Source: an uncultured Bacteroidota bacterium (GTDB lineage Bacteria; Bacteroidota; Bacteroidia; Bacteroidales; 4484-276). Taken from it: 64,000 bases of DNA. The notes under the pieces were generated by a model, which searched no databases, had not been told where the DNA came from, and worked only from the letters and a program-made list of their open reading frames with translations. How positions within the stretch are numbered: the first letter of the stretch is position 1; each line of letters starts with the position of its first letter. Made by a program: the position numbers and the translations under genes. Positions 1 to 64,000 of this stretch are shown in pieces. Location of the stretch: contig CAJATL010000374.1 of assembly GCA_903944895.1 (NCBI GenBank), forward strand, positions 1 to 64,000. Direction: 5' to 3'.

Positions 1-2
1 TC

Positions 3-635
3 TGCGGTTGGAAAGCAAAAATATTTTTACCATTTGGTGTAAAACCCAGAAAAAACGCAAGATGTCCTAAATGTGGATCACTGGAAAGGCATAGACTTTA
101 CTATTTGTACCTTAAAGAGATTCTCCCTAAAGATAAACAATTAAAAGTTATTCATTTTGCGCCAGAAAAGATTATAACCAGTCTCTTAAAATCTTACAGT
201 AATATCGAGTATCTGAGTATAGACATTGAACCACATAGAGCTATGAAAACAGAAGATATTACCAGGCTGACTTTTTCTGATAACTCATTTGATATTATTT
301 TTTGTTCCCATGTTCTCGAACATGTAGAAAATGACAGAAAAGCTATGCAGGAATTATTTCGAATTCTAAAGCCTGGTGGTTTTGCAATTCTGCAGGTACC
401 AATTAAAAACATAGAAAAGACTTTTGAAGATTTTACAGTCAAGGATCCAAAGGAACGCGAGAAAGTATTTGGTCAAAGTGACCATGTAAGAATTTACGGA
501 AAAGATTACCTGAACCGTCTCGAACAATCTGGTTTTAAAGTAAGATGTGATAATTTTTTTGAGTCTTTGGATAAGAATGTCATCAACAAATATGGCCTCA
601 AAAGGGAAAATATTTATTTTTGTTATAAAGAATAA
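3..635 (+). CDS. Class I SAM-dependent methyltransferase with zinc-ribbon N-terminus (5' partial)
   Basis: The frame is open to the left edge of the window, so the gene starts outside it. The first visible residues form the second half of a Cys-type zinc knuckle: a CG pair at the edge, then CPKCGSLERHR, a signature that precedes the Rossmann domain in a family of Bacteroidota/Firmicutes methyltransferases. A methyltransferase type-11 core follows: the SAM-loop-like HFAPE, the acidic YLSIDIEPH, SFDIIFCSHVLEHV (motif IV region) and LKPGGFAILQVP (motif V/VI). An internal TTG at 105 could be taken as a start but would cut the zinc knuckle in half, so I read the gene as continuing upstream. The substrate is unknown; relatives are often near glycan or cell-surface genes. 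It is the leftmost gene of a cassette-like array and may itself be a cassette. Confidence 0.8.
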   Translation, partial: CGWKAKIFLPFGVKPRKNARCPKCGSLERHRLYYLYLKEILPKDKQLKVIHFAPEKIITSLLKSYSNIEYLSIDIEPHRAMKTEDITRLTFSDNSFDIIFCSHVLEHVENDRKAMQELFRILKPGGFAILQVPIKNIEKTFEDFTVKDPKEREKVFGQSDHVRIYGKDYLNRLEQSGFKVRCDNFFESLDKNVINKYGLKRENIYFCYKE

Positions 636-802
636 TTTACGGCAGATTTTCGAAATCTATAAAAGCATTTGGGTTCCTTGCCATCTTGCACTCCCGCCTG
701 ACAGCTCAGAGTGCATATCAGCGGATAAACGGTTCAACTCTTGCCAGGCCTCACCCAAATTGCCTGCGCTTCGCTTCGACAACTTCTTTTATCCGTGAAC
801 CG
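636..802 (+). other. attC-like recombination site 1 after the methyltransferase
   Basis: This non-coding stretch contains an inverted pair AACGGTTCA (728-736) / TGAACCGTT (796-804) around a GC-rich loop. It ends in ACCG|TTAATC, followed by a CCCCCTCTACC run that resembles the sequence after the two better sites at 2743 and 3566. The segment GCTTCGACAA near the 3' arm resembles GGCTCGACAGGAA in the other two. The matching cassette start lies outside the window, so the test that supports the other two sites cannot be applied here. Confidence 0.4.
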
Positions 803-893
803 TTAATCTCAATCCCCCTCTACCCTACCACTCCGGCACCGGCACCACCCCCTCCACTCCATTCCCGGCCCCCAAATCCACTATCATTCCGTA
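803..893 (-). pseudogene. Decayed copy of the 3' end of the 3589-4278 gene
   Basis: The CCCCCTCTACC run, the CTCCGGCACCGGCACC segment and CGGCCCCCAAATCCACTAT align with the last about 80 bp of the minus-strand gene at 3589-4278 (CTCCGGCACTGGAACC, CGCCCCCAAATCCACAAT). The reading frame is not kept. A second such remnant lies at 2755-2838. The copies look like scars left when the array was extended by duplication next to that gene. Confidence 0.5.
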
Positions 894-910
894 AAGTTTT
901 TAAAAATAAT

Positions 911-953
911 TCCCCCACATCCCCCAACCCCAATCAAATTTTCTTTAGCTTTG
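911..953 (+). promoter_or_regulatory. Repeated promoter block, copy 1 (truncated), with -7 box TAGCTTTG
   Basis: CCCCCACATCCC, CAACCCCAATCAAA and CTTTAGCTTTG recur at 1715-1758 and 2851-2891. The last eight bases (946-953, TAGCTTTG) match the Bacteroidota -7 consensus TAnnTTTG and lie 35 bp before the ATG at 988. This copy stops being similar after the -7 box, while the other two continue for about 80 bp. No clear -33 element was seen. Confidence 0.5.
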
Positions 954-987
954 CTGATAATTTGAATATTTGATAAAGAAAAATCTT

Positions 988-1446
988 ATGAAACAGCCAA
1001 AATATCAATTGAAAGCTGAAAAGGATTTAACAATTTTTGAGTTTGTAAGTGAAGGAACAAAAGGAAGAATCCCGAAATTGATCGTATTCACCGAAACAAA
1101 TTTGAAAGACTTTTACAACCTTGCCTTTGGTGATAAAGACGAAGAAACCGGGCAGTTAAACGATCGTATTGTTTCAAATAACAACGACACCGAAAAAGTA
1201 TTAGCAACAGTAGTTTCTGCAATTTATGCTTTTACCGACAAATATCCCGAAGCCTGGGTTTACGCAACAGGAAGCACAACCGCACGAACTCGGCTTTATC
1301 GGATGGGAATTAACAAATACCTGGATGAAGTACTCAACGACTTCCATATTTATGGCGAACTTGGCGACGAATGGTTGCCATTCGAAAACGAAACAAATTT
1401 TGAAGGCTATGTAGTTAAACGAAAAACAATTAATTTTGCATCATGA
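988..1446 (+). CDS. DUF6934 family protein
   Basis: A 152-aa cytosolic protein. The family pattern is recognisable: FEFVSEGTKGRIPK, YNLAFGDKDEETG, ISNNNDTEKVLATVV-like, YPEAWVYATGST-ARTRLYRMGI and a C-terminal YVVKRK. I chose the ATG at 988 rather than a TTG at 970, because TTG is rare and the shared family region begins just inside. The stop overlaps the ATG of the next small gene in an ATGA tetranucleotide (1443-1446), so the two are translationally coupled. Function is unknown. A compact two-gene unit with a tiny partner in a cassette-type array resembles toxin-antitoxin layout, which is inference only. Confidence 0.7.
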   Translation: MKQPKYQLKAEKDLTIFEFVSEGTKGRIPKLIVFTETNLKDFYNLAFGDKDEETGQLNDRIVSNNNDTEKVLATVVSAIYAFTDKYPEAWVYATGSTTARTRLYRMGINKYLDEVLNDFHIYGELGDEWLPFENETNFEGYVVKRKTINFAS

Positions 1447-1598
1447 AAATAGAAGAACTAAACAAACGGAAAACTCCAATTGTAGTAATTGATAAAACAT
1501 TGGAAAAATACAAAGGGAAAAACCTGTTTCCCGAAAAGTTAGCAAAAGCTAATGATGTATTAAAGCGGATTGGCTTGCCAAAACTTGCTACCAAATAG
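1443..1598 (+). CDS. 51-aa partner protein of the DUF6934 gene
   Basis: The start ATG overlaps the stop of the DUF6934 gene as ATGA. The product (MKIEELNKRKTP... ending GLPKLATK) is highly charged, has no membrane segment or signal peptide, and contains a lysine-rich middle followed by a likely short helix (FPEKLAKANDVLKRIGL). I do not recognise a named domain. The 4-nt overlap and normal codon use make it a believable gene despite its size. It could be an antitoxin-like or chaperone-like partner of its neighbour. Confidence 0.6.
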   Translation: MKIEELNKRKTPIVVIDKTLEKYKGKNLFPEKLAKANDVLKRIGLPKLATK

Positions 1599-1714
1599 CA
1601 AAAAGAGGATTTTTGTATTTCCCATGAAGTGAAGCAGACGCCCAAACATTATCGCTTCCATTTATCATTTAATTTGGTAAAAGTCTTCTATTTACGGTTA
1701 CACAAAAAAAATAA
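1599..1714. other. Spacer after the DUF6934 pair
   Basis: No gene was seen. The segment ends near ACG|GTTACAC (1697-1703), which has the GTT core expected of a cassette junction. However, no matching core was found at the start of the DUF6934 unit and no convincing hairpin, so this boundary is not established. Confidence 0.25.
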
Positions 1715-1838
1715 TCCCCCACATCCCACAACCCCAATCAAAATATCTTTAGCTTTGCCCAAATTAAGAAGTAACATTGATTGTTAAAATGATAAATAAA
1801 ACATTAAAAAGTGACAACTTTATGGAGATATTTACTAG
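1715..1838 (+). promoter_or_regulatory. Repeated promoter block, copy 2, ending at cassette junction TTTACTAG|TT
   Basis: About 125 bp nearly repeated at 2851-2972: the C-rich CCCCCACATCCC segment, TAGCTTTG at 1751-1758 (a TAnnTTTG -7 box), AAATTAAGAAGTAACATTGA, TGTTAAAATGA and a terminal TTTACTAG. Similarity to the second copy stops at G1838, exactly where the predicted cassette begins (TTATTGGC). The arrangement of promoter followed by recombination point resembles an integron Pc-attI region, here present once per cassette. Confidence 0.55.
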
Positions 1839-1866
1839 TTATTGGCAAGGCTAAAAAATCGACACA

Positions 1867-2613
1867 ATGAAAGAATTCAGTGACTATGAGAAAGTAATTC
1901 TCGGAAAAATCGTTGAGATTGAGGGAATTCCCGGCGGACTTAATGTTTTGGGAAACATTTTGGACTTTGAGCTTTATCCCAATTTTTATATCACGTTAAA
2001 TTCAGAGACTGATTGTTCTGTAATTATTAAGAAAACATACCTTGACAACATTGCAAATACATATGGCAATCTTGGCGTTTCTGAAATTACAAAACAGCTA
2101 AATAATAAGTTTCTATTTGTTGCAAAACTTTTTGAATATCTTGAAAGAGAAGGACAAATTTATTTAACAGATGAAATTGATTTACCGACACTTGGTAGTA
2201 AATTCGGCAATCGTGAAGAAAAAGTAAGTTATCCTCTTGAAGATAAAGAAACAGTTAGCTTAATCTACAGGATTGCGAAAAAACGAATTGTTCCAAATGA
2301 TTCCTTAATCCATTTTGTCAAGAATAACTTCAAAACGGACAGTGAAATAAAAGCAGAACAGGAACAACGGAATACATCGAGAAAAATCAATTGGACAGCA
2401 TTTGGAGTTATTGTTTCTCTTATCGGGATTCTATTGACAAACGTTCTGAAAATAGTTGAGATGAATAAAACAAAAGGAATTGACAGAGTTGAAATTATCA
2501 ATGATAAACTCAAGATTTCCAATGATAGAGACACAACCTATATGAAGATTTCCATAGACAAATTTAACGATACATTGAATGTAAAATCCGATAATAAGGT
2601 TAGGGTAAAATAA
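1867..2613 (+). CDS. Hypothetical protein with one C-terminal-half membrane helix
   Basis: A 248-aa protein starting at the ATG at 1867. Residues 1-170 are predicted soluble and mixed alpha/beta, with no motif I recognise. A single hydrophobic helix follows at about 176-197 (WTAFGVIVSLIGILLTNVL), then a charged tail of about 50 residues rich in Asp, Lys and Ile. The gene sits alone inside a cassette-like unit: the nine bases GTTATTGGC at 1838-1846 are the reverse complement of GCCAATAAC at 2619-2627, five bases after the stop codon. It is probably driven by the TAGCTTTG promoter in the preceding block. Function is unknown; cassette-borne membrane proteins are often defence or immunity genes, but nothing here shows that directly. 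Confidence 0.7.
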   Translation: MKEFSDYEKVILGKIVEIEGIPGGLNVLGNILDFELYPNFYITLNSETDCSVIIKKTYLDNIANTYGNLGVSEITKQLNNKFLFVAKLFEYLEREGQIYLTDEIDLPTLGSKFGNREEKVSYPLEDKETVSLIYRIAKKRIVPNDSLIHFVKNNFKTDSEIKAEQEQRNTSRKINWTAFGVIVSLIGILLTNVLKIVEMNKTKGIDRVEIINDKLKISNDRDTTYMKISIDKFNDTLNVKSDNKVRVK

Positions 2614-2618
2614 GCCCA

Positions 2619-2743
2619 GCCAATAACTTCAGCTACCCGTCAAGCGCGGCAGCAGTGGTTTTCGGTGGGCATCTTTCCGCTCGGGCTGCTTTTCGGCTCG
2701 ACAGGAAATCACCCGCAGTTGGCAACTTTTCATACCGCCACCG
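2619..2743 (+). other. attC-like recombination site 2
   Basis: It begins with GCCAATAAC (2619-2627), the exact reverse complement of the cassette start GTTATTGGC (1838-1846), and ends at CACCG|TTAAAAC (crossover after G2743). The 125-bp length is within the usual attC range. The inner part, GGCTCGACAGGAA followed by CACCCGCA and TTGGCAACT (about 2695-2727), is shared with the site at 3439-3566. Pairing of the outer arms is weak by eye. Confidence 0.55.
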
Positions 2744-2972
2744 TTAAAACCCCATCCCCCTCCTTCCTACACCTGCGGTGTTACACCCCCCTCCGTCCCT
2801 TCCCGGCCCCCAAATCCACTATTATCCCGTAAAATTTTATAAAACTATTAACCCACATCCCCCAACCCCAATCAAATTATCCTTAGCTTTGTCCAAATTA
2901 AGAAGTAACATTGACTGTTAAAATGAGAAATAAAACTTCAAAAAGTAACAAGTTTTTGCAGCTATTTACTAG
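2744..2972 (+). repeat. Spacer block: anchor-gene remnant plus promoter copy 3
   Basis: It starts with TTAAAACCCC, like the sequence after the site at 3566. It then contains a degenerate copy of the 3' end of the 3589-4278 gene (CCTACACCTGCGG, CGGCCCCCAAATCCACTATT, about 2765-2838) and the promoter block at 2851-2972 with a second full TAGCTTTG at 2884-2891. It ends at TTTACTAG, immediately before the next cassette start. It therefore links two cassettes with a complete promoter. No coding sequence was seen. Confidence 0.55.
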
Positions 2973-3002
2973 TTAGCAACAATTATAAGAGCGTCATAAA
3001 CT

Positions 3003-3437
3003 ATGAAAGAGATAACAATTATAATTATATTGACTTTTCTAAATCTGATCTCGACAGCTCAGAGTAATAATGGACAAATTGAAAGGTTGACAATTTCATA
3101 TAATGGAGACTCTACCTTATTGACAGAGAAATATGAAATTGACATTGTGAAGAAAAAAGTATTCTCTATAACTCCAATAATGAACTATCTAGACATTAAA
3201 GGGACAAAATATAGAACCCATATAAAGTTCAATCGACAGAGCTGGACTGAGTTGACAGATTTAATTAATAGAATCGATTTTAGTAAGCTTGATTCAATAA
3301 ACCGACCAAACAAAAAGGTTACATATTATATTGAGATGGAGAATTTAAGACAGGAGATTAGAAGCTATTCGATTATGAATGAGGATGAATCTGGTGGAAT
3401 AAAAGATTTATTTGAAATTATTAGAAAAACAAAATAA
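3003..3437 (+). CDS. Small secreted hypothetical protein
   Basis: A 144-aa protein with an N-terminal signal peptide (MKEITIIIILTFLNLISTAQ, likely cleaved after the Ala-Gln). The mature part of about 124 residues is predicted alpha/beta with alternating charged and aromatic residues. No named domain was recognised. The gene fills a cassette-like unit bounded by GTTAGCAACA (2972-2981) and its exact reverse complement TGTTGCTAAC (3439-3448). Its promoter is likely the TAGCTTTG box at 2884-2891. Confidence 0.65.
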   Translation: MKEITIIIILTFLNLISTAQSNNGQIERLTISYNGDSTLLTEKYEIDIVKKKVFSITPIMNYLDIKGTKYRTHIKFNRQSWTELTDLINRIDFSKLDSINRPNKKVTYYIEMENLRQEIRSYSIMNEDESGGIKDLFEIIRKTK

Positions 3438-3438
3438 C

Positions 3439-3566
3439 TGTTGCTAACAAAAAATATATGATAATTGCCGTTTCCGTGCAAATTTGGAAGTTTTCAGCCC
3501 GCAACAGCCTTTGTGTGGCTCGACAGGAAGCAACCCGCAATCGGCAACTACATATATTTCCGAACG
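3439..3566 (+). other. attC-like recombination site 3 (best hairpin)
   Basis: The core TGTTGCTAAC right after the stop codon is the perfect complement of the cassette start at 2972. The arms AAATATATGATAATTGCCG (3452-3470) and CGGCAACTACATATATTT (3542-3559) pair with one extra unpaired base, the kind of extrahelical base that marks real attC folds. The site ends GAACG|TTAAAT, fitting the GTTRRRY rule. Total length is 128 bp. The central GGCTCGACAGGAAGCAACCCGC is shared with the site at 2619-2743. Confidence 0.6.
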
Positions 3567-3588
3567 TTAAATACACCCCCCTTCCAAC

Positions 3589-4278
3589 CTACACCTCCGG
3601 CACTGGAACCACCTCCTCCGGCCCCTTCCCCGCCCCCAAATCCACAATAATCCGGGCATTCAGGTAATTCGTATAAAAATCCGGATTCGTAACCCGGAAC
3701 GAAAGCACCAGCTTATCAAGTTTATTCTTCAGTATTGCATCCACATCCTTAAAAAGCCCGCCAATAGCCGTTGTAGCCGATTTGCTCACCGCCGTGGCAT
3801 TACGCCGCTTCGGAATAGTCGTCAAAAACTGCCCAAGCAACGTCTGAAACTGTGTAATATCAGCAGCCACAATATTATAACCAGCCAGTTGCGTGGCCAG
3901 TGGCTGTGCGGCCTCATAAATAATCCGCGCCTTATCGTAAAAAATATTGTCGCGCGCCTTCATTAACTCCGACTTCGTGTAATCCGCAATCCCCGTAAGC
4001 TCTGCATTATTCGTCACACTCGCATACGCCAGCAGCGAGCCGCTCACTTTCAATGTCAGTCGCAACAGCGTTTCGCGCTGCATTTTACGCTCTGTCACCA
4101 GTCCCGAAGCATCCTTTTCCTGCTTCTGCCGTTCGGTACGGATAGCCGTAATCTTGCCATCAAGTTCAAGTTTAGTTGTCCCGATAGCCGCAATCGAAGT
4201 CCAGGTAGCCTGTGTGTTCGCCAGAAAAGCCTGAACAGCCTCAAACATGTTCAGTTTGTTAATTTGTTTTGCATTCAT
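3589..4278 (-). CDS. Hypothetical helical protein (array anchor gene)
   Basis: A 229-aa protein. I chose the ATG at 4278 (MNAKQINKLNMFEAV) over an upstream one ten codons earlier that gives an unlikely hydrophobic leader. The sequence is predicted to be nearly all helix: coiled-coil-like at about 45-75 (ERQKQEKD...TERKMQRE), then long amphipathic helices and a short Gly/Pro-rich tail ending VVPVPEV. It has no signal peptide or membrane segment. No Arg-His-Arg-Tyr recombinase motif is present, so it is not an integrase. Decayed copies of its 3' end lie at 803-893 and 2755-2838. Immediately upstream is a 21-bp minisatellite. Function is unknown. Confidence 0.65.
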   Translation of the reverse strand: MNAKQINKLNMFEAVQAFLANTQATWTSIAAIGTTKLELDGKITAIRTERQKQEKDASGLVTERKMQRETLLRLTLKVSGSLLAYASVTNNAELTGIADYTKSELMKARDNIFYDKARIIYEAAQPLATQLAGYNIVAADITQFQTLLGQFLTTIPKRRNATAVSKSATTAIGGLFKDVDAILKNKLDKLVLSFRVTNPDFYTNYLNARIIVDLGAGKGPEEVVPVPEV

Positions 4279-4410
4279 AATGGTATCTATTTTAAAATGA
4301 AGAAACAAATTTCAAAAATGTTTTGCCAAAAAACAAATTTTAACCCATAAATTTATTCTTTCAAACCTACACACCCCTTAAAGCCTGATCTGGTTTTCAC
4401 TTTCAACCAC

Positions 4411-4712
4411 CAACCGACGTCATTTCTCTACCGACAGACGTCATTTCTCTACTGACAGACGTCATTTCTCTACCAACAGATGTCATTTCTCAACCGACAG
4501 ACGCCATTTCTTCACCGTCAGATGATATTTCTTCACCATCAGACGTCATTTCTCAACCGACAGATGTCATTTCTCCACCATCAGACGTCATTTCTCTACC
4601 GACAGACGTTATTTCTCAGCCGACAGATGTCATTTCTCAACCGACAGACCTCATTTCTCTAACGACAGACGCTATTTCTTCACTGTCAGATGTTATTTCT
4701 CCATGGTAAGAT
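4411..4712. repeat. 21-bp minisatellite, about 14 units
   Basis: The imperfect unit GACGTCATTTCTCTACCGACA is repeated head to tail with substitutions that mostly keep length, so one frame reads as a seven-residue repeat (FLxRQxS). The uniform heptad and lack of a start context suggest non-coding DNA. It lies 130 bp upstream of the start of the 3589-4278 gene. Confidence 0.8.
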
Positions 4713-4715
4713 GTC

Positions 4716-5118
4716 ATTGCGTCAGTTAAAAATGACTTCGCGTCACATCAAATCCTTTTTTCTTCTCTCCCTTTGCGCCCCTCTGCGTCTTCCTTTGCGG
4801 TTCTCTGCGTTTAAATCTTAATCCAGATAATAAATAACCCTCTCTGATTACTGAAAATTGATATTGCGATAGTTACAAATTACTTGGTGTCAGATAAAAA
4901 ATTTATTTCTTCTCCCCCTTTGCGGCCCTCTGCGCTTATCTTTGCGGTTCTCTGCGTTTAAATCTTAATCCAGGTAGCTAAAAACCCTCTCCGACCATTG
5001 TAAAAGGATATTGCGGTAGTTAAAAATGACTTCGCGGCAGATAAAGTAAATCTCTGACCTCTCCCTTTGCGGCCCTCTGCGCTTACCTTTGCGGTTCTCT
5101 GCGTTTAAATCTCCAAAT
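4716..5118. repeat. Three tandem 147-bp repeats
   Basis: Units start at 4716, 4863 and 5010 (ATTGCGnnAGTTA). Each contains CCCTTTGCGnCCCTCTGCG, CTTTGCGGTTCTCTGCG and TTTAAATCT. The spacing is exactly 147 bp twice. The third unit is cut short near 5118. There is no open frame of interest. Together with the minisatellite it fills the gene-free stretch from 4279 to 5236; the remaining 118 bp before the next gene is AT-rich and shows nothing else. Confidence 0.8.
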
Positions 5119-5236
5119 ACAAAACAAAAAACCTCTTTTAATCACAAATCAACCTAAAATCACAAAATCATAACCCTTTTCCATCACCACAAAACAAAAT
5201 GCACCGATTCTTGTTCCTTAGTCAAAAAATCAAAAT

Positions 5237-6403
5237 ATGAAAGGATATCAGATGTTCATCTTCTTCGGAGTGTTTTTTACGCTCTACGCCGGTTTCAACT
5301 ATTTTATTTTTATCCGCGGCTGGCAGGCACTCCACAATTTCGCCCCAAAACCGGTGCTCATTATATATGTTACAGCCTTTCTCCTCTTTTCCATGTCCTA
5401 TTTATTCATGCGCTTCACCGCAAAAATACTACCCCCCGGCCTTGCCGATGTTCTCGCCTTTTACGGTGGCCTCTGGTTTGCTGCAATGCTCTATTTTTTA
5501 ATGTTTATCTTACTTTTCGATATCATCAGGCTTATCGCAGGAAATCTTACGCTCTATCCGGCCATCATCACAGCAAACTGGGCAATTGTAAAAGCCACTT
5601 CACTCGCTGTCGCGATAGTTGTAACCATAACTTTAATGATTGTAGGAAACCATAACGCCAATAATTTAAAGGTAAGAGAAGTTGTAATTGATGTCGATAA
5701 GCATGTCCCCGGGATGACCGAATTAAACATCGCCTTCGCCTCCGATATCCACCTCGGACACATCATCGGCGAAAAACACCTCACCAAAATCATCACCGAA
5801 ATTCAAAAACTTAAGCCTGATATCATCCTTTTCCCCGGCGATCTGGTCGATGAAGAACTTCAACCCGTCATTCAAAAGAACCTCGGACGACTTTTCACCA
5901 CCTTATCTGCCCCTTACGGGATTTATGCCGTTACCGGAAACCACGAATACATTGGCGGAGCAAACGCAGCCGTCGAATACCTCAGCAAATTCAATATTAG
6001 CTTCCTCCGCGACACCACCCTGCTCATCAACAACGCCTTTTACCTTGCGGGCCGCGAAGATCTCAGCATGAACGGCTTCACCGGCACCAAACGAAAATCC
6101 CTCAACGAACTTCTCAGCAAAACCGATACAACCCTTCCCGTCATTCTCATGGATCATCAACCCATTAACCTCGCCGAAGCCGTCCAAAACCAGGTCGATC
6201 TTCAGATTTCAGGACACACCCATCACGGTCAGATGTGGCCGTTAAACTATGCCACCGAACGCATTTTTAAATTAAGCTGGGGATATAAAAAAATCGAAAA
6301 CTCACACTTTTATGTATCATCCGGCGCCGGAACCTGGGGACCGCACGTGCGCATCGGCAACCATCCAGAAATTGTTCATATTAAGCTGCGCTTTCGCCAA
6401 TAA
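5237..6403 (+). CDS. Membrane-anchored metallophosphoesterase (YkuE/YaeI-like)
   Basis: A 388-aa protein with about four N-terminal membrane helices (roughly residues 5-27, 38-58, 70-98 and 108-137) followed by a calcineurin-like phosphoesterase domain from about 160. The metal-binding motifs are all present: SDIHLGH (D170, H172), FPGDLVD (D202), GNHEY (N235, H236), a lone HQP (H307) and SGHTHHGQ (H327, H329). Relatives act on lipid-linked or phosphodiester substrates at the membrane; the substrate here is not evident. It starts at an ATG after an AT-rich leader. It stands alone, with korA following at 160 bp. Confidence 0.85.
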   Translation: MKGYQMFIFFGVFFTLYAGFNYFIFIRGWQALHNFAPKPVLIIYVTAFLLFSMSYLFMRFTAKILPPGLADVLAFYGGLWFAAMLYFLMFILLFDIIRLIAGNLTLYPAIITANWAIVKATSLAVAIVVTITLMIVGNHNANNLKVREVVIDVDKHVPGMTELNIAFASDIHLGHIIGEKHLTKIITEIQKLKPDIILFPGDLVDEELQPVIQKNLGRLFTTLSAPYGIYAVTGNHEYIGGANAAVEYLSKFNISFLRDTTLLINNAFYLAGREDLSMNGFTGTKRKSLNELLSKTDTTLPVILMDHQPINLAEAVQNQVDLQISGHTHHGQMWPLNYATERIFKLSWGYKKIENSHFYVSSGAGTWGPHVRIGNHPEIVHIKLRFRQ

Positions 6404-6533
6404 CCGAAAGATTTACTTTAATCAAAAACCATAAAACCTACCAGGTTTGAAAAACCTGTGAGGTTTTGTTTCACATCAAAAAAACCAGTGTTATTTTTCT
6501 TAAAAACCTTTTAGCCGGACGAAATAAAGTATG
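6404..6533. other. Intergenic with AAACCT/AGGTTT hairpin motif
   Basis: It contains AAACCTACCAGGTTT followed by AAACCTGTGAGGTTTT (about 6435-6468), a short palindromic pair of a kind repeated elsewhere in this window (39911-39926). It may act as a transcription end for the phosphoesterase. Confidence 0.4.
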
Positions 6534-6541
6534 TAACTTTG
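6534..6541 (+). promoter_or_regulatory. -7 promoter element of korAB
   Basis: TAACTTTG matches the Bacteroidota TAnnTTTG consensus 23 bp upstream of the ATG at 6565. It argues against translation starting further upstream at 6466. Confidence 0.6.
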
Positions 6542-6564
6542 TCCACTTCAAAAAAAGTCGAAAA

Positions 6565-8406
6565 ATGACACATAAAAAAGCAAACATTCAGGAATTAGAT
6601 CAGGTTGTCATTCGCCTTTCAGGCGATTCAGGCGACGGCATGCAGCTTATCGGAACTTTGTTTTCAGATACGGCAGCATTTTCAGGCAACGACCTTGCCA
6701 CTTTCCCCGATTTCCCGGCCGAAATTCGTGCACCACTCAATACAGCAGCAGGTGTTTCGGGATATCAGCTTCATTTTGGCAAAAAAGTTCATACTTCCGG
6801 CGATCTTTCCGATGTCCTGGTTGCCATGAATCCTGCTTCGTTAAAAACGAATCTTAAATGGGCCAAAAAAGGCGCTACCATTATTGCCGATGAAGACAAT
6901 TTTAACGATAAAGCCATCGAAAAAGCCGGTTATCTAAGCAATCCACTCATCGATGGTAGTCTCGCAGGATACACGCTGATAAAAGCGCCTATGCAAAAAA
7001 TTGCTCAGGAAACCCTGCGCGAACTAAAGCTCGATCAGAAGTCGGTAAACCGCACCAAGAATATGTTTGCACTTGGTATTTTATACTATCTTTTTGATAA
7101 ACCCACAAAATTTACGCTTAAATTTCTTGAGAAGAAGTTTGCGAAGAACCCTGTTGTTGCCGAAGCAAATAAACTTATTCTCCAGGCAGGTTTTCATTTT
7201 GCCGACACCATCGAAGCGATCCCTTCAACAGTTGTCAGCAAATCGGTTCTTCCAAAAGGACGCTATCGCAATATTACCGGAAACATCGCTACTGCCTGGG
7301 GCTTAATGGCTGCTTCCGAAAAATCAGGACGCCCTTTGTTCCTCGGGTCTTATCCAATCACCCCCGCCACCGAAATTCTGATGGAATTAGCCAAGCACCG
7401 CAATCTTGGCGTTAAAACCTTCCAGGCCGAAGATGAAATTGCAGGTGTTTGCTCCTCAATCGGTGCAAGTTTTGCCGGCTCATTGGCTTGCACAACAACA
7501 TCAGGACCTGGCCTTTCACTCAAACTCGAAGCACTCGGGCTTGCAGTAATCACCGAATTGCCACTTGTTGTTGTCAATGTTCAACGTGGAGGGCCATCAA
7601 CCGGCTTGCCAACCAAATCGGAACAAGCCGACCTTTTGCAGGCTCTTTTTGGCCGCAATGGTGAAGCACCTATGATTATTATTGCAGCATCATCACCGAT
7701 TGATTGTTTTTACGCAGCATTCGAAACAGCAAAATATTCGCTCGAGCACATGACTCCTGCAATTTTACTTACTGATGGTTACATCGGTTTTGGCTCAGAA
7801 TTATTTATGATTCCAAAAATGAGTGATTTGCCCGAAATTCATCCTCCGATTGCAGCAGCAAATTCAGCATTTAAACCTTACGCCCGTGATCCCGAAACGC
7901 TGGTTCGTCAATGGGCTATTCCCGGAACCGAGGGTTTACGCCACCGGATTGGAGGGTTGGAAAAATCGGATATCGAAGGCCAGGTTTCGACAGATCCATT
8001 AAACCATGAAAAAATGGTGAAATACCGTGCAGATAAAGTTCAGCTTATTGCCAAACGGCTTCCGCTGCAGGAAGTTTTTGGCGATAACGAAGGTGATCTG
8101 CTTGTTGTAAGCTGGGGTGGGACAAAAGGGGCTTTGTACAGTGCAGTTGAAAAAATGCGCAGTGAGGGCCAAAGTGTTAGCCATGTACATTTCAGATACA
8201 TAAACCCTTTGCCATCAAATACCAAAGAAGTACTTTCGGGCTACAAAAAGGTGGTCGTTTGTGAATTAAACAGCGGACAATTTGTTCAGTACTTACGAAT
8301 GAACTTCCCTGAAATACCTTATCTACAATATAATAAAGTACAAGGATTGCCATTTACTGTTGCTGAGTTAGTGAATAATTTTAACAATATCCTGAAGGAG
8401 ATATAA
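6565..8406 (+). CDS. korA: 2-oxoacid:ferredoxin oxidoreductase subunit alpha
   Basis: A 613-aa fused gamma-alpha subunit. It oxidatively decarboxylates 2-oxoacids (2-oxoglutarate is typical) to acyl-CoA with ferredoxin, or works in the reductive direction. The N-terminal gamma domain shows GDSGDGMQLIG at about 19-29. The pyrimidine-binding alpha domain follows from about 230 (GSYPITPATEI, FQAEDEIAG, TTTSGPGLSL, NVQRGGPSTGLPT). A C-terminal transketolase-like domain holds SWGGTKGA and the closing VELVNNF-type helix. I chose the ATG at 6565 because the promoter box lies at 6534 and similarity begins there. It is followed after 2 bp by korB. The enzyme is oxygen-sensitive and typical of anaerobic Bacteroidota. 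Confidence 0.92.
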   Translation: MTHKKANIQELDQVVIRLSGDSGDGMQLIGTLFSDTAAFSGNDLATFPDFPAEIRAPLNTAAGVSGYQLHFGKKVHTSGDLSDVLVAMNPASLKTNLKWAKKGATIIADEDNFNDKAIEKAGYLSNPLIDGSLAGYTLIKAPMQKIAQETLRELKLDQKSVNRTKNMFALGILYYLFDKPTKFTLKFLEKKFAKNPVVAEANKLILQAGFHFADTIEAIPSTVVSKSVLPKGRYRNITGNIATAWGLMAASEKSGRPLFLGSYPITPATEILMELAKHRNLGVKTFQAEDEIAGVCSSIGASFAGSLACTTTSGPGLSLKLEALGLAVITELPLVVVNVQRGGPSTGLPTKSEQADLLQALFGRNGEAPMIIIAASSPIDCFYAAFETAKYSLEHMTPAILLTDGYIGFGSELFMIPKMSDLPEIHPPIAAANSAFKPYARDPETLVRQWAIPGTEGLRHRIGGLEKSDIEGQVSTDPLNHEKMVKYRADKVQLIAKRLPLQEVFGDNEGDLLVVSWGGTKGALYSAVEKMRSEGQSVSHVHFRYINPLPSNTKEVLSGYKKVVVCELNSGQFVQYLRMNFPEIPYLQYNKVQGLPFTVAELVNNFNNILKEI

Positions 8407-8408
8407 CT

Positions 8409-9449
8409 ATGGAACCGATTATCAATACAATAGAGCGATCAGCAGTTAAATTAACTGTTGAGGATTTTAAAAGCGATCAGATGGTAAAATGGTGCCCGGG
8501 TTGTGGCGACCATGCCATTTTAAGAGCTGTCGAAAAAGTACTTCCTGAAATTGGATACAAAAAGGAAAATTTTGCATTTATCTCCGGCATCGGATGTTCA
8601 TCACGGTTCCCTTATTACGTTCAGACTTACGGTTTTCACAGCATCCACGGACGTGCTTCGGCTATTGCCTCTGGCGTGAAGATTGCCAGCCCTGGCCTTA
8701 GTGTTTGGATTGTTACCGGTGACGGCGACTCAATGGCAATCGGCGGAAATCATTTCATCCATCTCATCCGTCGAAACATTGACGTTAATTTGTTGCTTTT
8801 CAATAATCAGATTTACGGATTAACCAAAGGCCAGTATTCACCAACTTCTCCGCTAGGATCTCATACCAAAACTTCACCATACGGAACCATTGAACATCCT
8901 TTTAATCCAGGCGAACTGGTGCTTGGCGCACAGGGAACGTTTTTTGCAAGAGGTGTAGATGTTAATCCAAAACTCATGACTGAAATCATGTTTGAAGCTG
9001 CAAAACATGATGGTACTTCTGTTGTTGAAGTATTACAAAACTGTGTGATCTTTAATGAAGGCGCCTATAACATGCTTACCGATAAAGAAAACCGGGAGGA
9101 GCGACTACTGATCTTGCGAAATGGTGAACCGATGATATTTGGCAAAAACCGTGATAAAGGTATCCGGCTTAATGGTACCCGGCTTGAGGTTGTTAACATA
9201 GGTGAAAACGGCATCACTGAAAAGGATTTGCTGGTTCACGACCAACACTCAAAGGATCCTGGTATTCATCTGATGCTTGCAAAAATGTCCTACCCTGAAT
9301 TCCCTGTTGCAATGGGGGTAATTCGTTCGGCCAAATCTGAAACTTATGATGATTTAATGGAGCAACAGATTACCGAGATCAAAGCTAAGAGCAAAATCAA
9401 ATGCATGGACGATCTCCTCAACAGCGGAGAAACCTGGTTTGTGGAATAG
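8409..9449 (+). CDS. korB: 2-oxoacid:ferredoxin oxidoreductase subunit beta
   Basis: A 346-aa thiamine-diphosphate-binding partner of KorA, two bases downstream of its stop. WCPGCGDH (C29, C32) and GIGCSSR (C63) are likely ligands of the subunit's iron-sulfur cluster. GDGDS at 104-108 with N113 (GGNH) and NNQIYGLT is the thiamine diphosphate/Mg signature. Length fits the KorB family (about 280-350). The pair is closed by a strong terminator at 9470. Confidence 0.93.
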   Translation: MEPIINTIERSAVKLTVEDFKSDQMVKWCPGCGDHAILRAVEKVLPEIGYKKENFAFISGIGCSSRFPYYVQTYGFHSIHGRASAIASGVKIASPGLSVWIVTGDGDSMAIGGNHFIHLIRRNIDVNLLLFNNQIYGLTKGQYSPTSPLGSHTKTSPYGTIEHPFNPGELVLGAQGTFFARGVDVNPKLMTEIMFEAAKHDGTSVVEVLQNCVIFNEGAYNMLTDKENREERLLILRNGEPMIFGKNRDKGIRLNGTRLEVVNIGENGITEKDLLVHDQHSKDPGIHLMLAKMSYPEFPVAMGVIRSAKSETYDDLMEQQITEIKAKSKIKCMDDLLNSGETWFVE

Positions 9450-9469
9450 AGCAAACTTTTTGATATTAA

Positions 9470-9513
9470 AAAAACCGCAAACTGCTTTAAGCTTTTGCGG
9501 TTTTCTTTTTTTT
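9470..9513 (+). terminator. Rho-independent terminator of korAB
   Basis: The stem AAAACCGCAAA / TTTTGCGGTTTT with an 11-base loop is followed by a run of T. It lies 20 bp after the korB stop and could also serve the convergent gene ending at 9526. Confidence 0.85.
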
Positions 9514-9525
9514 TGTGACAACTGT

Positions 9526-10224
9526 TTACAGCAAATACTTCAATGTTATCGCAAGCTTTGGTCCATTTAATGAAATTGTTTCGGTAATGATTTTAGTATC
9601 GTCCGGGTTATCTGGATTTTCTATTTTAAAATCCTGTTTGTAATTACCCAATTTGTATTGAAACTCAAAATCAACAGCAAATTGAGCGGACAACTTGGTT
9701 TCAAACCCAGCAATAAAACGCCCCATCATTGTTTTCCCCCATTGAGGTTCGGGGTCATCATTCAGGTCAAAAACCATCTTATTTTGCAGGAATAAAAATT
9801 CGCTACCTGCTCCCACAAAGGGTGTAACCACCGAAAATTTAAAGGGAGTAATATGATATTTAAAATCCAGGCTAATGGGTATTCCAGTCAATAACAAGGT
9901 TGTGTTCCCAAACCCCTGAAGATCATACGCTACACTTTCCTGCCAATACCCCAGTCCCACCTGAGCATAAAGATCGGGAATGATTTTCATGTTCAAAAAA
10001 GCATTAGCATCAATAGCCCCCTTAAAATCTGCATCTTTAAATTCGGATTCATCTGTCCAATAATCCATGGCCGGATTATACCAACCTACCGAAAGTCCGG
10101 TACTATAGAGTTGAAAATTCCCGGAACCTGTATTTTCTTGCTGTGAATATGAAAATTTGGCTCCAAAACCTAAAAATAAAAGTAAGAAAAGAAAACGTAA
10201 TTGTCTCGAAAGTAAATTCATCAT
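9526..10224 (-). CDS. Outer-membrane beta-barrel-like protein
   Basis: A 232-aa protein. I chose the tandem ATG at 10224/10221 (MMNLLSRQLRFLFLLLFLG), which gives a clean signal peptide ending near FSYSQQ. An upstream start eleven codons earlier would lengthen it without reason. The mature part alternates hydrophobic and polar residues in strands separated by Gly/Asp turns (VGLGYWQES, FVGAGSEFLF, FDFEFQYKLGNYK) and ends in a hydrophobic strand LAITLKYLL, as in small outer-membrane barrels of the phylum. Ligand unknown. A -7 box lies at 10255-10262. Confidence 0.65.
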   Translation of the reverse strand: MMNLLSRQLRFLFLLLFLGFGAKFSYSQQENTGSGNFQLYSTGLSVGWYNPAMDYWTDESEFKDADFKGAIDANAFLNMKIIPDLYAQVGLGYWQESVAYDLQGFGNTTLLLTGIPISLDFKYHITPFKFSVVTPFVGAGSEFLFLQNKMVFDLNDDPEPQWGKTMMGRFIAGFETKLSAQFAVDFEFQYKLGNYKQDFKIENPDNPDDTKIITETISLNGPKLAITLKYLL

Positions 10225-10254
10225 GATTTCCTGAATGTAATTAAGAATTAAAAG

Positions 10255-10262
10255 CAAAAATA
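10255..10262 (-). promoter_or_regulatory. -7 promoter element
   Basis: TATTTTTG on the minus strand, 30 bp upstream of the beta-barrel gene's start, matches TAnnTTTG. Confidence 0.5.
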
Positions 10263-10360
10263 TTGATTAAATACTGCAACCTGCAAATTTTCTGGTAAAT
10301 AAAAAAGCATGAAACTGTCTGTGTCAATTTCATGCTTTTCAAGTCTTAACTTATGATTGA

Positions 10361-11512
10361 TTATTTTCCACCGCCCTGATCGTGGCAATACCATTCGTCA
10401 ACCATCCATTGGAATTTTTTGGTAGGAACCTGAATGTTTCCCATCAGCTGACCAGTATAATCATAAACGCTGTAATCAATTAACTGGCAACGGGCATAAA
10501 GTTGTTGTGCCCATTGGAAGTGTGGTCCTACACATCTTGTATCTTTTACTTTCAGATTAATTGAATAACCTAAAGAAATTAATTCATTAATTAATGAAGA
10601 AGGAGCTACAGTAAAAATGTAAGTTCCACATGCGCCTGCACTACAAACTTCTGATTCGCTAACAAATGACCATGGTGCCCATGAAGTACCATTTTTCACC
10701 AGTCTGTAACCTGTAAAAGTGTACCAGGCTGAAAAGTGTGGCATTTCAAATGATGCTACATTTCTCTCAGCATTTAAAGTTCCCTCAATTGATTCCCATG
10801 AATTTGTCTGAGCATCGAATGAGCCAAAAAATATTTTTCCGCCATCAAGTACGCTTTGTACATTGATCGGGATATTAATGGTTGGTTTCAAATTTTGTGG
10901 GAAAGTAAGATCTGGGGAGAAATCATACCCATTAATCAAAACTCTTTCGCCAAGAACTTTCAGGTCACCATTTTTATAAGGCGGTTGAATAAATGAGACA
11001 ACAACATTTTGATCATTTGATATTGCACCATAAGGAAATTGGATGGTTGTATTCTGTGCAAGATCACTTGCAACAGTTATTACAGTTCCCTGAGGAGTAA
11101 CAAGAGATGCATTACCTTTTTTGTTAAGGTAAAAATCTTGCTGTGTAATTACTGCAGAAATATTCTCTTCAACAACTTTCTCAACTTCAACAATTTCATT
11201 TTCGGCAAGATAACCATCTTTAGAGGCAGTTACAATATAGTTGCCTTCCATTGTTTGATCAATGTTAAGGGTTCCGTTTTCATTTGTAAAATCCTTTGTG
11301 GTTCCATCAGGAAAAATTACTTTAACACTGTACCCTTGAAGAATACTTCCGTTATCACTGTCATAAACCGTAAGCTTTAACTGACTTGTGACATACGGGG
11401 TTGGCTCTGGCATTTCCGAAGGCCCAACATTCTTACACTGGTTAAATCCAAAAACCAAAACACCAGCAAGAATTAACAGGGCAAAAAACCGCGAATAGTT
11501 TTTGTTTTTCAT
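10361..11512 (-). CDS. Lipoprotein with carboxypeptidase-regulatory-like domain
   Basis: A 383-aa protein starting at the ATG at 11512 (MKNKNYSRFFALLILAG), chosen because it begins the signal peptide. A lipid-attachment Cys is plausible at C26 (FGFNQCKN). Residues about 42-115 form a carboxypeptidase regulatory-like Ig fold (LKLTVYDSDNG..GTLNIDQTMEGNYIVTASKDGY). The central part (VTVASDLAQNTTIQFPYGAIS to PHFSAWYTF) resembles the ZU5/PKD-like beta domains of phylum-specific surface proteins. The tail has several Cys, likely disulfide bonded. It lies 46 bp downstream of the YjbH-like gene on the same strand, so the two are probably co-transcribed. Likely a surface or periplasmic lipoprotein; role unknown. 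Confidence 0.65.
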   Translation of the reverse strand: MKNKNYSRFFALLILAGVLVFGFNQCKNVGPSEMPEPTPYVTSQLKLTVYDSDNGSILQGYSVKVIFPDGTTKDFTNENGTLNIDQTMEGNYIVTASKDGYLAENEIVEVEKVVEENISAVITQQDFYLNKKGNASLVTPQGTVITVASDLAQNTTIQFPYGAISNDQNVVVSFIQPPYKNGDLKVLGERVLINGYDFSPDLTFPQNLKPTINIPINVQSVLDGGKIFFGSFDAQTNSWESIEGTLNAERNVASFEMPHFSAWYTFTGYRLVKNGTSWAPWSFVSESEVCSAGACGTYIFTVAPSSLINELISLGYSINLKVKDTRCVGPHFQWAQQLYARCQLIDYSVYDYTGQLMGNIQVPTKKFQWMVDEWYCHDQGGGK

Positions 11513-11558
11513 ATTTACTCCTTGTTTAATTAATTGTCTAAAATTTCTGTGCTCAAAA

Positions 11559-12839
11559 TTAATAATATTTTTTAATCTCAAATAAAATATTTCTTCTTAA
11601 AAAGTCAGGATTATATTCTGACATTAACATAAATAGCTCATTTTCTGTATTGTACATAGTGCCTGAAGTTGGGTAACCTTTTGCCCGGTATTCATAAGAA
11701 AATTTCTCAGAAGGCCTTACCCTAAAATATTTCGGCTTTGTGTATTTTCGTGGAGGAATTGGGATTGCAAAATTAAAGCCCCCATTTAACTCTGATTCGG
11801 TAGCAAGAACAAAAAAACCAATGGTAACTTCTCTGAACTGTCTCAATAAATCACATCTTACACCTAATTCGTTGTATAAAAAATTTCCCGCCTGAACTCT
11901 ACCTGTCAAATCGTAAGGTTCATATCGATAATCAGCAGATAATAGTGCAGTCAGATAATTTTCATCGACAAGATAATCAGTTGCTACGCCAGTGTAGGAA
12001 TAATCAGTGGTGTAGCCAACATTTGCTCCTATCGATAACCGGCCATTGGAGAAGTATTTTTTCAACTCAAAATTTCCGCCTGCCCGATTTTTATCAAAAC
12101 ATCCAACAGTAACATCAAAAAAAACATCATCTTTCAATCGTACAAATTGGTTAAGTGCAATAATTCCTGGCCTTACCAAATCCCCTTCTTCGTCCAAATC
12201 GTTGTAAAGAGGGACAATAACCTGAGCCTTGAAAGATAAACCTTTACTGAGCGACGTATTGTATTCCGGAATCAGGTTTATGCTCGATTCGACAGGATGG
12301 GTAAACTTTCCGAATTGTGCTCTGAATTGCGGAATAATAACAATATCAGACTTGTAGTTAGATGAATTAAGCGGTTCGGCAGATTTTATTTCTCCCCACA
12401 CTGATTCAAACTCCAAAGTTATATAAATGCTATCAGAAAACAAGATGTCATCACTTTCTGGTTTTACAAAATTTTGATAATCTTTTAAAACCAAATTTAC
12501 CATTACAATCGGAACCTTTTGATGCAAGAGAATCAGATAAATTTCAGCATTTTCTTCTAAGCAACCTGAATTGGAGATGGTTTTTAAAACTTCTGCCAAT
12601 CCTCTGGCCTGCGACCTGTATCTTCTGTTTTCAAAAGCAACAATTAATTTTGATTCATCAACGACTGCTCTTACATTTTCAAATCCACCATCCGAAATAA
12701 GCCTGGAAATCGAATCACTCGAGTTAGTCTCTTGTGCAAAAGTATGATATTGAATACCAGACACTAATAACAAAAAATGACAAAGAACGATAATTCTACG
12801 CTTCAAAAAGTTACTCCTCCCGGAAAAAATCTTAACCAA
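11559..12839 (-). CDS. YjbH-like outer-membrane polysaccharide-associated protein
   Basis: A 426-aa protein. A hydrophobic leader ends near YHTFAQ, although the only start I see is a TTG (12837-12839); stop codons directly precede it and no in-frame ATG is available. Beyond residue 150 the sequence follows the YjbH pattern: a porin-like barrel with QFGKFTHPVESSINLIPEYNT, KGLSFKAQVIVPLYNDLD, RPGIIALNQ, FLYNELGVRCDLLRQF and EVTIGFFVLAT. YjbH proteins accompany exopolysaccharide production and sit in the outer membrane. The -7 box at 12894-12901 gives a leader of about 50 nt. Confidence 0.65.
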   Translation of the reverse strand: MVKIFSGRSNFLKRRIIVLCHFLLLVSGIQYHTFAQETNSSDSISRLISDGGFENVRAVVDESKLIVAFENRRYRSQARGLAEVLKTISNSGCLEENAEIYLILLHQKVPIVMVNLVLKDYQNFVKPESDDILFSDSIYITLEFESVWGEIKSAEPLNSSNYKSDIVIIPQFRAQFGKFTHPVESSINLIPEYNTSLSKGLSFKAQVIVPLYNDLDEEGDLVRPGIIALNQFVRLKDDVFFDVTVGCFDKNRAGGNFELKKYFSNGRLSIGANVGYTTDYSYTGVATDYLVDENYLTALLSADYRYEPYDLTGRVQAGNFLYNELGVRCDLLRQFREVTIGFFVLATESELNGGFNFAIPIPPRKYTKPKYFRVRPSEKFSYEYRAKGYPTSGTMYNTENELFMLMSEYNPDFLRRNILFEIKKYY

Positions 12840-13164
12840 TTATTACTGACTTTAAATTCAAGAAATTATTACTTTAACAAGCGATAGAATTTGCAAACCT
12901 ACAACAAAAACAATGAAACTCCAAATGAATTAACAGATTTTGTAACAATATTAACACTTAACCAATTTACACTTGCCCTGACTATTTAAGTCCTGGCTGG
13001 TTCTTAACCAAAACATTATTCAGACTCATGAGAATAATCGCACAATCATCCAAAGTGTAATATTCTTTTTTACTTTTGGACTCAAAAAATTTGGTTCCCG
13101 TTATCTGGCATAGATTTATGTACTTTTAAAGCATTTCATTAATTGATTATAAAAAATTCACAAA
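12840..13164. other. Intergenic region between divergent genes
   Basis: The sequence is AT-rich with a minus-strand -7 box (TAGGTTTG, 12894-12901) for the YjbH-like gene. On the plus side TACTTTTA near 13120 is one base off the consensus and may serve the symporter. No gene, repeat or RNA was seen. Confidence 0.5.
12894..12901 (-). promoter_or_regulatory. -7 promoter element of the YjbH-like gene
   Basis: TAGGTTTG on the minus strand, 54 bp before the TTG start, matches TAnnTTTG. Confidence 0.5.
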
Positions 13165-14595
13165 TTGGCAAACAGTTCCATTCCATTACAGAAGACTAAA
13201 AATAGTCAGGGCAATAACAAGGTTCCCGGACGCTATTTGATTGCATTGCTTTTAATTCTCTTTTTAGTCTCCCTTTTGACTGTCATCAGCCATTACGATT
13301 TTATCAAATTAAATAATGTGTTTTTGATGATCATGAGATGGGTTGCAATCACCGGAATTATCGGGTATGCGATGTACAAGAAATCGCTTACCACCTGGAT
13401 TCTTATTTCGATGATTGTAGGTGCTGAATTTGGCCACGATATGCCTGATATTGCGGTAAACATGCAGGTGATCAGTAAAATTTTCCTTCGTCTGATTAAA
13501 ACAATTATTGCACCACTGCTTTTTGCTACCATTGTTGTGGGAATTGCCGGGCATTCCAATTTAAAACAGGTAGGCAGGATGGGCTGGAAGTCGCTGGTTT
13601 ACTTTGAAATTGTTTCGACACTGGCGTTATTTATCGGACTGATTGCGATAAATGTGAGCAAAGCAGGTGTAGGCGTTCAGGTACCGGAGGCTGTCAGCCA
13701 TTCAGAAATTCCGCAGGTAGAAGCGCTAACCGGAAGTGAAATAATTCTTCATGTTTTCCCTGAAAACATTGCCAGGTCGATTTACGAAGGACAGGTACTC
13801 CAGATTGTGGTTTTTAGTTTATTGTTTGGGATTGCGGTTGCGATGCTTAAAGAAAAATTCAGGAAACCAATGCTCGTTTTTACAGAAGCACTCGCCGAGA
13901 CAATGTTTAAATTCACCGAGATTATCATGTACTTTGCGCCTTTTGCTGTGTTCGCGGCCATCGCCTACAGCATCGGGCACATGGGACTCGAAATCTTAGT
14001 AAACCTTTTTAAACTCCTTGCCACTCTCTATGTTTCATTAATCGTATTTCTTGTTGGCATTTTGCTGCCAGTTGCACTGCTTTTCAGGATTCCGGTAAGG
14101 AAATTTATCAAAGCCATTTCCGAGCCAGTGACCATCGCTTTTGCAACTACAAGTTCCGAATCGGCCTTACCAGTGGCGATGGAGCGTATGGAAGAATTTG
14201 GTGTTCCCCGTAAAATCGTTGCATTTGTAATGCCGACCGGCTACAGTTTTAATCTCGATGGAACAACGCTTTATCTTTCGCTGGCAACAATATTTGTGGC
14301 TCAGGTTTGTGGAATTCACCTTTCGTTCGACAGGCAATTGCTCATTGTTTTCACGCTGATGCTCACCAGTAAAGGTGTTGCAGGTGTCCCCCGCGCTTCG
14401 TTGGTGATACTTTTAGGAACTGCTGCCAGTTTTGGACTTCCGGCCTGGCCCATTTACATTATCCTTGGTATCGATGAACTGATGGATATGGCAAGAACTT
14501 CGGTAAATGTGATCGGAAATTGCCTTGCCACTGCTGTAATTGCCCGCTGGGAAGGCGAGTTCAACCCTGATGCGGAGCCTGTGAACAGGAATTAA
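13165..14595 (+). CDS. Dicarboxylate/amino acid:cation symporter (DAACS family)
   Basis: A 476-aa inner-membrane symporter of the GltP/DctA fold, importing dicarboxylates or acidic amino acids with Na+ or H+. The family core is present: eight or so membrane helices, the re-entrant loop TTSSESALP (about 330-338), the NLDGT cation-binding motif and SKGVAGVPRAS near the second re-entrant loop. The tail PVNRN is short. The start is a TTG at 13165; an in-frame stop at 13150 rules out an upstream ATG and the next Met falls after the first helix. Substrate (Glu, Asp, succinate or Ser/Thr) cannot be fixed from these motifs. No operon partner. Confidence 0.88.
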   Translation: MANSSIPLQKTKNSQGNNKVPGRYLIALLLILFLVSLLTVISHYDFIKLNNVFLMIMRWVAITGIIGYAMYKKSLTTWILISMIVGAEFGHDMPDIAVNMQVISKIFLRLIKTIIAPLLFATIVVGIAGHSNLKQVGRMGWKSLVYFEIVSTLALFIGLIAINVSKAGVGVQVPEAVSHSEIPQVEALTGSEIILHVFPENIARSIYEGQVLQIVVFSLLFGIAVAMLKEKFRKPMLVFTEALAETMFKFTEIIMYFAPFAVFAAIAYSIGHMGLEILVNLFKLLATLYVSLIVFLVGILLPVALLFRIPVRKFIKAISEPVTIAFATTSSESALPVAMERMEEFGVPRKIVAFVMPTGYSFNLDGTTLYLSLATIFVAQVCGIHLSFDRQLLIVFTLMLTSKGVAGVPRASLVILLGTAASFGLPAWPIYIILGIDELMDMARTSVNVIGNCLATAVIARWEGEFNPDAEPVNRN

Positions 14596-14668
14596 GGGAT
14601 TTTTAAAATTTTGTACGTCATTTTTTACCAAAGGAACTTATTCGATATTGCGCTTTAAATTTAACCTG

Positions 14669-15283
14669 ATGAAAAATTTGTTTTATGTTTTGGCGATCCT
14701 TTTACTCCCTGTTTCAGGATGGTGCCAGATATCGGCGATAACCCAATTTGGCGATAAAGTGATTCTATTTGATGACTTTACGTGGAGCTATTCCGGTGAG
14801 GAATATCAAAGTTCAAAAATTCAGATAAAAGAAATCGAAATTGATACCCTCGGAATGGTGACTGTTGTATTTTGGTCGTCAGGTAATTCGATGGTCTTTT
14901 ACGACGGGAAGATTTTCTCGAACAATTTACAGTCAACTGAAATTCGGTATCACGAAAACAGTTTTTTCACGAAAAGTGTCGGAAAAATCAAACAAATCAG
15001 CACCGAATCAGAGGTCATCAAATTCGACTATCACGAAAACTTCATTTTCGAAAAAAGTGAAGGAAAGATCAAACAAATCTCCATTGGCGATAAAACATTA
15101 ACTTTCGACTATCACCAAAACAGCTTTTTCACAAAAAGTGAAGGTAAAATCAAGGAGATCAGTTCCGGTTCGGAAAAAGTTACCTTCGAATATTTCGAAA
15201 ACAGCATTTATAGCGGCATCGAAGGAAAACTTAAAGCGATAACCGGGAAGATTCCGGGAATTAATATCCGGTATCTGGAATAG
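14669..15283 (+). CDS. Secreted protein with 27-residue tandem repeats
   Basis: A 204-aa protein starting at the ATG at 14669 ([20 protein letters not shown]), which carries the signal peptide; a TTG at 14648 is less likely. After an N-terminal segment ([15 protein letters not shown]) come about four repeats of 27 residues built on [19 protein letters not shown] and ending with a variant [18 protein letters not shown]. The repeats look like beta-hairpin units of a solenoid, as in other bacterial repeat proteins. FDDFTW motifs near the N-terminus recur in Bacteroidota proteins of unknown function. Location is likely periplasm or surface. No operon context. Confidence 0.65.
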
Positions 15284-15374
15284 AGCAGACAACATTCTTC
15301 AAATTGTTGAAAGGCTATTTTTCTATTTGTCTTTGGAAAAAAGCAAAGTCTCTGAGAAATTATCCATCTACGAA

Positions 15375-15404
15375 ATAAAAAAAAGCAGCCGTAAATGGCT
15401 GCTT
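15375..15404 (-). terminator. Terminator of tRNA-Pro
   Basis: AAGCAGCC / GGCTGCTT (15383-15390, 15397-15404) with a six-base loop, followed on the minus strand by a run of T. It lies 10 bp past the tRNA 3' end. Confidence 0.8.
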
Positions 15405-15413
15405 GATTTTGGG

Positions 15414-15487
15414 TCGGGATGGCGAGATTCGAACTCGCGGCCTCTTCGTCCCGAACGAAGCGCGCTACCGGGCTGCGCTACATCCCG
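15414..15487 (-). tRNA. tRNA-Pro (anticodon CGG)
   Basis: On the minus strand: acceptor CGGGATG / CATCCCG, D stem GCGC/GCGC around AGCCCGGTA, anticodon stem CTTCG/CGAAG with loop TTCGGGA (anticodon CGG), T arm GCGAG-TTCGAAT-CTCGC and discriminator A. It matches E. coli tRNA-Pro arm by arm. CCA is not encoded (CCC follows the discriminator position), as is usual in Bacteroidota. Confidence 0.95.
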
Positions 15488-15636
15488 AAAAACAGGCTGC
15501 AAAGATATAATTTCTTTTTTACGAAAACCGGAATGACTTTCCGAAGTTTTCGTTTTTTTTGTCCCAAAAAATAAATTTTGAACATTTTGCCCGTTTCGAT
15601 TGCTTATCCTTTAAAGAAACAAAAATAAACTGCCAC

Positions 15637-16566
15637 ATGAAAATTGCCAACAACATTACCGACCTGATCGGGAATACACCGCTGATCAGATTAAACACAT
15701 TCAGCAACAAATCCGGGGCAACGCTTCTTGCCAAGCTGGAATATCAGAATCCGGGAGGCTCGGTGAAGGACAGACTTGCCTGGGCCATGATACGCGATGC
15801 CGAAATTCAGGGAAAAATATCCCGGGACACCATAATTATAGAGCCAACCAGCGGCAACACCGGGATTGGCCTGGCCATGGTTTGTGCGGCAAGAGGCTAC
15901 AAACTTATCGTTACCATGCCCGAAAATGCCTCGCTCGAACGCCGGAAGCTAATCCGGGCCTATGGTGGCGAAGTGATGCTTTCGCCAGCCGAAACAGGAA
16001 TGACCGGCGCTATAAAACTGGCTGTTGAGCTAAGTGCGAAGTACCCGAAAAGTTTTATCCCACAGCAATTTAAAAATTTATCAAATGCCGAAATGCACCG
16101 CCAGACCACCGGACCGGAAATTTGGCGGGACACCGATGGAAAAGTTGATATTTTTGTTGCAGGCGTTGGAACCGGCGGAACGATAACCGGCACAGGCGAA
16201 TATCTTAAATCGAAAAATCCTGGTTTGTATGTTGTGGCCGTTGAGCCCTCAGCTTCGCCTGTAATTTCAGGCGGAAATCCGGGAAAGCATAAAATTGCCG
16301 GGATAGGTGCCGGCTTTGTTCCGGATGTTTTAAACCGGGAAATTATTGATGAAATCGTCACGGTTTCAGATGATGATGCCTTTGAAACAGCCCGCCTGAT
16401 GACAACAAAAGAGGGTGTTTTTGCAGGAATTTCGAGTGGAGCCATTTTGTGGGCGGTCATGCAGGTTGCAAAACGTCCGGAGAACCAGGGGAAAATTATC
16501 GTCCTGATAACCTGCGACACCGGCGAGCGTTATTTAAGCACTTCATTGTATTCGACCGAAGAATAA
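15637..16566 (+). CDS. cysK: Cysteine synthase A (O-acetylserine sulfhydrylase)
   Basis: A 309-aa pyridoxal-phosphate enzyme that converts O-acetylserine and sulfide to cysteine. I chose the ATG at 15637 (MKIANNITDLIGNTPLIRL), the usual family start. PLP lysine K44 lies in GGSVKDRLAW; the substrate loop TSGNTGIG is at 71-78; the phosphate-binding GVGTGGTITG and the C-terminal GISSGAILWA are present. The length is typical. It is followed 137 bp later by cysE, whose product makes the O-acetylserine, so the two form the cysteine synthesis pair. Confidence 0.95.
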   Translation: MKIANNITDLIGNTPLIRLNTFSNKSGATLLAKLEYQNPGGSVKDRLAWAMIRDAEIQGKISRDTIIIEPTSGNTGIGLAMVCAARGYKLIVTMPENASLERRKLIRAYGGEVMLSPAETGMTGAIKLAVELSAKYPKSFIPQQFKNLSNAEMHRQTTGPEIWRDTDGKVDIFVAGVGTGGTITGTGEYLKSKNPGLYVVAVEPSASPVISGGNPGKHKIAGIGAGFVPDVLNREIIDEIVTVSDDDAFETARLMTTKEGVFAGISSGAILWAVMQVAKRPENQGKIIVLITCDTGERYLSTSLYSTEE

Positions 16567-16703
16567 AACCTAACCTTGATAAACCAGAAATAACAAAACT
16601 CAAAACTCAAAACTCAAATGAGTCTAAAATTTAATTTGTTTTTGAGTCGTGGTTGTTGTGATTTCTACCAAAAAACATCAATTTTGAGAATAAGATACAA
16701 AAT
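16567..16703. repeat. cysK-cysE spacer with AAACTCA heptamers
   Basis: Three head-to-tail AAACTCA units lie at about 16596-16618. The reverse complement of the same heptamer is repeated at 27357-27386. No gene or clear promoter was seen. Confidence 0.5.
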
Positions 16704-17630
16704 ATGAACATCGAAAATTCACATTCCGGAACCATCGAGAAAACTATTAACGACCTTTCGCACAGCGAATCATACAAACTGGTTTATATGCCGCTACACG
16801 GGAAGACTATGCCTTCGGTTGCTGTTTTAGGTGAACTTGTTGATAAGCTGAGGGAAGTTATTTTTCCTGGCTATTTCGGGAACGCATCACTCAATAAAGA
16901 CAACTTATCGTATCATATCGGTGTAAATGTCGACATGGCTTACCATTTGCTTTGCGAACAAATTTACCGGGGAATTTGCTTTTCGTGCAGTGGCAACGGC
17001 AGTTTTAACAGTCAGGAATGTCATGAAAATGCTGCCGGAAAAGCAGCACAATTAATTGCCGCCCTGCCTGAAATCCGACGGCTTCTTGCCGCCGATGTAA
17101 GGGCCGCTTATCATGGCGATCCGGCAGCCAACAGCGAAGGCGAAGTGATTTTCAGCTACCCTGCCATCCGGGCACTGACCAACCACCGCATCGCTCATGA
17201 ACTTTACCGGGCCGAAGTTCCGCTTATTCCACGCATCATTTCGGAGATGGCTCATTCCGAAACGGGCATCGACATTCACCCCGGCGCAATGATCGGTGAA
17301 TCCTTTGCAATTGATCATGGAACTGGTGTGGTAATTGGCGAAACCGCTACCATTGGCAATAATGTTAAGCTTTACCAGGGTGTAACTTTAGGAGCGAAAA
17401 GTTTCCCGCTCGACGAAAGCGGGAACCCAATTAAAGGTATTCCACGACATCCGCACGTTGAAGATGATGTGATTATTTATTCGAATGCAACAATTCTCGG
17501 AAGAATCACGATTGGCAAAGGCTCTGTTATCGGAGGCAACATCTGGGTAACCCGCGATGTACCTCCCAATTCAAAAATTGTCCAGCAAAAACCTGTTGAC
17601 AACTCCTTTTCTTTTGGAAGCGGTATTTAG
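16704..17630 (+). CDS. cysE: Serine O-acetyltransferase (EpsC type)
   Basis: A 308-aa enzyme transferring acetyl from acetyl-CoA to serine, the first step of cysteine synthesis. An N-terminal helical domain (to about 185) precedes a left-handed beta-helix of hexapeptide repeats (IDIHPGAMIGESFAIDHG, TGVVIGETATIGNNVKLYQG, VTLGAKS). The catalytic His of HPGA and the DHGTG/GVVIGE segment are intact. The length and N-terminal extension fit the EpsC subgroup. It ends with a charged tail rather than the Ile C-terminal extension used to dock CysK in E. coli, although the last residue is Ile (SGI). It converges with the thioredoxin-like gene across 13 bp. Confidence 0.92.
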   Translation: MNIENSHSGTIEKTINDLSHSESYKLVYMPLHGKTMPSVAVLGELVDKLREVIFPGYFGNASLNKDNLSYHIGVNVDMAYHLLCEQIYRGICFSCSGNGSFNSQECHENAAGKAAQLIAALPEIRRLLAADVRAAYHGDPAANSEGEVIFSYPAIRALTNHRIAHELYRAEVPLIPRIISEMAHSETGIDIHPGAMIGESFAIDHGTGVVIGETATIGNNVKLYQGVTLGAKSFPLDESGNPIKGIPRHPHVEDDVIIYSNATILGRITIGKGSVIGGNIWVTRDVPPNSKIVQQKPVDNSFSFGSGI

Positions 17631-17643
17631 GCAATAAGCTGGT

Positions 17644-17985
17644 CTAAATCTCCTCAGTAAACACCATTTGGTAAACCCGCTCGATGTCGCTGCCGAGTTC
17701 GTTTATCGAAATATATTTACTGTAACGCCGGAACTCTTTTCCCTCGAAAAAGACGATAAGCGTAGGATTTGCAAACACACCAAAATGCCCGGCAATCAGC
17801 GGCTGATGTTCCGAATTGACAAAAACCAGACTGATGCAGCGGAAGTCCTCGCTGATCATCTGTTTTACCTTTGGACGAAGGCTCACACAAGGTGCACAGC
17901 GGTCGCTGTAAAAGTAAGCGATGAGGCCTTTTTCCTTTTCAACCAGATCAACTAAATCGTTGCGGGAGGTGATTTCATTTTCCAT
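17644..17985 (-). CDS. Thioredoxin-family protein
   Basis: A 113-aa protein starting at the ATG at 17985 (MENEITSRNDLVDLVEKEKG). The much longer open frame upstream only translates a TTCCANNN repeat array and is rejected. The thioredoxin fold shows YFYSDRCAPCVSLRPKV with a CAPC active site near residues 30-33, then FVNSEHQPLIAGHFGVFANPTLIVFF containing the cis-Pro loop (NPT). It has no signal peptide, so it is cytosolic; it probably reduces disulfides or handles oxidative stress. Its -7 box is at 18000-18007, directly before the repeat array. Confidence 0.82.
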   Translation of the reverse strand: MENEITSRNDLVDLVEKEKGLIAYFYSDRCAPCVSLRPKVKQMISEDFRCISLVFVNSEHQPLIAGHFGVFANPTLIVFFEGKEFRRYSKYISINELGSDIERVYQMVFTEEI

Positions 17986-17999
17986 AAAAAGATTTTGGG

Positions 18000-18007
18000 C
18001 AAAGGTA
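18000..18007 (-). promoter_or_regulatory. -7 promoter element of the thioredoxin-like gene
   Basis: TACCTTTG on the minus strand, 14 bp upstream of the ATG at 17985, implies a very short leader and supports that start. Confidence 0.55.
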
Positions 18008-18015
18008 GGGGTTTT

Positions 18016-18246
18016 GTGGAAGGATAGAAGATTGGAATATTGGAAACGTGGAAAGATGGAAGGGTGGAAGGGTGGAACCCCGATAGCTATCGGGGCGACA
18101 ATGGAAGAGTGGAATGTTGAGGCGAAAGCCGAAATCCCGCTTCGGCGGGAGAAGATTGGAAGAATGGAAGACTGGAAAAATGGAAGATTGGAAAGATGGA
18201 ATGGTGGAATGGTGGAAAGATGGATTGGTGGAAAAATGGAAAACAG
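18016..18246. repeat. 8-bp NNNTGGAA array interrupted by two palindromes
   Basis: Roughly twenty 8-bp units of the form NNNTGGAA run through the region. A perfect 18-bp palindrome CCCCGATAGCTATCGGGG (18078-18095) and a CCCGC-TTCG-GCGGG hairpin (18136-18149) break it. A shorter array of the same unit lies at 28935-29025. Confidence 0.8.
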
Positions 18247-18614
18247 TAAATACTGAACTCTGTTAGCCATCGTAGGGAAAATTGGATGGGTGAAATGTTG
18301 GAATTAAGTCCTGTTGGTGTTTCAGGATATGTTTAATCACTGGTATCGAGCCAGGAACTATAGAAATGGTTAACCCGAAACTATAGTGTGAGGGTTTTCT
18401 TAGCCTGGTCAAAATCTTATAAAATGGGAATCAAAAACTGCCGGTTTTTGAAGATATCGAAAGAACCGTTAAAGATGATAAGCCGTTATTTATCATTATT
18501 GAAGCACTTTTCGACTTCATTTGTTTTTATTAAATCAGCAATTTCCCACTAGTCACGATTATTCAATACCTGGTATTTCTTTTATCAAATGACACCCACA
18601 AAGGTTTGAAATGG
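18247..18614. other. Intergenic with a hutH-like 5' fragment
   Basis: No gene was found. AAACTG..TTTTTGAAGATATCGAAAGAA at about 18435-18490 resembles the first codons of hutH at 18667-18725 (FEDIERTVKDDKPL against FEDIERIIKEDYKL) and may be a leftover of a partial duplication. The frame is closed by stops on both sides. Confidence 0.35.
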
Positions 18615-18622
18615 TACTTTTG
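18615..18622 (+). promoter_or_regulatory. -7 promoter element of hutH
   Basis: TACTTTTG, 20 bp upstream of the ATG at 18643, matches TAnnTTTG. Confidence 0.6.
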
Positions 18623-18642
18623 CCATCTCAAAAATTTCAAAA

Positions 18643-20166
18643 ATGAAAATACATCAAATCAGTTCGAAACTACTCGATTTTGAAGATATCGAACGAATCA
18701 TCAAAGAAGATTATAAACTCGAACTTTCGGAAGAGGCGGTTGCCAAAATTGTGAAATGCCGCGAATACCTCGACAATAAAATGGCCGGAAATGATGATCC
18801 CATTTATGGGATTAACACCGGTTTCGGAGCGCTGCATGATGTGCAGATTTCGCGTGAAGACCTGAGCAAATTACAGGAAAACCTGGTGATGTCGCATGCC
18901 TGCGGCACCGGTGATGAAGCGCCTCAGGAAATCGTTAAACTGATGATCCTGTTAAAAATCCATGCGCTTTCTTATGGCCACTCCGGCGTTCAGCTTTCGA
19001 CTGTTCAACGCTTAATAGATTTCTTTAATCACGACATTATTCCCGTGGTTTACCAGCTCGGCTCGCTTGGAGCTTCCGGTGACCTGGCTCCATTGGCACA
19101 CATGAGTCTGCCACTGCTCGGCATGGGTGAAGTTTATTTTGAAGGGAAAAAACAGCCAACCTCCGAAGTTTATAAAACGTTGGGCTGGCAGCCGGTTCAA
19201 CTGCTTTCAAAAGAAGGCCTCGCCCTGTTAAACGGGACGCAGTTTATGGGCGCTTACGGGATTTATTTGTGCCTTCATATTTTTAAGCTGTCGCGGCTGG
19301 CAGATATCATCGGCGCCTTGTCGCTGGATGCTTTCGACGGGCGCATCGAGCCTTTCCATGATCTGATCCAGCAAATCCGGCACCACAAAGGCCAGATTAA
19401 AACTGCACGCCGCATCAGGAACATCATCGAAGGCAGCGAACTGATCAACCGTCATAAAATTCATGTGCAGGATCCTTATTCTTTCCGCTGTATCCCGCAG
19501 GTTCACGGGGCTTCCAAAGATTCGATTGATTATGTGGCCTACGTTTTCAGGATGGAGATAAATGCCGTTACCGATAATCCCACCATTTTCCCTGATGAAG
19601 ACCTCATTATTTCGGCAGGGAATTTTCACGGACAACCACTGGCGCTGGCTTTGGATAATCTTTGCATCGCCATGGCCGAACTGGGCAGCATCTCCGAACG
19701 CCGCACCTATCAGCTTCTCGAGGGCAAACGTGGGTTGCCACATTTTTTGGTTGCAAATCCCGGTTTGAATTCCGGTTTTATGATTCCGCAATATACCGCA
19801 GCATCCATCGTAAACCAGAACAAACAACTCTGCACTCCGGCTTCGGTTGATACCATCGAATCGTCGCAGGGGCAGGAAGATCATGTGAGCATGGGGGCGA
19901 ATGCTGCCACCAAAGCTTACCGTGTTCTGCAAAATCTCGAACGCATCCTGGCCATTGAATTATTCAATGCGGCGCAGGCTTTGGACTTCCGCCGTCCGGC
20001 AAAGTCGTCGCTATACATCGAAAACTTTGTGTCAAAATTTCGCGAAAAAGTTAAGTTTATCGAAAACGACAAGGTGATGTATGAGGATATGAAGGCAGCA
20101 GTTTGCTTTTTACAGGAAGTTGATTTTGAATTGCCCGGTGAGGATGTGAAAAAATACATCATGTAA
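18643..20166 (+). CDS. hutH: Histidine ammonia-lyase
   Basis: A 507-aa enzyme converting histidine to urocanate and ammonia, the first step of histidine breakdown. The self-formed MIO cofactor triad Ala-Ser-Gly is at 144-146 (GSLGASGDLAPLAH), and the substrate region YGINTGFG is at 55-62. NGTQFM, QDPYSFRCIPQVHG and SSQGQEDHVSMG are family hallmarks. No hutU, hutI or ftcD lies nearby, so the rest of the pathway is elsewhere, or the protein could be a related aromatic amino acid lyase. It has its own promoter box and a terminator at 20175. Confidence 0.9.
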   Translation: MKIHQISSKLLDFEDIERIIKEDYKLELSEEAVAKIVKCREYLDNKMAGNDDPIYGINTGFGALHDVQISREDLSKLQENLVMSHACGTGDEAPQEIVKLMILLKIHALSYGHSGVQLSTVQRLIDFFNHDIIPVVYQLGSLGASGDLAPLAHMSLPLLGMGEVYFEGKKQPTSEVYKTLGWQPVQLLSKEGLALLNGTQFMGAYGIYLCLHIFKLSRLADIIGALSLDAFDGRIEPFHDLIQQIRHHKGQIKTARRIRNIIEGSELINRHKIHVQDPYSFRCIPQVHGASKDSIDYVAYVFRMEINAVTDNPTIFPDEDLIISAGNFHGQPLALALDNLCIAMAELGSISERRTYQLLEGKRGLPHFLVANPGLNSGFMIPQYTAASIVNQNKQLCTPASVDTIESSQGQEDHVSMGANAATKAYRVLQNLERILAIELFNAAQALDFRRPAKSSLYIENFVSKFREKVKFIENDKVMYEDMKAAVCFLQEVDFELPGEDVKKYIM

Positions 20167-20174
20167 GGCGTCTG

Positions 20175-20208
20175 GGCTTTTTCCGATTTTCAGATCGGAG
20201 CCTTTTTT
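20175..20208 (+). terminator. Terminator of hutH
   Basis: A stem from GGCT and CCGAT pairing with ATCGG and AGCC, followed by six T, lies 9 bp after the stop codon. Confidence 0.7.
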
Positions 20209-20351
20209 CAGACTTTAGAAGAAAACCATTTTCTGCTGTTTTCTCTTTAATTTGACTTTTTTAATTGAGGTTTACACCTCCTAACATCTTGCATATTAAT
20301 ATTTTGTAGATGAATCTAATTTCTTAACTTTTTCTTTTAAACCATTTGATT

Positions 20352-20550
20352 TACTTTCTTTTGTCTTGACACAAAAGAAAGTAACAAAGAAAAAGTCAAG
20401 ACTTTATGAAAATTTCCTGTTTTCTACGGTTTGGCTCAACCACGCGATACAAGCCGCGCCAACACACAGGCCAACCTTTGCTTCTGTATCGCTTCCAAAG
20501 GCCTTCGCTACGAGCCTTCCCTTGAAAACAACGGAAATTTTCATAAGGTC
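20352..20550. repeat. Fold-back element with nested inverted repeats
   Basis: It has two inverted repeats: TACTTTCTTTTGT / ACAAAAGAAAGTA (20352-20364, 20371-20383), and 18-bp arms GACTTTATGAAAATTTCC / GGAAATTTTCATAAGGTC (20400-20417, 20533-20550; one mismatch) enclosing 115 bp of GC-richer sequence. A 63-codon minus-strand frame runs through it but has no gene-like features. It is probably a short non-autonomous repeat of the REP or MITE type. The rest of 20209-20702 is AT-rich with nothing else seen. Confidence 0.6.
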
Positions 20551-20702
20551 TTCCTCAGAATGGATGGTATCCTTTGTTGTTCCAAAGCTTAACAAATAAG
20601 AATTTACAACATTACAAATTAAGTGACAATCAAATTCGCGATACCTTCTTTGAGAAATATATCTATTTGAATTTTCTAAAAAAGTGGAATCATAAATCCG
20701 GA

Positions 20703-21386
20703 CTATACTTTTTCAAGCAATGCTTCAGCAATCTTCAAATCGGAGGAGGTGGTAATTTTTATATTTTCGATGTTGCCTTCAAAAAGATGAACTTCATTTC
20801 CGGCTGCTTCAAAAACTGAGGCATCATCGGTAAATAAAGGGTTGTAAGGTTTTTGATATGCTTTTTTTATAAGATCACCTTTAAATGTTTGGGGAGTTTG
20901 GATCAGGTAAAAATTCCGGCGGTCAACCGGTCGGTTTTGCCCTTCAACAACTTCCCTGAGCGATTCGTTAACTGGAACTGCAGGTATCGCATTGCCGGAT
21001 TCAGCAGCCAGTTCAAAGGACTTGCTGATAGTAGCGTTGCTCACCAAAGGTCTGACTCCGTCATGAATAGCTACAAGCCAGGCATCGTCGATTTTTTCGA
21101 GTCCATTTTTTACCGAATCATACCTTTCGGCACCACCGGCAACAACCTGGTGAGGAATTAAAAACCTGTGCTGTGAACAAAGCAGGTTCCAGGTTTCGAT
21201 ATGTTCGAAAGGCAAAACCAGCACAATATAAATTCTGGGATCAAAACTGAAAAACCTGTGCATGGTATGCATCAAAACAGGTTTCCCTGAAAGTTGCAGA
21301 AATTGCTTTGGAACATCACCGCCCATCCGCTTTCCGCTGCCTCCTGCAACGATTACCACTGCTTTTTGCCTTAAGGTTTTTGTCAT
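20703..21386 (-). CDS. ispD: 2-C-methyl-D-erythritol 4-phosphate cytidylyltransferase
   Basis: A 227-aa enzyme of the non-mevalonate isoprenoid pathway that joins CTP and methylerythritol phosphate. I prefer the ATG at 21386 (MTKTLRQKAVVIVAGG) to a GTG three codons earlier. The nucleotide-binding GGSGKRMGGDVPKQFL, IHDGVRPLVS, VPVNESLREV and YLIQTPQTFKGDL with TDDASVFE are all present. Length is standard. It follows queA on the same strand but a terminator lies between, so it is probably transcribed separately or by readthrough. Confidence 0.93.
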   Translation of the reverse strand: MTKTLRQKAVVIVAGGSGKRMGGDVPKQFLQLSGKPVLMHTMHRFFSFDPRIYIVLVLPFEHIETWNLLCSQHRFLIPHQVVAGGAERYDSVKNGLEKIDDAWLVAIHDGVRPLVSNATISKSFELAAESGNAIPAVPVNESLREVVEGQNRPVDRRNFYLIQTPQTFKGDLIKKAYQKPYNPLFTDDASVFEAAGNEVHLFEGNIENIKITTSSDLKIAEALLEKV

Positions 21387-21402
21387 AACAACCACTTCTT
21401 TA

Positions 21403-21430
21403 AAAGAAAAAAGCTGCTTTTGGCAGCTCT
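21403..21430 (-). terminator. Terminator of queA
   Basis: AGCTGC / GCAGCT (21412-21417, 21423-21428), five-base loop, followed on the minus strand by six T; 26 bp beyond the queA stop and just upstream of ispD. Confidence 0.75.
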
Positions 21431-21455
21431 TAACATATTTCGTTACAAAATAAAA

Positions 21456-22505
21456 TCAAATAATCAACATGGCGTCGCCATAGGAGAAGAAGGTGTATTT
21501 TTCTTTTATAGCTTCTTTGTACGCCTTCATCAGCAGGTCGTAACCGGCAAATGCGGCAACCATCATCATCATGCTCGACATAGGCAGGTGAAGGTTTGTG
21601 ATCATCGAATCGGCAAGGCTGAATTCGTAAGGAGGAAATATAAATTTGTTCGTCCATCCTGTAAAAGGCTTGATTCTTCCCGAAATCGTAAGCGACGATT
21701 CCAAGGCCTTCATCGAAGTTGTTCCCACGGCACAAACCCGGTGTCGGTTATCTTTAGCTTCGTTGACAATCTTAACACAGGCTTCGTTGATGTACAATTC
21801 TTCCGAATCCATTTTATGTTTTGAAAGATCTTCCACTTCGATCTGTCTGAAATTTCCGAGGCCGGCATGCAGCGTAACCTCGGCAAAGTGAACACCAAGA
21901 AGTTCGAGGCGTTTCATCAATTCCCTGCTAAAATGAAGTCCGGCAGTTGGCGCGGCCACAGCACCTTCATGTTTTGCGTAAATTGTCTGATACCAGGCTT
22001 CATCTTCGGGCTGTATTGGGCGTTGGATGGTTTTTGGGAGTGGCGTGGTTCCAAGACTTTGTAAAGTCTTCTTAAACTCTGAATAAGGTCCGTCGTACAA
22101 AAACCGTAAGGTCCTGCCACGGGAGGTAGTATTATCAATAACTTCGGCAACAAGGGCATCGTCATCACCGAAATAGAGTTTGTTTCCAATTCTGATTTTT
22201 CGCGCCGGATCGACCAAAACATCCCATAACCGGGATTCCTGATTCAGTTCACGCAACAGAAAAACTTCAATTTTGGCGCCGGTTTTTTCTTTTGTACCAT
22301 ATAAACGGGCCGGAAAAACCTTTGTGTTGTTGAGGACAAAGGTATCGCCATCATTAAAATACTCCAGAAGATCGGTAAAAATTCTATGTTCGATGGTTCC
22401 TTTTTTGCGGTCTAAAACAATCATTTTGCAATGATCACGGTCGTCAGATGGATGGTGAGCAATCAGCTCTGTTGGTAGATTGAATCTGAATTGAGATAGT
22501 TTCAT
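21456..22505 (-). CDS. queA: tRNA S-adenosylmethionine ribosyltransferase-isomerase
   Basis: A 349-aa enzyme that transfers and rearranges the ribosyl part of SAM onto preQ1 in tRNA to give epoxyqueuosine. Family blocks seen: [23 protein letters not shown] at the N-terminus, [26 protein letters not shown]-type [45 protein letters not shown] and [12 protein letters not shown]. The ATG at 22505 has a -7 box 45 bp upstream. No other queuosine genes lie nearby. Confidence 0.95.
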
Positions 22506-22550
22506 AGTTAATTGTTATTCCCAAGTTTTGTTATTTTTTTCAAAGGGATG

Positions 22551-22558
22551 CAAAAGTA
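22551..22558 (-). promoter_or_regulatory. -7 promoter element of queA
   Basis: TACTTTTG on the minus strand, 45 bp upstream of the queA start. Confidence 0.55.
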
Positions 22559-22784
22559 ATTCATTAATAACTCAAAGTCAAGCATTTTCAGGATTTATCA
22601 CAGATTTGTAAATTTTTGTAAGATACACAAAACCTGATTTATCAACAGGAAAAACATTAAATAAATACCTGATTATCTTCATACTAAGGTTAATACATCT
22701 AATATTTTACATTTTTGGCTTACTGCTTTGTTAAAAAGAAATTCTTGCAACCGTCAAAATATTCCTGGCAAACAGCAATGTTAA

Positions 22785-24014
22785 TTATTCATTTGCAAGC
22801 CATCGCATAGGGTCGAGCAGTGTTTTTCCTTTCCAGATTTCGAAATGCAATTCGGTTTTAAAATTTTCGTGGTCGGTGAAAATGGAACCAATTTCTTCTT
22901 TGGTTTTCACTGTTGCACCTTTTTTCACAAAAACCTCATCGAGATTTGAATACACTGTTAAATAATCGCCATGCCTGATGATGACCACATTGTTAAAATT
23001 TGGCACCGAAATTACGCGGGTGACTTCTCCATCAAAAACTGCGCGTGCATTAGCATTTTTTTGGCTGATAATATTGATGCCGTTATTTCTGATCTTAATT
23101 CCCTTCAGGTCGGGATGTTCCTGTTCGCCGAAACCCGACGACACCACACCGCGCTCTGATGGCCACGGAAGGCGTCCCTGATTTAAAGAGAAATTGTTCG
23201 AAACGATTTCTTCGGCAGGCGTTAGATTCAGCTCGGTTTTTGAATTGGCAACACTGCCCGGGACTGAACTGGCAATATCTTCGGTAATAATTTGTTCGAT
23301 CCTGTTTTTGAGTTCGCTGGCCTTTTTTTGATAATTTGCCTGGCTTTTGATTAATTCCTTTTCCTGCTTTTTTAAATTTGCGATGGTTCCCTTTTTCAGC
23401 TCTTTTTCGTATTGCAATTGTTCCGACTCATCGTTTAGTGTAGCCAACAATGCATCGTTTTCGGCGACCTTAATTTCCAGGATTCCAACCTTAATGCTGT
23501 ATTCTTTTGTCGCGGCTTCGATAAGCGCAATCTGCTTTTTGCGATGGCTCGAATATTCGCGATAAAAACTTAAACGCTGATAGGCCTGGTTAAAATCTTC
23601 GGCAGCAAGCACATAAACCATTCGCTGATAAATGTTATCATTCTTGTAGGCTGAATAGACCATCCGGGCATATTCATCTTTTAACAATCCGATTTCGGAG
23701 GATGATTTATCGATTTGTTTCAACATCATAAAAACCGAATCATTCAATATTGCCTGTTCTTTGCGATAATTTTGAAGGAGTTTTTCCCTTTTCGAGATTT
23801 TGTTGTTGAGCAGGGCAAGCTCGCTTAAAGTCGTGTTTTTCGAATTGCGTGTATCTTCGAGCAATCCATTGGTGTACTCGATGGCTTTTTCGAGTTGTTG
23901 CTTTTCGCTCTCAAGTTCATTTTTATGGCTCTGAGCCAAAACCAGATTTTGAAAAACAATACAAAGAAAAGCCGTTATAAAAAATACAACTCTATAAAAT
24001 TTTGGATGCGGCAT
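22785..24014 (-). CDS. EnvC-like murein hydrolase activator (coiled coil + degenerate LytM)
   Basis: A 409-aa exported protein: signal peptide to about residue 28 (FFITAFLCIVFQNLVLAQ), long coiled coil from about 30 to 240 rich in Glu, Lys and Leu, linker, then a LytM/M23 domain at about 295-405 (NANARAVFDGEVTRV, VVIIRHGDYLTVYSNLDEVFVKKGATV, ELHFEIWKG). The first metal ligands of active M23 enzymes are missing (NNGINI in place of HxGxD) and the HxH is ELH, so it probably has no hydrolase activity and instead switches on amidases during cell division, as EnvC does. Last gene of the dut-TPR-DUF4292-envC run, 19 bp after its neighbour. Confidence 0.85.
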   Translation of the reverse strand: MPHPKFYRVVFFITAFLCIVFQNLVLAQSHKNELESEKQQLEKAIEYTNGLLEDTRNSKNTTLSELALLNNKISKREKLLQNYRKEQAILNDSVFMMLKQIDKSSSEIGLLKDEYARMVYSAYKNDNIYQRMVYVLAAEDFNQAYQRLSFYREYSSHRKKQIALIEAATKEYSIKVGILEIKVAENDALLATLNDESEQLQYEKELKKGTIANLKKQEKELIKSQANYQKKASELKNRIEQIITEDIASSVPGSVANSKTELNLTPAEEIVSNNFSLNQGRLPWPSERGVVSSGFGEQEHPDLKGIKIRNNGINIISQKNANARAVFDGEVTRVISVPNFNNVVIIRHGDYLTVYSNLDEVFVKKGATVKTKEEIGSIFTDHENFKTELHFEIWKGKTLLDPMRWLANE

Positions 24015-24033
24015 TGGCCAAAGTTAATATGAA

Positions 24034-24894
24034 CTAATTAACCGGTGAATATTTTTCCGGAATTTTAAAGGGAAAATTTACCGGTCCATTCAACTGTATT
24101 TTGGAGTAGTCAACTTTAACCTTGACCGGGACATCGGCTTCTACTTCGTAAACTATCTTAAAAGGAAACAATTGCCCTTCTACATTTTCGAATTCAGCAT
24201 ATGATGCGGTAAGTTTTTTACTGTTTCGCGTAAGTTCCTTTAGCTTAATCTGGTTAATTTTAAAAGACTGCGGATCGAGCCAGATTGACTGAAAAAAAAC
24301 CCTTTCGGCATCGCTCAGATTTCGCACATGCTTTTTCAGCTTCTGCCGTCCGGTGGTAGTGAGTTTATATTGCTTATTATCAATGGATGCTTTAAAAACA
24401 GCGCTATCGTAATATTCGAAATCATTCCCTAAAATTATCGATTGCAGAACGCCAAAATCGACGTTGGTCTTGAGGAAATTATTTACGAAATCGTAATCAC
24501 CTACAAAGTACTTTTTATTGATGCGGTCGAGAAATTTAACGGAGTCAAGGGTGATGAGCATTCTGGCCATTTCGATGCCCAGATCCTGGGTAAAGATAAC
24601 CCAGATGGCGCTGTCTTTCACGATATTTACCTGCCCCTTAAACTCAAAAGGTTTTCGTTTAACGAGGTATTCGATGTTGAATTTTGCCGAAAATGTATTG
24701 AACTTAAACTGGTTCTCCTGCAATTTTCCAAACAGATATCCTTCGCCTTCGTCTTTGATGGGCCCTTTAATAAGGTTTCGGTTACTCTGGCATGAAATAA
24801 AACCTGAAACCATCAACACCATCAGCAAAAGCTGTAAATAATTTTTTGGTGCCCTGAAAATATTGAGGTATGATGTTTTGATTTTGAACCCCAT
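24034..24894 (-). CDS. DUF4292 lipoprotein
   Basis: A 286-aa lipoprotein with a lipobox at VSGFISC after a hydrophobic leader. The body matches the Bacteroidota DUF4292 pattern: FNTFSAKFNIEY, GQVNIVKDSAIWVIFT, GIEMARMLITLDSVKFLDRINKKYFVGDY and a LolA/LolB-like half barrel ending KIPEKYSP. By fold it may carry lipoproteins or lipids through the periplasm, which is inference. Its ATG shares one base with the stop of the upstream TPR gene (TAATG), so translation is coupled. Confidence 0.85.
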   Translation of the reverse strand: MGFKIKTSYLNIFRAPKNYLQLLLMVLMVSGFISCQSNRNLIKGPIKDEGEGYLFGKLQENQFKFNTFSAKFNIEYLVKRKPFEFKGQVNIVKDSAIWVIFTQDLGIEMARMLITLDSVKFLDRINKKYFVGDYDFVNNFLKTNVDFGVLQSIILGNDFEYYDSAVFKASIDNKQYKLTTTGRQKLKKHVRNLSDAERVFFQSIWLDPQSFKINQIKLKELTRNSKKLTASYAEFENVEGQLFPFKIVYEVEADVPVKVKVDYSKIQLNGPVNFPFKIPEKYSPVN

Positions 24895-26636
24895 TATTCG
24901 TAAAGTTTTTTATCTCTGATTTTTTTATCCAAAAATTCGGAAGCTTCTCCTCCGACCTGCTTAGCTTTCTGCCAATAATCGAAAGCCTCATTTTTTCTGT
25001 TCAACCGATAAAGTACGTCTCCATAATGTTCAAGCTCAACGGCACTGTCGGCTTCTTCGTTATCGATGGCTTTTTTAATCCACTTTTCGGCTTCTTCATA
25101 TTCGCCAAGTTTGTACAACACCCAGCCAAAAGTATCCTGAAATGAAGGATTTTCAGGCGAAAGCTCCGTTGCTTTTCGGGCCATCTCCCTTGCTTTATCA
25201 AGCTTTTCGTTGCGAAGCGACAAATAATAACTGTAATTATTCAGCACATAGGCGTCGTCAGGCTTTATGCGGAGCGCTTTATCGTAAGCATCATCAGATT
25301 TTTTATGATCTTTAAGCTGATTGTAAACATCGCCCAGTGAGCTGTAAAACTGGGCCAACAATAAATCGTTGTCAACAACCACTAAAACACCGCTTTCGAA
25401 CGATTTAAGAGCCAGTTCATAGTTTTTTAACTGCATATTGGCGAAACCATTAAACAGGAAAGGCAGCGGTTGCATTGGAAAAAGTTGTATTGCGGTCTGG
25501 CTGGTTTGGTAGAGTTGATCGAATTTTTTCATTTCATTTTCGATAAACATCATCTGCTCCCAGATTGCGTAATTGCTGCTGTCGTATTTGAGTGCTTTTG
25601 AAAACGTGCTGTGTGCTTCTTCAAACTGCTCATTGCGATAAAGCAGATCGCCATAAATCGACAATGCTTTTGGGTCGTCGGGATGCGTTTTTACCAGAAT
25701 CTCCGACAATTCATAAGCCTGCTCCTTTTTTTCGTTATAAAACTGATCGAGGCTATAATAGGAAAGTAAGATTTGAATTTTTGTCTGAAGGTCGAGCGCC
25801 GGATTTGCGAAGCCTTTTTTAAGTTCTTCGAAAGCCTTTTGTTCGTCGCCATTTTTGCGGTAAAAATCTGACAATGAGATCCGGATGTATGGATTTTCAG
25901 GGTCGACCAGCGCAATTTTCTCATAAATTTTCAACGCTTCCTTATCATTTCCTTCCGACATATAGCTTTCGGCAAGAATCTGCAAATATCTGCTGTTGTC
26001 AGGATTTGCTTTGACAAGTTTCTGAATTTCTTCGATAGCTTTGGATGGCTTATTAATGCTTTGGTAGAGCTTTTGTTTTTGAATGGAAATTTCTTCACTA
26101 ACCCCAATCAATGATTCGATTTTATCATAAACCACAATGGCTTCTTTATAATCTTCGATGATAATGTAAGAGAGGGCCAGGTCGAAATAATAATCCACTT
26201 TATCGGGGTAAAGTTCAGTCAGCTTTTTGAATACATCCACAACTTTATCGTATTGCCGCGAAAACCGGTAAAGATCAGCCAGCAACAATTGATACCATAC
26301 ATTTTCCGGCGCTATCCTGATGGCATTTTCCATGAGAAGAACAGCATCTTCAATGCGAACCTGGCTCATGTAAATGCGGGCAAGCTCATACATCGAGGCA
26401 TCGTGGTTGGGGTCGATTTCCAGAACTCTTTTAAAGAGAACCTCGGCCTTATCGGTGTTTCCAAGAATTCTTTCCTTGTTGGCATCAAAAAATAAGGACT
26501 TCCTGTTTAAGAGGTCGTTTTCGGTGAGTGCTGCCTTTGCTTTTTGTTTCTTCTGCGCATAGAGTGATTCGGGCGAAGTAAAACTTCCAAAAAGAACCGC
26601 CAAAAGCACCATGAAAATAGTATGCCTTTTTATCAT
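24894..26636 (-). CDS. Exported tetratricopeptide-repeat protein
   Basis: A 580-aa protein from the ATG at 26636 (MIKRHTIFMVLLAVLFGSF), chosen because it begins a clean signal peptide ending near SLYAQ; an ATG at 26648 and a longer form are possible. It contains about a dozen TPR helices pairs (AEVLFKRVLEIDPNHDASMYELARIYM, ALKIYEKIALVDPENPYIRISLSDFYRK, AYDKALRIKPDDAYVLNNYSYYLS). It lacks membrane helices and so is likely periplasmic. It overlaps the DUF4292 gene by one base and lies 166 bp after dut. The conserved pairing with DUF4292 and EnvC genes suggests work on the cell envelope. Confidence 0.85.
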   Translation of the reverse strand: MIKRHTIFMVLLAVLFGSFTSPESLYAQKKQKAKAALTENDLLNRKSLFFDANKERILGNTDKAEVLFKRVLEIDPNHDASMYELARIYMSQVRIEDAVLLMENAIRIAPENVWYQLLLADLYRFSRQYDKVVDVFKKLTELYPDKVDYYFDLALSYIIIEDYKEAIVVYDKIESLIGVSEEISIQKQKLYQSINKPSKAIEEIQKLVKANPDNSRYLQILAESYMSEGNDKEALKIYEKIALVDPENPYIRISLSDFYRKNGDEQKAFEELKKGFANPALDLQTKIQILLSYYSLDQFYNEKKEQAYELSEILVKTHPDDPKALSIYGDLLYRNEQFEEAHSTFSKALKYDSSNYAIWEQMMFIENEMKKFDQLYQTSQTAIQLFPMQPLPFLFNGFANMQLKNYELALKSFESGVLVVVDNDLLLAQFYSSLGDVYNQLKDHKKSDDAYDKALRIKPDDAYVLNNYSYYLSLRNEKLDKAREMARKATELSPENPSFQDTFGWVLYKLGEYEEAEKWIKKAIDNEEADSAVELEHYGDVLYRLNRKNEAFDYWQKAKQVGGEASEFLDKKIRDKKLYE

Positions 26637-26802
26637 ATTTAAAATCATATCCAGATTTATCAGGTTTACAAAACACCTGCCGGGGTTGATAATTGTATGC
26701 TTTTTCTTTTTTAACATAAGTTAAGATTGAATTTCAATGGCTTATGCCAGGAGTTTTATCCAATGAATTTAACAATTTTGAGGGAATTAAGTTGATGTAA
26801 AG

Positions 26803-27237
26803 CTACAAATTTCCGGTATGGCCAAATCCACCTGCACCGCGACGTGTTTCCTCAAGTACTTCAACCTCCTGCCATTCGGCCTTTTCGACCCTGGAAATAA
26901 CCATTTGGGCAATCCTTTCGCCATCGTTGATTGTAAAATCGTCGTGCGAAAGATTAACCATGATTATTTTGATTTCACCACGATAATCGGCGTCAATGGT
27001 ACCGGGCGTGTTGAGCAGGGTAATTCCGTTTTTGATGGCCAGTCCGCTCCGCGGCCGTATCTGGGCTTCAAAACCTTCGGGAAGTTCGATAAAGAGACCC
27101 GTGGGCACGAGGTATCTTTCGAGCGACTTTAAAACCACCGGGATTTCAAGGTTTGCCCGCAGATCCATCCCGGCCGAAGCCCCGGTTTCATAAGCCGGCA
27201 GCGCATGTTTTGAAGCATTTACAATCTTAATAATCAT
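26803..27237 (-). CDS. dut: Deoxyuridine 5'-triphosphate nucleotidohydrolase
   Basis: A 144-aa trimeric dUTPase that hydrolyses dUTP to dUMP, keeping uracil out of DNA. All five motifs are visible: [29 protein letters not shown] with the catalytic Asp, [10 protein letters not shown] and the C-terminal arginine-finger tail [10 protein letters not shown]. Likely first gene of the transcript that continues into the TPR, DUF4292 and EnvC-like genes; -7 box at 27254-27261. Confidence 0.96.
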
Positions 27238-27253
27238 TCGCTAAAAATTTTTG

Positions 27254-27261
27254 CAAAAATA
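27254..27261 (-). promoter_or_regulatory. -7 promoter element of the dut operon
   Basis: TATTTTTG on the minus strand, 16 bp before the dut start. Confidence 0.5.
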
Positions 27262-27354
27262 GTTGGTTCAGGTATTCTTTTACTTAAAAGTTTGAAAAAG
27301 TAAAAAGATGACAGCAATAAAAGGTGATTTTAACATTCACCATTAATTTGTCCT

Positions 27355-27390
27355 TTGAATTTTGAGTTTTGAGTTTTGAGTTTTGTTTTT
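27355..27390. repeat. TTTTGAG heptamer repeat
   Basis: Four near-perfect copies of TTTTGAG run to just past the stop of the flippase gene; the complementary heptamer is in the cysK-cysE spacer. Confidence 0.7.
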
Positions 27391-27396
27391 TGATTT

Positions 27397-28902
27397 TTAA
27401 CCTTTTCCTCTTCGTGTAATTCCCTTGATCAATCCGCCCAGCGTATCTTTTTCGAGTTTAAAAATTATCGCAAGATAAAGCAGTACGAATCCTGAATTAA
27501 CAAAATGCCTGACTATTGCCGAAGGAAACGGGATGTTTTTGCTGATCAGGTAAAGAGCAACCGGTATTGCCAGGTACAAAAAGAACTTCAGGATATCGTA
27601 TGGCACCGGAAAATACCTCTGACCCAGAAAATACGAGAGTACCATCATCACGAAATAGGAAATAAAAACTGCCCAGGCCGAGCCGTAATAACCGAAAGCA
27701 GGGATAAAAATAAAATTGAGGATGATATTCAGTACCGCGCCGATCACCGAAATTATGGCCCCGTAAATGGTTTGATTGGAAAGCTTGTACCAGATCGATA
27801 AATTGAAATAAACGCCAAGAAACAAGTTACCCATCAACAAAACTGGAATTACGGATGCGCCCTCGCGGTAATCAACGCCAATAAAACCAATTACAATGTC
27901 GATAAACATCATGGTGACAAGGAAAATCAATGCAACGAAAATGGTGAAAAAATTAAGTACATCAGCGTAAAGCTTTTTCGATCCTTCTTTTCCTGATTCA
28001 GAAAAGAAAAATGGCTCGGCGGCATACCTGAAAGTCTGGACAAAAAGTGTCATGATGATCGAAATTTTATAACAGGCGCCATAAATCCCTAACTGTGACA
28101 TCACATCTGTGCCTTTGGGCAGTAATCGTGGCAACATGATTTTATCAATCGAAAGGTTCACAGATCCGGCAATTCCGACCACCAGCAGCGGCCAGGTGTA
28201 ACCAATCATCCGTTTCCAGAGTTCGGCGCTAAACCTGATGCTTCTGAGTGGAATATCGGGAACCAGCAAAATGAGCGTCAGAAGCGATGTTACGAGGTAA
28301 GAAATAATGATGTAACCAATCAGGTAGTCAGGGTTAAAAAAACTGTTGACGATTTCCGCTAAAATTCCGGTACCATAATTTTTTACAATAAAAGGGCAGA
28401 GCAGCACAAAAAACAGGTTGAGCAAAATATTACTTCCGATGTTGACCAGTTTGATCACGGCAAACCTCAATGCCTTGTTTTGTTGGCGAAGCCTCGCAAA
28501 AGGTATCGCTGCAACAGCATCAAGCGCCAGCGTAAAAGCAAAATAAACAATGTATTCTTCATGGCCGATGTAGCCCATCCATGCGGTGATGGACTGCGTA
28601 TTTATTAATACCACAGCCACAAACAAGATCGAAGTAAACAGCAGCGAAACTATGGCGGTATGATAAACCAGCGGTTTGTCCTTTTCACTCTCCGAAAACC
28701 TGAAAAAAGTAGTTTCCATGCCGTAGGTAAGGATGACCCACAAGATCGAAACATAGGCCAGCATTTCGGTAACGATGCCATATTCCGAAGTTATAAGAAC
28801 CCGCGTGTACAGCGGCACCAACAGGTAGTTGAGCAACCTTCCGACGATGCTGCTAAGCCCGTAAATGGCAGCTTGTCCGGCTAATTTTTTGAGTGGATTC
28901 AA
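27397..28902 (-). CDS. Polysaccharide (O-antigen) flippase, MATE/MOP superfamily
   Basis: A 501-aa inner-membrane protein with about 14 helices and the Wzx-type N-terminus (LAGQAAIYGLSSIVGRLLNYLLVPLYTRVL.. EYGIVTEMLAY). It likely flips lipid-linked oligosaccharides across the membrane. The start is TTG at 28902; no in-frame ATG lies upstream and the -7 box TACTTTTG at 28919-28926 leaves only a 10-nt leader, which fits. No glycosyltransferases neighbour it, as is often the case for stand-alone flippases in this phylum. Confidence 0.88.
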   Translation of the reverse strand: MNPLKKLAGQAAIYGLSSIVGRLLNYLLVPLYTRVLITSEYGIVTEMLAYVSILWVILTYGMETTFFRFSESEKDKPLVYHTAIVSLLFTSILFVAVVLINTQSITAWMGYIGHEEYIVYFAFTLALDAVAAIPFARLRQQNKALRFAVIKLVNIGSNILLNLFFVLLCPFIVKNYGTGILAEIVNSFFNPDYLIGYIIISYLVTSLLTLILLVPDIPLRSIRFSAELWKRMIGYTWPLLVVGIAGSVNLSIDKIMLPRLLPKGTDVMSQLGIYGACYKISIIMTLFVQTFRYAAEPFFFSESGKEGSKKLYADVLNFFTIFVALIFLVTMMFIDIVIGFIGVDYREGASVIPVLLMGNLFLGVYFNLSIWYKLSNQTIYGAIISVIGAVLNIILNFIFIPAFGYYGSAWAVFISYFVMMVLSYFLGQRYFPVPYDILKFFLYLAIPVALYLISKNIPFPSAIVRHFVNSGFVLLYLAIIFKLEKDTLGGLIKGITRRGKG

Positions 28903-28918
28903 ATCATTAAATTTGTCG

Positions 28919-28926
28919 CAAAAGTA
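28919..28926 (-). promoter_or_regulatory. -7 promoter element of the flippase
   Basis: TACTTTTG on the minus strand, 16 bp upstream of the TTG start. Confidence 0.55.
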
Positions 28927-28929
28927 GGA

Positions 28930-29148
28930 AAAATCAGGAAGGATGGAAGGATGGGAAAATTCGACAATTTGAAAATTTGAAAATTCGACAATGAAAAGAT
29001 TGGAAGATTGGAAAAATAGTGGAATTAAAAATGCATTTTAAACGCTTACAATATTTTCCCTACTCTGGATATTATAGGAATAAAACCAGTGTTTCAAAAG
29101 AAAAAACAGATCCGGTCGTTTTGATCCATAACTTCAATCACAACAAAA
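28930..29148. repeat. Intergenic with short TGGAAGAT-type repeats
   Basis: GGATGGAAGGATGG, two GAAAATTCGACAAT and GATTGGAAGATTGGAA (28935-29025) echo the 8-bp array at 18016. The remaining 120 bp shows no clear promoter for the amidase gene. Confidence 0.5.
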
Positions 29149-29928
29149 ATGAAAATCGCTACCATTCAGTTTAGCCCGGTTTTTGGGAATTCAGAAAAGA
29201 ATATCGAAAAATTAAAACCTTTTCTCGAAAAAGCAAAAGAGGCTGATTTGATTGTACTTCCTGAACTTGCCAATTCGGGTTACAATTTTAAGAATAAAAA
29301 TGAAGTATTTGAACTTTCAGAAGAACCCGAAAACAGTGCCTTTGTAGGTTTTTTGACTGGATTTTGCAAACAGAATAATTCAGCCATCGTAACAGGCTTT
29401 AATGAACGCGACCGTTCGAAAATCTACAACTCGGCCCTGCTGATTGATAAAACCGGCATTATCGGGAAATACCGGAAAATTCATCTATTCATGAATGAAA
29501 AGGAATATTTTGAACCGGGCAACCTGATGCCACGGCCTTTTGAACTAAACGGCGCAAAAATCGGAATGCTCGTTTGCTTCGACTGGATGTTTCCTGAAAT
29601 CTACAGAACCCTTGCCCTGCAAGGCACCGATATAATTTGCCAGCCTTCAAATCTTGTCCTGCCGGGAAAAGCCCAGCAGGCAATTCCGGTTCATGCCATG
29701 ATTAACCGGGTTTTTATCGTTCTCGCCAACCGTACCGGCACAGAGCAAAACCTTACTTTTACCGGAAACAGCCTGATTGCCGGACCTGACGGCGAAATCA
29801 TCGCCCAGGCTTCAGCTTCGGAAGAAGAAGTTTTGATAGCTGGTGTTGATATTTCCTTATCAAAAAATAAAATGATAACACCGAAAAACCATGCTTTCAA
29901 TGACCGGCGGCCTGAGTTATATTATTGA
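29149..29928 (+). CDS. Nitrilase-superfamily carbon-nitrogen hydrolase
   Basis: A 259-aa cytosolic amidase with an intact Glu-Lys-Cys triad: E39 in LPELANSGY, K110 in GKYRKIHLF and C143 in GMLVCFDWMFPE. The length and motifs place it among single-domain amidases (omega-amidase or N-carbamoyl hydrolase groups); the substrate cannot be assigned. It stands alone, convergent with the TIR-STAND gene across a 192-bp AT-rich spacer in which I see nothing. Confidence 0.88.
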   Translation: MKIATIQFSPVFGNSEKNIEKLKPFLEKAKEADLIVLPELANSGYNFKNKNEVFELSEEPENSAFVGFLTGFCKQNNSAIVTGFNERDRSKIYNSALLIDKTGIIGKYRKIHLFMNEKEYFEPGNLMPRPFELNGAKIGMLVCFDWMFPEIYRTLALQGTDIICQPSNLVLPGKAQQAIPVHAMINRVFIVLANRTGTEQNLTFTGNSLIAGPDGEIIAQASASEEEVLIAGVDISLSKNKMITPKNHAFNDRRPELYY

Positions 29929-30120
29929 TTTACGAGTGTGGGCTAAAAAGGTGACGAAAATCTTATCAATGTGGCCAAAGCCCTGAACATCATGTACATC
30001 AATTGAGTTTAAAGCACTTACTGGGTTTTATCCCAAAATTATTGGTTTTTTTACTGGCCTCATCTTTCATTATGAAATTAGTGTATTTTCGTTTCTTGTC
30101 ATTTGAATCTGAAATTTTAT

Positions 30121-33100
30121 TCAATTTTTTTCAATTTTCCTGGTTGCCTCATTAACCATCCCCCACATTTGTGTAAGTTGTTTGTTGACTATTCCTTTAT
30201 CAATATAATATTTCAAATAGTCTTTAGCTGTATTAAGTAATTCCAAGTTATGAGGAGGCTGAAGAGTAAGGCACATGTCCCAAAGACTGTTGACATAATC
30301 GATGTTGAAAAACATCTTTTCATCGAGTTTCTGTATAACTATTGTTTCCTCCTTAACTTTCAACGATTGTTCTAATATCTCCTTTGCTTTTTTAGAATCT
30401 CCTATACTTTCATACAAGCCTGCTAACGAATGGAGGCATCGTGAAAATCTACTCCTGAAACTCACACTAAGAGGTAATGTGGCAACAAGGGATTCCAAAA
30501 TCTTCGATGCCTTTTCGTAGGATTCGATTGCTTTTTTTTTACCCTGCATTCCACGTCGATAAATATTCCCAAGTCGATCTAAATTCATTGAAAACAAATC
30601 TTTAAAATGATTATTCTCGGGCTCTAATTCAATAAGGTATTCAGAAATTGTAGAATATTTTTCAAATATCTCTAATGCTTTAATTATATCACCCCTAATT
30701 GAATATTCGTTTCCTAATCTATCATAAAGATCTAACAAATCATAGTTAAAATCAATTCTATCTGGCTCCTTTACAACAAGGGTTTCCTTTGCCTTTCTAA
30801 CATTCTCGAAAAACTCAAGGGCTTTTTTGGCTTCGCCCATCGCCTTATAAATGTTACCCACCGAATTAAAGATCCCCGCCAAGTCATGCTGGTAATCAGT
30901 CCGATCGGGTTCCATAGCTACAAGGGATTCCCGGATCTTCAATGATTGTTCAAAAAACTCAAGGGCTTTTCTATGATCTCCCATTTCTCGATAAATGTTA
31001 CCCACCTTATGAAAGCTCACCGACAAGTCTTGCCGGAAATCCGTCAGATCTGGTTGCGTGGATACAAGGGACTCCCGGATCTTCAATGATTGTTCAAAAA
31101 ACTCAAGCGCTTTTTTGGCATCGCCCATATCTGAATAAATGTTACCCACCGAATTAAAGCTCACTGACAATTCGCGCCGGAAATCCGTCCTATCGGGTTC
31201 CATGGCTACAACGAATTCCATTGTTTTCAATGATTGTTCAAAAAACTCAAGGGCTTTTATACGATCACCCATTTCTCGATAAATAATACCCTTTAGAACA
31301 GAGGCTGCTGACAAGTCATGTCTGTATCCTATACTATTAGGTTCATCTAATAATAATAACTCAATAATATCCATAGCCTTTATTATAAAGTAAAGTGCAT
31401 TTGTAGAACTGCCCATCTTAACATGAATGTCGCTTAAGGTACCAAATATTATTGATAAATCGTGTTTAAGATCAGCTCTATTCGGATTCAAGTCTATAAG
31501 CGCCACCATAACATTCATAGCTTTCTCAAGAAACTCCTTAGCCTTTTTGTTGTTACCAACTTCTTGATGAAATTTAGCAATGGTAAAGTAGCTCCACGAT
31601 AATTCATGATTTGCAGCCCTACTTTTAGGGTCAACCCTCACTATCCCAATATTTATTATTAACACAGCTTCATAAAGTTTCAAAGCCCAACGGGAATGGC
31701 CTTTTTTTATATAATTTTTGGCTCTTTCATAAATAAAACTTGTGTATTGAGTTTTTTCAATTAGGCTTTCTTCATTTGAAATTTTTTTAACGATTTTTAT
31801 AAGAAGTGATTCATTGCTGAATGAATGATTTGCTAAAACCCAATCGAACAAATTCTCAACCCCAATAATGAACATTTGTTTAATTTCATTTTTTGCATTA
31901 AACACCCATAGCAAATTTTCTTCTAATTCTCTTTTCATCCCAGCCAGATACAAATGAATAAATACATATCTGATACAATAATCAGCACTTACATCAATTT
32001 CATTGGGATTTACTATGATTTCACTAAAATATTTTTGGTTGAGATCTCCCATTATTTTATATGAATCGTTGCGACTAATTGCATAAATATTTGAGTATTC
32101 TCGGTTTGTAATCCATTCAACCAATGATTTATGGAAGGGACTGATTTTGTTGTAATTAATTGGAAAAAATGAACCTGCTTTATTAAGAAAGTCGTACAAT
32201 TCTGTTTCAGTGATAGACAATAACCGGCATAAATACTCAATTGAGATTGGTTCGAGTGCGGAAATAATAATCCTCAAAACAGGGTCTATTTCTTTGCGAT
32301 AATCACAATTGCCAAATTTCCGCTGAAACGACCTTAGGTACAAGCCACCCATTCCGAACGGGAACTTATCGGGATGTTCAATATCTATCAATTTATTTCC
32401 GGAATCTTCGATTTCTTCGCATATTTCTTTTGCATACAGAAAATTTCCCTCGCTTTTAGCAATAATGCTGTTGATGGCCTTTTCGCGGATACCTTGCGAA
32501 TGGCACTGTAATTTGCCGTTGAGATAACTCTTTATGTCGTTGATGTTTTCTTTTGATGAGGCATCCAGCAGGTATGGGTTGAATTTTTGCAGCAATTCGA
32601 TTACACCAGGTTCGGGGCGGGTTGTCACAATCATCCTTAGCCAGTCGGGCGTTTTACGAAAAACGCTCGAAATCAAATCGGCAATTTCGTTGATATTGCT
32701 TAACGATTTGGCTTCATCAAGGGCATCAATCAGGATAAATATTTTGCCTTCCGGTTTGCTGATCCTGTATAAAGGTTGGGCTATGATTTGGTTGAATAAA
32801 GTAATCGCATCTGTTTCAAAATCAATGTTGATCAGCGCAAGCCTGTCCTGATACTCTTTTAATTGTGTACTGATCTGGTATGCAATTGATTTAACAAGGT
32901 CAACCGGATTGTTCATTTTTGTATTTTGGGAGTTGCAAAGGTGATAACCCGCAATCTCTTTCTTTTTATCTATCAGGTAAGCCGATATTGCGGTCTTGCC
33001 AACACCAGGCCCTCCTTGTAAAACAAACACTTTGGATCCATTTTCATCAGCAAGCCAGATGTCAATAATGTCGATCAGCCATTTACGCCCTGTAAAATCC

Positions 33101-33741
33101 CGAAGGTTGTAATAAATATCAGAACCAAAATCAATTGGTTTGAGCGTCTTCAACAGGTTGGATTGTACGCCTTCATAATCCAGTTTATCATGCTCGAGCG
33201 CTTCAATAAGTCTCTGGAAAGTTTTATCGTAACTTGCTGATGAATAATTATTGACACAATTTTGCGCATCGAGCCACTGTATCCTGCAGATTGATAACGG
33301 CAACTCGCAGTAAACCAGCATAACTGGTACAATACCCACATTTTTGGTCAAAATCCTTGAAATTTCGTTCAGGCAGTAGCCATCAGGTTTTCTTGCGGAA
33401 TGAGGTGTAATGATGTAAACAAACCTACCGTTGGCAGGATTATCTGAAACCATTTTCAGCCCTTCTTCAATGTAGTGCTCCCAATCTCTCCCTTCTTTCA
33501 GTCTTCCTTTATCAAACCAAACATTATGACCTCTTGTTTTCAGGTCAGCTTTTATTTTCTCTGCAAATTCGGTGTATTGGTCACGGCCATAGCTGACAAA
33601 AATATTCATCTGCTTAATTGGCTTTTCTACAATGACTTCTTGTTCACAATCTTCACAAAAATAACCATTACGTTTTTTGCTAAAAATTACATTTTCACTT
33701 TTGCAGGCTAGATTGGTACAGATAATTTTGTTTTCTGACAT
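30121..33741 (-). CDS. Zinc ribbon - TIR - STAND NTPase - TPR protein (putative anti-phage sensor)
   Basis: A 1206-aa protein. In order: a zinc ribbon (C8, C13, C29, C32); a TIR domain at about 45-165 starting MNIFVSYGRD, with a candidate catalytic Glu at E126 in GYCLNEISRI; a STAND/NACHT-like NTPase from about 205 with P-loop GGPGVGKT (243-250), Walker B ILIDALDEA (D339, D342, E343) and TTRPEPG; a winged-helix-like region about 470-560; and about ten TPRs from 690 to the end, five or so in a 48-residue unit (VGNIYREMGDHRKALEFFEQ). TIR domains in bacterial immunity cleave NAD+ or make cyclic ADP-ribose signals; STAND proteins with TPRs bind invader proteins and oligomerise. It lies 28 bp behind the SLOG-membrane gene on the same strand. 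Function in defence is inference. Confidence 0.85.
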   Translation of the reverse strand: MSENKIICTNLACKSENVIFSKKRNGYFCEDCEQEVIVEKPIKQMNIFVSYGRDQYTEFAEKIKADLKTRGHNVWFDKGRLKEGRDWEHYIEEGLKMVSDNPANGRFVYIITPHSARKPDGYCLNEISRILTKNVGIVPVMLVYCELPLSICRIQWLDAQNCVNNYSSASYDKTFQRLIEALEHDKLDYEGVQSNLLKTLKPIDFGSDIYYNLRDFTGRKWLIDIIDIWLADENGSKVFVLQGGPGVGKTAISAYLIDKKKEIAGYHLCNSQNTKMNNPVDLVKSIAYQISTQLKEYQDRLALINIDFETDAITLFNQIIAQPLYRISKPEGKIFILIDALDEAKSLSNINEIADLISSVFRKTPDWLRMIVTTRPEPGVIELLQKFNPYLLDASSKENINDIKSYLNGKLQCHSQGIREKAINSIIAKSEGNFLYAKEICEEIEDSGNKLIDIEHPDKFPFGMGGLYLRSFQRKFGNCDYRKEIDPVLRIIISALEPISIEYLCRLLSITETELYDFLNKAGSFFPINYNKISPFHKSLVEWITNREYSNIYAISRNDSYKIMGDLNQKYFSEIIVNPNEIDVSADYCIRYVFIHLYLAGMKRELEENLLWVFNAKNEIKQMFIIGVENLFDWVLANHSFSNESLLIKIVKKISNEESLIEKTQYTSFIYERAKNYIKKGHSRWALKLYEAVLIINIGIVRVDPKSRAANHELSWSYFTIAKFHQEVGNNKKAKEFLEKAMNVMVALIDLNPNRADLKHDLSIIFGTLSDIHVKMGSSTNALYFIIKAMDIIELLLLDEPNSIGYRHDLSAASVLKGIIYREMGDRIKALEFFEQSLKTMEFVVAMEPDRTDFRRELSVSFNSVGNIYSDMGDAKKALEFFEQSLKIRESLVSTQPDLTDFRQDLSVSFHKVGNIYREMGDHRKALEFFEQSLKIRESLVAMEPDRTDYQHDLAGIFNSVGNIYKAMGEAKKALEFFENVRKAKETLVVKEPDRIDFNYDLLDLYDRLGNEYSIRGDIIKALEIFEKYSTISEYLIELEPENNHFKDLFSMNLDRLGNIYRRGMQGKKKAIESYEKASKILESLVATLPLSVSFRSRFSRCLHSLAGLYESIGDSKKAKEILEQSLKVKEETIVIQKLDEKMFFNIDYVNSLWDMCLTLQPPHNLELLNTAKDYLKYYIDKGIVNKQLTQMWGMVNEATRKIEKN
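30790..31320 (-). repeat. 144-bp tandem DNA repeats inside the TPR region
   Basis: Segments such as CGGATCTTCAATGATTGTTC and ATAAATGTTACCCACC recur at 144-bp spacing with very few changes, far closer than TPRs usually are. This suggests recent duplication or gene conversion in the ligand-sensing part of the protein. Confidence 0.75.
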
Positions 33742-33769
33742 GGCTTAATATTTATGAAATTTAATTAAT

Positions 33770-35536
33770 TTAACCTTTCGGATTTTCCATTGGTCTCGAC
33801 CGATGTAAAAGCAACCAATCACCATTTTCAAGCAAGGCTTCCTGCGCAAGTTCTGTGATAATATCATTTGCTTCGTCAAAGTCATTATTATTGATTGCGT
33901 GATCTAATTTATCACTTGCCAACTGGAATAACTGTGCCATTTGTTGATAATTTTTAGCCTGCTCGGCAAATACCATTTTATCAGAATACCCATGTAGTGC
34001 TGCAGCAAGAACCAGTAAAACACTTGTTGAACAGGATAGAACTGAATGTATGATTTCTTCGAGAGACTTGAGGTTTTCAGGGAATTTTTCGGCATTAAAG
34101 CTTACCAGAAAGAGCAGACAAGCAGCAACAATTGCACTTATAAAAGAACAGGAAGCCATCAATTCCCACTTTTTTGCTGAGAGATTATGCTTAATGGATG
34201 TTTTTCTGAAATATTTCAATTGGTCATCAACCCAATTAGTCTTAAGAAAGATGAAAGCCTTCATCTGGTTAACCGTATTCACTTCACGGAAGGTTTTATC
34301 ATTTTTCCAGTCATTTAAAAGTGATGTGCGGAGGGCATAAAGCACCCACTCCAGTTCACCCCTATGCCTTTTAAGATAATGGTCGCTAACGCTGTTTTGT
34401 TTACCGCAAGCATTTAAAAAGTACTGTACCCTGTATGCCTCCGACAACGCTCTATAATCCTCATGCTTGTTTTCGAACTTTTCCCTATTGGCTATAAAAA
34501 ACCATAATGCACCTATTCCCATCGTTATCGGATACAGCATTAATATCAGAGGCTTATGCAAAAACTCAGTATTTATGTGCAGAAAAAGGAATGCTAATAC
34601 CACCAGCGACAATAATACTTTTAAAGCAAGAAACCTTCTTTTTTGAAAATATGTAGCCAGTTCACTAGTTATTCCGTGCTTTTCTGCAATATTACACAAG
34701 GTTAGGTTATTGACGCAATCAGCATGATTCGGCAATAAATAACTTGTGCTTTTTTCAATTTTTTCTTTTAAAGCTGAACCTAATTTGATAAAGTCTTTAT
34801 TAAAAGAATCAATTCGGCGAAGTATTTCTTTATCGTTTTCCTCATCCATGGAAGGGGTGTTTTCGGGTTGCGACGGATAATACATGATTTTGGTAAAAGG
34901 ATGATCCGGTACTAAGTTGCTTTTACGTGGAGTAATAATATGATAGATAGGGCCGGTTTGAAGATGCCGGAGTCTTTTCGTTTTATCTTCAAATTTTCCC
35001 GGAATACCTGTTTTTTTAAGTTTGACCACATCAGCAGTACCACCTTTCTTTCCATTGTCTGTCCCATCCCACAAAGCAATCAAAACATGACATTGTCTGG
35101 CTATAAATAAGCCGCTTTGATAATATTGCTCATTCCGTTTTTCATGGTTACAAACATTTTCAATAGAAGTTCCATCCTGTAATGGGAGTTCAATAATAAG
35201 CGAAGCCTTTGCAAGTAAACTATCGAATTCCAGAGCTGAATTTGGGGAAACAAAATCCTTTTTGTATTCCTCAACAGGCATTGGCAAAACTGCTATGAAA
35301 TCAATTTTGCTTTCAACGGCAGCCCAGGCTGCAATCTGATCAGCTCCTTCAGCAAGTGGTGTTAGTAAAACAACAGGTGTATGTGGGCATTCAATTTGTT
35401 TTTGCTCAACAAATTCCTTAATCAGGTGTTTTAAGAGTTCCTTGTCTTCCTCACGGATATCCCTGTGGCCTGCAACACCAAGATAAAGAGGAATCAGCAA
35501 AGTTTTATTTGGTACTGAATTTTTATCCATTTCCAT
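33770..35536 (-). CDS. SLOG/LOG-like Rossmannoid protein with four membrane helices (putative effector)
   Basis: A 588-aa protein. Residues about 15-230 form a LOG/DprA-like nucleotide-binding fold: LGVAGHRDI (19-27), TPLAEGADQIAAWAAV (59-74), VLPMPVEEYKKDF, CHVLIALWDGTDNGKKGGTADVV (149-171). Two helices follow at about 304-322 and 328-348, then a conserved-looking ENKHEDYRALSEAYRVQYF segment (355-373), and a second helix pair at about 457-475 and 489-512, as in SLATT-type membrane effectors. SLOG domains bind nucleotide messengers (ThsA of Thoeris binds TIR-made cyclic ADP-ribose). Immediately upstream of the TIR-STAND gene. ATG at 35536, with a second Met two codons on. Confidence 0.75.
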   Translation of the reverse strand: MEMDKNSVPNKTLLIPLYLGVAGHRDIREEDKELLKHLIKEFVEQKQIECPHTPVVLLTPLAEGADQIAAWAAVESKIDFIAVLPMPVEEYKKDFVSPNSALEFDSLLAKASLIIELPLQDGTSIENVCNHEKRNEQYYQSGLFIARQCHVLIALWDGTDNGKKGGTADVVKLKKTGIPGKFEDKTKRLRHLQTGPIYHIITPRKSNLVPDHPFTKIMYYPSQPENTPSMDEENDKEILRRIDSFNKDFIKLGSALKEKIEKSTSYLLPNHADCVNNLTLCNIAEKHGITSELATYFQKRRFLALKVLLSLVVLAFLFLHINTEFLHKPLILMLYPITMGIGALWFFIANREKFENKHEDYRALSEAYRVQYFLNACGKQNSVSDHYLKRHRGELEWVLYALRTSLLNDWKNDKTFREVNTVNQMKAFIFLKTNWVDDQLKYFRKTSIKHNLSAKKWELMASCSFISAIVAACLLFLVSFNAEKFPENLKSLEEIIHSVLSCSTSVLLVLAAALHGYSDKMVFAEQAKNYQQMAQLFQLASDKLDHAINNNDFDEANDIITELAQEALLENGDWLLLHRSRPMENPKG

Positions 35537-35549
35537 TTTTTTTATCTGT

Positions 35550-36905
35550 TTACCCGACTATCAGTTTTACACTTTGATCAGGTTTTTCTCCAATTTTTAG
35601 GAGATAAATTCCTTTTGGTAAATTACCCAGGTCAAGACGATAATTGCACGAATTTACCTTGCCTGAACGAACAACAACGCCAATCTGATTAATCAGACAA
35701 TAATCTGAACCAATTAAATCTTCACAAATTTTAATTGTCGTAAACCCGGGTGCCGGATTTGGATGGATTTCCATGCTGTTTTTTACCGGATTTTCTGAAA
35801 TTCCAATGGTGCTGCTGTTTATAAAAACATAATCACCATCCTCGTTGCTAAAATATCCCGAATAAATATCAATTAAACCATCATTATTCAGGTCGCCGAT
35901 TGCCTGTCCGTGACAACTTGCACCAACTGTTGCCTGGAAACAAAGCGAGAAATTCAATCCGCCATCATTAACAAAAAGCTGAGGGTTTGAACTGTAAAAT
36001 CCCAAAAAAACATCCATATCGCCATCATCATCAACATCATAAAGATTTACAGCCTTGCAATAAGAACCCGTCTGTATAGTGGCGCCTGGCGTAAAACCGG
36101 CATGGCTATCATTTAACCAGATTTCGGCAGTATTGCCTGAATTGCCAACCCAGGCATCCAAATCCCCGTCGCCATCAAGATCGGCTAAAGCGATGACTCC
36201 TCCTTGTGTGCCAAAATTTGTACCCAATTGCGTAAAAGTTCCATTTCCATCATTCAGAAAAACGGTATTTCCATAAGCGCTGCTTTCGCTTACAAAAGCG
36301 TCGGGATGGCCGTCTCCGTCCAAATCGCCCAAATCGGCATCATGGCCTCTGGCACCAGGCAGCGATTGAGAAAGCGCATATGTTCCAGTGCCATTATTTT
36401 TTAAAACAACCCCATTTCCACCACCGCTGTTGGGAAGGAAAATGTCAATGTCGTTGTCGCCGTCAATATCGCCAACTGCGGCGTTGTACGTCGAGATATT
36501 GGATGAAAAATTGCTTACGGTAAAACTTCCAGAGCCATTATTTTTGAGAATGGTTGTAGCTGTTGAAGAATAAAATGGAATTGCGATGATATCAAAATCA
36601 CCATCACCGTCAACATCGGCGGCATGAACACCATAAAAACTATCCTCGGTTGCATATTGTGCTTTTAACGAAAATGTGCCGGTGCCATCATTCAGGTAAA
36701 TATCAATACCAAAATAGGCCGAAATGGCAGCGCAATCGAGGTCGCCATCATTGTCGAAATCGGCCAGGGCCACACCAAAAGTAGCTGCCGAAGTTGGTGG
36801 TTCGATTTGTTGAAAGCTGGTAAAAGTGCATTCCTGTGCAAATGTTCCACCGGATGAAAGCAGCGAAAGGACGACAAGCAAAAATGTGTAAATGATTTTT
36901 TCCAT
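35550..36905 (-). CDS. Secreted FG-GAP/VCBS beta-propeller protein with T9SS sorting domain
   Basis: A 451-aa protein: signal peptide (to about GGTFAQ), then seven or so FG-GAP/VCBS repeats, each with a calcium-binding loop such as DFDNDGDLD, DVDGDGDFD, DIDGDNDID, DLDGDGHPD and DVDDDGDMD, then a C-terminal type-A T9SS sorting domain from about 375 (IHPNPAPGF.. GNLPKGIYLLKIGEK). It is a cell-surface or released protein; ligand unknown. It ends 13 bp before the SLOG gene on the same strand, so the defence-like pair may be read from its promoter, although the two functions look unrelated. Confidence 0.85.
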   Translation of the reverse strand: MEKIIYTFLLVVLSLLSSGGTFAQECTFTSFQQIEPPTSAATFGVALADFDNDGDLDCAAISAYFGIDIYLNDGTGTFSLKAQYATEDSFYGVHAADVDGDGDFDIIAIPFYSSTATTILKNNGSGSFTVSNFSSNISTYNAAVGDIDGDNDIDIFLPNSGGGNGVVLKNNGTGTYALSQSLPGARGHDADLGDLDGDGHPDAFVSESSAYGNTVFLNDGNGTFTQLGTNFGTQGGVIALADLDGDGDLDAWVGNSGNTAEIWLNDSHAGFTPGATIQTGSYCKAVNLYDVDDDGDMDVFLGFYSSNPQLFVNDGGLNFSLCFQATVGASCHGQAIGDLNNDGLIDIYSGYFSNEDGDYVFINSSTIGISENPVKNSMEIHPNPAPGFTTIKICEDLIGSDYCLINQIGVVVRSGKVNSCNYRLDLGNLPKGIYLLKIGEKPDQSVKLIVG

Positions 36906-37023
36906 GATTAATCAATTTTATAATTCCTGTTTTTTGGCTGTCAGGAAATTGCCCCTGCATGAATTGCCTGTGCAGGGCAGACCCTTTTTTGGTGGTTTCT
37001 GGATTCCACATTTCTAATTTGGA

Positions 37024-37031
37024 CAAAATTA
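37024..37031 (-). promoter_or_regulatory. -7 promoter element of the FG-GAP gene
   Basis: TAATTTTG on the minus strand, 118 bp upstream of the start; possible head of the FG-GAP - SLOG - TIR-STAND transcript. Confidence 0.4.
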
Positions 37032-37096
37032 GACTATTTTTCGGGTAAAAATAGATTTCAATTATCTTGATTTCAAATACTCAAAGGATTTCTTTC

Positions 37097-37104
37097 TACT
37101 TTTG
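37097..37104 (+). promoter_or_regulatory. -7 promoter element of the BNR-repeat gene
   Basis: TACTTTTG lies 36 bp upstream of the ATG at 37141. A TTG at 37102 sits inside this box and so cannot be the start. Confidence 0.6.
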
Positions 37105-37140
37105 AAACCTGAAATTTCTCTAACTAAAATAAACTTTACG

Positions 37141-39876
37141 ATGAATTTTTTTACCATGTCTCCCCGGCGAAAATACAGTTGGATGGCTGTTTCTTTGGTG
37201 ATGATAATCGCAGGAACAGCGCTGTTTTACAGCAACAGCCATTTTGATAAACGAAAAAAATACGAAAAATTTCTGAGGGAAAAAATGGCTGCCATTCCTG
37301 TAATTCCTGATCAGAGCAAAAAAAATGAAAAAGCAGCCGACCAGCCTGAAATGGGCGCCATTCAGGATTATTTCATGACTTTAGACCCGGCGCTGGGCTA
37401 TGCGCCACGTGAACGGCTGCAAAAGGCCTACAAAGAAACCAGGGAAAACACGAAAAATAATCTCAAATCAACTGCTTCGCTCGACTGGAGCGGAACTTCC
37501 GCCGAAATGGGTGGCCGAACCCGTGCCATCATGTGGGACCCGAATGACGCAACCGGTAAAAAAGTCTGGGCCGGCGGCGTTACCGGTGGCCTGTGGTACC
37601 GCAACGACATCACCAACAACCAGTCGCTCTGGCAGCCAGTCGGCGATTTCTGGAGTTCTCTCAACATCAGTTGCATCACTTACGACCCCAACAACCCTTC
37701 AACCTTTTATATCGGAACCGGCGAAGCACAAACCGCTTTGTACATTTACCGCGAATCGTCGGGAACTGGCGAAGGCATCTGGAAATCGACCGATAGCGGT
37801 CAAAGCTGGAATCTGCTCGGGCCGACCCTCGATTTTGAATATGTAACCGACATCAAAGTAAGAAACGAAAACGGCAGCAGCGTGATTTATGCCGGCGTGG
37901 CCTCCGGTTTTTATCATGGAACCAATCATCAGAGCGAACCGTCGGACGGGCTTTTCCGTTCCGAAGATGGAGGTGCTACCTGGGAACAGGTTCTGCCGGA
38001 TATTCCCGGATATGGCGCTCCTTATGCTGTGGCTGATATCGAAATTGCCGCCGATGGCCGGATGTACGTGGGAACCATGCAAAACGTCGAAATCGAAGGC
38101 GGTGCTACAATTTTAATTTCTGACGAAGGAACCGAGGGAACCTGGACCGTGTACGACGATTATGTTGCCATCATCCAGAGCAATTCTTCCTATTATATCC
38201 CGGCAAGGGTAATGCTTTCGTGCGCACCATCCGATGCAAACATAGTTTATGCCACTATTGCCGCCGGTTACACCGATGGTTTTAACTATTACCGCGGCCG
38301 CTACGTCATCAAAACCACCAACAAAGGCGCAACCTGGACCGAAATTAACAAACCGGCCTCCGACTGGTCAACGCTGGCGTGGCATGCGCTCATTATCCGG
38401 GTTGACCCTAATAATCCAAACCATATTTTTACTGGCGGCCTCGATATGTGGAAAACCACCAACGGAGGCACAAGCTGGAACAAAATTTCGGATTGGTCGC
38501 TGATGTATTATGGCGGTGGCGACGAATACCTCCACGCCGACCAACATGCCCTCGAATTCAAACCCGGAAGTTCGACTGAGTTTATCTGCAGCAACGACGG
38601 CGGCGTTTTTTATACTTCATCAGCTACAAGCCCGGCGCCTGTTTTCCAGGAAAAAAATCAGGGCTATAACACCCTGCAGTTTTATACCTGCGATCTTTAT
38701 CCGCAGGCCGGCGCCCCGGTTTACGTTGGTGGTCTGCAGGACAACGGGACTTTGCTTTATCAGAATGCACCACTTTCGATTTTTGATATGGTTGATGGCG
38801 GCGATGGTGCTTACTGCTTTTTTGATGACGACGCCACCAATTTGCTGATTACTTCAGTTTATTACAACCGCTATTCGGTATTTTTAAATGGAAGTGGCTA
38901 TGATTACCTCGATTATGAAAGCGGCATTTTTATCAATCCCGCCGATTACGATTCAAAAAACAATACGTTGTATGCCAACGCTGTCGATTTTTTCGGAAAC
39001 ACCCCGAATACAATCCTGAGGGTTAGTGGCATCGGAGCAAGTTCCAACGGCGATTTCATCGCGCTGCAAACCGGAACCGATGTTTATTATTCGCATATAA
39101 AGGTTTCGCCAGCTTCGCCCCTGCTTTCGACGCATCTTTTTATTGGAACGCAGGCCGGGCAGGTGTTTAAGGTTATCAACGCCCAATCCTCCCCCATCGT
39201 GGGCGAAATTACAGGCAGTGATTTCCCGGCAGCCTATGTTTCATGTGTGGCTGTTGGCCAGACAGAGGATGATCTTATGGTAACTTTCTCGAATTATGGC
39301 GTGCAGTCCGTCTGGCGCACTGTTGACGGAGGCGAATCATGGACCGATGTGGAAGGCAACCTGCCGGATATTCCTGTAAGATGGGCAATTTATCACCCAA
39401 ATAACACCGGGCAGGCTTTGCTGGCCACCGAACTGGGCGTTTGGTCAACTACAGAACTCAACAGCGACGAGGTTAACTGGGTTCAGGATATCGACGGCCT
39501 GGCCAACGTGAGGGTTGACATGTTGATATTGCGGCCAACGGATAATATGGTTTTGGCTGCTACTCACGGAAGAGGCTTTTTCACTGCCCAATACCCGCTC
39601 GACCCGTATGTTTCTATTACCGAAAAGGAAATATCGAAACTTTCGGTTTTCCCAAATCCTTCCAGTGGATTAGTCAATATTCAGATTCCTGCTTCGCAAT
39701 CAAACATGGCCAGAATCCAGGTTTTTGATGCTTCCGGTAGAGAAGTTTATGCTGCAAATGCTGATGCCGGCATTCAAAATCATCCAATCAATCTCAGCGG
39801 CCAACCCAAAGGAAATTATATTATTAAGATGATCCTGGATGGAAAATCATATTCAGAAAAGGTTGTGGTGGAGTAG
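37141..39876 (+). CDS. Secreted BNR/sortilin-like beta-propeller protein with T9SS sorting domain
   Basis: A 911-aa protein from the ATG at 37141. An N-terminal hydrophobic segment (WMAVSLVMIIAGTALFY) is a signal or anchor. From about residue 115 come two seven-bladed-type propellers with Asp-box/BNR motifs (STDSGQSWNLLG, SEDGGATWEQV, TTNKGATWTEI, TTNGGTSWNKI, TVDGGESWTDV), the layout of VPS10/sortilin-type and xyloglucanase-like secreted proteins. The C-terminus (KLSVFPNPSSGLVNIQIP.. GQPKGNYIIKMILDG) is a T9SS type-A domain. No catalytic Asp pair was identified, so enzymatic activity is open. Divergent from the FG-GAP gene. Confidence 0.85.
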   Translation: MNFFTMSPRRKYSWMAVSLVMIIAGTALFYSNSHFDKRKKYEKFLREKMAAIPVIPDQSKKNEKAADQPEMGAIQDYFMTLDPALGYAPRERLQKAYKETRENTKNNLKSTASLDWSGTSAEMGGRTRAIMWDPNDATGKKVWAGGVTGGLWYRNDITNNQSLWQPVGDFWSSLNISCITYDPNNPSTFYIGTGEAQTALYIYRESSGTGEGIWKSTDSGQSWNLLGPTLDFEYVTDIKVRNENGSSVIYAGVASGFYHGTNHQSEPSDGLFRSEDGGATWEQVLPDIPGYGAPYAVADIEIAADGRMYVGTMQNVEIEGGATILISDEGTEGTWTVYDDYVAIIQSNSSYYIPARVMLSCAPSDANIVYATIAAGYTDGFNYYRGRYVIKTTNKGATWTEINKPASDWSTLAWHALIIRVDPNNPNHIFTGGLDMWKTTNGGTSWNKISDWSLMYYGGGDEYLHADQHALEFKPGSSTEFICSNDGGVFYTSSATSPAPVFQEKNQGYNTLQFYTCDLYPQAGAPVYVGGLQDNGTLLYQNAPLSIFDMVDGGDGAYCFFDDDATNLLITSVYYNRYSVFLNGSGYDYLDYESGIFINPADYDSKNNTLYANAVDFFGNTPNTILRVSGIGASSNGDFIALQTGTDVYYSHIKVSPASPLLSTHLFIGTQAGQVFKVINAQSSPIVGEITGSDFPAAYVSCVAVGQTEDDLMVTFSNYGVQSVWRTVDGGESWTDVEGNLPDIPVRWAIYHPNNTGQALLATELGVWSTTELNSDEVNWVQDIDGLANVRVDMLILRPTDNMVLAATHGRGFFTAQYPLDPYVSITEKEISKLSVFPNPSSGLVNIQIPASQSNMARIQVFDASGREVYAANADAGIQNHPINLSGQPKGNYIIKMILDGKSYSEKVVVE

Positions 39877-40043
39877 GTTAAATGAATCGATAAAAACATA
39901 ACCTTTTATAAAAACCTGTCAGGTTTGACCAGGTATTTTAGCCTGGATGATCTTCCGGGAATTATTTCAGTTTTGCTAAACTGTCAACCCGAAATATTAT
40001 AATTTCACAACCTCAAAACGAACAATTTCAAAAATCAGAAGGC
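39877..40043. other. Intergenic with AAAACCTGTCAGGTTT palindrome
   Basis: The palindrome at 39911-39926 belongs to the same short repeat type as at 6435. It may end transcription of the BNR gene. Confidence 0.4.
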
Positions 40044-42311
40044 ATGAAAAAATCAACGTTCAGGTTTGTATTCATTGGATTTATTTTCCTGTTTTCGTGC
40101 CAGGGGAAACAGAGCATAAAGCTTACCAGCGGCGGGAAATCTGATTATAAAATCGTTATCCCAAATCAGGCCAGCGATGTCGAAAATCGTGCTGCTGCCG
40201 AATTGCAGAAATACCTGCTTAAAATTTCAGGGGTAAATTTTCAAATTGCTGATGATCTTTCTGAACCAGCAGAAAAAGAAATCCTTGTTGGACGCTGTAA
40301 CAGGTCTGAAATCCAAAATCTAACCACAGTTTTGGATACTTTGGATGAAGATGGTTTCCTGATAAAAACCGCAGGTTCGAAGCTGCTGATTGCCGGTGGC
40401 GACGACAAAGGCACGCTTTACGGGGTTTATCATTTTCTCGAAAATTACCTTGGCTGCCGCATGTACAGCTCAAAAGTGCAGGTAATCCCTGGTAATCCTT
40501 CTATCCGGATTACCGGAATTGACGATATCAAGGAGCCTGCTTTTGCTTATCGAGAGCTGCATTTCCCCGATCCGCGGACTGACTCTTTGTATCTCGACTG
40601 GCATAAACTGGATTTGAAAAAAGGCAAAAATGAGTGGGGAATGTTTGTTCATACTTTTCAAACGCTTGTCCCGGCTGAGAAATATATTAAAACCCACCCC
40701 GAGTATTTCTCATTTTTAAATGTTCAGCGCATTCCCGATGGCCAGCTTTGCCTCACCAATCCTGATGTTTTTAAAATCGTTGCAGAAGGATTGAAGGAGC
40801 GGATGAAAGAAAAGCCGGAAGCGCTTTACTGGTCGGTTTCGCAAAACGATACCTACAAAGCCTGCGAATGTGAGCATTGCCGCAAGGTTTACCAAAAATA
40901 TGGTGGCTATTCAGGGGCGATGATTGACTTCGTAAACCAGGTTGCAGCAGTTTTTCCCGATAAGGTAATTTCGACCCTGGCTTATCAATACACGCGTTCG
41001 GCACCCCAAAACATTGTGCCGGCAAAAAATGTAAACGTGATGTTCTGTTCCATCGAGTGCAACCGCAGCCGCCCAATTTCCACCGATCCTTCGTCGGCTT
41101 CGTTTCGTAAAGATGCCGAAGACTGGGGCAAACTCACCGGCAATATTTTCATGTGGGATTATGTGGTGCAGTTCCGGAATTTGCTAAGCCCTTTCCCGAA
41201 TCTTCGGGTTTTGCAGCCCAATCTTCAATATTTTAAAGGTCGCGGAATGCAGATGATGTTCCAGCAAGGTAGCGGCAGCTTGTTGAGCGAGTTTTTCGAA
41301 CTCCGTCAATACCTCATCGCCAGACTTTTGTGGAACCCCGACTGCGACATTAACGCCGTGATGAATGATTTTGTGAATGGTTATTACGGCCCTGCCGGAA
41401 AGCATATTCTTGCTTACATTAACACCATGCACGATGCTCTGGAGAAATCCGGCGGCAACCTCGGCATTTACGGCTATCCTTACGATGGCATCAAAACCTT
41501 CCTCACACCTGATTTAATCAAAACTTATGATTCGATTTTTATCCTTGCCGAAGATGCTGTCAAAAGCCAGCCCGAATATCTCGAAAGGGTAAAAGTGGCA
41601 AGGCTTCCATTGGAATTTGCTGTTTTGGATATTTCGCTCAGGAATGTAAATGAAGATCTGACCTATTTTAAAAAAGATGGTGATAGCTGGAAAGTTCGTG
41701 AAGATATGATGCTCCTTTTGGATAATTTTACCAAAGCTTCCGTTGCTGCCGGAATCCAGCGTTATTGGGAGCATGGAAACCCCCCGGAAGAATACCGGAA
41801 AACGGTTGAAACTTACGTGAAGTCGAGCATGCAGAGCCATCTTGCCGCCAATAAACCGGTGCAATTATCGAACCCGTGCAGCGAAAAATATGCTGTTGGC
41901 GGCGCCAATGCTTTAACCGACGGCATGAAAGGCATCAACGATTATCATTTTAACTGGTTAGGTTTTGAAGGCACCGACATGGTTGCAACCATCGACCTGG
42001 GCGAAGAAAAAACGGTCTCAGCCATCGAAACCGAATTTTTCCAGGAAACCTATTCATGGATATTTCTGCCTGTTCAGGTGGAATTCGCTGTTTCGATTGA
42101 CGGTAAAGATTTCAGAACTGTAAAAACCCTCAAAAATAACGTTCCCCAGGAGCAAGGCGGAGTTTTTATCCAACCATTTAATGCCGGATTTAAACCGGAA
42201 AACGCTCGCTTTATCAGGATCACAGCCAAAAACATGAAAACCTGTCCACCCTGGCACAATGGTGCCGGCTACCCGAGCTGGATATTTTGCGATGAAATTG
42301 TGGTGAGGTAA
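40044..42311 (+). CDS. DUF4838 lipoprotein with C-terminal discoidin-like domain
   Basis: A 755-aa lipoprotein (lipobox FLFSC, C19). Residues about 30-140 resemble the alpha-glucuronidase/GH20 N-terminal domain (ASDVENRAAAELQKYLLKISG, GTLYGVYHFLENYLGCR). The centre is DUF4838 (EWGMFVHTFQTLVPAEKY, GQLCLTNPDVFKIV, WSVSQNDTYKACECEHCRK), a TIM-barrel-like region. The C-terminal about 140 residues form an F5/8-type discoidin fold (GFEGTDMVATIDLGEEKTVSAIETEF) that would bind sugar. Members occur in carbohydrate-degrading loci; activity is unproven. The last 89 bp are duplicated at 50637-50725. Confidence 0.85.
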   Translation: MKKSTFRFVFIGFIFLFSCQGKQSIKLTSGGKSDYKIVIPNQASDVENRAAAELQKYLLKISGVNFQIADDLSEPAEKEILVGRCNRSEIQNLTTVLDTLDEDGFLIKTAGSKLLIAGGDDKGTLYGVYHFLENYLGCRMYSSKVQVIPGNPSIRITGIDDIKEPAFAYRELHFPDPRTDSLYLDWHKLDLKKGKNEWGMFVHTFQTLVPAEKYIKTHPEYFSFLNVQRIPDGQLCLTNPDVFKIVAEGLKERMKEKPEALYWSVSQNDTYKACECEHCRKVYQKYGGYSGAMIDFVNQVAAVFPDKVISTLAYQYTRSAPQNIVPAKNVNVMFCSIECNRSRPISTDPSSASFRKDAEDWGKLTGNIFMWDYVVQFRNLLSPFPNLRVLQPNLQYFKGRGMQMMFQQGSGSLLSEFFELRQYLIARLLWNPDCDINAVMNDFVNGYYGPAGKHILAYINTMHDALEKSGGNLGIYGYPYDGIKTFLTPDLIKTYDSIFILAEDAVKSQPEYLERVKVARLPLEFAVLDISLRNVNEDLTYFKKDGDSWKVREDMMLLLDNFTKASVAAGIQRYWEHGNPPEEYRKTVETYVKSSMQSHLAANKPVQLSNPCSEKYAVGGANALTDGMKGINDYHFNWLGFEGTDMVATIDLGEEKTVSAIETEFFQETYSWIFLPVQVEFAVSIDGKDFRTVKTLKNNVPQEQGGVFIQPFNAGFKPENARFIRITAKNMKTCPPWHNGAGYPSWIFCDEIVVR

Positions 42312-42354
42312 TGAAAGGTGGTGAAAGGGAAGGTTTTTAATAAGGAACTTCGGC

Positions 42355-42722
42355 TTGTTAAAAAAGGTTTTTCCCTTTAAACGCTGACAGATTATATCGT
42401 AACAAGACCTGACAGCGTCCGCCGGCTGGCGGACTGTCACCGTCAAAACCGGAAACAACAACAAATTTCCTTTCTTTCTTTTTTCAACGCTGTCAGGTCC
42501 TGCGGACGCTGACAGGTTTTACCAGAATCCGACCTGAAAGCGTCCGCCGGCTGGCAGACTGCCAGCGTCAAAATCAATCACTGGGCGTTGGAAATTCGAT
42601 ATTGGATATTTTACATTTTTTTCCTTCTTAAACGCTGACAGGTTACATCGGAACAAGACCTGACAGCGTCCGCCAGCGTTCGACTGAGCTTACGCCGAAG
42701 TCTGGCGGACGCTGATAGGTTA
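42355..42722. repeat. REP-like CTGACAGG / CAGCGTCCGCC repeats
   Basis: Three clusters combine AACGCTGACAGGTT, ACCTGACAGCGTCCGCC and a GGCTGGCGGAC-type palindrome, in partly inverted orientation (about 42378-42440, 42486-42570, 42632-42722). Strong hairpins result. The region fills most of the 724-bp gap before the solute-binding gene; the other part holds the 69-bp repeat at 42732 and about 200 bp with nothing evident. Confidence 0.7.
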
Positions 42723-42731
42723 TAAAAAATA

Positions 42732-42800
42732 TTTCACCTTTTTGGAAAGGTGAAACCTTTAAAACCCACCCAATAATCAAAATAATAAGGTTTGAGAATG
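42732..42800. repeat. 69-bp direct repeat, left copy
   Basis: It begins with the palindrome TTTCACCTTTTTGGAAAGGTGAAA, continues CCCACCCAATAA and AATAATAAGGTTTGAGAATG, and recurs almost unchanged at 44524-44592 on the far side of the solute-binding gene. Confidence 0.8.
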
Positions 42801-43006
42801 CATTGGCCCTTACTTTCCCTTGATTTTGGAAAGCGTATTTTATACCTTCTATCACATGATTTCCTTCCCTTCCCGCTGTAGCGGATTTATGCCTTCAAAT
42901 TTGATATTTTAATTGCCTGTGCGTGTGCAGCTATGGCGAATACTGCACTTCCAACAGTTGGTAAATATTTTTAAATTACGCTTAGTTTTAATAAAAAATT
43001 TTTGAG

Positions 43007-43014
43007 TAGGTTTG
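43007..43014 (+). promoter_or_regulatory. -7 promoter element of the double solute-binding gene
   Basis: TAGGTTTG lies 21 bp upstream of the ATG at 43036 and overlaps a TTG at 43012, arguing against the latter as start. Confidence 0.6.
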
Positions 43015-43035
43015 TATGAAAAAAACTACATAAAA

Positions 43036-44481
43036 ATGAAAAAAGTAACTTTCTGCATTTTTGCTTTCATCACATTAACGTTTTTGTATTCCTGTAAAAA
43101 GGAAGAATCAAAAGAAGTGAAACCAGTGATTATTTGTGAGGAATTTCGCCCTTTCAATTATTTAGAAAATAATGAATTAAAAGGAATTACTGTCGAAATT
43201 GCCGATAGCATTATGGGCTTACTGGGGATTAATGACAGAACTATTGCGTTTACCACGAATTGGGACAGCGCGTTTGAGTTGGTAAAAACAGCCGATAACG
43301 TAGCGCTTTTTACGACTAACATGACTGCCGAACGCAAAAATGTATTACAATGGGTAGGCCCGGTAACGCTAACTTCTACCGGATTTACAGGACTGAAATC
43401 GAGCAATCTGGAAGTTACTTCGATTACTGATGCCAAAAACCTGCCTTCGGTGGGCGTAGTTACAGGATACTCCACAACCGAAACTTTAGAAAATCTGGAT
43501 TTTGCCAACCTGGTTTATTTTAACACGATAAGCACGGCAATTTCTGCGCTTTATGCAGGGAGTATCAGTACTTTGTTTGATATCACCCAATCAGTTCGTG
43601 CAATTGCCGAGGCCGGTGGAATGGATGCACACCTTTTGGATGAAATCTATAGTTATTCTACCCTTCAGGGATATATTGCTTTCTCTCCGGGTACATCATC
43701 GCAAACAGTGAAGTCATGGCAGGATAAACTCGATCAGCTTAAAAAACAAGGTTATGTGCAGGCTGTTTATGATAAGTATCTTCCGGGCACCAAGGCTCCC
43801 GGGTTGGTGAGCATTTATACCGAAAGCAATCCACCGCAGAGTTACCGGGATAATGATGGTATTCTTACCGGAAGTTCGGTTGAAATAGTGAAGGCGATGA
43901 TGGCAGTTATTGGTCGGGACGATCTTATTACGCTTACCAATTGGACTGATGCTTATGATCAGGTATTGCTTAATCCAAACTCAATGCTGTTTAGTACTGC
44001 CCGAACAACTCAGCGGGAACCTTATTTTGAATGGGTGGGACCGGTTTGTAAAAAAAATGCCTGCTTTTTTGTTAAAACTGGCAGTCCCGTTCAACTTAAT
44101 ACTATTGATGATGCAAAAACACTTGGAACTATTGGTGTTCCGGAAGGATGGTCATCTGAAAATGAACTTATCGGACTTGGATTCACCAATATCCAAACCT
44201 GGGCAACACCTCAGGAGGTTTTTGAGAAATTGATTGATGGCACTGCCGATGCAGTTGTACTTAATGATATTGCCATCAGTTATCTTGCCGATCAAACGGG
44301 GCATAATCCTGATGAAATAAGAAATGAGCTTTTATTTTCGCCTGGCGAAACTTATCTTGCCTTCTCCAAAGACACAAAATCATCATACACCCAGGAATGG
44401 AACCAGGCTTATACAACCATCATGAACAATGGAACTTTTGCCGGAATCTGGAACAAATGGTATCCGGGCATTACCTGGTAA
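43036..44481 (+). CDS. Lipoprotein with two tandem SBP_bac_3-type solute-binding domains
   Basis: A 481-aa lipoprotein (lipobox FLYSC, C20). Two similar periplasmic binding domains follow each other: residues about 33-250 (IICEEFRPFNYLENNELKGITVEIADSIMG, TNMTAERKNVLQWVGPV, VGVVTGYSTTETLENLDF) and about 258-480 (IYTESNPPQSYRDNDGILTGSSVEIVKAMM, TARTTQREPYFEWVGPV, IGVPEGWSSENELIGLGF). Such family-3 domains bind amino acids or similar small ligands. No permease or ATPase gene is adjacent, so it may be a sensor or an orphan binding protein. The gene is bracketed by 69-bp direct repeats. Confidence 0.85.
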   Translation: MKKVTFCIFAFITLTFLYSCKKEESKEVKPVIICEEFRPFNYLENNELKGITVEIADSIMGLLGINDRTIAFTTNWDSAFELVKTADNVALFTTNMTAERKNVLQWVGPVTLTSTGFTGLKSSNLEVTSITDAKNLPSVGVVTGYSTTETLENLDFANLVYFNTISTAISALYAGSISTLFDITQSVRAIAEAGGMDAHLLDEIYSYSTLQGYIAFSPGTSSQTVKSWQDKLDQLKKQGYVQAVYDKYLPGTKAPGLVSIYTESNPPQSYRDNDGILTGSSVEIVKAMMAVIGRDDLITLTNWTDAYDQVLLNPNSMLFSTARTTQREPYFEWVGPVCKKNACFFVKTGSPVQLNTIDDAKTLGTIGVPEGWSSENELIGLGFTNIQTWATPQEVFEKLIDGTADAVVLNDIAISYLADQTGHNPDEIRNELLFSPGETYLAFSKDTKSSYTQEWNQAYTTIMNNGTFAGIWNKWYPGITW

Positions 44482-44523
44482 GTCGGGTCAGTGGAGAGCC
44501 TGAATCTCCATTGGCATAGGAGG

Positions 44524-44592
44524 TTTCACCTTTCCAAAAGGTGAAACCTTTAAAAACCCACCCAATAAACAAAATAATAAGGTTTGAGAATG
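44524..44592. repeat. 69-bp direct repeat, right copy
   Basis: Near-identical to 42732-42800. Its palindromic head (TTTCACCTTTCCAAAAGGTGAAA) sits between two convergent genes and could also stop transcription. Confidence 0.8.
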
Positions 44593-44620
44593 GGGTGGAA
44601 TCGCACCCAGAACTGATATT

Positions 44621-45238
44621 CTATGTATTCATGCTGCTTCGATCAACTTTGTCCTGAATCCTTGTGAAATGTATCGAAAGTTTAAATAGGAATAAATATG
44701 CGCCGTAATCGCTCAAAGTAAATAATCTTCGGCTCCTCAAATTTTGCCGGTCGATTAGTTTATTTGGAAAATTACAAACCCGGTCAAAAAAAACAATTGA
44801 ATCATCGAGCTTTCCTTCTATTTTGGGCAAATAGAAAATTTGGGTTATCTCTTGTTTCATTAGCGAAACTATATGCGAATCAATTTGTTCCCTTGTTTTT
44901 TGCGAATTCTTGTAAAGAGAATTTTTATATTTCTCCAAATTAAAAATAGGAGTATAAACAACCTGTGAAGGAAAGTTTCGCTTATTTATCAGGTCGATGT
45001 CACAGGTATTGGACAATACAATACTGGGAACTGGTTTAATTTCAGGGTTTGGAAGATTAATTACCAGCATATCGTTAATTCCGTCGCCCTGATAAATAAT
45101 ATCCGATTCCAACAGGTAGTTGGTGTATAGTCTGGTGTCGATATTATTGGGAAAGTCTTTTAATCCTGCAAACAATTCTTGGTCCGACTCAGCAGAAAGA
45201 AATTTTGGCAAGTAAATCTTTAAATCTTCAATTTTCAT
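44621..45238 (-). CDS. Hypothetical protein, third gene of the TIGR04255 module
   Basis: A 205-aa soluble protein starting at the ATG at 45238 (MKIEDLKIYLPKFL), which overlaps the preceding gene's TGA as ATGA. The middle holds VPSIVLSNTCDIDLINKRNF, a phrase recalling small conserved proteins of unknown role that carry an (S/T)xxCD(I/L) motif, followed by an acidic/aromatic half and a helical tail. No catalytic motif I can name. Strict coupling to two upstream genes suggests one complex or pathway. Confidence 0.6.
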   Translation of the reverse strand: MKIEDLKIYLPKFLSAESDQELFAGLKDFPNNIDTRLYTNYLLESDIIYQGDGINDMLVINLPNPEIKPVPSIVLSNTCDIDLINKRNFPSQVVYTPIFNLEKYKNSLYKNSQKTREQIDSHIVSLMKQEITQIFYLPKIEGKLDDSIVFFDRVCNFPNKLIDRQNLRSRRLFTLSDYGAYLFLFKLSIHFTRIQDKVDRSSMNT

Positions 45239-45549
45239 ATTAATTCCCAAAAATTCTCATTTACAATATCAACATACTCACTGTCGATATCAGTTAAATT
45301 CGCAAGTACTTTTTGGGAAAAACCTAAGATGGTCTTAATTCTTTCGGTATCACTATTTTGAATCGAATAATTGGTCGAATTATTAAAGGCGTTATTCTTC
45401 CAATCTGCAATATCTGGTTGATACAAAATCGGAGTTTTAATTTGTGGAATAAGAAAGTTAGAAGAATCATAAGGCAAGCTGATAACGCTCGAACTTAGCG
45501 TTACCAAAAGGACAAAATTAGTTAATGATGTGCTTGAATTTGTTCCCAT
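45235..45549 (-). CDS. Small hypothetical protein, second gene of the TIGR04255 module
   Basis: A 104-aa protein with a weakly hydrophobic N-terminus (SLTNFVLLVTLSSSVISLPY), possibly a single membrane helix, then a polar, Asn-rich body. It starts one base after the stop of the TIGR04255 gene and its stop overlaps the next start, so all three are translated together. Function unknown. Confidence 0.55.
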   Translation of the reverse strand: MGTNSSTSLTNFVLLVTLSSSVISLPYDSSNFLIPQIKTPILYQPDIADWKNNAFNNSTNYSIQNSDTERIKTILGFSQKVLANLTDIDSEYVDIVNENFWELI

Positions 45550-45550
45550 T

Positions 45551-46255
45551 TTAATAGACCGGATTTAGAGTTGTTAAAAAATCTTTCTTCAGGAGACTAA
45601 AAAACAGTTCTTTTTCTCTTTCATGCCCATTGCCGATTATGTCTGCTTTATTTAGGAAGAAGTTTTCTAAACCATTTTCTCTAAAGGTATCAATGTCTAA
45701 AATCGAACCCAGGCGATCCTGATTGTTTACATTATTTGCTATTTGCAATGTGCTTTTAAAGTCAGTTTGTTCAATTTCAGTTCTAAAGACTGTGTTTCTA
45801 TTTTCGATGCTATTTTCCCCGATCGAAATTTTCAAATTGAGGTCTTTAAAAATATCTCCTCCAAAGAAATTAATGTATCGGATGCCAATTCTCCGAATCG
45901 AATCAATAATTCCGACTTTGTCAACCTTATCGAGCACATCAAGAATTTTATCAGAAAAAACAGTCCATCCGGAATATTTGGGATAGGAACTGATCGTGAG
46001 AACATCTGGACCGATCTGGACTACGAAATACTGATTAAATATCCGGTAATGTGGTTTAAACCTGAAACCAGGATCAGCGGCTCTGACGGCCTCAGGTAAC
46101 TGTAAGATTGGCAAATTTTCGCTTTCGCCAAAATCAGCTTGTAATGCATTGTAAATTAACCCAAAAACTGCGTCAGGATGCATTTTTGTCGAGAATCGTA
46201 TCTCAAATAAGGCATCCAAAATAGGGCAAGGGCTTATTGTTTTTGGTAAAGACAT
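45551..46255 (-). CDS. TIGR04255 family protein
   Basis: A 234-aa protein from the ATG at 46255 (MSLPKTISPCPILDALFEIRF); a longer form from 46333 is unlikely because the -7 box at 46270-46277 lies inside it. The N-terminus PCPILDALFEIRF and the GPDVLTISSYPKYSGW and IRRIGIRYINFF segments fit the sporadically distributed TIGR04255 family. Its biochemical role is unknown, and its patchy spread and coupling to variable small genes suggest a mobile or conflict-related module. Confidence 0.75.
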   Translation of the reverse strand: MSLPKTISPCPILDALFEIRFSTKMHPDAVFGLIYNALQADFGESENLPILQLPEAVRAADPGFRFKPHYRIFNQYFVVQIGPDVLTISSYPKYSGWTVFSDKILDVLDKVDKVGIIDSIRRIGIRYINFFGGDIFKDLNLKISIGENSIENRNTVFRTEIEQTDFKSTLQIANNVNNQDRLGSILDIDTFRENGLENFFLNKADIIGNGHEREKELFFSLLKKDFLTTLNPVY

Positions 46256-46269
46256 ATCGTTTTTTTTTA

Positions 46270-46277
46270 CAAATTTA
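46270..46277 (-). promoter_or_regulatory. -7 promoter element of the TIGR04255 module
   Basis: TAAATTTG on the minus strand, 14 bp upstream of the ATG at 46255, implies a nearly leaderless transcript. Confidence 0.55.
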
Positions 46278-46477
46278 CTTTTTCTGGTCGAATAACGAAT
46301 ATTGTAAAAACATATTTTTGATGGCTTTTGCACTATGGTTTAAATTACCGTAATAAGGTTTTCAATGCTCAGCCGGAGCAGTAAACCTTATTCTTCCTTC
46401 CTCAACCTTAGTACAAATGGCCATTTCCCGCGATTTTAGAAACCTTATTACCTTCTTTCTTGATTTCCATTCACGCA

Positions 46478-46512
46478 AAAGGTTTCACCTTTTTGGAAAG
46501 ATGAAACCTTTA
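46478..46512. repeat. AAAGGTTTCACC / GATGAAACCTTT palindrome
   Basis: A third copy of the palindromic head of the 69-bp repeats, 34 bp past the stop of the FISUMP gene. A fourth, more decayed copy lies at 49671-49699. They may be terminators or mobile hairpins. Confidence 0.6.
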
Positions 46513-46545
46513 GCGTGCTCCAAAATGTTCAAATAATCAATTAAA

Positions 46546-48849
46546 TCAATTGTCCTTGAGGCAGCGCACCGAAAATCCCCATCCCTTATAGTAATCATTA
46601 TTTTCGGATACTCCATCACTGCTATTAGATAGATAACGGTTACGGGCAACATTTAAACCGCTTTCTGATGACGACCAATAATAAGCATAGCTTCCCAAAT
46701 CGTAATATGTAACATTTGAACCATAGCGTCCTGCTGGGAATGCGGTATAACCACTAATATTAGTCGCACCGTAATTTGGTGTGTACCATAATCCTGTGCC
46801 AGCTTCATATGTCCCTGTTGACTTCATTTTTCCTCCAGCAAATGAAGTGCCTCCGAGAAAATCGGTTAAAATGGAATATTCGACGTGGGTTGGCAAATGC
46901 CATCCTGCTGGGCATATTCCTTGCGCTCCAGGTGTTGTGGAATATTCCATCATTTCATTCCATTGATAGAGGCCACCATAAATATCACATTTTGACTCAG
47001 AATTATTATAACAATATTTTTCCAAAATAGTATTATTTCCTTGGTCACTCCCACCCTCAATTCGGGTTCCAATGTTAAGATTTTGCGCCATCCAGCATTG
47101 GGTTCCAATTTGTACCGTATTGTAATTTTTACCATCACGGGTATCTGTTAATAGCATTCCACAATTCCATTGAGGAACCCCAGCCTGAGTTACCGTAACA
47201 TTTACAACAGGATTTCCACCAGCAGCAGTAATTGTTATCTGCCCAATCCTTGCTTCAGATGAAGAATTTGCATCATAAGAAACTGTTAGTGTGCCGTTGC
47301 TGCTTCCATTTATTGGTGAAACAGAAAGCCAGGAAACACTTTCTTCTACTGTCCAGGAAGTATTTGAGGTTACTTCAAAAGAAGTGGTTCCAGAAGAAGC
47401 AGTAACATCTTGGTTAGCTGGAGTTACATTTAGTTGGGAGGTTGTGGTGTCATTTTTTAGGCAGCGGACAGAAAAGCCTGTCTGTTTGTCGAGATTGCCA
47501 CGGCCTACGAAATCCATGCTCCAACTGAGATAGCGATACCATGCCCAGGAGCCACCGTCCTCCGTTGTCGACCAGAAGTAGCCGTAAATACTCAGATCGT
47601 TGAAAATCCCGTCTGTAAGGCGATAACCTGTGGGCAAAGCCGTAAATCCACTGCTGTTGGTAGCGCCAGTATTCGGCTCAAACCAGTGTGCGGTTCCAGT
47701 TTCTTTCATTTTTCCGCCGGCTACACTTTCGCCACCAAGATAGTTTGTAAGTGAAGTCCACTCTGCATCGGTAGGTAAATGCCATCCGCCAGTCGGAGGG
47801 CAAATTCCCTGCACACCGGGAGTTGTGGAGTAGTTCATCATTTCGCGCCACTGGTATAGGCCACCATAAACAACGCATTTAGCTTCTGAATTATCATAGC
47901 AGTATTTTTCGATTGTGGCATTGTTTGATTGTTCGGTTGTTCCTGCAATGCGAGTTCCAATATTCAGGTTTTGCGTCATCCAGCATTGTGATCCAATTTT
48001 CACGGTTGGATAAACTTGTCCATCACGGGTATCGGTAAAACTTGCGCCGCAAGGTGAGCCTTGAAAACCAATGGTAACATTATCGTTGGTAGAACCACAG
48101 GCAGTTGAGATTGTCCATTTAAGAATATAGGTTGTGCCTGCCTGGCCGGTGAAAATGCTGGCAGGATTTTCAGGGTTGGCAATGTTGCCGCCTGCGCCCG
48201 AAACAATGCTCCATTGGCCGGTTCCATAAACGGGCGTGTTGCCTTGTAAAGTTGTAATAAAAGTAGCATCGTAAAAATACTGGTCTTCGCCGGCACTTGC
48301 CTGCGTAGGCAAAGGTGTACATTGGCCGCAGGTTTCAAACCATGCCGTACCATTAAAATAATTCAGGCAGTTGGAGGTTGAGTTATAAATCTGCATTCCG
48401 GTAAAAGGACTTACAAGAGCATCGCGTTCTTCGGTGGTCATGCTGCGAATTCCATTATCCGAAAACAACGAAAACGGCACACTCAACAATTGGCTGGTTC
48501 CCATAAAAACAAAGTTGTCACCACCGGCAAGGTCCATTTCGGTTTTTATAAAACTGGCATTCTTGCCCCAGATGATGAGTTCAAAGTTGCCGGTTACTGC
48601 CGTTCCGCGGCCAACCTCAAGGTTTATTAGGCCAAGGCTGTTGCTGATGGTTTGGTGCAGCTCGCAGTATTCAACCGTCCCTTCCGGGCTTCCGGACAAA
48701 ATGGAGATTTTTACTGAGATTTCCTGGTTAATTACCGGGTTGCCGTTCAAATCGCGGGCTATTGCCTGGTATTTGAAGGCCTGGGGTGTTTGTCCGAAAG
48801 CAAAAATACTCATCAGGGCAAAGGAGAAAAGGAGATAAAGATTTTTCAT
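46546..48849 (-). CDS. Secreted protein with two FISUMP domains and a BACON domain
   Basis: A 767-aa protein starting at the ATG at 48849 (MKNLYLLFSFALMSIFAFGQ, signal peptide). Order: an N-terminal segment common in Bacteroidota surface proteins (TPQAFKYQAIARDLNGNPV), a collagen-adjacent-type linker, an Ig-like stretch, FISUMP 1 (about 280-470: DTRDGQVYPTVKIGSQCWMTQNL to GFSVRCLKN), a BACON Ig domain (about 475-555: DVTASSGTTSFEVTSNTSWT) and FISUMP 2 (DTRDGKNYNTVQIGTQCWMAQNL to the end). FISUMP domains resemble C-type lectin-like folds with paired Cys. It is probably a cell-surface protein. The two FISUMP units are similar at DNA level, indicating internal duplication. Confidence 0.85.
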   Translation of the reverse strand: MKNLYLLFSFALMSIFAFGQTPQAFKYQAIARDLNGNPVINQEISVKISILSGSPEGTVEYCELHQTISNSLGLINLEVGRGTAVTGNFELIIWGKNASFIKTEMDLAGGDNFVFMGTSQLLSVPFSLFSDNGIRSMTTEERDALVSPFTGMQIYNSTSNCLNYFNGTAWFETCGQCTPLPTQASAGEDQYFYDATFITTLQGNTPVYGTGQWSIVSGAGGNIANPENPASIFTGQAGTTYILKWTISTACGSTNDNVTIGFQGSPCGASFTDTRDGQVYPTVKIGSQCWMTQNLNIGTRIAGTTEQSNNATIEKYCYDNSEAKCVVYGGLYQWREMMNYSTTPGVQGICPPTGGWHLPTDAEWTSLTNYLGGESVAGGKMKETGTAHWFEPNTGATNSSGFTALPTGYRLTDGIFNDLSIYGYFWSTTEDGGSWAWYRYLSWSMDFVGRGNLDKQTGFSVRCLKNDTTTSQLNVTPANQDVTASSGTTSFEVTSNTSWTVEESVSWLSVSPINGSSNGTLTVSYDANSSSEARIGQITITAAGGNPVVNVTVTQAGVPQWNCGMLLTDTRDGKNYNTVQIGTQCWMAQNLNIGTRIEGGSDQGNNTILEKYCYNNSESKCDIYGGLYQWNEMMEYSTTPGAQGICPAGWHLPTHVEYSILTDFLGGTSFAGGKMKSTGTYEAGTGLWYTPNYGATNISGYTAFPAGRYGSNVTYYDLGSYAYYWSSSESGLNVARNRYLSNSSDGVSENNDYYKGWGFSVRCLKDN

Positions 48850-48893
48850 TTTACTACAGATTTTTAGCGAATTATTCTCCAAAAATAGCAATT

Positions 48894-49148
48894 TTAATGG
48901 AGGCGTTGATATTTGGGTTTTTTAAATCCATTTGATGGCCTTACAAAGCGGGAACCGCTTGCAGGCGTATCAATAATTACTTCAATCTGCTGAGTGGCTC
49001 CATCCATGTACATTTGAATTTGCTCGTCGGTATGTTTACTGAAACGAATAAAATAACCTTCGCGTAAGTGGCGAATTATTTCGAGAAAAATGCAAATAAA
49101 GATTTTTACAATTCCGGTTAATGATGCAATTGTTTTTGGATAAGCGTT
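48894..49148 (-). other. Possible small gene or gene remnant
   Basis: An 84-codon open frame on the minus strand with protein-like composition (LEIIRHLREGYFIRFSKHT, QQIEVIIDTPASGSRF) ends 44 bp before the FISUMP start. No ATG lies before codon 46, so it is either a gene with an unusual start or the 3' remnant of a lost gene. It fills most of the gap 48850-49187. Confidence 0.3.
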
Positions 49149-49158
49149 TTAAAAACAT

Positions 49159-49166
49159 TATTTTTG
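49159..49166 (+). promoter_or_regulatory. -7 promoter element of hicAB
   Basis: TATTTTTG lies 21 bp upstream of the hicA ATG. Confidence 0.55.
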
Positions 49167-49187
49167 CAGCAAAAGCAAAAACCGGGT

Positions 49188-49454
49188 ATGGGTAAATATC
49201 AAAAGCTCATTATAAAAATCTTGTCAGGAATGGCAGATGCATCCGTTAGTTTTGCAGAGCTTTGTAATTTATTGAAGGTATTGGACTTTGAAGAACGAAC
49301 AAAAGGCAGCCATCACGTGTTCAGGAAAGAAGGGGTTATTGAAAAAATAAACCTCCAAAAGGAGGGAAGTCATGCAAAGCCCTATCAGGTGAAACAGGTC
49401 AGGAGCATAATTTTAAAATACAAATTGGGAGGAAATTCAGATGCAGAAATATGA
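49188..49454 (+). CDS. hicA: HicA-type mRNA interferase toxin
   Basis: An 88-aa toxin starting at the ATG at 49188 (MGKYQKLIIKILSG). The double-stranded-RNA-binding-like fold shows FAELCNLLKVLDFEERTKGSHHVFRKEG with the conserved catalytic His in GSHH (42-43), then QVKQVRSIILKY. HicA cleaves mRNA unless bound by HicB. It is slightly longer than typical (about 60-80). It overlaps hicB by 14 bp, toxin first. Confidence 0.88.
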   Translation: MGKYQKLIIKILSGMADASVSFAELCNLLKVLDFEERTKGSHHVFRKEGVIEKINLQKEGSHAKPYQVKQVRSIILKYKLGGNSDAEI

Positions 49455-49653
49455 AATAATTATCTTTTGGAGTAATGCCGATGAAGCTTTTATTGCAGAA
49501 GTACCAGAATTGCCTGGATGCATGGCTCATGGCAATTCACAGGAAGACGCATTACAAAATTCAAAAGTAGCCATCGAATTATGGATTGAAACTGCCAGAG
49601 AATTTGGCGATCCAATACCTGCGCCCAAAGGAGAAAAACTAATGTTTGCTTAA
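49441..49653 (+). CDS. hicB: HicB-type antitoxin
   Basis: A 70-aa partial-RNase-H-fold antitoxin: YEIIIFWSNADEAFIAEVPELPGCMAHGNSQEDALQNSKVAIELWIE follows the HicB consensus. It lacks the C-terminal DNA-binding extension found in many HicB proteins, so the pair may be regulated without direct operator binding by HicB. It converges with the HU-type gene, and a decayed palindrome (49671-49699) lies between. Confidence 0.88.
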   Translation: MQKYEIIIFWSNADEAFIAEVPELPGCMAHGNSQEDALQNSKVAIELWIETAREFGDPIPAPKGEKLMFA

Positions 49654-49670
49654 TTTACACATCGAATGAC

Positions 49671-49699
49671 AGGTTTCTCCCTTCAAGAAGTGAAACCTT
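49671..49699. repeat. Decayed AGGTTTC / GAAACCT palindrome
   Basis: AGGTTTCTCCC and GTGAAACCTT form an imperfect hairpin between two convergent genes; fourth member of the palindrome family seen at 42732, 44524 and 46478. Confidence 0.5.
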
Positions 49700-49729
49700 A
49701 ATAAAAACCACAAAGCAAAATCACCAGTT

Positions 49730-50110
49730 TCACACCTTCTCCAACTCCACACCTTTTAGCTCATTTACAATTGCCTTGTCGGCCAGGAATTGGATTTTTA
49801 CTTCTTTAATGCTGCTCCTGTTAACTTCTTCGGGCGTGTTAAGCACTTCGCTTTTGATCGAAAGCGAAAATATCCCCAACGGTGGCAGGTGAACCGTGTA
49901 ATTATCGAGCAGAAGCTCTGGCACAATTTCGGCTAACGAAGTCAAAACAGCGGTAATATCAGCCGCATTCAGCGTTGAACGCTTCGACATCATCCGGCTA
50001 ATCATGGCTAGATCGGCAATTTTTCGTTTGGTTGCACGGGCAAGATATTTTGTTTGTCCATCATTGTTAAGATGGCTTTTCACGGGAGAAACCTGGTAAA
50101 GTACAGTCAT
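49730..50110 (-). CDS. HU-HIG family DNA-binding protein
   Basis: A 126-aa protein of the HU/IHF superfamily version found in Bacteroidota (MTVLYQVSPVKSHL.. KYLARATKRKIADLAMISRMM, then TAVLTSLAEIVPELLLDNYTVHLPPLGIFSLSI and a basic/beta tail). It bends or coats DNA. Several paralogues per genome are usual. The hydrophobic arm motif differs from canonical HU. Confidence 0.82.
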   Translation of the reverse strand: MTVLYQVSPVKSHLNNDGQTKYLARATKRKIADLAMISRMMSKRSTLNAADITAVLTSLAEIVPELLLDNYTVHLPPLGIFSLSIKSEVLNTPEEVNRSSIKEVKIQFLADKAIVNELKGVELEKV

Positions 50111-50636
50111 TTTTTTAAAGATTTAAGTTCATATTTCATTACTGACCGGGAAAAATTATTCAATCGTCCTAAACCCTTGATTTCTTTAATCCGCCAGCAG
50201 GCGGATATTTTTAATTTGGGGGTGTTCTTTTTTCTACAATACTTTATCGCCTACGGCGAATTCCGCGTAGCGGATAAAGTATTGTAGAATAATGAGTGAG
50301 ATACGATAGACTCAAATATTCCCTGTAGGGGATAAACAGTTTAGTCGGTTACTAGTGTTCATATTTATGATCAAATACAAATGGTTAACTTAAAATGTGC
50401 CTACAAAAATAGATTATGTGACTTAAGAATGCAAATTTTATCAATATGGAAATAATTTTCCACCCATATCAGAATATGTTTCCACCTATAATGAAAATTA
50501 TTATCACCTATACCCGAATAAATTTGCACCGATACCATTATTGAATTATCAGTTATGAAATTCTATTTAATTATTTGTGCCGATAATTAAAAAGTAGAAT
50601 CCTTCGGCGCTTTTAAATCCTGGTTAATAAATGTTT
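50111..50636. other. Intergenic region with strong palindrome
   Basis: Gene-free. It holds a CCGCCAGCAGGCGG hairpin near 50191, the 54-bp palindrome at 50234-50287 and about 300 bp of AT-rich sequence without further structure I can name. Confidence 0.5.
50234..50287. repeat. 54-bp near-perfect palindrome
   Basis: The arms CTACAATACTTTATC and GATAAAGTATTGTAG pair perfectly; the inner GCCTACGG and CCGCGTAGC pair nearly so around a central GAATTC. It would extrude a long cruciform or RNA hairpin. It lies 124 bp upstream of the HU-HIG start. Confidence 0.8.
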
Positions 50637-50725
50637 CAGCCAAAAACATGAAAACCTGTCCGCCCTGGCACAATGGTGCCGGCTACCCGAGCTGGATATT
50701 TTGCGATGAAATTGTGGTGAGATAA
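50637..50725 (+). pseudogene. 89-bp copy of the DUF4838 gene's 3' end
   Basis: It matches 42223-42311 with only two changes, including the last 28 codons and the stop codon. No upstream part of the gene is present. It ends 15 bp before the T9SS protein's stop. Such a copy is expected if 8.4 kb was inserted at, or duplicated from, the 3' end of the DUF4838 gene. Confidence 0.85.
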
Positions 50726-50740
50726 ATAAATTCTGGATAT

Positions 50741-53700
50741 TTATCGAATCAACAATTTTTGTGTTGCGGAGGTTCCATCTGCCGTAATTTTTAGAAGATA
50801 AGTGCCTTTTGAAATTCTGTTAATATCCAGTTTCCGGTTTCCGGTTACGTTGTGAAGAGTCAGCGTATTAATCTTTCTTCCAGTCAAATCTGCAAATTCA
50901 ATTTCAACCTGCCGGTAAGTATCTTTAAAGTCGAGAAAAACAACGTCTTCTGCCGGATTGGGATAAACAAGTACAAAGTCATCATCAGGAAGTTTTTCTT
51001 GTACAGCCGAGTACTGGATAGAATCACCAATGTGAATCAACAATCCGGCTCTTGAGGAAGATGTATAAACGTCCTCCTCTTCAACATAAATCCGGTTAAT
51101 GAAGTTCCCTCCAATAAAAATATTGTCAGGTTCAAAAACGGCTATTCCATAAAGATGATTTCCTAATGAGTTACTCCCAAAAGTTTTAACCCAGTTTATT
51201 TCACCGTTGTTATCATACCTTGCCACATACATATCTCCCGGGCCTGAAGGGATGTATTGCCAGTTATCGAAATTTACGGTATCGCGGATTTCGCTCATGC
51301 AGTAGAAGTTTCCCTCATCATCAATATCAGCCTCACAATAATTACTTCCCCACCGGTGTATCTGAATCGAGTTTGCCCAGAGTACATTTCCATCAGCATC
51401 AATTTTTGCATTGTAATTACTGTAACGGTTATAGGGAGTCCGCAGCATGATGTCGTCAAACATGGCCGAATCCCCGTGAGTTCCGGTAAGGTACAAATTT
51501 CCATCATCATCTGTAACCGAAGCAGTGGCCCAGGAATAAAAACCCCCGTAATTAGTGGGACTATAGCCGAATGACTTTGCCCAGAGATAATTACCTCCGT
51601 CGTCATATTTTGCCACTACACTGCGGCCATCATTGGGCGTAAAGACCATGCTATTATTGCCATTGTTAAAAAATATGGTATCCCCTGCTGGTTCCACCGT
51701 CAAAAAATATCCACCTGATTCAATCGTGGCTATTCCCAATGAATAGAAAAACACATCAGTTTCTAATTGTCTGGCAAAAATTAAATTACCACTTATATCG
51801 TATTTCAGCACCAGCGCATCCCCGGAATTTCTTGCAGTAAAAGGCATTCCTTCGATATCGATGGTTCCTGCAAAACCCAGGATAAAGTAAGTATTGCCAG
51901 CAATGTCGTTATCCACCGACTGAATATTTACCTGCCAGGGAATATCCTTTGCCCATTGAAAATCTCCTGTTGTTAGATAGCAAGCCAGAAACCCACCTCC
52001 TCCCGGAGTAATAAATTCCAGGTCATCTATTCTTAGAGTATCTTTATAATTACCATGCAGTAATAGTCTTCCACCATCCTCATCAAGATGAAGCGTGGTT
52101 TCGGTATATTCCGACCATGAAATCCCCCCTTCCATTGTCGCACGCCATAAAATATCGCCATTTGGAGTTTGTCTGGCAAGAACCATACTTTCTTTTTCTG
52201 TGTTCAGAATGATACCAAAAAAATCTGCATAACCAAGGATATTGTTTAATGAAAATACGGTACCGTCAGCATCAACTTCCAATCCTGTAAGTTGAGCCGT
52301 TCCTGAATTTCCATTACTGATATTCATATTAAGAAGCGCACCAGCATAATCATATCCGGCAATAAAAGCATCCAGGGTTGTAGTACCAGTCTGGATAATT
52401 TTACTTCCGGGCAGCACAGCCAGTCCCGAAGTCTGGTGAGTTACCGTAAAAGCACTCTGGGCACTGCCGGAACTGTTGTAAATAGCCACATAATTACCGG
52501 CACCTCCGGTTGTTGTCAGCACAATATTGTCGAACGTAGCCATTGCGCCCATTCCACCTGAAATGCAGGGCTGATCGTTTGGCAGCAGTGTGAAACCAAA
52601 CAGGGAATTATAAGTGTCCGCTGTGGTGTTTGCCCAGATTACATCTCCCGAACTGTTGAGTCTGACTATGAAAGCATCTCTTAAACCTGAACTTAGCAAT
52701 ATCGAACCAAATTCAACATTGTTCCTGTAATATCCGGCCATGAATATATCTCCTCCTTCACCGATTGCCAGTTGAGGCTCAAAGCTATCACCCCAGTAAA
52801 CCTGCTGATGCTCACCCATTACAGCCCATTCATATTGCCCAAAAAGGTTTGCTTTTGCAACAAAAGCATCGTTATAACCGACAGGGTCCAAAAAAATATC
52901 ACCGAGCCAGCTCTCATAATAAGCTGTTCCTGCAACATAAAGCTGATTGCCCGATACAGCCAGGTCACTAAATCCAATTTCGTGTAACTGCCACCATAAT
53001 ACATTTCCACTTTGATCAATTTTGCCTAAAAATGACGGGTGATAATACCCTGTGATTCCATTGGTTGTTCCGGTAAGATAAATACCCTGATCAGCGTCCT
53101 GCGCAATAGCAAGGCCACGATTCAGATCATCACCGCTCCCGAAATTCTTTAAAAACGCTACTTGTCCGTCAAATGAAACTTTCAGCACAAAGGCATCCGA
53201 CAATCCGGCTAAATTTACAACCGACCCATCGAAATTAAAGGCTTCTCCATCAAAATAGCCGGTCATTAAAACCTGATTTTCGGTTTTAAGAATGTCGTAC
53301 ATAACACATGATTTCTGTGCTCCACTGTTTCCTTGTTTTATCCAGAGCAGGTTTCCTGAGTTGTCAAATTTTGCCAGAAACACATCCCGCATTCCCACAC
53401 TCGTCATTGTTGTTCCGGCAAACTCCATGGTACCCGAAAAATCGCCGATTAAATAAGTATTTCCATCAGCATCAGTCACCGCTTTCCTGGCAACGTCCTG
53501 CCCGGAACCATCAAATTTTTTAGCCCATTCACATGCAGGAGCATCTCCGAAATCCTGTCGAAGACCTCCGGCATTCTTGAAATGTAAGTTTTGTTGAAGA
53601 TTCTCCTCTCCTGGAGAAAACACTGTGGTTTTTAAATTCCAGAATGCTTTTGCCTGATTTTGTTCGAAAACTGTTGTTTGTGCAATGCCGGTCAAACTTA

Positions 53701-53752
53701 TTAGCAAAACTGCAATTACAAAGAGTGTGATAAATTTTTTCATTTTTTTCAT
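50741..53752 (-). CDS. Large secreted SBBP-like beta-propeller protein with T9SS sorting domain
   Basis: A 1003-aa protein starting at the ATG at 53752 (MKKMKKFITLFVIAVLLIS). A TTG at 53770 and an ATG at 53743 are alternatives. After the signal peptide (to about LTGIAQ) come about 15 repeats of 45-55 residues of the type DADGNTYLIGDFSGTMEF..DVFLAKFDNSGNLLWIKQ, as in SBBP beta-propellers. A type-A T9SS domain closes the protein (VYPNPAEDVVFLDF.. ISKGTYLLKITADG). Likely a surface protein; no catalytic motif seen. Confidence 0.85.
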   Translation of the reverse strand: MKKMKKFITLFVIAVLLISLTGIAQTTVFEQNQAKAFWNLKTTVFSPGEENLQQNLHFKNAGGLRQDFGDAPACEWAKKFDGSGQDVARKAVTDADGNTYLIGDFSGTMEFAGTTMTSVGMRDVFLAKFDNSGNLLWIKQGNSGAQKSCVMYDILKTENQVLMTGYFDGEAFNFDGSVVNLAGLSDAFVLKVSFDGQVAFLKNFGSGDDLNRGLAIAQDADQGIYLTGTTNGITGYYHPSFLGKIDQSGNVLWWQLHEIGFSDLAVSGNQLYVAGTAYYESWLGDIFLDPVGYNDAFVAKANLFGQYEWAVMGEHQQVYWGDSFEPQLAIGEGGDIFMAGYYRNNVEFGSILLSSGLRDAFIVRLNSSGDVIWANTTADTYNSLFGFTLLPNDQPCISGGMGAMATFDNIVLTTTGGAGNYVAIYNSSGSAQSAFTVTHQTSGLAVLPGSKIIQTGTTTLDAFIAGYDYAGALLNMNISNGNSGTAQLTGLEVDADGTVFSLNNILGYADFFGIILNTEKESMVLARQTPNGDILWRATMEGGISWSEYTETTLHLDEDGGRLLLHGNYKDTLRIDDLEFITPGGGGFLACYLTTGDFQWAKDIPWQVNIQSVDNDIAGNTYFILGFAGTIDIEGMPFTARNSGDALVLKYDISGNLIFARQLETDVFFYSLGIATIESGGYFLTVEPAGDTIFFNNGNNSMVFTPNDGRSVVAKYDDGGNYLWAKSFGYSPTNYGGFYSWATASVTDDDGNLYLTGTHGDSAMFDDIMLRTPYNRYSNYNAKIDADGNVLWANSIQIHRWGSNYCEADIDDEGNFYCMSEIRDTVNFDNWQYIPSGPGDMYVARYDNNGEINWVKTFGSNSLGNHLYGIAVFEPDNIFIGGNFINRIYVEEEDVYTSSSRAGLLIHIGDSIQYSAVQEKLPDDDFVLVYPNPAEDVVFLDFKDTYRQVEIEFADLTGRKINTLTLHNVTGNRKLDINRISKGTYLLKITADGTSATQKLLIR

Positions 53753-54076
53753 TTTTTTTGTCGAACGCAATTATAAGTAAAAAATCCTTCTTACTTCTAC
53801 TTTACTAAAATAAACCAGGCAAATATTTTGAACCTCAATAGACATCCCCCGCTTGCTATCGGGGCTATCGGGAGGGCACACAGAACCAGAAGAAAAAGTG
53901 CCTGCCAGTATTTTTACAACTCAATAGCTAAATATCTGCCGGTTTTTTTAAAATTTGAAACACAACAAATATATTGAAAACATTATTTCTATTGTGAACT
54001 ATGTGCCTATTGTGGTTTCATTTTTAATATGGAAAAATAGAATTATTTAATTTCAACATTCAAAAGAATCCACCCA
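53753..54076. other. Intergenic region
   Basis: AT-rich. GCTTGCTATCGGGGCTATCGGG at about 53850 echoes the palindrome at 18078 but is imperfect. No gene and no promoter matching TAnnTTTG were seen. Confidence 0.4.
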
Positions 54077-54433
54077 TCATTCTTTCAAAAATGGCTTCAT
54101 GAAATAAAACATTTGCATCGGAACTGCAATGGTTGCGAGATACGTTTCTCCGACATTAAAGCTCACGGCAGATTCCCAATAAATTTTTGTAAAACCAGCA
54201 TGGTTAAGGTCTTTCCATGGAATTAATAATTTTCGTGACTTCCATAACGGCACATTAATGTGAAGAAATAATCCTGCCTCAGAAGTTTGAAAGGAAACAC
54301 ATTTCCTGTATTTTACCATGCCAATCTGAATGGTTTGCCCGGTCAGGCTCAGATTAGCGGGATTGAGATCTGTTTTGTAACGATCGGCCAATTTTGAAAG
54401 TCCGCTGATGTTTGAAAGAATTTTAAAAATCAT
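54077..54433 (-). CDS. Hypothetical protein
   Basis: A 118-aa protein from the ATG at 54433 (MIFKILSNISGLSKLADRYKT), preferred over a longer 159-aa form whose first 41 residues look random. There is no signal peptide. A moderately hydrophobic C-terminus (SFNVGETYLATIAVPMQMFYFMKPFL) might contact the membrane. It has beta-rich composition with IPWKDLNHAGFT. No domain recognised. It lies downstream of the LytTR regulator gene by 164 bp on the same strand. Confidence 0.45.
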   Translation of the reverse strand: MIFKILSNISGLSKLADRYKTDLNPANLSLTGQTIQIGMVKYRKCVSFQTSEAGLFLHINVPLWKSRKLLIPWKDLNHAGFTKIYWESAVSFNVGETYLATIAVPMQMFYFMKPFLKE

Positions 54434-54597
54434 AGCAGTTTCGATTATATCAAGGGTTAAAAATAGCGTTTTTCCAAATACCATTACTTCAAGCACGGAA
54501 ATCACTTTGCCCAGATGCATTTCACAAAACCGCACGGCACTGCTGTTATGTAACAAGTTTGTGGTGAGATAAAAAAAGGTGAAGGAGACGCGGATTT

Positions 54598-55314
54598 TTA
54601 AATGATGAATTTTTTATCCACCCAATTCTGGAATTTGCTTTTGTACTGGTCACTTACCGGGATGTAAACGTCATCTCCAAACACAATCCTGCTGCGCTCG
54701 ATGATTGAAATTTTGGTAAGATTTACGATGAACGAACGGTGAACGCGCATGAACTTTTCAGTCGGCAACTGCTCTTCCAACGATTTCATGCTCAGCAGTG
54801 ACATCACGGGGCTGGCGCTGATCAGGTGAATTTTAACATATTCACTCATCGCTTCGATATATCGGATGTCGTTAAAATTGATGCGAACAATCCGATATTC
54901 TGATTTAATAAATAAAAACTGGTCGTCGTATTTTACCTGAAGATGGACCATCTGGCGGGTTTCAAACCACGATTTGGCCTTATTTGCAGCTTTGAGGAAG
55001 TCGGAATAACCGATCGGTTTTACCAAATAATCGACGGCATCAACCCTAAAACCTTCCACAGCAAAATCACTATAGGCCGTTGTAAACACAACTTTTGGAG
55101 GATGCTCCAGCGACTTCACAAAATCCATCCCGCTAAGGTCGGGCATACTGATATCTAAAAACATCAGGTCAACCTGGTTTTCCTGCACAAAAGGTATTGC
55201 CTGTATTGCGCTTTCAAACTGCCCCAAGAGTTCCAGGAAAGGCGTTTTATGAATATATCCGGCCATTTGCTTCAATGCCAGCGGTTCATCGTCGATTGCT
55301 ATACATTTAATCAT
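54598..55314 (-). CDS. LytTR-family response regulator
   Basis: A 238-aa regulator: receiver domain with IDDEPLA (acidic pocket at D8-E10), phospho-acceptor D54 in LMFLDISMPDLSG, and K99 in DYLVKPIGYSDF; LytTR DNA-binding domain from about 140 (LFIKSEYRIVRINFNDIRYIEAMSEYVKIHL, FMRVHRSFIVNLTKI). It overlaps its sensor kinase by 4 bp, which makes them a two-component pair. Targets unknown; relatives control surface or secreted protein genes in Bacteroidota. Confidence 0.93.
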   Translation of the reverse strand: MIKCIAIDDEPLALKQMAGYIHKTPFLELLGQFESAIQAIPFVQENQVDLMFLDISMPDLSGMDFVKSLEHPPKVVFTTAYSDFAVEGFRVDAVDYLVKPIGYSDFLKAANKAKSWFETRQMVHLQVKYDDQFLFIKSEYRIVRINFNDIRYIEAMSEYVKIHLISASPVMSLLSMKSLEEQLPTEKFMRVHRSFIVNLTKISIIERSRIVFGDDVYIPVSDQYKSKFQNWVDKKFII

Positions 55315-56417
55315 AATGGGATGATCAATTTTACTGCAAAAATTTCTTCATTCTGGTTGATTTCAAAATCGTACTTGTCGTGATAAATCAGTTCGAGCCG
55401 TTTTCGGGTATTTTCAAGTCCGATGCTTTCGCTGGCATGCTTTCCGCTGAAATGTGGGTTACTGTTCCGGATTTCGAACAGCAGCCTGTTGCCGGAAAAT
55501 GACAACCGGATATGAATAAATGAGTTGCTGTTGTAGCTTATCCCGTGTTTAAAAGCGTTTTCGATTAATGAAGTATAAAGCAGCGGCGGAATTTGCCTGT
55601 CGGGCAGATCGTCAGCAATATCGAGGGTAATTTTTACCTTTTCAGGAAACCGCAGCATCATCAGATTGATATAGCTTTTGATAAATTCGACCTCCTTTTT
55701 GAGGGGTGTAAAATCAGTGTCAGCATCATACAACAAATGCCGCATGAGTTTGGATAATTTGATGATGGCCGTTTTGGCTTCTTCGGCATTAATGTCGATG
55801 AGCGCGTGGATATTGTTGAGCGTATTCATAAAAAAATGCGGACTTACCTGGTTACGGAGGAAAGCAAGCTGGTTTTGAATATTCTCCTTCTGGAGGATGG
55901 TTTTTTCCTGTTCCAGCTTCGTCCAGCGGACGATCAGTCGCAGACCGGTATCGAACCCAATAACCAACACCGAAAGGATTATCGTATTTACGAGTGGTGG
56001 GAACGGGATAGGACTGCCTCTTTGCTGTTGTCGGTCAGGTGGCCCCGGCCGAGGATTGTGGTTGGGCTGCACTGCTTGTGGTGGCGGATAAATCCCGGGA
56101 TACGGAAGTGAATTGGTTTCCATCCTGTTTCGCTCGAGATAAAATGTCGAAAATGAAAACATCATCAACAAAATAATTACCGACAACAAGTAAAACAGCT
56201 TGTTGTTTTTAAAAAGCAGGAACGGGATCAATAAAAAATGGTTGATCAGAAATACTAAGAAAAATGGCAAAACACCCATCCAGGCAATGAAAACACTTTC
56301 CCAAACAACCTTGTCGTCGCGCTGAAAAATCAGAAACGGCACCATCAAAATTGCCACCCAAATGGTAATCAGGATGAGTGATTCGGCATATTTCAAAGCA
56401 CCGGCCCTGGTTTTCAT
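55311..56417 (-). CDS. LytS/YehU-type sensor histidine kinase
   Basis: A 368-aa membrane kinase with four predicted helices (about 15-31, 44-66, 73-94 and 145-162), an extracytoplasmic or loop region rich in Pro (about 103-140), a coiled segment and the kinase core. H194 in QVSPHFFMNTLNN is the phosphorylation site; the ATP-binding N box reads SLIENAFKHGI and the G box GLENTRKRL. It starts 17 bp behind the CotH gene's stop and overlaps the regulator gene by 4 bp, so all three genes may form one transcript. Confidence 0.92.
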   Translation of the reverse strand: MKTRAGALKYAESLILITIWVAILMVPFLIFQRDDKVVWESVFIAWMGVLPFFLVFLINHFLLIPFLLFKNNKLFYLLSVIILLMMFSFSTFYLERNRMETNSLPYPGIYPPPQAVQPNHNPRPGPPDRQQQRGSPIPFPPLVNTIILSVLVIGFDTGLRLIVRWTKLEQEKTILQKENIQNQLAFLRNQVSPHFFMNTLNNIHALIDINAEEAKTAIIKLSKLMRHLLYDADTDFTPLKKEVEFIKSYINLMMLRFPEKVKITLDIADDLPDRQIPPLLYTSLIENAFKHGISYNSNSFIHIRLSFSGNRLLFEIRNSNPHFSGKHASESIGLENTRKRLELIYHDKYDFEINQNEEIFAVKLIIPL

Positions 56418-56433
56418 TTTCGTTATCGCTGAT

Positions 56434-58719
56434 TTAATATTTAACTACTTTCACCATCATTTGACTGTTTTGGCTTCCCTCGGTCATTAACCGGCACACC
56501 CACAAACCCTTCGAAAGCCCGGTGGTTTCGATTTTTATCCGGTGAGTTCCCTGATCAAATTCCTGGCTATCCATGATACTTTTCGATTGCCCCAAAAAGT
56601 TCATCATCGCTAAGCAGACATTTGCCCGATTATTGAGTGTAAACACCAGCGTAAGATCTCCGTTAAATGGGTTTGGAAAAGCTTCCAACGCAGGTTGATC
56701 CACAAGTACTTCATCCTGAAGGTAAGTTATTCCGGAGGCGTTTATGGCACCACAAGTCGGCGTCATAAAAATATAACTGCCGGTTCCGTTCGGAAATCTT
56801 CCAAAAGTAATATCGGTTTGCTGCAGCTCAAAAGTTATTTCATCCACAACGTCGAGTTGGGGGTTAGATAAGATAATGCTTTCGCCGGATTTGGAGATTT
56901 TAAAACTGGCATGCAAACCTTCCTGTTCTTCGTCTTCATCAGCCCAGACAACCAGGAAGCCACCCGCAGCGATGGTGGTATCAGGAAATGTCCACTGGTC
57001 AGGTTCGGCGGCATCATCCGTTAAAAAGTAACCTCCAAGATTTATAGCTTCCTGGCTGTTATTGTAAAACTCAATCCAATCCTCATATTCCCCATCCTGA
57101 TCGGTCACCGTGGTTTCGTTGTCGGCCATGAACTCGTTTATAGCAATGCCATCAGTTACAACACTTAGGGTGTAAAACTCATTTTCGGCATGTGCTGGCG
57201 AAAAAGTGGCTGCAGTAGCATTTTCGGCATAAACGTAATATTTTAGATCAGCATTTCCGGCCACCAGCGAAACTCCATAAACGCCATCACCAGCAGCACC
57301 ATCGTTGTGGGTGCCATCGTCGAACATTGGGGTTTTTGTGAAAACGGAAGTATTGCCAGCCCGATAATCCAGAAAAACCTGCGATGCGTTGCTCACGCCG
57401 ACGGTAAACCAGATTTCGGTACCCGGTGTTACGGTTTCAGGCGAAACAGCAATATTCAAAATTTCCGGTGCCTGTGCCTGAAATTCGGATAGACCGGTCA
57501 GATAATTAACCCTTTCTTCCATCAGTTGCGTTATCCCAACAATCGCATTTGGGCCACCGCCGACGCTGGTATTAATATTATTGATAAAATTGGTGTAGGT
57601 ATAAAATTTATTGGGGTCGGCCTGCACGGCGGCATCAATAATATCCTGAAGCTCCAGCGCTCTTGTTTCGTACCAGCCATTTGCAATAACTTCAGCCAAT
57701 AAGGTTTTGAAATGTGACACATACATCTTCCGGTAGGTGGCATTGCTAAGAATTTTGTTGATGATGGGATATTCGCTGCTGGTGAGATTTACAAAAGGAT
57801 CGAGGTGCTGAAGCTGGGTTATGCTTTGAATCCCGCCATTTTGCAGCATCGTAAAAACCCCGAAACATTCGTTCAAATCCCAGGGAATGGGGTTAAATCT
57901 TGCAGCATTATCTTTAAAAAGATAAAAATTCTGTGGATTGTTGATGGGGCCGTCAAGATTGACCAGCAGATTGGAAAAAGCCAGGAACCATAAATGCCGG
58001 TCGATGTTCAGCACCTGATCAGCGTAAGCATTGTGGTTGTTGATGGTATCAAGAAAGTTGACCAACTCTCTCCAGCCAAAATCCGATTCCATGACATACA
58101 AATCAGAATAATCCGTCGAATCGCTGCCGAAATATTCCCAAACCCCGCCCATCTGGCCGGGTGGAAGGTTTTCACCAAGTTCGCCCTTGGCCCTTACGTA
58201 TTCATCGCCACCAAAATGGGTGCGCATAAATAATTTGTCCACATCCTGAACGCTGGTATAAAGCCCGATGAGCGTTCCGTTGATGTAAACATTTGCGTAA
58301 TTTGCCTGGCTTGCCGGGAAATATTTACGGGCAATTTCGTAACCCAGGATTTCTCTTACAAAACTGGGATCCTTAAAAACATTCGAAAGCTTTATCGTAC
58401 CATAACCTTCAATTTCCTGATCGCTGATGATGTAATCCAGCTTTATGTTTAAAGGATTTTTAACCCGGTTTGGGCTGTACGAGCTGTTTCCCTTGTAACG
58501 CACACCCACCGAATCGTATAAAACGCCGTTGATGGTTACCGAACCCATCAACCGCTCTTCGAGTCCATTGGCTACCAACTGATCGAGCAGATAATCCCAA
58601 TTACTTTGCGTAAACTGTATTTCGATGGTGTTGATGGTGCTGATATCGTAAAAACCCTGGCTGAAACTGTTGGATATCAGCGCAAACATTATTATCAAAC
58701 TCAATAGTATTTTCTTCAT
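56434..58719 (-). CDS. CotH kinase-fold protein with lamin-tail domain and T9SS sorting domain
   Basis: A 761-aa exported protein (signal MKKILLSLIIMFALISNSFSQ). Residues about 28-405 are a CotH domain (VRYKGNSSYSP, KNPLNIKLDYI, PASQANYANVYINGTLIGLYTSVQDVDKLF, NPQNFYLFKDNAARFNPIPWDLNECFG), a kinase-like fold acting on secreted proteins in other bacteria. Then an Ig-like segment (about 405-490), a lamin-tail domain (about 505-615: INEFMADNETTVTDQDGEYEDWIEFYN) and a T9SS type-A C-terminus (AFPNPFNGDLTLVF.. GLSKGLWVCRL). -7 box at 58743. Followed at 16 bp by the two-component genes. Confidence 0.88.
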   Translation of the reverse strand: MKKILLSLIIMFALISNSFSQGFYDISTINTIEIQFTQSNWDYLLDQLVANGLEERLMGSVTINGVLYDSVGVRYKGNSSYSPNRVKNPLNIKLDYIISDQEIEGYGTIKLSNVFKDPSFVREILGYEIARKYFPASQANYANVYINGTLIGLYTSVQDVDKLFMRTHFGGDEYVRAKGELGENLPPGQMGGVWEYFGSDSTDYSDLYVMESDFGWRELVNFLDTINNHNAYADQVLNIDRHLWFLAFSNLLVNLDGPINNPQNFYLFKDNAARFNPIPWDLNECFGVFTMLQNGGIQSITQLQHLDPFVNLTSSEYPIINKILSNATYRKMYVSHFKTLLAEVIANGWYETRALELQDIIDAAVQADPNKFYTYTNFINNINTSVGGGPNAIVGITQLMEERVNYLTGLSEFQAQAPEILNIAVSPETVTPGTEIWFTVGVSNASQVFLDYRAGNTSVFTKTPMFDDGTHNDGAAGDGVYGVSLVAGNADLKYYVYAENATAATFSPAHAENEFYTLSVVTDGIAINEFMADNETTVTDQDGEYEDWIEFYNNSQEAINLGGYFLTDDAAEPDQWTFPDTTIAAGGFLVVWADEDEEQEGLHASFKISKSGESIILSNPQLDVVDEITFELQQTDITFGRFPNGTGSYIFMTPTCGAINASGITYLQDEVLVDQPALEAFPNPFNGDLTLVFTLNNRANVCLAMMNFLGQSKSIMDSQEFDQGTHRIKIETTGLSKGLWVCRLMTEGSQNSQMMVKVVKY

Positions 58720-58742
58720 TTTCGTATTTGTGTTAATGATTT

Positions 58743-58750
58743 CAAAAATA
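58743..58750 (-). promoter_or_regulatory. -7 promoter element of the CotH gene
   Basis: TATTTTTG on the minus strand, 23 bp upstream of the start; it lies between the truncated DUF1566 gene and CotH. Confidence 0.5.
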
Positions 58751-58761
58751 GTTAATAAACA

Positions 58762-59265
58762 TCAACTTAAATCTGCCGTCAAAAAAGGCATGGAAATAAT
58801 TTGTCTTATAATGATTTTATGGCGTTTTACTGATGATTCAGTTTTTATTAAAACTTCGGGTAAAACTGACTGCCGAATTTCATTGATAGTAGGCAAACGC
58901 CAGTCGGTGGAACCGGCCAGATTAAATGTAGCCGCATCAGCCACAGCTTCAGGAAAGGTCAGTATTTCGTCCAAAAGGTTTTGTTGCCACATCAGACCAG
59001 TTAAGAGATCGGTAACCGTGCCATTATCATTATCCTGGCATTGCGGCTGGTAACCTGCATACTGCGCATTCTGGCCAAAGAATGGCTCACCGGTTACCGG
59101 GGCAGAAATGGCTTGCAACGTATCGTAACAAATTACTTGTTTTGTGTCAACAATCGGGTAAGTGTAATTTGATTGTGAAAATACCTGCCCAATCGTCGGA
59201 AGCATCAAAACCAGCAGCATCATTTTCAGCGGTTCTTTTTTGATCACTTGTTTTGGATTTTGCAT
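58762..59265 (-). pseudogene. Truncated DUF1566 (Lcl-domain) gene
   Basis: 167 residues remain. A signal peptide, the usual N-terminus (YTYPIVDTKQVICYD, FGQNAQYAGYQPQ) and the first half of the Lcl domain (DNDNGTVTDLLTGLMWQQ, GSTDWRLPTINEI) are intact. The family normally continues with further conserved Lcl blocks to 300 residues or more; here the sequence changes abruptly after NEIR into unrelated basic residues and ends. So the 3' half is missing, probably by deletion next to the CotH gene. Confidence 0.65.
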
Positions 59266-59396
59266 CGGATACTATTTTTTTCATTTTCTCGATTTCAGCA
59301 AAAGTATTTCAGGAATCATCCTCAACAAAAAACTTTCAACGAAAGGGGCAATTTTCGATGCAGATCAGTAGATTTCGCCGGTAAATCCGGATACTC

Positions 59397-59427
59397 AAAA
59401 AAAAACCCGGCCATTTTGGCCAGGTTC
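59397..59427 (-). terminator. Terminator of the LruC gene
   Basis: On the minus strand AACCTGGCC-AAAA-TGGCCGGGTT is followed by a run of T, 27 bp after the LruC stop. Confidence 0.75.
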
Positions 59428-59454
59428 TTCATCTAAATTTTAACACAAAACCGA

Positions 59455-61491
59455 TCACGGATAAATATTTTCGACAACCCGAAAACCCGGTTTATCCATA
59501 AACCAGTCAGGAAAATCAACTCCGCCCGACTCGGCCCATTCTGCAAAATGCGTGTATGCGCTGATAATCGGAGCTTTTTCGATCGGATACTCAAGCGATT
59601 CGATGATATGAACAGCCCAGGGAAGTCCTGTGGATGTCTTATAATAAGCTGATGAAGCCGGAACACTTGCATCGTTAAAAGTTCCGAAGTAAGATGATGT
59701 CACTAAATTTGTGGGTGGAAAATCCAACAAATGAACTTCTTTGCCGCGCTCCTGATTTACATAAATGAAAGCATTATATGGCGGAACGCCAAAATCGATC
59801 AGATCAACCGGGGCCGTTGTGGTAATCGAAAACTTAAGTTCGTAAGGAGCAACGGTTGCTACCGATGGTGTAGTATTAACTCCAGTAACACCGCCGGTAC
59901 CTGGTAACAAACTGAAACCATCCTGCCACAAAATAAAAACAGCCTTAGCCTGGTTGGCTTCCAAAGATTTTACCTGGGTTGTTTCGTCCTGGTAAGTATA
60001 TTCTATTTGGGCAATATCATCAGGGGTTGCTGTCAGTTCGATTCCAAAACCATTATGAAATCCTGCTCCCATTGCCCTTAATTTCAGCGTACCAAAAGCA
60101 TCAACTACCTGGTTTGTGGCATTGGTAACATGGGTAATGTTATAGTCCACCACCATATCGTTAAAATCGTAATCGCCTTTTGATGGCCATAAATCTTCAA
60201 AAGCCAGTGTTCCAAAAGTATTCTGTGAAGGATAATAAACATTAAATGCCCGCTCAGGGTCGGTTGGATATTCATCTACATCATTTGGAATACCGTCTTC
60301 ATCATCATCAAGAATCGGAGTCGGACCGTGATAACCACTCGAATCGATGGCTGTTACAGCTACTGCTGTAATATAAAAAACCAGGTCGTTAAAATCTTTA
60401 TCACCATTTGGGCGTACCTGGTCTTCGATACCTGTTAAAAGTAAGTTTCTTTCGGTGTCGTAAAGCATTACAAATTGCTGACGTTGAGCAGCATTAACGC
60501 CTCCAGCCTGTGGATTAAAATCGGGATTCGAATAAAGCTGGGCTGTACCCAGGCTAACCGTATGTGCAGACGCGCTCCAGCCATTTACCAACATGACAAT
60601 TCCAATACCAGTATTTGCAGGGAATTGACCCAAATAAACCTTATTACCTGCAACTAAACCACCAACTCCGCATGAGCCACCCGATTCTGAAGCATTTGGC
60701 AGAATCACATTGATGGTTTGAATATCAGTTTTGCTGGCTGGAGGGTTATTAATGTCATAAGTGTAAAATGCGAGAACATTTGTCCAACATGCACCTTCAT
60801 CAACAAAGGTAATCCATACCTGACTTTCTTCGGTAAGCTCTACATCATAGTTGGTTCCTGGATCAACCCAATCAGGATGAACATTGGGAACATTCTGGAA
60901 TTCCGGAATACTGGCATTAATCATAGCCAATAAACCAGGCTCAATGTTATCGTTGGGAACAACGAGGTAATCCGGAACACCAAGCAAGTTGTAAGTTCCC
61001 ATAGGCTGAAGCAAAACATCCAGCGATTTAAATGGCGATGAACCTGATTTGAAGGCAGGTTCAACAGGACCACCCAAAACAGCATCCACTTTTCCATTGA
61101 CGACCATTCCAACAACATAATCAGGAAGCCCAAGATAAGTGGTTGATACGATTACCTGTGTTAAGTGATTTGACAAAGGATGGCTGCTTTCAAAAATCCC
61201 ATCCTGACCGGTAATTCCTGAAAATAATAATTTTCCGCCATTCTCCTCAAAATCAGTAAACACCTTAATGGGTACATTTTTAAGCAATTGGTTGTCGGTG
61301 CTCCTGGCCTGAATTGAAAAATTAACCTGGCGGGATGTATTGAAACCAAATCCTGCAGGAACATTCAGCTCATTCATATTATCAACCTGGCCGGGTATCG
61401 TGTTATTTTGAATGTCTTTTTTACAACCGGATATTGTAAAAACGATCATAAGAACAATTAAAGGAACAATTTTTAACTGGAAGTATTTCAT
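59455..61491 (-). CDS. LruC domain lipoprotein (DUF4114 + DUF4842)
   Basis: A 678-aa lipoprotein (lipobox TISGC). An N-terminal beta segment (FNTSRQVNFSIQARS), a carboxypeptidase-regulatory-like Ig part (KVFTDFEENGGKLLFSG), DUF4114 at about 215-395 (WITFVDEGACWTNVLAFYTYD to DQVRPNGDKDFNDLVFYITA) and a C-terminal DUF4842/LruC domain (about 420-678, YPSQNTFGTLAFEDLWPSKGDYDFNDMVVDYN). The LruC name comes from a Leptospira outer-membrane lipoprotein; members are surface lipoproteins. Several DxDxD-type loops suggest calcium binding. Divergent from the DPP-IV peptidase gene. Confidence 0.85.
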   Translation of the reverse strand: MKYFQLKIVPLIVLMIVFTISGCKKDIQNNTIPGQVDNMNELNVPAGFGFNTSRQVNFSIQARSTDNQLLKNVPIKVFTDFEENGGKLLFSGITGQDGIFESSHPLSNHLTQVIVSTTYLGLPDYVVGMVVNGKVDAVLGGPVEPAFKSGSSPFKSLDVLLQPMGTYNLLGVPDYLVVPNDNIEPGLLAMINASIPEFQNVPNVHPDWVDPGTNYDVELTEESQVWITFVDEGACWTNVLAFYTYDINNPPASKTDIQTINVILPNASESGGSCGVGGLVAGNKVYLGQFPANTGIGIVMLVNGWSASAHTVSLGTAQLYSNPDFNPQAGGVNAAQRQQFVMLYDTERNLLLTGIEDQVRPNGDKDFNDLVFYITAVAVTAIDSSGYHGPTPILDDDEDGIPNDVDEYPTDPERAFNVYYPSQNTFGTLAFEDLWPSKGDYDFNDMVVDYNITHVTNATNQVVDAFGTLKLRAMGAGFHNGFGIELTATPDDIAQIEYTYQDETTQVKSLEANQAKAVFILWQDGFSLLPGTGGVTGVNTTPSVATVAPYELKFSITTTAPVDLIDFGVPPYNAFIYVNQERGKEVHLLDFPPTNLVTSSYFGTFNDASVPASSAYYKTSTGLPWAVHIIESLEYPIEKAPIISAYTHFAEWAESGGVDFPDWFMDKPGFRVVENIYP

Positions 61492-61722
61492 AAATTAATT
61501 TTTAAACATATTTATTTCTGGTGACTAAAAGCTTACAATGGTAATATTTACACAGCATGGCAAACAAGAGTAAATAAGTATGTGTATCGATTTCGGTTGT
61601 TATTGTATGGAAAAGATCATGTAACGTAACTTTCGTTCATTTGAAAATGAATGATCAAATCCCAAATAACTTACTTTTACGCCAAAAAATACACAAAGTC
61701 ATTATCATAAAATTGAGCAAAA
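61492..61722. other. Intergenic between divergent genes
   Basis: AT-rich. TTACTTTTACG near 61671 is one base off the -7 consensus and may drive the peptidase gene. Nothing else seen. Confidence 0.4.
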
Positions 61723-63987
61723 ATGTCAACACAAAAGTTTCTTCAAAAATCGTTGGTTCTTCTGTTTTTTATTGCCTTTCTAAGTTCAGGTTACACTCAA
61801 ACACCGCCTGATACCTCACTTTTAACCATCGACCGGCTTTTTGCTTCAAGGGAATTCAGAGGCGATTTTTTTGGAGAAGCTCGCTGGATGGACGATGGGC
61901 AGTCCTACACCACCGTAGAGCCATCACAGGAAACCAAAGATGCAGTGGACATTGTAAAATATGAAACCCTTTCGGGGAAAAGAAACGTGCTAATCCCGGC
62001 TGCCAGCCTGATTCCCTCCGGGGAAACTTCGCCGCTGAATTTCGACAATTACGAATGGTCGGCAAATAAAGAAGTGTTGTTGATTTTTACAAATACCAGC
62101 CGTGTTTGGCGGCAAAACACGAAAGGCGATTATTGGGTTCTGGATGTAAAAACCAATAACCTCCGGCAACTCGGGCAAGGACTGCCCACCTCATCGCTGA
62201 TGTTTGCCAAGTTTTCGCCCGACGACAGCATGGTGGCTTATGTGTGCAAACACAACCTTTATGTCGAAGAATTAATAAGCGGCAAAATCAGCCAGATCAC
62301 TTTCGATGGCACCGAAAACCTCATTAACGGGACTTTTGACTGGGCTTATGAAGAAGAATTTTTCTGCCGCGATGGTTTTAATTGGAGTCCTGATGGCAAA
62401 CATCTTGCCTACTGGCAGGTTGATGCCACCGACATACCTGATTTTTTGATGATCAATAATACCGATTCGTTGTATTCTTTTACCATCCCGGTTGAATATC
62501 CAAAAGTGGGTGTTGATCCTTCGGGCGCTAAAATTGGTGTCGTCTCAGCAAAAGGTGGCGAAACCGTCTGGATGCGGATTCCGGGTGACCCCAAGCAAAA
62601 CTATCTCCCCCGCATGATCTGGTCGAAAGACTCGAAAGATATTTTGGTTCAGCAACTCAACCGAAAGCAAAACACCAATAAAATATGGCTGTGTAAAACC
62701 GAAACCGGCTTGCCTATCAACATTTTTACCGATCACGATGAAGCCTGGCTCGACCTTGTCGAAGACTGGGTTTGGCTGGAAGACGGGAAATCTTTTACCT
62801 GGATCAGCGAAAAAGACGGCTGGCGCCACATTTATCTGATAACAAAAACAGGCGACAGCGAAAAACTGATAACCCCCGGAAATTATGATGTGTTGAGCAT
62901 CGAAGAAATCGACACCAAAAACGGTTTTATCTATTTTATTGCTTCTCCGGATAATCCAACGCAGCGCTACCTTTACAGGATAAGCCTGCAGGGCGGAGAA
63001 CCCGAATTACTCACTCCGGCTGCAAGTAAAGGAACGCACACTTATCAGGTAGCTCCCGGTGGCAACTTTGCTTTTCATACCTGGTCCGACTTCGACACGC
63101 CACGGGCAACCGAACTGGTCAACCTGCCAAAGCACAAATCGCTGCGCAGTTTGGTGGATAATCAAAATCTGAAAAAGAAAATCGCCGGACTAAAATTAGG
63201 TGAAACATCTTTTTTCGATGTCACCACGTCTGATCAGGTGACGATGCAGGGTTTTATGATTAAGCCTCCTGATTTTGACCCTTCGCTTAAATACCCTGTT
63301 TTGTTTTATGTTTATGGCGAGCCTTGGAATCAGACGGTTTTGGATACGTGGGGGCGCAACAACCTGTGGTACCAAATGCTGGCACAGCAGGGCTACATCA
63401 TCATCAGCATCGATAACCGTGGAACTCCGGCACCCAAAGGCCGCGAATGGCGGAAATGCATTTACCGGAAAATCGGGTTGTTAAATTCGTACGACCAGGC
63501 CATGGCAGCGCATGAAATTATGAAATGGCCGTTTGTCGATTCGACGCGACTGGCCGTGTGGGGCTGGAGCGGCGGCGGCACCATGACACTAAACCTGATG
63601 TTCCGTTATCCCGAAATTTACTCTGCAGGAATGTCGGTTGCACCGGTGAGCAACCAGTTTTATTACGACAATATTTACCAGGAGCGCTACATGGGGCTAA
63701 AATTGGAGAATCCCGAAGATTTTATCGAAGGCTCTCCTATCACGTATGCCAAAAATCTTCAGGGCGATTTGTTGATTGTTCACGGCACCGGCGACGACAA
63801 TGTTCATTATCAGAATACCGAGGCCCTCGTTAACGAACTGATTCTTCACAACAAACAATTCCAGGTAATGCCCTATCCAAACCGTTCACACGGCATTTAC
63901 GAAGGCAAAAATACCACCCGCCATGTTTACACCTTGCTTACCAATTACCTGATGGAGCATGTCAAATCTGGCGGTGTTCCAAAATAA
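61723..63987 (+). CDS. Dipeptidyl peptidase IV-like S9 family peptidase
   Basis: A 754-aa exported serine peptidase (signal to about GYTQ). The N-terminal eight-bladed propeller carries the paired-glutamate motif WAYEEEFF used by DPP-IV to grip the substrate N-terminus. The alpha/beta-hydrolase domain has S616 in GWSGGGT, D691 in HGTGDDNVH and H723 in NRSHGI, the full triad in the right order. It removes dipeptides, usually with Pro or Ala in second place, from peptides in the periplasm. The gene ends 13 bp before the window edge. Confidence 0.94.
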   Translation: MSTQKFLQKSLVLLFFIAFLSSGYTQTPPDTSLLTIDRLFASREFRGDFFGEARWMDDGQSYTTVEPSQETKDAVDIVKYETLSGKRNVLIPAASLIPSGETSPLNFDNYEWSANKEVLLIFTNTSRVWRQNTKGDYWVLDVKTNNLRQLGQGLPTSSLMFAKFSPDDSMVAYVCKHNLYVEELISGKISQITFDGTENLINGTFDWAYEEEFFCRDGFNWSPDGKHLAYWQVDATDIPDFLMINNTDSLYSFTIPVEYPKVGVDPSGAKIGVVSAKGGETVWMRIPGDPKQNYLPRMIWSKDSKDILVQQLNRKQNTNKIWLCKTETGLPINIFTDHDEAWLDLVEDWVWLEDGKSFTWISEKDGWRHIYLITKTGDSEKLITPGNYDVLSIEEIDTKNGFIYFIASPDNPTQRYLYRISLQGGEPELLTPAASKGTHTYQVAPGGNFAFHTWSDFDTPRATELVNLPKHKSLRSLVDNQNLKKKIAGLKLGETSFFDVTTSDQVTMQGFMIKPPDFDPSLKYPVLFYVYGEPWNQTVLDTWGRNNLWYQMLAQQGYIIISIDNRGTPAPKGREWRKCIYRKIGLLNSYDQAMAAHEIMKWPFVDSTRLAVWGWSGGGTMTLNLMFRYPEIYSAGMSVAPVSNQFYYDNIYQERYMGLKLENPEDFIEGSPITYAKNLQGDLLIVHGTGDDNVHYQNTEALVNELILHNKQFQVMPYPNRSHGIYEGKNTTRHVYTLLTNYLMEHVKSGGVPK

Positions 63988-64000
63988 ATCAGCAAACTGT

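Follow-up and report, generated by a model that had tools for sequence, protein, structure and literature searches.

Both genes studied here in the window, i.e., the whole stretch of 64,000 nucleotides analyzed from an uncultured Bacteroidota bacterium, are very probably cassettes of a Bacteroidota integron-like system. The window shows what appear to be two integron-type cassettes, one with an intact attC and one with a decayed attC, and an intact-looking platform is present elsewhere in the genome. By all sequence signs this system would work like an integron, and such integron-like capture appears to be widespread in Bacteroidota.

The first cassette (1839..2743, + strand, 905 bp) extends from the TT that follows the G of an attI-like site to the G of its own attC and carries a gene of 248 aa (1867..2613, +), and the second (2973..3566, +, 594 bp) carries a gene of 144 aa (3003..3437, +). 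The sequence-only reading had recognized such cassettes by the complementarity of their starts to the cores located after the genes, and a check of strings and positions confirmed both matches: GTTATTGGC at 1838-1846 is the reverse complement of GCCAATAAC at 2619-2627 (9/9 positions), and GTTAGCAACA at 2972-2981 that of TGTTGCTAAC at 3439-3448 (10/10 positions). As had been read, the sites that open with these cores, 2619-2743 (125 bp) and 3439-3566 (128 bp), both end at G|TT and share the inner segment GGCTCGACAGGAA; its two occurrences, at 2695 and 3517, are the only ones in the window. A given 9-mer or 10-mer is expected within 200 bp 3' of the gene with a chance of 0.0008 or 0.0002, respectively, and the core match exceeds chance because both starts are set independently by a repeated leader whose similarity ends at G|TT. 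Neither protein belongs to a Pfam family, and relatives were found neither for the first gene in 297 genomes nor for the second in 396 genomes, so that neither an exchange of these genes between strains nor the fixed gene order in relatives that the sequence-only reading would have counted against cassettes was seen. The absence of an integrase gene from the window was also correctly noted, all integrase-family matches of the genome being located on other contigs. A search of the window with Rfam matched a tRNA and no attC-like family.

The two cassettes are not one simple array, each of them lying behind its own attI-like copy and promoter-like leader, a layout absent from the sequence-only reading. 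The leader of copy 1 (1707..1805, +) contains the promoter-like motif TTAGCTTTG, read directly and followed by an untranslated leader, and the attI-like site itself (1806..1838, +) ends at the G of G|TT. The leader of copy 2 (2841..2939, +), identified by repeat comparison, has the same promoter-like motif and precedes the second attI-like site (2940..2972, +). We take TTAGCTTTG to fit the Bacteroidota -7 promoter motif TAnnTTTG. Over 135 bp, positions 1707-1841 share 87% identity with 2841-2975, a similarity that stops at ACTAGTTA, the G|TT junction. The last ~33 leader bases were aligned with four further copies found in the same genome on contigs C84, C288, C365, and C344; each of them ends at G|TTA and is then followed by a different sequence. 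A sequence model (R1) finds all six copies again, including the two of the window, which were in its training set (36.9 bits for copy 1 and 46 bits, the best of the genome, for copy 2), together with weaker ones on C365 and C70.

We interpret the leader as attI because in relatives the 33 bases sit at the 3' end of a recombinase gene. In a genome of the same order (G035, locus L072), they start at the stop codon of a tyrosine recombinase (TGACAAGTTTATATAGATATTTACTA|GTTACC), and in one of the same genus (G001) they sit after a broken tyrosine recombinase copy. The C-terminal end of the recombinase can be read by eye as a remnant (SPLDGLVDETRKK) upstream of the copy on C84, and at the window copies the integrase is absent and a promoter-like block with its -7-type motif stands in its place. 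The arrangement of an attI beside an integrase, with cassettes inserted at G|TT, holds at the genome level outside the window, on contig C311 and at 20 other loci. Another attI copy on C288 (locus L024, 3052-4665) is followed by a cassette encoding a TIR/SEFIR protein, with 9/10 core complementarity to its attC. On C365 (locus L069), three attI-like copies are found within 5.5 kb with no attC match, and the copy at C365:23103 may be an empty attI.

For the fold of attC, a covariance model (R2) was built from 22 sites aligned on their bottom strand, none from the window and one from C311. These training sites were picked via the core rule and arm pairing, and the pairing signal within them is therefore partly selected, whereas that of matches in fresh genomes is not. 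In the long L stem, 19/20 pairs vary on both sides, with a covariation of 0.454 vs. 0.157 in shuffled and 0.07-0.134 in slid alignments of the 22 sites. In the cores, YAAC and GTT(A/G) are conserved, and the outer bases vary freely yet remain complementary over 10 nt. Strand asymmetry is present as a bulge and as two G.T wobbles (22/22 and 18/22 sites) that pair on the bottom strand only, and the bottom strand folds better in 23/25 sites, those of the window included, by a mean of 3.1 kcal/mol. The covariance search suggested by the sequence-only reading was performed with this model made from other sites; it matched the second window site (3439..3572, - strand) with 67.4 bits (E 9e-19) and gave 4.4 bits for the first. 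The second site folds on the bottom strand with z = -3.8, none of 200 shuffles being as good, and exhibits one bulged base in the long stem as well as a 3-nt bulge beside the core, in agreement with the extrahelical base reported before. Hence, the attC fold whose absence would have spoken against cassettes was found. Over 121 bp, this second site shares 79% identity with an attC of locus L128 that belongs to an unrelated cassette. In the genome of the window R2 gives about 25 attC matches at E < 0.01 and in the integrase loci it matches ~65 places, whereas loci L129-L168, among them canonical IntI loci and a class 1 integron, gave no match.

The attC-like site of cassette 1 (2619..2743, -) is degenerate, with an intact core and unpaired L arms. 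Its fold reaches z = -1.9 and the duplex of its own arms -7.0 kcal/mol, vs. -7.3 for random arm pairs, whereas its 5' arm pairs with the 3' arm of another site at -17.9 and its 3' arm with the 5' arm of a C311 site at -12.0. It is likely a mosaic joining two attC halves, which perhaps arose by a deletion removing a cassette. Taking complementary cores and foldable arms together as the mark of an attC, cassette 2 presents both and cassette 1 the core only. The earlier statement that both cassettes were proven by their cores must be divided accordingly: the core complementarity of both holds and cassette 2 is additionally matched by the attC model, but the claim was overstated for cassette 1, whose attC arms are unpaired and whose site the model rejects.

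Several repeats surround the two cassettes. A gene-end and promoter-like block (799..953, +) upstream of a DUF6934 gene (988-1446, Pfam) is 79% identical to 2740-2890. The convergent flanking gene (3589..4308, -), which encodes 239 aa of no Pfam family, has its 3' end repeated at 801 and 2743, and the truncated copy of this 3' end (2744..2830, -) is seen in direct repeats D2-D4. A possible third, decayed attC (710..808, -) follows the methyltransferase gene at 105-635; with 6.1 bits the match is not significant, its arms were read by eye, and we consider it a weak candidate. Repeats separate the cassette region from the next gene: 14 tandem copies of a 21-bp unit (ACCGACAGACGTCATTTCTCT, 4409-4701) and, after these, 2.7 copies of a 147-bp unit (4716-5112). 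The left contig end (window 1-139) overlaps the end of contig C418 over 139 bp at 99.3%, and C418 probably extends the window leftward, with two further copies of the promoter-like block.

The platform of this genome is located on contig C311, which encodes an intact 383-aa recombinase with an attI-like junction and seven attC. The recombinase is followed by 134 bp, GTTAGGGGC, a type III restriction-modification pair, GCCCCTAAC with an attC, and more attC to the contig end, six significant attC matches lying at or beyond 23.7-31.7 kb on the same strand. The absence of any integrase from the genome, another finding that would have argued against cassettes, is hence not what we observe, but the enzyme differs from the expected one: to judge from its sequence it is not a canonical IntI, the IntI-specific insert being absent, and no canonical IntI over cut-off was found in this genome. 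Contig C216 carries a pseudogene of a C311-type integrase. We did not retain the C390 integrase or the XerC/D-like ones of this genome, as the cassette rule is absent there and their architecture is another one.

The attI of the C311 integrase differs from the window type, for which no intact cognate integrase was found in this genome (96% complete), and the window cassettes may therefore be stranded. This leads to the first alternative, according to which they are decayed relics of a former platform (attI, integrase remnant, and cassettes) that were copied by homologous recombination and are now immobile. Several attI-like copies without a nearby integrase, the C-terminal integrase remnant upstream of one of them, the mosaic first site, and the repeated gene-end and promoter blocks are in line with such a decay. 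On the contrary, cassette 2 retains a full attC and its 10/10 core, every attI copy bears a different cassette with a sharp G|TT boundary, and an intact integrase is available in trans on C311. We give immobility slightly less than an even chance; it bears on present activity and is compatible with the integron-like explanation.

Among known proteins, the nearest sequence to the C311 enzyme is XerA, and its predicted fold is nearest to the integron integrase 2A3V and to XerA; its catalytic part has its best sequence matches with XerA (PDB 5hxy) and NCBIfam NF040815. In the family that it represents, motifs II and III are separated by a short region devoid of the ~40-residue IntI-specific insert: the spacing from K to HxLRH amounts to 63-69 aa, compared to 71-73 in most XerC/D and 105-106 in eight canonical IntI, including IntI1. 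The TIGR02249 profile remains below cut-off against the C311-type integrase, leaving positions ~181-238 unmatched, and in a careful tree the IntI group together in one clade, supported at 100/100, to which the new family does not belong; the latter may be a sister of IntI or may have arisen separately from XerA. The N-terminal ~75 residues of the C311 integrase, confidently modeled (pLDDT 87.5), show a weak likeness, first to the SMARCAL1 HARP domain and then to XPB (E 0.13, probability 0.69). This HARP-like N-terminal domain is usual in the family, whose genes are transcribed toward their cassettes, and the 593-aa integrase of L072 (G035:C3) has an N-terminal extension apparently made of three such units in tandem.

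The IntI-specific additional domain serves as a selection criterion for integron integrases (PMC2426708, PMC9668308, and Messier and Roy 2001 cited therein); it is also an IntegronFinder profile, and the literature calls it necessary for activity. By this criterion the system is not an integron, because its integrase has no IntI-specific domain, and since the IntI-defining segment is absent, standard searches would pass it over. The IntI insertion is not fully conserved in an integron-like subgroup (PMC8138268), so that scattered members of the family may have been seen before.

The core rule extends to other genomes. Scanning genome contigs with the integrase yielded 80 loci, about 40 of them in Bacteroidota, and at 20/37 loci of the family a GTTR start within 350 bp of the integrase stop has a complement of at least 10 nt downstream, compared to 2.4% of control windows and 3.3% of swapped starts (P about 2e-20). 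This complement nearly always measures exactly 10 nt. A few chance-like matches aside, the rule does not appear in such a form among XerA, XerC/D, and other recombinases of the same scan. Similarly, among consecutive cassettes, defined as the intervals between successive R2 matches, 43/53 have a start that matches the core of their own attC at 9-10/10 positions (1.9% in mispaired controls), and many of the 9/10 starts differ by C/T at base 10, which again forms a G.T pair on the bottom strand. Thus, the core-complementarity argument put forward for two cassettes applies far beyond the window.

The size of 74 cassettes ranges from 431 to 7361 bp, with a median near 900, and their nucleotide likeness lies nearly all in the terminal attC, where unrelated cassettes from different genomes can be as much as 96% alike. 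Most selected cassette ORFs (93/97) point in one direction, and in 20 further genomes the attC listed within 30 kb of an integrase are all downstream and in the same orientation (37/37). Matches of 72 sampled cassette proteins include enzymes of restriction-modification types II, IIG, and III, TIR-NACHT, a PIN domain, and rifampin ADP-ribosyltransferase. The Arr-like (rifampin ADP-ribosyltransferase) Pfam match probably corresponds to the cassette gene at 9827-10276 of locus L078; Arr-type genes are well known from class 1 integrons. The rule, together with an attC-like fold, also occurs outside Bacteroidota in a Spirochaetota MAG (locus L127), with 37 bits for a site that was in the training set; this case could reflect a binning error or a transfer.

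With a threshold of E <= 1e-6 for R2, attC were detected in 151/297 sampled genomes of the phylum and in 0/40 outside it. The N-terminal domain of the integrase occurs in 53/297 genomes, 51 of which also have attC (P 3e-15). In the class of the window, which named members of the integrase scan indicate to be Bacteroidia, attC are present in 56/74 genomes, i.e., in 30/31 genomes with the N-terminal domain vs. 26/43 others (P 2e-4). We dropped the phylum count as pure evidence for the new integrase, canonical IntI being common in the phylum outside the class (84/297 phylum genomes over cut-off, compared to 1/74 in the class), and the class-level count (56/74, IntI in 1/74) is the cleaner measure. 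In one genome outside the class, an R2-type attC is found at a distance of 8 kb from a broken canonical IntI, the layout being divergent (G170:C1:753005-761623). This type of attC may thus extend to some of the canonical integrons outside the class, whose sites R2 would then recognize.

These counts bear on a second alternative, in which the genes are canonical chromosomal integron cassettes (CALIN) with an ordinary IntI located elsewhere or lost. The core logic, the attC length (125-130 bp), and the cassette layout are those of canonical integrons, and members of the phylum outside the class do possess canonical IntI. However, the genome has no IntI over cut-off, the sole genome of the class with one has no attC match, and in genomes encoding both enzymes most listed attC are neighbors of the insert-less integrase, the IntI being on another contig or far away. 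Moreover, the attC model gave no match in the canonical IntI loci and genomes examined, nor in the class 1 integron, and we regard this origin as unlikely. An Xer/dif-dependent mobile element is still less probable: the kinship of the integrase with XerA and the short dyad often seen upstream of the attI junction would suit it, but the cassettes end in a long folded attC with covarying stems instead of 28-bp dif sites, and Xer-type loci of the same scan do not follow the rule. Finally, AT-rich DNA often contains short perfect inverted matches and two examples alone could have been selected, but chance complementarity or ordinary terminator or REP-like hairpins, to which we give practically no credence, are refuted by the control counts, the covariation, the restriction of matches to the phylum, and the 37/37 orientation, a terminator scan having revealed no excess.

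In the integron-like system that we favor, a XerA/IntI-like tyrosine recombinase would insert circular cassettes between G and TT at an attI located at or just past the 3' end of its gene. Each cassette has one attC, the bottom strand of which forms a hairpin made of a 10-bp R stem, a 3-5 nt one-sided bulge, and a ~20-bp L stem. One side of the R stem comes from the cassette start, so that integration would leave the first 10 bases of the cassette complementary to the first 10 of its attC. Dispersed attI copies with their own promoter-like leader may allow each window cassette to be transcribed without a shared array promoter. The sequences themselves show the core complementarity, the covariation, the strand asymmetry, the position of attI, the structure of the arrays, and the association with the integrase. 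From these features we infer, with due caution, the position of the cut, the action on folded single strands, and a continued movement of cassettes. The HARP-like N-terminal domain or another part of the enzyme may replace the missing IntI-specific insert. Whether all this amounts to a second integron lineage, which would capture folded attC without the IntI-specific domain and with a HARP-like DNA-junction-binding N-terminal domain in its role, is in our opinion evenly balanced. If true, such a lineage would be common in Bacteroidia (three quarters of sampled species) and unseen by searches demanding IntI.

Integrons are described as rare in Bacteroidetes, and IntegronFinder 2.0 reported one complete Bacteroidetes integron, in Salinibacter, besides those of Chlorobi and Ignavibacteriae (PMC9024848). 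No description of the present cassette system was found in the literature searched, which excluded preprints and most subscription journals. A phylum-wide cassette system using another integrase would alter the estimates of gene capture in these bacteria and opens a store of cassette genes. It also makes directly testable the purpose of the IntI domain, which has been treated as a hallmark.

The system shares with canonical integrons the G|TT junction, the R''/R' complementarity, the bottom-strand attC hairpin, mostly one-gene and co-oriented cassettes that have only attC in common, an attI beside the integrase, and an Arr-like cassette gene. The attC length of 125-130 bp is comparable to that of Vibrio superintegron repeats. 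Unlike canonical integrons, it relies on an integrase devoid of the IntI insert (63-69 vs. 105-106 aa), placed outside the IntI clade and mostly extended at its N-terminus; its core complement spans 10 nt, of which only YAAC/GTTR is conserved vs. RYYYAAC/GTTRRRY, and its long L stem is marked by G.T. The integrase is co-directional with the array, whereas the class 1 layout is divergent, with known exceptions. The chromosomal integron of Treponema denticola likewise departs from the class 1 layout by the orientation of its integrase, but has a canonical IntI and belongs to another phylum. XerA, the archaeal Xer recombinase (PDB 5hxy), and NF040815 are nearest in sequence to the catalytic part of the family and have the same insert-free spacing, whereas XerA has no N-terminal extension and XerA loci of the scan have no attI/attC cassettes.

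CALIN is the IntegronFinder term for a cluster of attC lacking an integrase (PMC9024848). The attC without an adjoining integrase in the window, on C162, and on C242 resemble such a cluster; of the at least two attC that it requires, the window offers one certain and one degenerate. Contrary to a CALIN, each cassette of the window comes with an attI copy, the attC model accepts only one of their two sites, and the integrase of the genome is not an IntI. A parallel for cassettes with extra or partial attI copies is found in the unusual delta-attI cassettes of mobile integrons (PMC12901181), which carry attI of class 1 and 2, whereas the attI copies described here stand ahead of cassettes scattered over one genome.

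Follow-up and report, generated by a model that had tools for sequence, protein, structure and literature searches.

A TIR-STAND-TPR gene paired with a SLOG four-helix membrane protein gene in an uncultured Bacteroidota bacterium

Introduction

In the Thoeris systems known so far, the signal made by the TIR protein is read by an effector of the SIR2-SLOG, TM-macro or caspase type. The original paper on the predicted SLOG-SLATT and TIR-SLATT associations is reportedly that of Aravind, Burroughs and colleagues from 2015. In Thoeris type I, the TIR enzyme ThsB works beside ThsA, a SIR2-SLOG protein. Type II combines a TIR enzyme with a membrane effector that carries a nucleotide-binding domain, namely a TM-macro form of ThsA (a passage of PMC11204291), and type IV consists of a TIR protein and a caspase-like protease (a passage of PMC12847820). 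A type VI is mentioned in a section of PMC13232231, where phage RyR proteins are also reported to remove cADPR signals by degradation or sequestration. SLATT proteins have been predicted to be membrane effectors regulated by ADP-ribose derivatives, with TIR-SLATT gene pairs found in phages (excerpts of PMC9503650 and PMC7159879); DUF4062 has been reported as a TIR-like NADase, and Swarozyc is described as acting via NAD+ depletion (an excerpt of PMC13174449).

Here we describe a gene pair in the window, by which we mean the whole stretch of 64,000 nucleotides that was analysed. P0002 encodes a SLOG domain followed by four predicted membrane helices (SLOG-4TM), and P0001 a TIR-STAND-TPR protein.

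Methods

The SLOG-4TM loci are the best 80 of 190 relatives found with profile A1 in genome contigs. The TIR profile was seeded with at most nine TIR domains, including those of L029, L034, L085, L108, L112, L127 and L133, which match it by construction, and was rebuilt once with its own matches; the doubtful TIR match of L098 (229 aa, opposite strand, E 2e-5) is counted among the 36 of 80 loci reported below and as "none" in the tree. For the RyR profile, proteins of L089 and L108 picked by eye served as seeds, and Pfam later confirmed both. The DUF4062 profile was seeded with L029, L083, L085 and L094; its new find was L116, and its match at L103 is a TIR ORF. Left out of the tree are L096, L102 and L130 (in-frame stops), L030 (SLOG-4TM frame broken in two), L034-L036 and L038, and 21 rows without TIR whose flank was shorter than 3 kb or cut off were excluded from the evaluable rows. 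Seven plasmid loci were examined, six of the nine matches from the first plasmid search plus H17 from another search.

Results

The two reading frames called in the first-pass annotation were confirmed in length, strand and spacing (Table 1). Their description as a two-gene operon is probable rather than demonstrated: the tight same-strand arrangement speaks for it, while none of the 34 promoter-like sites (24.5 ± 5.2 in shuffles) stands out and the gene of an FG-GAP secreted protein ends 13 bp upstream of P0002 on the same strand. The GC content of the pair (0.345-0.379) is lower than that of the neighbouring kilobases (0.382-0.479), which suggests that both genes were acquired as a unit. No known defence gene was found by PADLOC among 10 window ORFs besides the pair (of 51 ORFs of at least 120 aa) or by Pfam alone among the direct neighbours, a coverage that does not extend to the ORF at 37102-39876.

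Table 1. Positions of the gene pair and its features in the window
Feature	Position	Strand	Basis
SLOG-4TM protein gene P0002	33770..35536	-	588 aa; ORF call and AlphaFold2 model
TIR-STAND-TPR protein gene P0001	30121..33741	-	1206 aa; ORF call and Pfam TIR_2, NPHP3_N, TPR
Intergenic gap P0002/P0001	33742..33769	.	28 bp
SLOG (YpsA/DprA-like) domain, residues 15-220 of P0002	34877..35494	-	fold search
Predicted membrane helices 1-2, first SLATT-like module, residues 303-348 of P0002	34493..34630	-	hydropathy
Predicted membrane helices 3-4, second SLATT-like module, residues 460-516 of P0002	33989..34159	-	hydropathy
Conserved C-terminal motif, residues 570-588 of P0002	33773..33829	-	consensus ENGDWxLxHRERPLE, alignments
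Zinc-ribbon-like CX4C...CX2C, residues 8-32 of P0001	33646..33720	-	string search: C8, C13, C29, C32
TIR domain, residues 45-167 of P0001, catalytic-type Glu E126	33241..33609	-	Pfam TIR_2 E 6e-16, match at residues 47-167
NACHT-like STAND NTPase NPHP3_N, residues 227-375 of P0001, Walker A K249	32617..33063	-	Pfam E 1e-22
TPR array, about residues 807-1129 of P0001	30355..31323	-	TPR-family best stretches; TPR_12 E 4e-34

In P0001, the zinc ribbon, the TIR domain with E126, the P-loop NTPase and the TPR array that had been read from the translation were recovered by motif search or by Pfam. The zinc-ribbon-like cysteines, noted by eye and giving no profile match, are also present in the relatives L040 and L085. 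E126 lies in a CLNE motif (string search), its column does not vary among the 10 TIRs that were aligned, and the TIR profile matches TIR NADases in the PDB, including AbTIR, SARM1, SPARTA TIR-APAZ and Cat1; the E126 pointed out at first pass is a conserved Glu of the catalytic type. Residues G243, G246, G248, K249, L341, D342 and E343 are invariant across five aligned rows, window protein included, and a DALDE motif is present (string search); with its P-loop NTPase, Walker motifs and C-terminal TPRs, P0001 is a STAND protein. The TPR region contains a tandem DNA repeat at 30847-31291 (period 144, 3.1 copies, 80% matches). The structure model of residues 1-600 was poor (pLDDT 53, pTM 0.33), and the STAND fold is therefore not claimed from it; the TIR part alone resembles TIR structures (best Roq1, Z 9.6). 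P0001 matched no Avs (antiviral STAND) model in PADLOC-DB to E 0.1 and is not assigned to that group, its relative L085 reaching only 23.2 bits against Avs1b. Against NCBIfam ThcB4, the sole type III Thoeris model compared, P0001 scored 15.6 bits (cut-off 220), which does not place it in that type.

The N-terminal part of P0002 belongs, as judged from its structure model, to the SLOG superfamily (YpsA/DprA/LOG Rossmann-like fold). String search found the motifs GHRD (23-26), AEGAD (62-66) and KKGGTA (163-168); the sequence signal is weak (Pfam DprA, E 0.003, 17.1 bits, cut-off 29.6), and neither P0002 nor its profile matched any PDB entry by sequence. The AlphaFold2 model (pLDDT 89.4, pTM 0.88) yielded no PDB match at E ≤1e-3 in Foldseek, the best being DprA (E 1.6e-3) and ShosA within E 1.6e-3 to 1.7e-3; in VIA-align it reached Z 17.8 with YpsA (163 residues, 2.8 A), 13.9 with ShosA, 13.4 with DprA and 9.0 with ThsA (118 residues, 3.4 A), and the fold matches include LOG. 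The LOG/DprA-like fold named at first pass is thus backed by the model and by YpsA, and the similarity to ThsA that was to be looked for is detectable, though weaker than that to YpsA and DprA. The TRPM2 and TRPM4 channels likewise have a SLOG-type domain in front of their membrane part. The SLOG region alone gave Z 7.9 (4.1 A) with TRPM4 and Z 7.5 (4.4 A) with a TRPM2 chanzyme, values below 8 that may reflect a common arrangement, and the whole model gave Z 8.8 with TRPM2 but an rmsd of 31 A; we therefore do not claim the membrane part as a TRPM channel homologue.

The part of P0002 after the SLOG domain is helical, and four hydropathy peaks (303-321, 330-348, 460-478 and 495-516) agree with the two pairs of membrane helices described before. 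These helices are probably two SLATT modules. P0002 itself scores below the cut-offs (SLATT_1 14.8 bits versus 26.3 in Pfam, SLATT_4 16.1 versus 55); the distant relative L031 has a SLATT_1 match, also below cut-off, at 279-356, roughly the region of helices 1-2, and the plasmid relative L175 one above it (45.3 versus 41 bits) at 435-567, roughly that of helices 3-4. With the profile of the family's membrane part, the protein at L080 that carries DUF4231/SLATT is matched at E 6e-4. In the C-terminal motif, E570 is invariant over 45 aligned rows and W574, H578, R579 and R581 are conserved in at least 90%; in L023/L084 a coiled coil and kinase take its place. No SIR2 or macro domain family was matched by P0002 in Pfam to E 0.1.

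The exact pair is rare. Among the best 80 of 190 relatives, homologues of both proteins occur together once, in Nitrospirota (L085), which falls in the clade of the window protein (support 95); there the P0001 homologue lies 2.7 kb from the P0002 homologue, and WD40 replaces TPR. A blastp search of 16 first-pass loci found no P0001 relative (0/16). The closest P0002 relative in the same best 80 of 190 (72%) has a DUF4062-NB-ARC-TPR gene 4.5 kb away and no TIR on its contig, where the upstream flank is just 325 bp, and its genome holds 11 TIR_2 matches. Of the P0001 relatives, L080 adjoins a divergent DUF4231/SLATT gene (E 2e-19), and the contig of L081, 10.6 kb long, shows no match to SLATT. 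The exact combination is thus not widely conserved, which weakens the first-pass reading; a looser SLOG-4TM/TIR linkage recurs across phyla.

This looser linkage is pronounced at short distance. Our own TIR profile places a TIR ORF no more than 1 kb from the family gene in 36 of the 80 loci (the best 80 of 190) and no more than 3 kb from it in 42, the density of TIR per Mb being 262 at 0-1 kb, 44 at 1-2, 20 at 2-4, 22 at 4-6, 5 at 6-8 and 0 at 8-10 kb, and about 10 when 4-10 kb is taken together. When genes of at least 120 aa in these 36 TIR loci are compared, one TIR family is common to 31, the next flanking family to 10 and all other non-TIR families to at most 6; the TIR gene is retained while other flanking genes are replaced. 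TIR presence changes at least nine times on the SLOG-4TM tree. For loci in Bacillota (L108), in Nitrospirota (L085) and in Pseudomonadota (L112, L121, L127, L133, L134) the TIR is confirmed by Pfam, and our own profile finds one in Verrucomicrobiota (L101). Distant SLOG loci of the window's phylum have a TIR within 4 kb in 8 of 11 cases. In three of these eight, STAND is a gene of its own, matching nSTAND1 in Pfam at L029 and L034 and being a 72% homologue at L030, so that TIR and STAND stand apart there and are fused in P0001. DUF4062-NACHT/AAA-TPR genes lie at L094 (1.3 kb) and L116 (0.94 kb), RyR-domain genes lie near L086, L089, L108 and L143 (Pfam; that of L085 is below cut-off), and an annotated TIR gene is near in six of the seven plasmid loci (two of the six near-identical), the remaining one being from Streptomyces. 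Taken together, these genomic data support the view that, across phyla, the SLOG-4TM family is functionally linked to genes encoding TIR or the TIR-like DUF4062.

Other relatives have no such neighbour. No TIR within 3 kb was found in 17 of 65 evaluable tree rows, 11 of which belong to the 26-row clade of the window protein, where four rows have TIR; Lysobacterales account for 28 of the 48 rows labelled as TIR, and many of these rows are therefore not independent of one another. In L084, a near relative, SLOG-4TM is fused to a histidine kinase. TIR_2 matches are absent from 4 of 16 distinct genomes carrying the family, and the genome of L084 gives none; a comparison of TIR_2 presence in 12 of these 16 genomes with its presence in 62 of 148 from the window's phylum was dropped as evidence, the samples being too unmatched. 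A fixed lexA-recA-mutS neighbourhood in Lysobacterales was also rejected, as only the near copies L133 and L153 share it.

Family genes are rare in viral, phage and plasmid collections. No close relative of P0002 was found in viral contigs and phages, where profile A2 matched two viral contigs, and P0002 as a single sequence found none in the genome contigs from which profile A1 recovered relatives. P0001 had no match in viral contigs, profile A4 one distant match there to the NTPase part, and the first 560 residues of P0001 gave partial matches only in plasmids. Across 145 genomes from the same class as G285, profile A4 found nothing beyond two relatives already known.

Discussion

The window pair resembles Thoeris type I in that a TIR enzyme is encoded near a SLOG protein, and P0001 has the TIR with a catalytic-type Glu that is expected of a ThsB-like protein in any Thoeris type. 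Unlike type I, P0002 has four membrane helices and no SIR2 as its effector part, its SLOG is nearer to YpsA/DprA than to ThsA, and the TIR of P0001 is fused to STAND-TPR; we do not place the pair in type I. Nor is it type II, in which the membrane effector carries a macro domain instead of SLOG and two helices rather than the four that follow the sensor here, again beside a TIR without the fusion seen in P0001. Type IV differs by its caspase, which the window pair lacks, although plasmid TIR-caspase operons carry a stand-alone SLOG gene similar to the SLOG of P0002. The DUF4062-STAND-TPR proteins near SLOG-4TM relatives (L083, L094, L116) bring Swarozyc to mind, whereas the TIR of P0001 is canonical. 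The window pair differs from the SLATT predictions of Aravind, Burroughs and colleagues in that one protein joins SLOG to two SLATT-like modules and its partner is a TIR-STAND-TPR sensor; here, too, the linkage has been measured across phyla. The first-pass statement that no described system has this pair and domain order calls for qualification: that SLATT is a nucleotide-gated effector had already been predicted, and a TIR-survey preprint of December 2025 with types beyond IV lies outside this comparison.

The reading that we favour, on a balance of evidence that is about even, is that P0001 and P0002 form a Thoeris-like pair, a fused sensor and NADase with a SLOG-gated membrane effector that would act as a cell-suicide alarm. 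The TPR array of P0001 would recognise an infection cue, upon which the STAND NTPase would swap its nucleotide and oligomerise; the clustered TIR domains could then cut NAD+ to an ADP-ribose-type signal that the SLOG domain of P0002 may bind, and the four helices would oligomerise or open, disturbing the membrane and stopping growth. TIR chemistry, SLOG sensing and SLATT as a membrane effector would here carry over from the literature to the window pair. The domain content, the conserved Glu and Walker motifs, the SLOG fold of the model, the four predicted helices and the recurrent SLOG-4TM/TIR linkage come from the present analysis, and they support the Thoeris-like logic proposed at first pass. 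The concentration of TIR ORFs within 1 kb, their retention as other flanks turn over and their repeated change on the tree argue for this reading, as do the L085 pair, the SLATT neighbour of L080, DUF4062 at L094 and L116, the RyR neighbours and the plasmid TIRs. Against it stand the rarity of the exact pair, the many relatives, some of them near, without a TIR neighbour, the non-independence of the Lysobacterales rows, the genomes without TIR_2, the kinase fusion of L084, the SLATT scores of P0002 below cut-off, a similarity to ThsA that is weaker than that to YpsA and DprA, the lack of a Foldseek match at E ≤1e-3 and the lack of a defence gene among the scanned ORFs near the pair.

It is rather unlikely that the TIR is itself the executioner, P0001 alone depleting NAD+, like other defence proteins that are NADases, while SLOG-4TM tunes or anchors it as a membrane regulator or fail-safe. 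The profile matches to direct NADases would fit, TIR-STAND-repeat proteins are plausible stand-alone effectors, L081 appears without SLATT, and five of nine TIR neighbours checked have a predicted membrane helix of their own; but recurrent linkage to a nucleotide-sensing fold suits a signal better than bulk NAD+ loss, and a SLATT gene adjoins the P0001 relative L080. The relatives without TIR, the kinase fusion of L084 in a genome without TIR_2, the absence of TIR_2 from 4 of 16 genomes and the rarity of the family in viral, phage and plasmid collections would instead agree with SLOG-4TM being a general sensor at the membrane, responding under stress or damage to metabolites derived from NAD or ADP-ribose. 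TIR systems would have recruited it in some lineages and a histidine kinase in another, and it need not serve as an antiphage effector in the window. We think this unlikely in view of the 28-bp spacing to the TIR-STAND gene, the linkage that outlasts other flanking genes and the lower GC that suggests joint acquisition.

The LOG catalytic motif is PGGxGTxxE. Its Glu is missing from P0002 (GGTADVV; GGTAxVV in the family consensus), and the four conserved membrane helices are not obviously needed by a degrading enzyme, which makes it very improbable that the SLOG domain destroys or edits the signal and that SLOG-4TM is a brake rather than an effector, even though SLOG families include LOG-type nucleotide glycosidases (a passage of PMC9503650) and LOG is among the fold matches.

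To return to the Thoeris-like pair, the kinase fusion shows that the module can feed a signalling output instead of killing. We tentatively consider that these loci belong to a widespread class of TIR signalling that as yet has no name. Its receiver would be a SLOG-gated four-helix membrane protein, the prokaryotic counterpart of the layout by which TRPM2 senses ADP-ribose, and it would be served by interchangeable senders (TIR-STAND-TPR, TIR-STAND-WD40, TIR-TM-TPR or DUF4062-STAND-TPR), with one lineage rewired to a histidine kinase that would turn an immune signal into gene regulation. If these readings are true, SLOG on a four-helix membrane protein would be an added type of receiver for TIR signals, and the fusion of TIR to STAND-TPR would let a single NLR-like protein of a bacterium both detect and synthesise the signal in response, comparable to plant TIR-NLRs. 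Through the DUF4062 and RyR neighbours, one receiver family would be connected with three ADP-ribose players reported in recent work, and this gives a hypothesis on its ligand that can be tested directly.

The gene pair and its conservation

Both genes described in the first-pass annotation, encoding the TIR-STAND-TPR protein P0001 and, 28 bp away, the SLOG-4TM protein P0002 (a SLOG domain with four membrane helices), were present in the window. Pfam matches on P0001 comprised TIR_2 (residues 47-167), the NACHT-like NTPase NPHP3_N (227-375) and TPRs between about 807 and 1129, and a motif string search located E126 and K249 at the positions previously assigned to them. The strong DNA tandem repeat inside the TPR array suggests a recent duplication of TPR units.

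The exact pair is hardly conserved. The SLOG-4TM family is itself sparse: matches, some of them confined to the SLOG part, turned up in 5 of 197 related genomes and in 16 of 395 from the phylum, and a profile gave matches in 2 of 295 from the class; each count includes the source genome. No P0001 relative was found by blastp in the 16 first-pass SLOG-4TM loci. A profile scan of genome contigs yielded 190 SLOG-4TM relatives, and among the best 80 of these, which are the loci counted here, the idea that the two proteins travel together held at a single locus, L085 (Nitrospirota). There, a 1430-aa homologue of the TIR-NTPase half of P0001 (43% identity), with WD40 instead of TPR, is encoded 2.7 kb from the SLOG-4TM gene (37%); DUF4062 and one other gene lie between the two. 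L083 (a Bacteroidia MAG) and L084 (a Bacteroidales MAG) are the nearest SLOG-4TM relatives of P0002, both in the profile scan (best 80 of 190) and in the tree; the latter, built by a quick method that leaves the position of long branches unsure, puts the window protein in one group with L083, L085 and the kinase fusion L084 (SH-aLRT 95). Among relatives of P0001, that of L080 (genome G285) stands 0.33 kb from a divergent DUF4231/SLATT gene, the 10.6-kb contig of L081 gave no SLATT match, and the 3.2-kb contig of L040 is too short to judge a SLATT neighbour.

Coordinates of features in the window and in related loci
Sequence	Coordinates (strand)	Feature
Window	30121-33741 (-)	P0001, 1206 aa
Window	33770-35536 (-)	P0002, 588 aa
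Window	30847-31291	DNA tandem repeat inside the TPR array; period 144, 3.1 copies, 80% matches
Window	35550-36905 (-)	FG-GAP repeat protein carrying a Por secretion tail; its gene precedes the SLOG gene on the same strand, ending 13 bp before it
Window	24894-26717 (-)	607-aa, largely TPR protein; matches PADLOC candidate PDC-M71B (E 4e-16), PrimPol and TPR models
L030	9184-10629	SLOG-4TM frame broken into 367-aa and 104-aa pieces in different frames; TIR-DUF4062 and STAND genes beside it intact
L084 / L023	9992-12565 / 9065-11638	SLOG-4TM module and histidine kinase in one protein, joined by a coiled coil
L085	7843-9699	TrkA_N protein of 618 aa whose RyR match is weak (below cut-off); immediately upstream of the SLOG-4TM gene
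L035		Pfam-confirmed TrkA_N plus RyR protein flanking the SLOG gene
L108 (Heliobacterium mobile)	1911-12118	Compact cluster of a TIR protein (PDZ at its C-terminus), SLOG-4TM and a stand-alone RyR-domain gene; two further TIR ORFs upstream
L124	9950-12463	837-aa protein, two consecutive SLOG domains before the membrane helices; TIR gene adjoins on the opposite strand
L112	9629-10000	Small gene between TIR-TPR and SLOG-4TM genes (Gammaproteobacteria, here Dyella)
L133	9147-9982	As L112
L118	4292-4660	As L112
G887 C5 (Ignavibacteriota genome of L094)	8454-25004	Ten TIR_2 matches in a row on one strand

Linkage of the SLOG-4TM family to TIR genes

The SLOG-4TM family is strongly, but not always, linked to TIR. 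With a TIR profile that we built from the loci studied, a TIR ORF was found within 1 kb at 36 of the best 80 of the 190 relatives and within 3 kb at 42; around the same 80, TIR ORFs per Mb numbered 262 at 0-1 kb, 44 at 1-2 kb, 20 at 2-4 kb, 22 at 4-6 kb, 5 at 6-8 kb and 0 at 8-10 kb. Because an inherited neighbourhood could mimic such linkage, the 36 loci with TIR within 1 kb were compared by clustering their genes of 120 aa or more into families. The TIR gene is kept beside SLOG-4TM while the remaining flanking genes turn over: one TIR family was common to 31 of the 36 loci, the next flanking family to 10 and other non-TIR families to at most 6.

On the tree of 86 rows (48 with TIR, 17 without, 21 not evaluable) the TIR label changes at least nine times, and since Lysobacterales account for 28 of the 48 rows with TIR, the independent cases are far fewer than 48. 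Examples from beyond Lysobacterales are the window, L085, L101 (Verrucomicrobiota), the Bacillota loci L108 and L143, two loci from other Pseudomonadota (L121 and L134) and distant loci within the phylum of the window. Pfam confirmed the TIR of L085, L108, L112, L127, L133, L121, L134, L029 and L034; that of L101 rests on our TIR profile, and among the matches listed for this locus, which cover 25 of its 44 Pfam families, all were WD40 and related propellers. The small genes of L112, L133 and L118 are poorly conserved and beta-rich by eye; the one scanned, from L112, had no Pfam match.

Eleven distant loci of the window's phylum carry the same SLOG clade (L028-L038; one genome supplies two of them), and eight have a TIR ORF within 4 kb (L029, L030, L031, L032, L034, L035, L037 and L038). 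L028 has DUF4062 and RyR proteins instead of TIR, L033, whose contig is short, has a RyR protein, and L036 has no TIR ORF within 4 kb and no DUF4062 or RyR protein. Separate nSTAND1 genes were found by Pfam in L029 and L034, and L030 encodes a 72% homologue of the L029 one; in these three loci TIR and STAND are encoded separately, and in the window they are fused.

Six of the seven plasmid SLOG loci opened lie near genes that an independent annotation calls TIR. A Caballeronia plasmid has the order SLOG-DUF4231, TIR, WD40, and TIR-caspase-SLOG or TIR-x-SLOG operons occur on plasmids of Bacillus, Rhizobium, Agrobacterium (two near-identical records) and Novosphingobium; the Streptomyces plasmid SLOG locus has no annotated TIR gene near it. 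On Bacillus, Rhizobium and Agrobacterium plasmids (L176, L177, L178, L181), the third gene beside a TIR-caspase pair encodes a SLOG on its own, of about 150-160 aa.

Other neighbours of SLOG-4TM genes point to ADP-ribose chemistry. A DUF4062-NB-ARC-TPR gene lies 4.5 kb from the L083 SLOG-4TM gene (72% identical to P0002), and DUF4062-NACHT/AAA-TPR proteins are encoded 1.3 kb from that of L094 and 0.94 kb from that of L116; these three are the P0001 chassis with DUF4062 replacing TIR. DUF4062 is reported to be a TIR-like NADase family, in connection with the antiphage system Swarozyc (PMC13174449). RyR-domain genes were found by Pfam near L086, L089, L108 and L143, and phage proteins with this domain reportedly degrade cADPR signals or sequester them (PMC13232231); L172, on a contig classed as viral, has a cluster of RyR (just below cut-off), TIR and SLOG-4TM. 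Such neighbours are a minority, since our own profiles found RyR at five and DUF4062 at five of the best 80 of 190 loci, the latter count including L103, really a TIR ORF.

Structure of P0002 and genomic setting

The P0002 model, made with 44 relatives, reached pLDDT 89.4 and pTM 0.88. Its best Foldseek matches in the PDB were DprA and ShosA (E 1.6e-3 to 1.7e-3), with none at E 1e-3 or better. In VIA-align, the first 220 residues matched YpsA (Z 17.8), ShosA (13.9) and DprA (13.4), further the Moco carrier protein and LOG, and also TRPM4 (Z 7.9) and a TRPM2 chanzyme (Z 7.5); the whole model matched TRPM2 at Z 8.8, but with an rmsd of 31 A. The anticipated SLOG likeness to ThsA was recovered by VIA-align at Z 9.0, below YpsA, ShosA and DprA. 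The SLOG domain is followed by four membrane helices arranged as two pairs. P0002's own SLATT scores are below cut-off; because L031 matches SLATT_1 at 279-356, corresponding to the first pair (below cut-off), and L175 at 435-567, corresponding to the second (above cut-off), the membrane part of P0002 is best read as two putative tandem SLATT-like modules.

Thoeris types I and II were ruled out for the pair, which has no SIR2 and no macro domain, and the pair had no match to the one type III model compared. Against PADLOC-DB 2023, P0002 gave only a weak ShosA match, and none of five SLOG-4TM relatives or SLOG proteins (L083, L112, L121, L175, L176) matched. The titles and abstract starts found, a recent preprint surveying TIR signalling systems lying outside the search, named no TIR-STAND plus SLOG-TM pair.

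The window is part of contig C374 of a 7.17-Mb assembly of 424 contigs, and Por secretion tails among its proteins (Pfam) give it a Bacteroidota-like look. GC is 0.345-0.379 in the pair versus 0.382-0.479 in its surroundings. Pfam identified the direct neighbours as a carbon-nitrogen hydrolase, a polysaccharide flippase-like protein and the FG-GAP secreted protein, whose gene is probably unrelated to the pair and could share a transcript with the SLOG gene. No defence island was found around the pair among these neighbours (by Pfam only) and ten other window ORFs compared with PADLOC, of which one matched and nine gave nothing.

Proposed mechanism and alternatives

For other systems it is established that TIR domains cleave NAD+ and make signals, that the ThsA SLOG binds such signals, and that TM-macro ThsA oligomerises on its ligand and, it is thought, perturbs the membrane (PMC11204291, PMC12948488, PMC12847820); for SLATT, a role as an ADPr-regulated membrane effector is predicted (PMC9503650). 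By analogy, and much as first proposed, the sensor part of P0001 would act through STAND on TIR, TIR would make a signal, the SLOG of P0002 would receive it, and the SLOG would then act on the membrane part. We judge the chances of this mechanism to be evenly balanced. A less probable, though not negligible, reading is that P0001 itself depletes NAD+.

P0002 has GGTADVV where the LOG motif, which includes a Glu, would stand; because this Glu is missing, a sensor is likelier than a glycosidase, and the same absence speaks against SLOG-4TM being a signal-degrading brake, which we hold to be very improbable. That SLOG-4TM is instead a general metabolite sensor seems unlikely to us. Several results count against the TIR link. 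Of the 26 rows in the clade of the window protein, 4 have a TIR within 3 kb, 11 lack one and 11 are not judgeable. The L084/L023 fusion, whose SLOG-4TM module is 46% identical to P0002, has the conserved C-terminal HRERP motif replaced and no TIR_2 match in its genome (94% complete); this receiver has apparently been rewired to two-component signalling. Three further genomes (G523, G883, G892) have a SLOG-4TM gene and no TIR_2 match. Given these TIR_2-negative genomes, either the family can work without a TIR_2 partner, or its ligand may come from DUF4062 or an undetected TIR.
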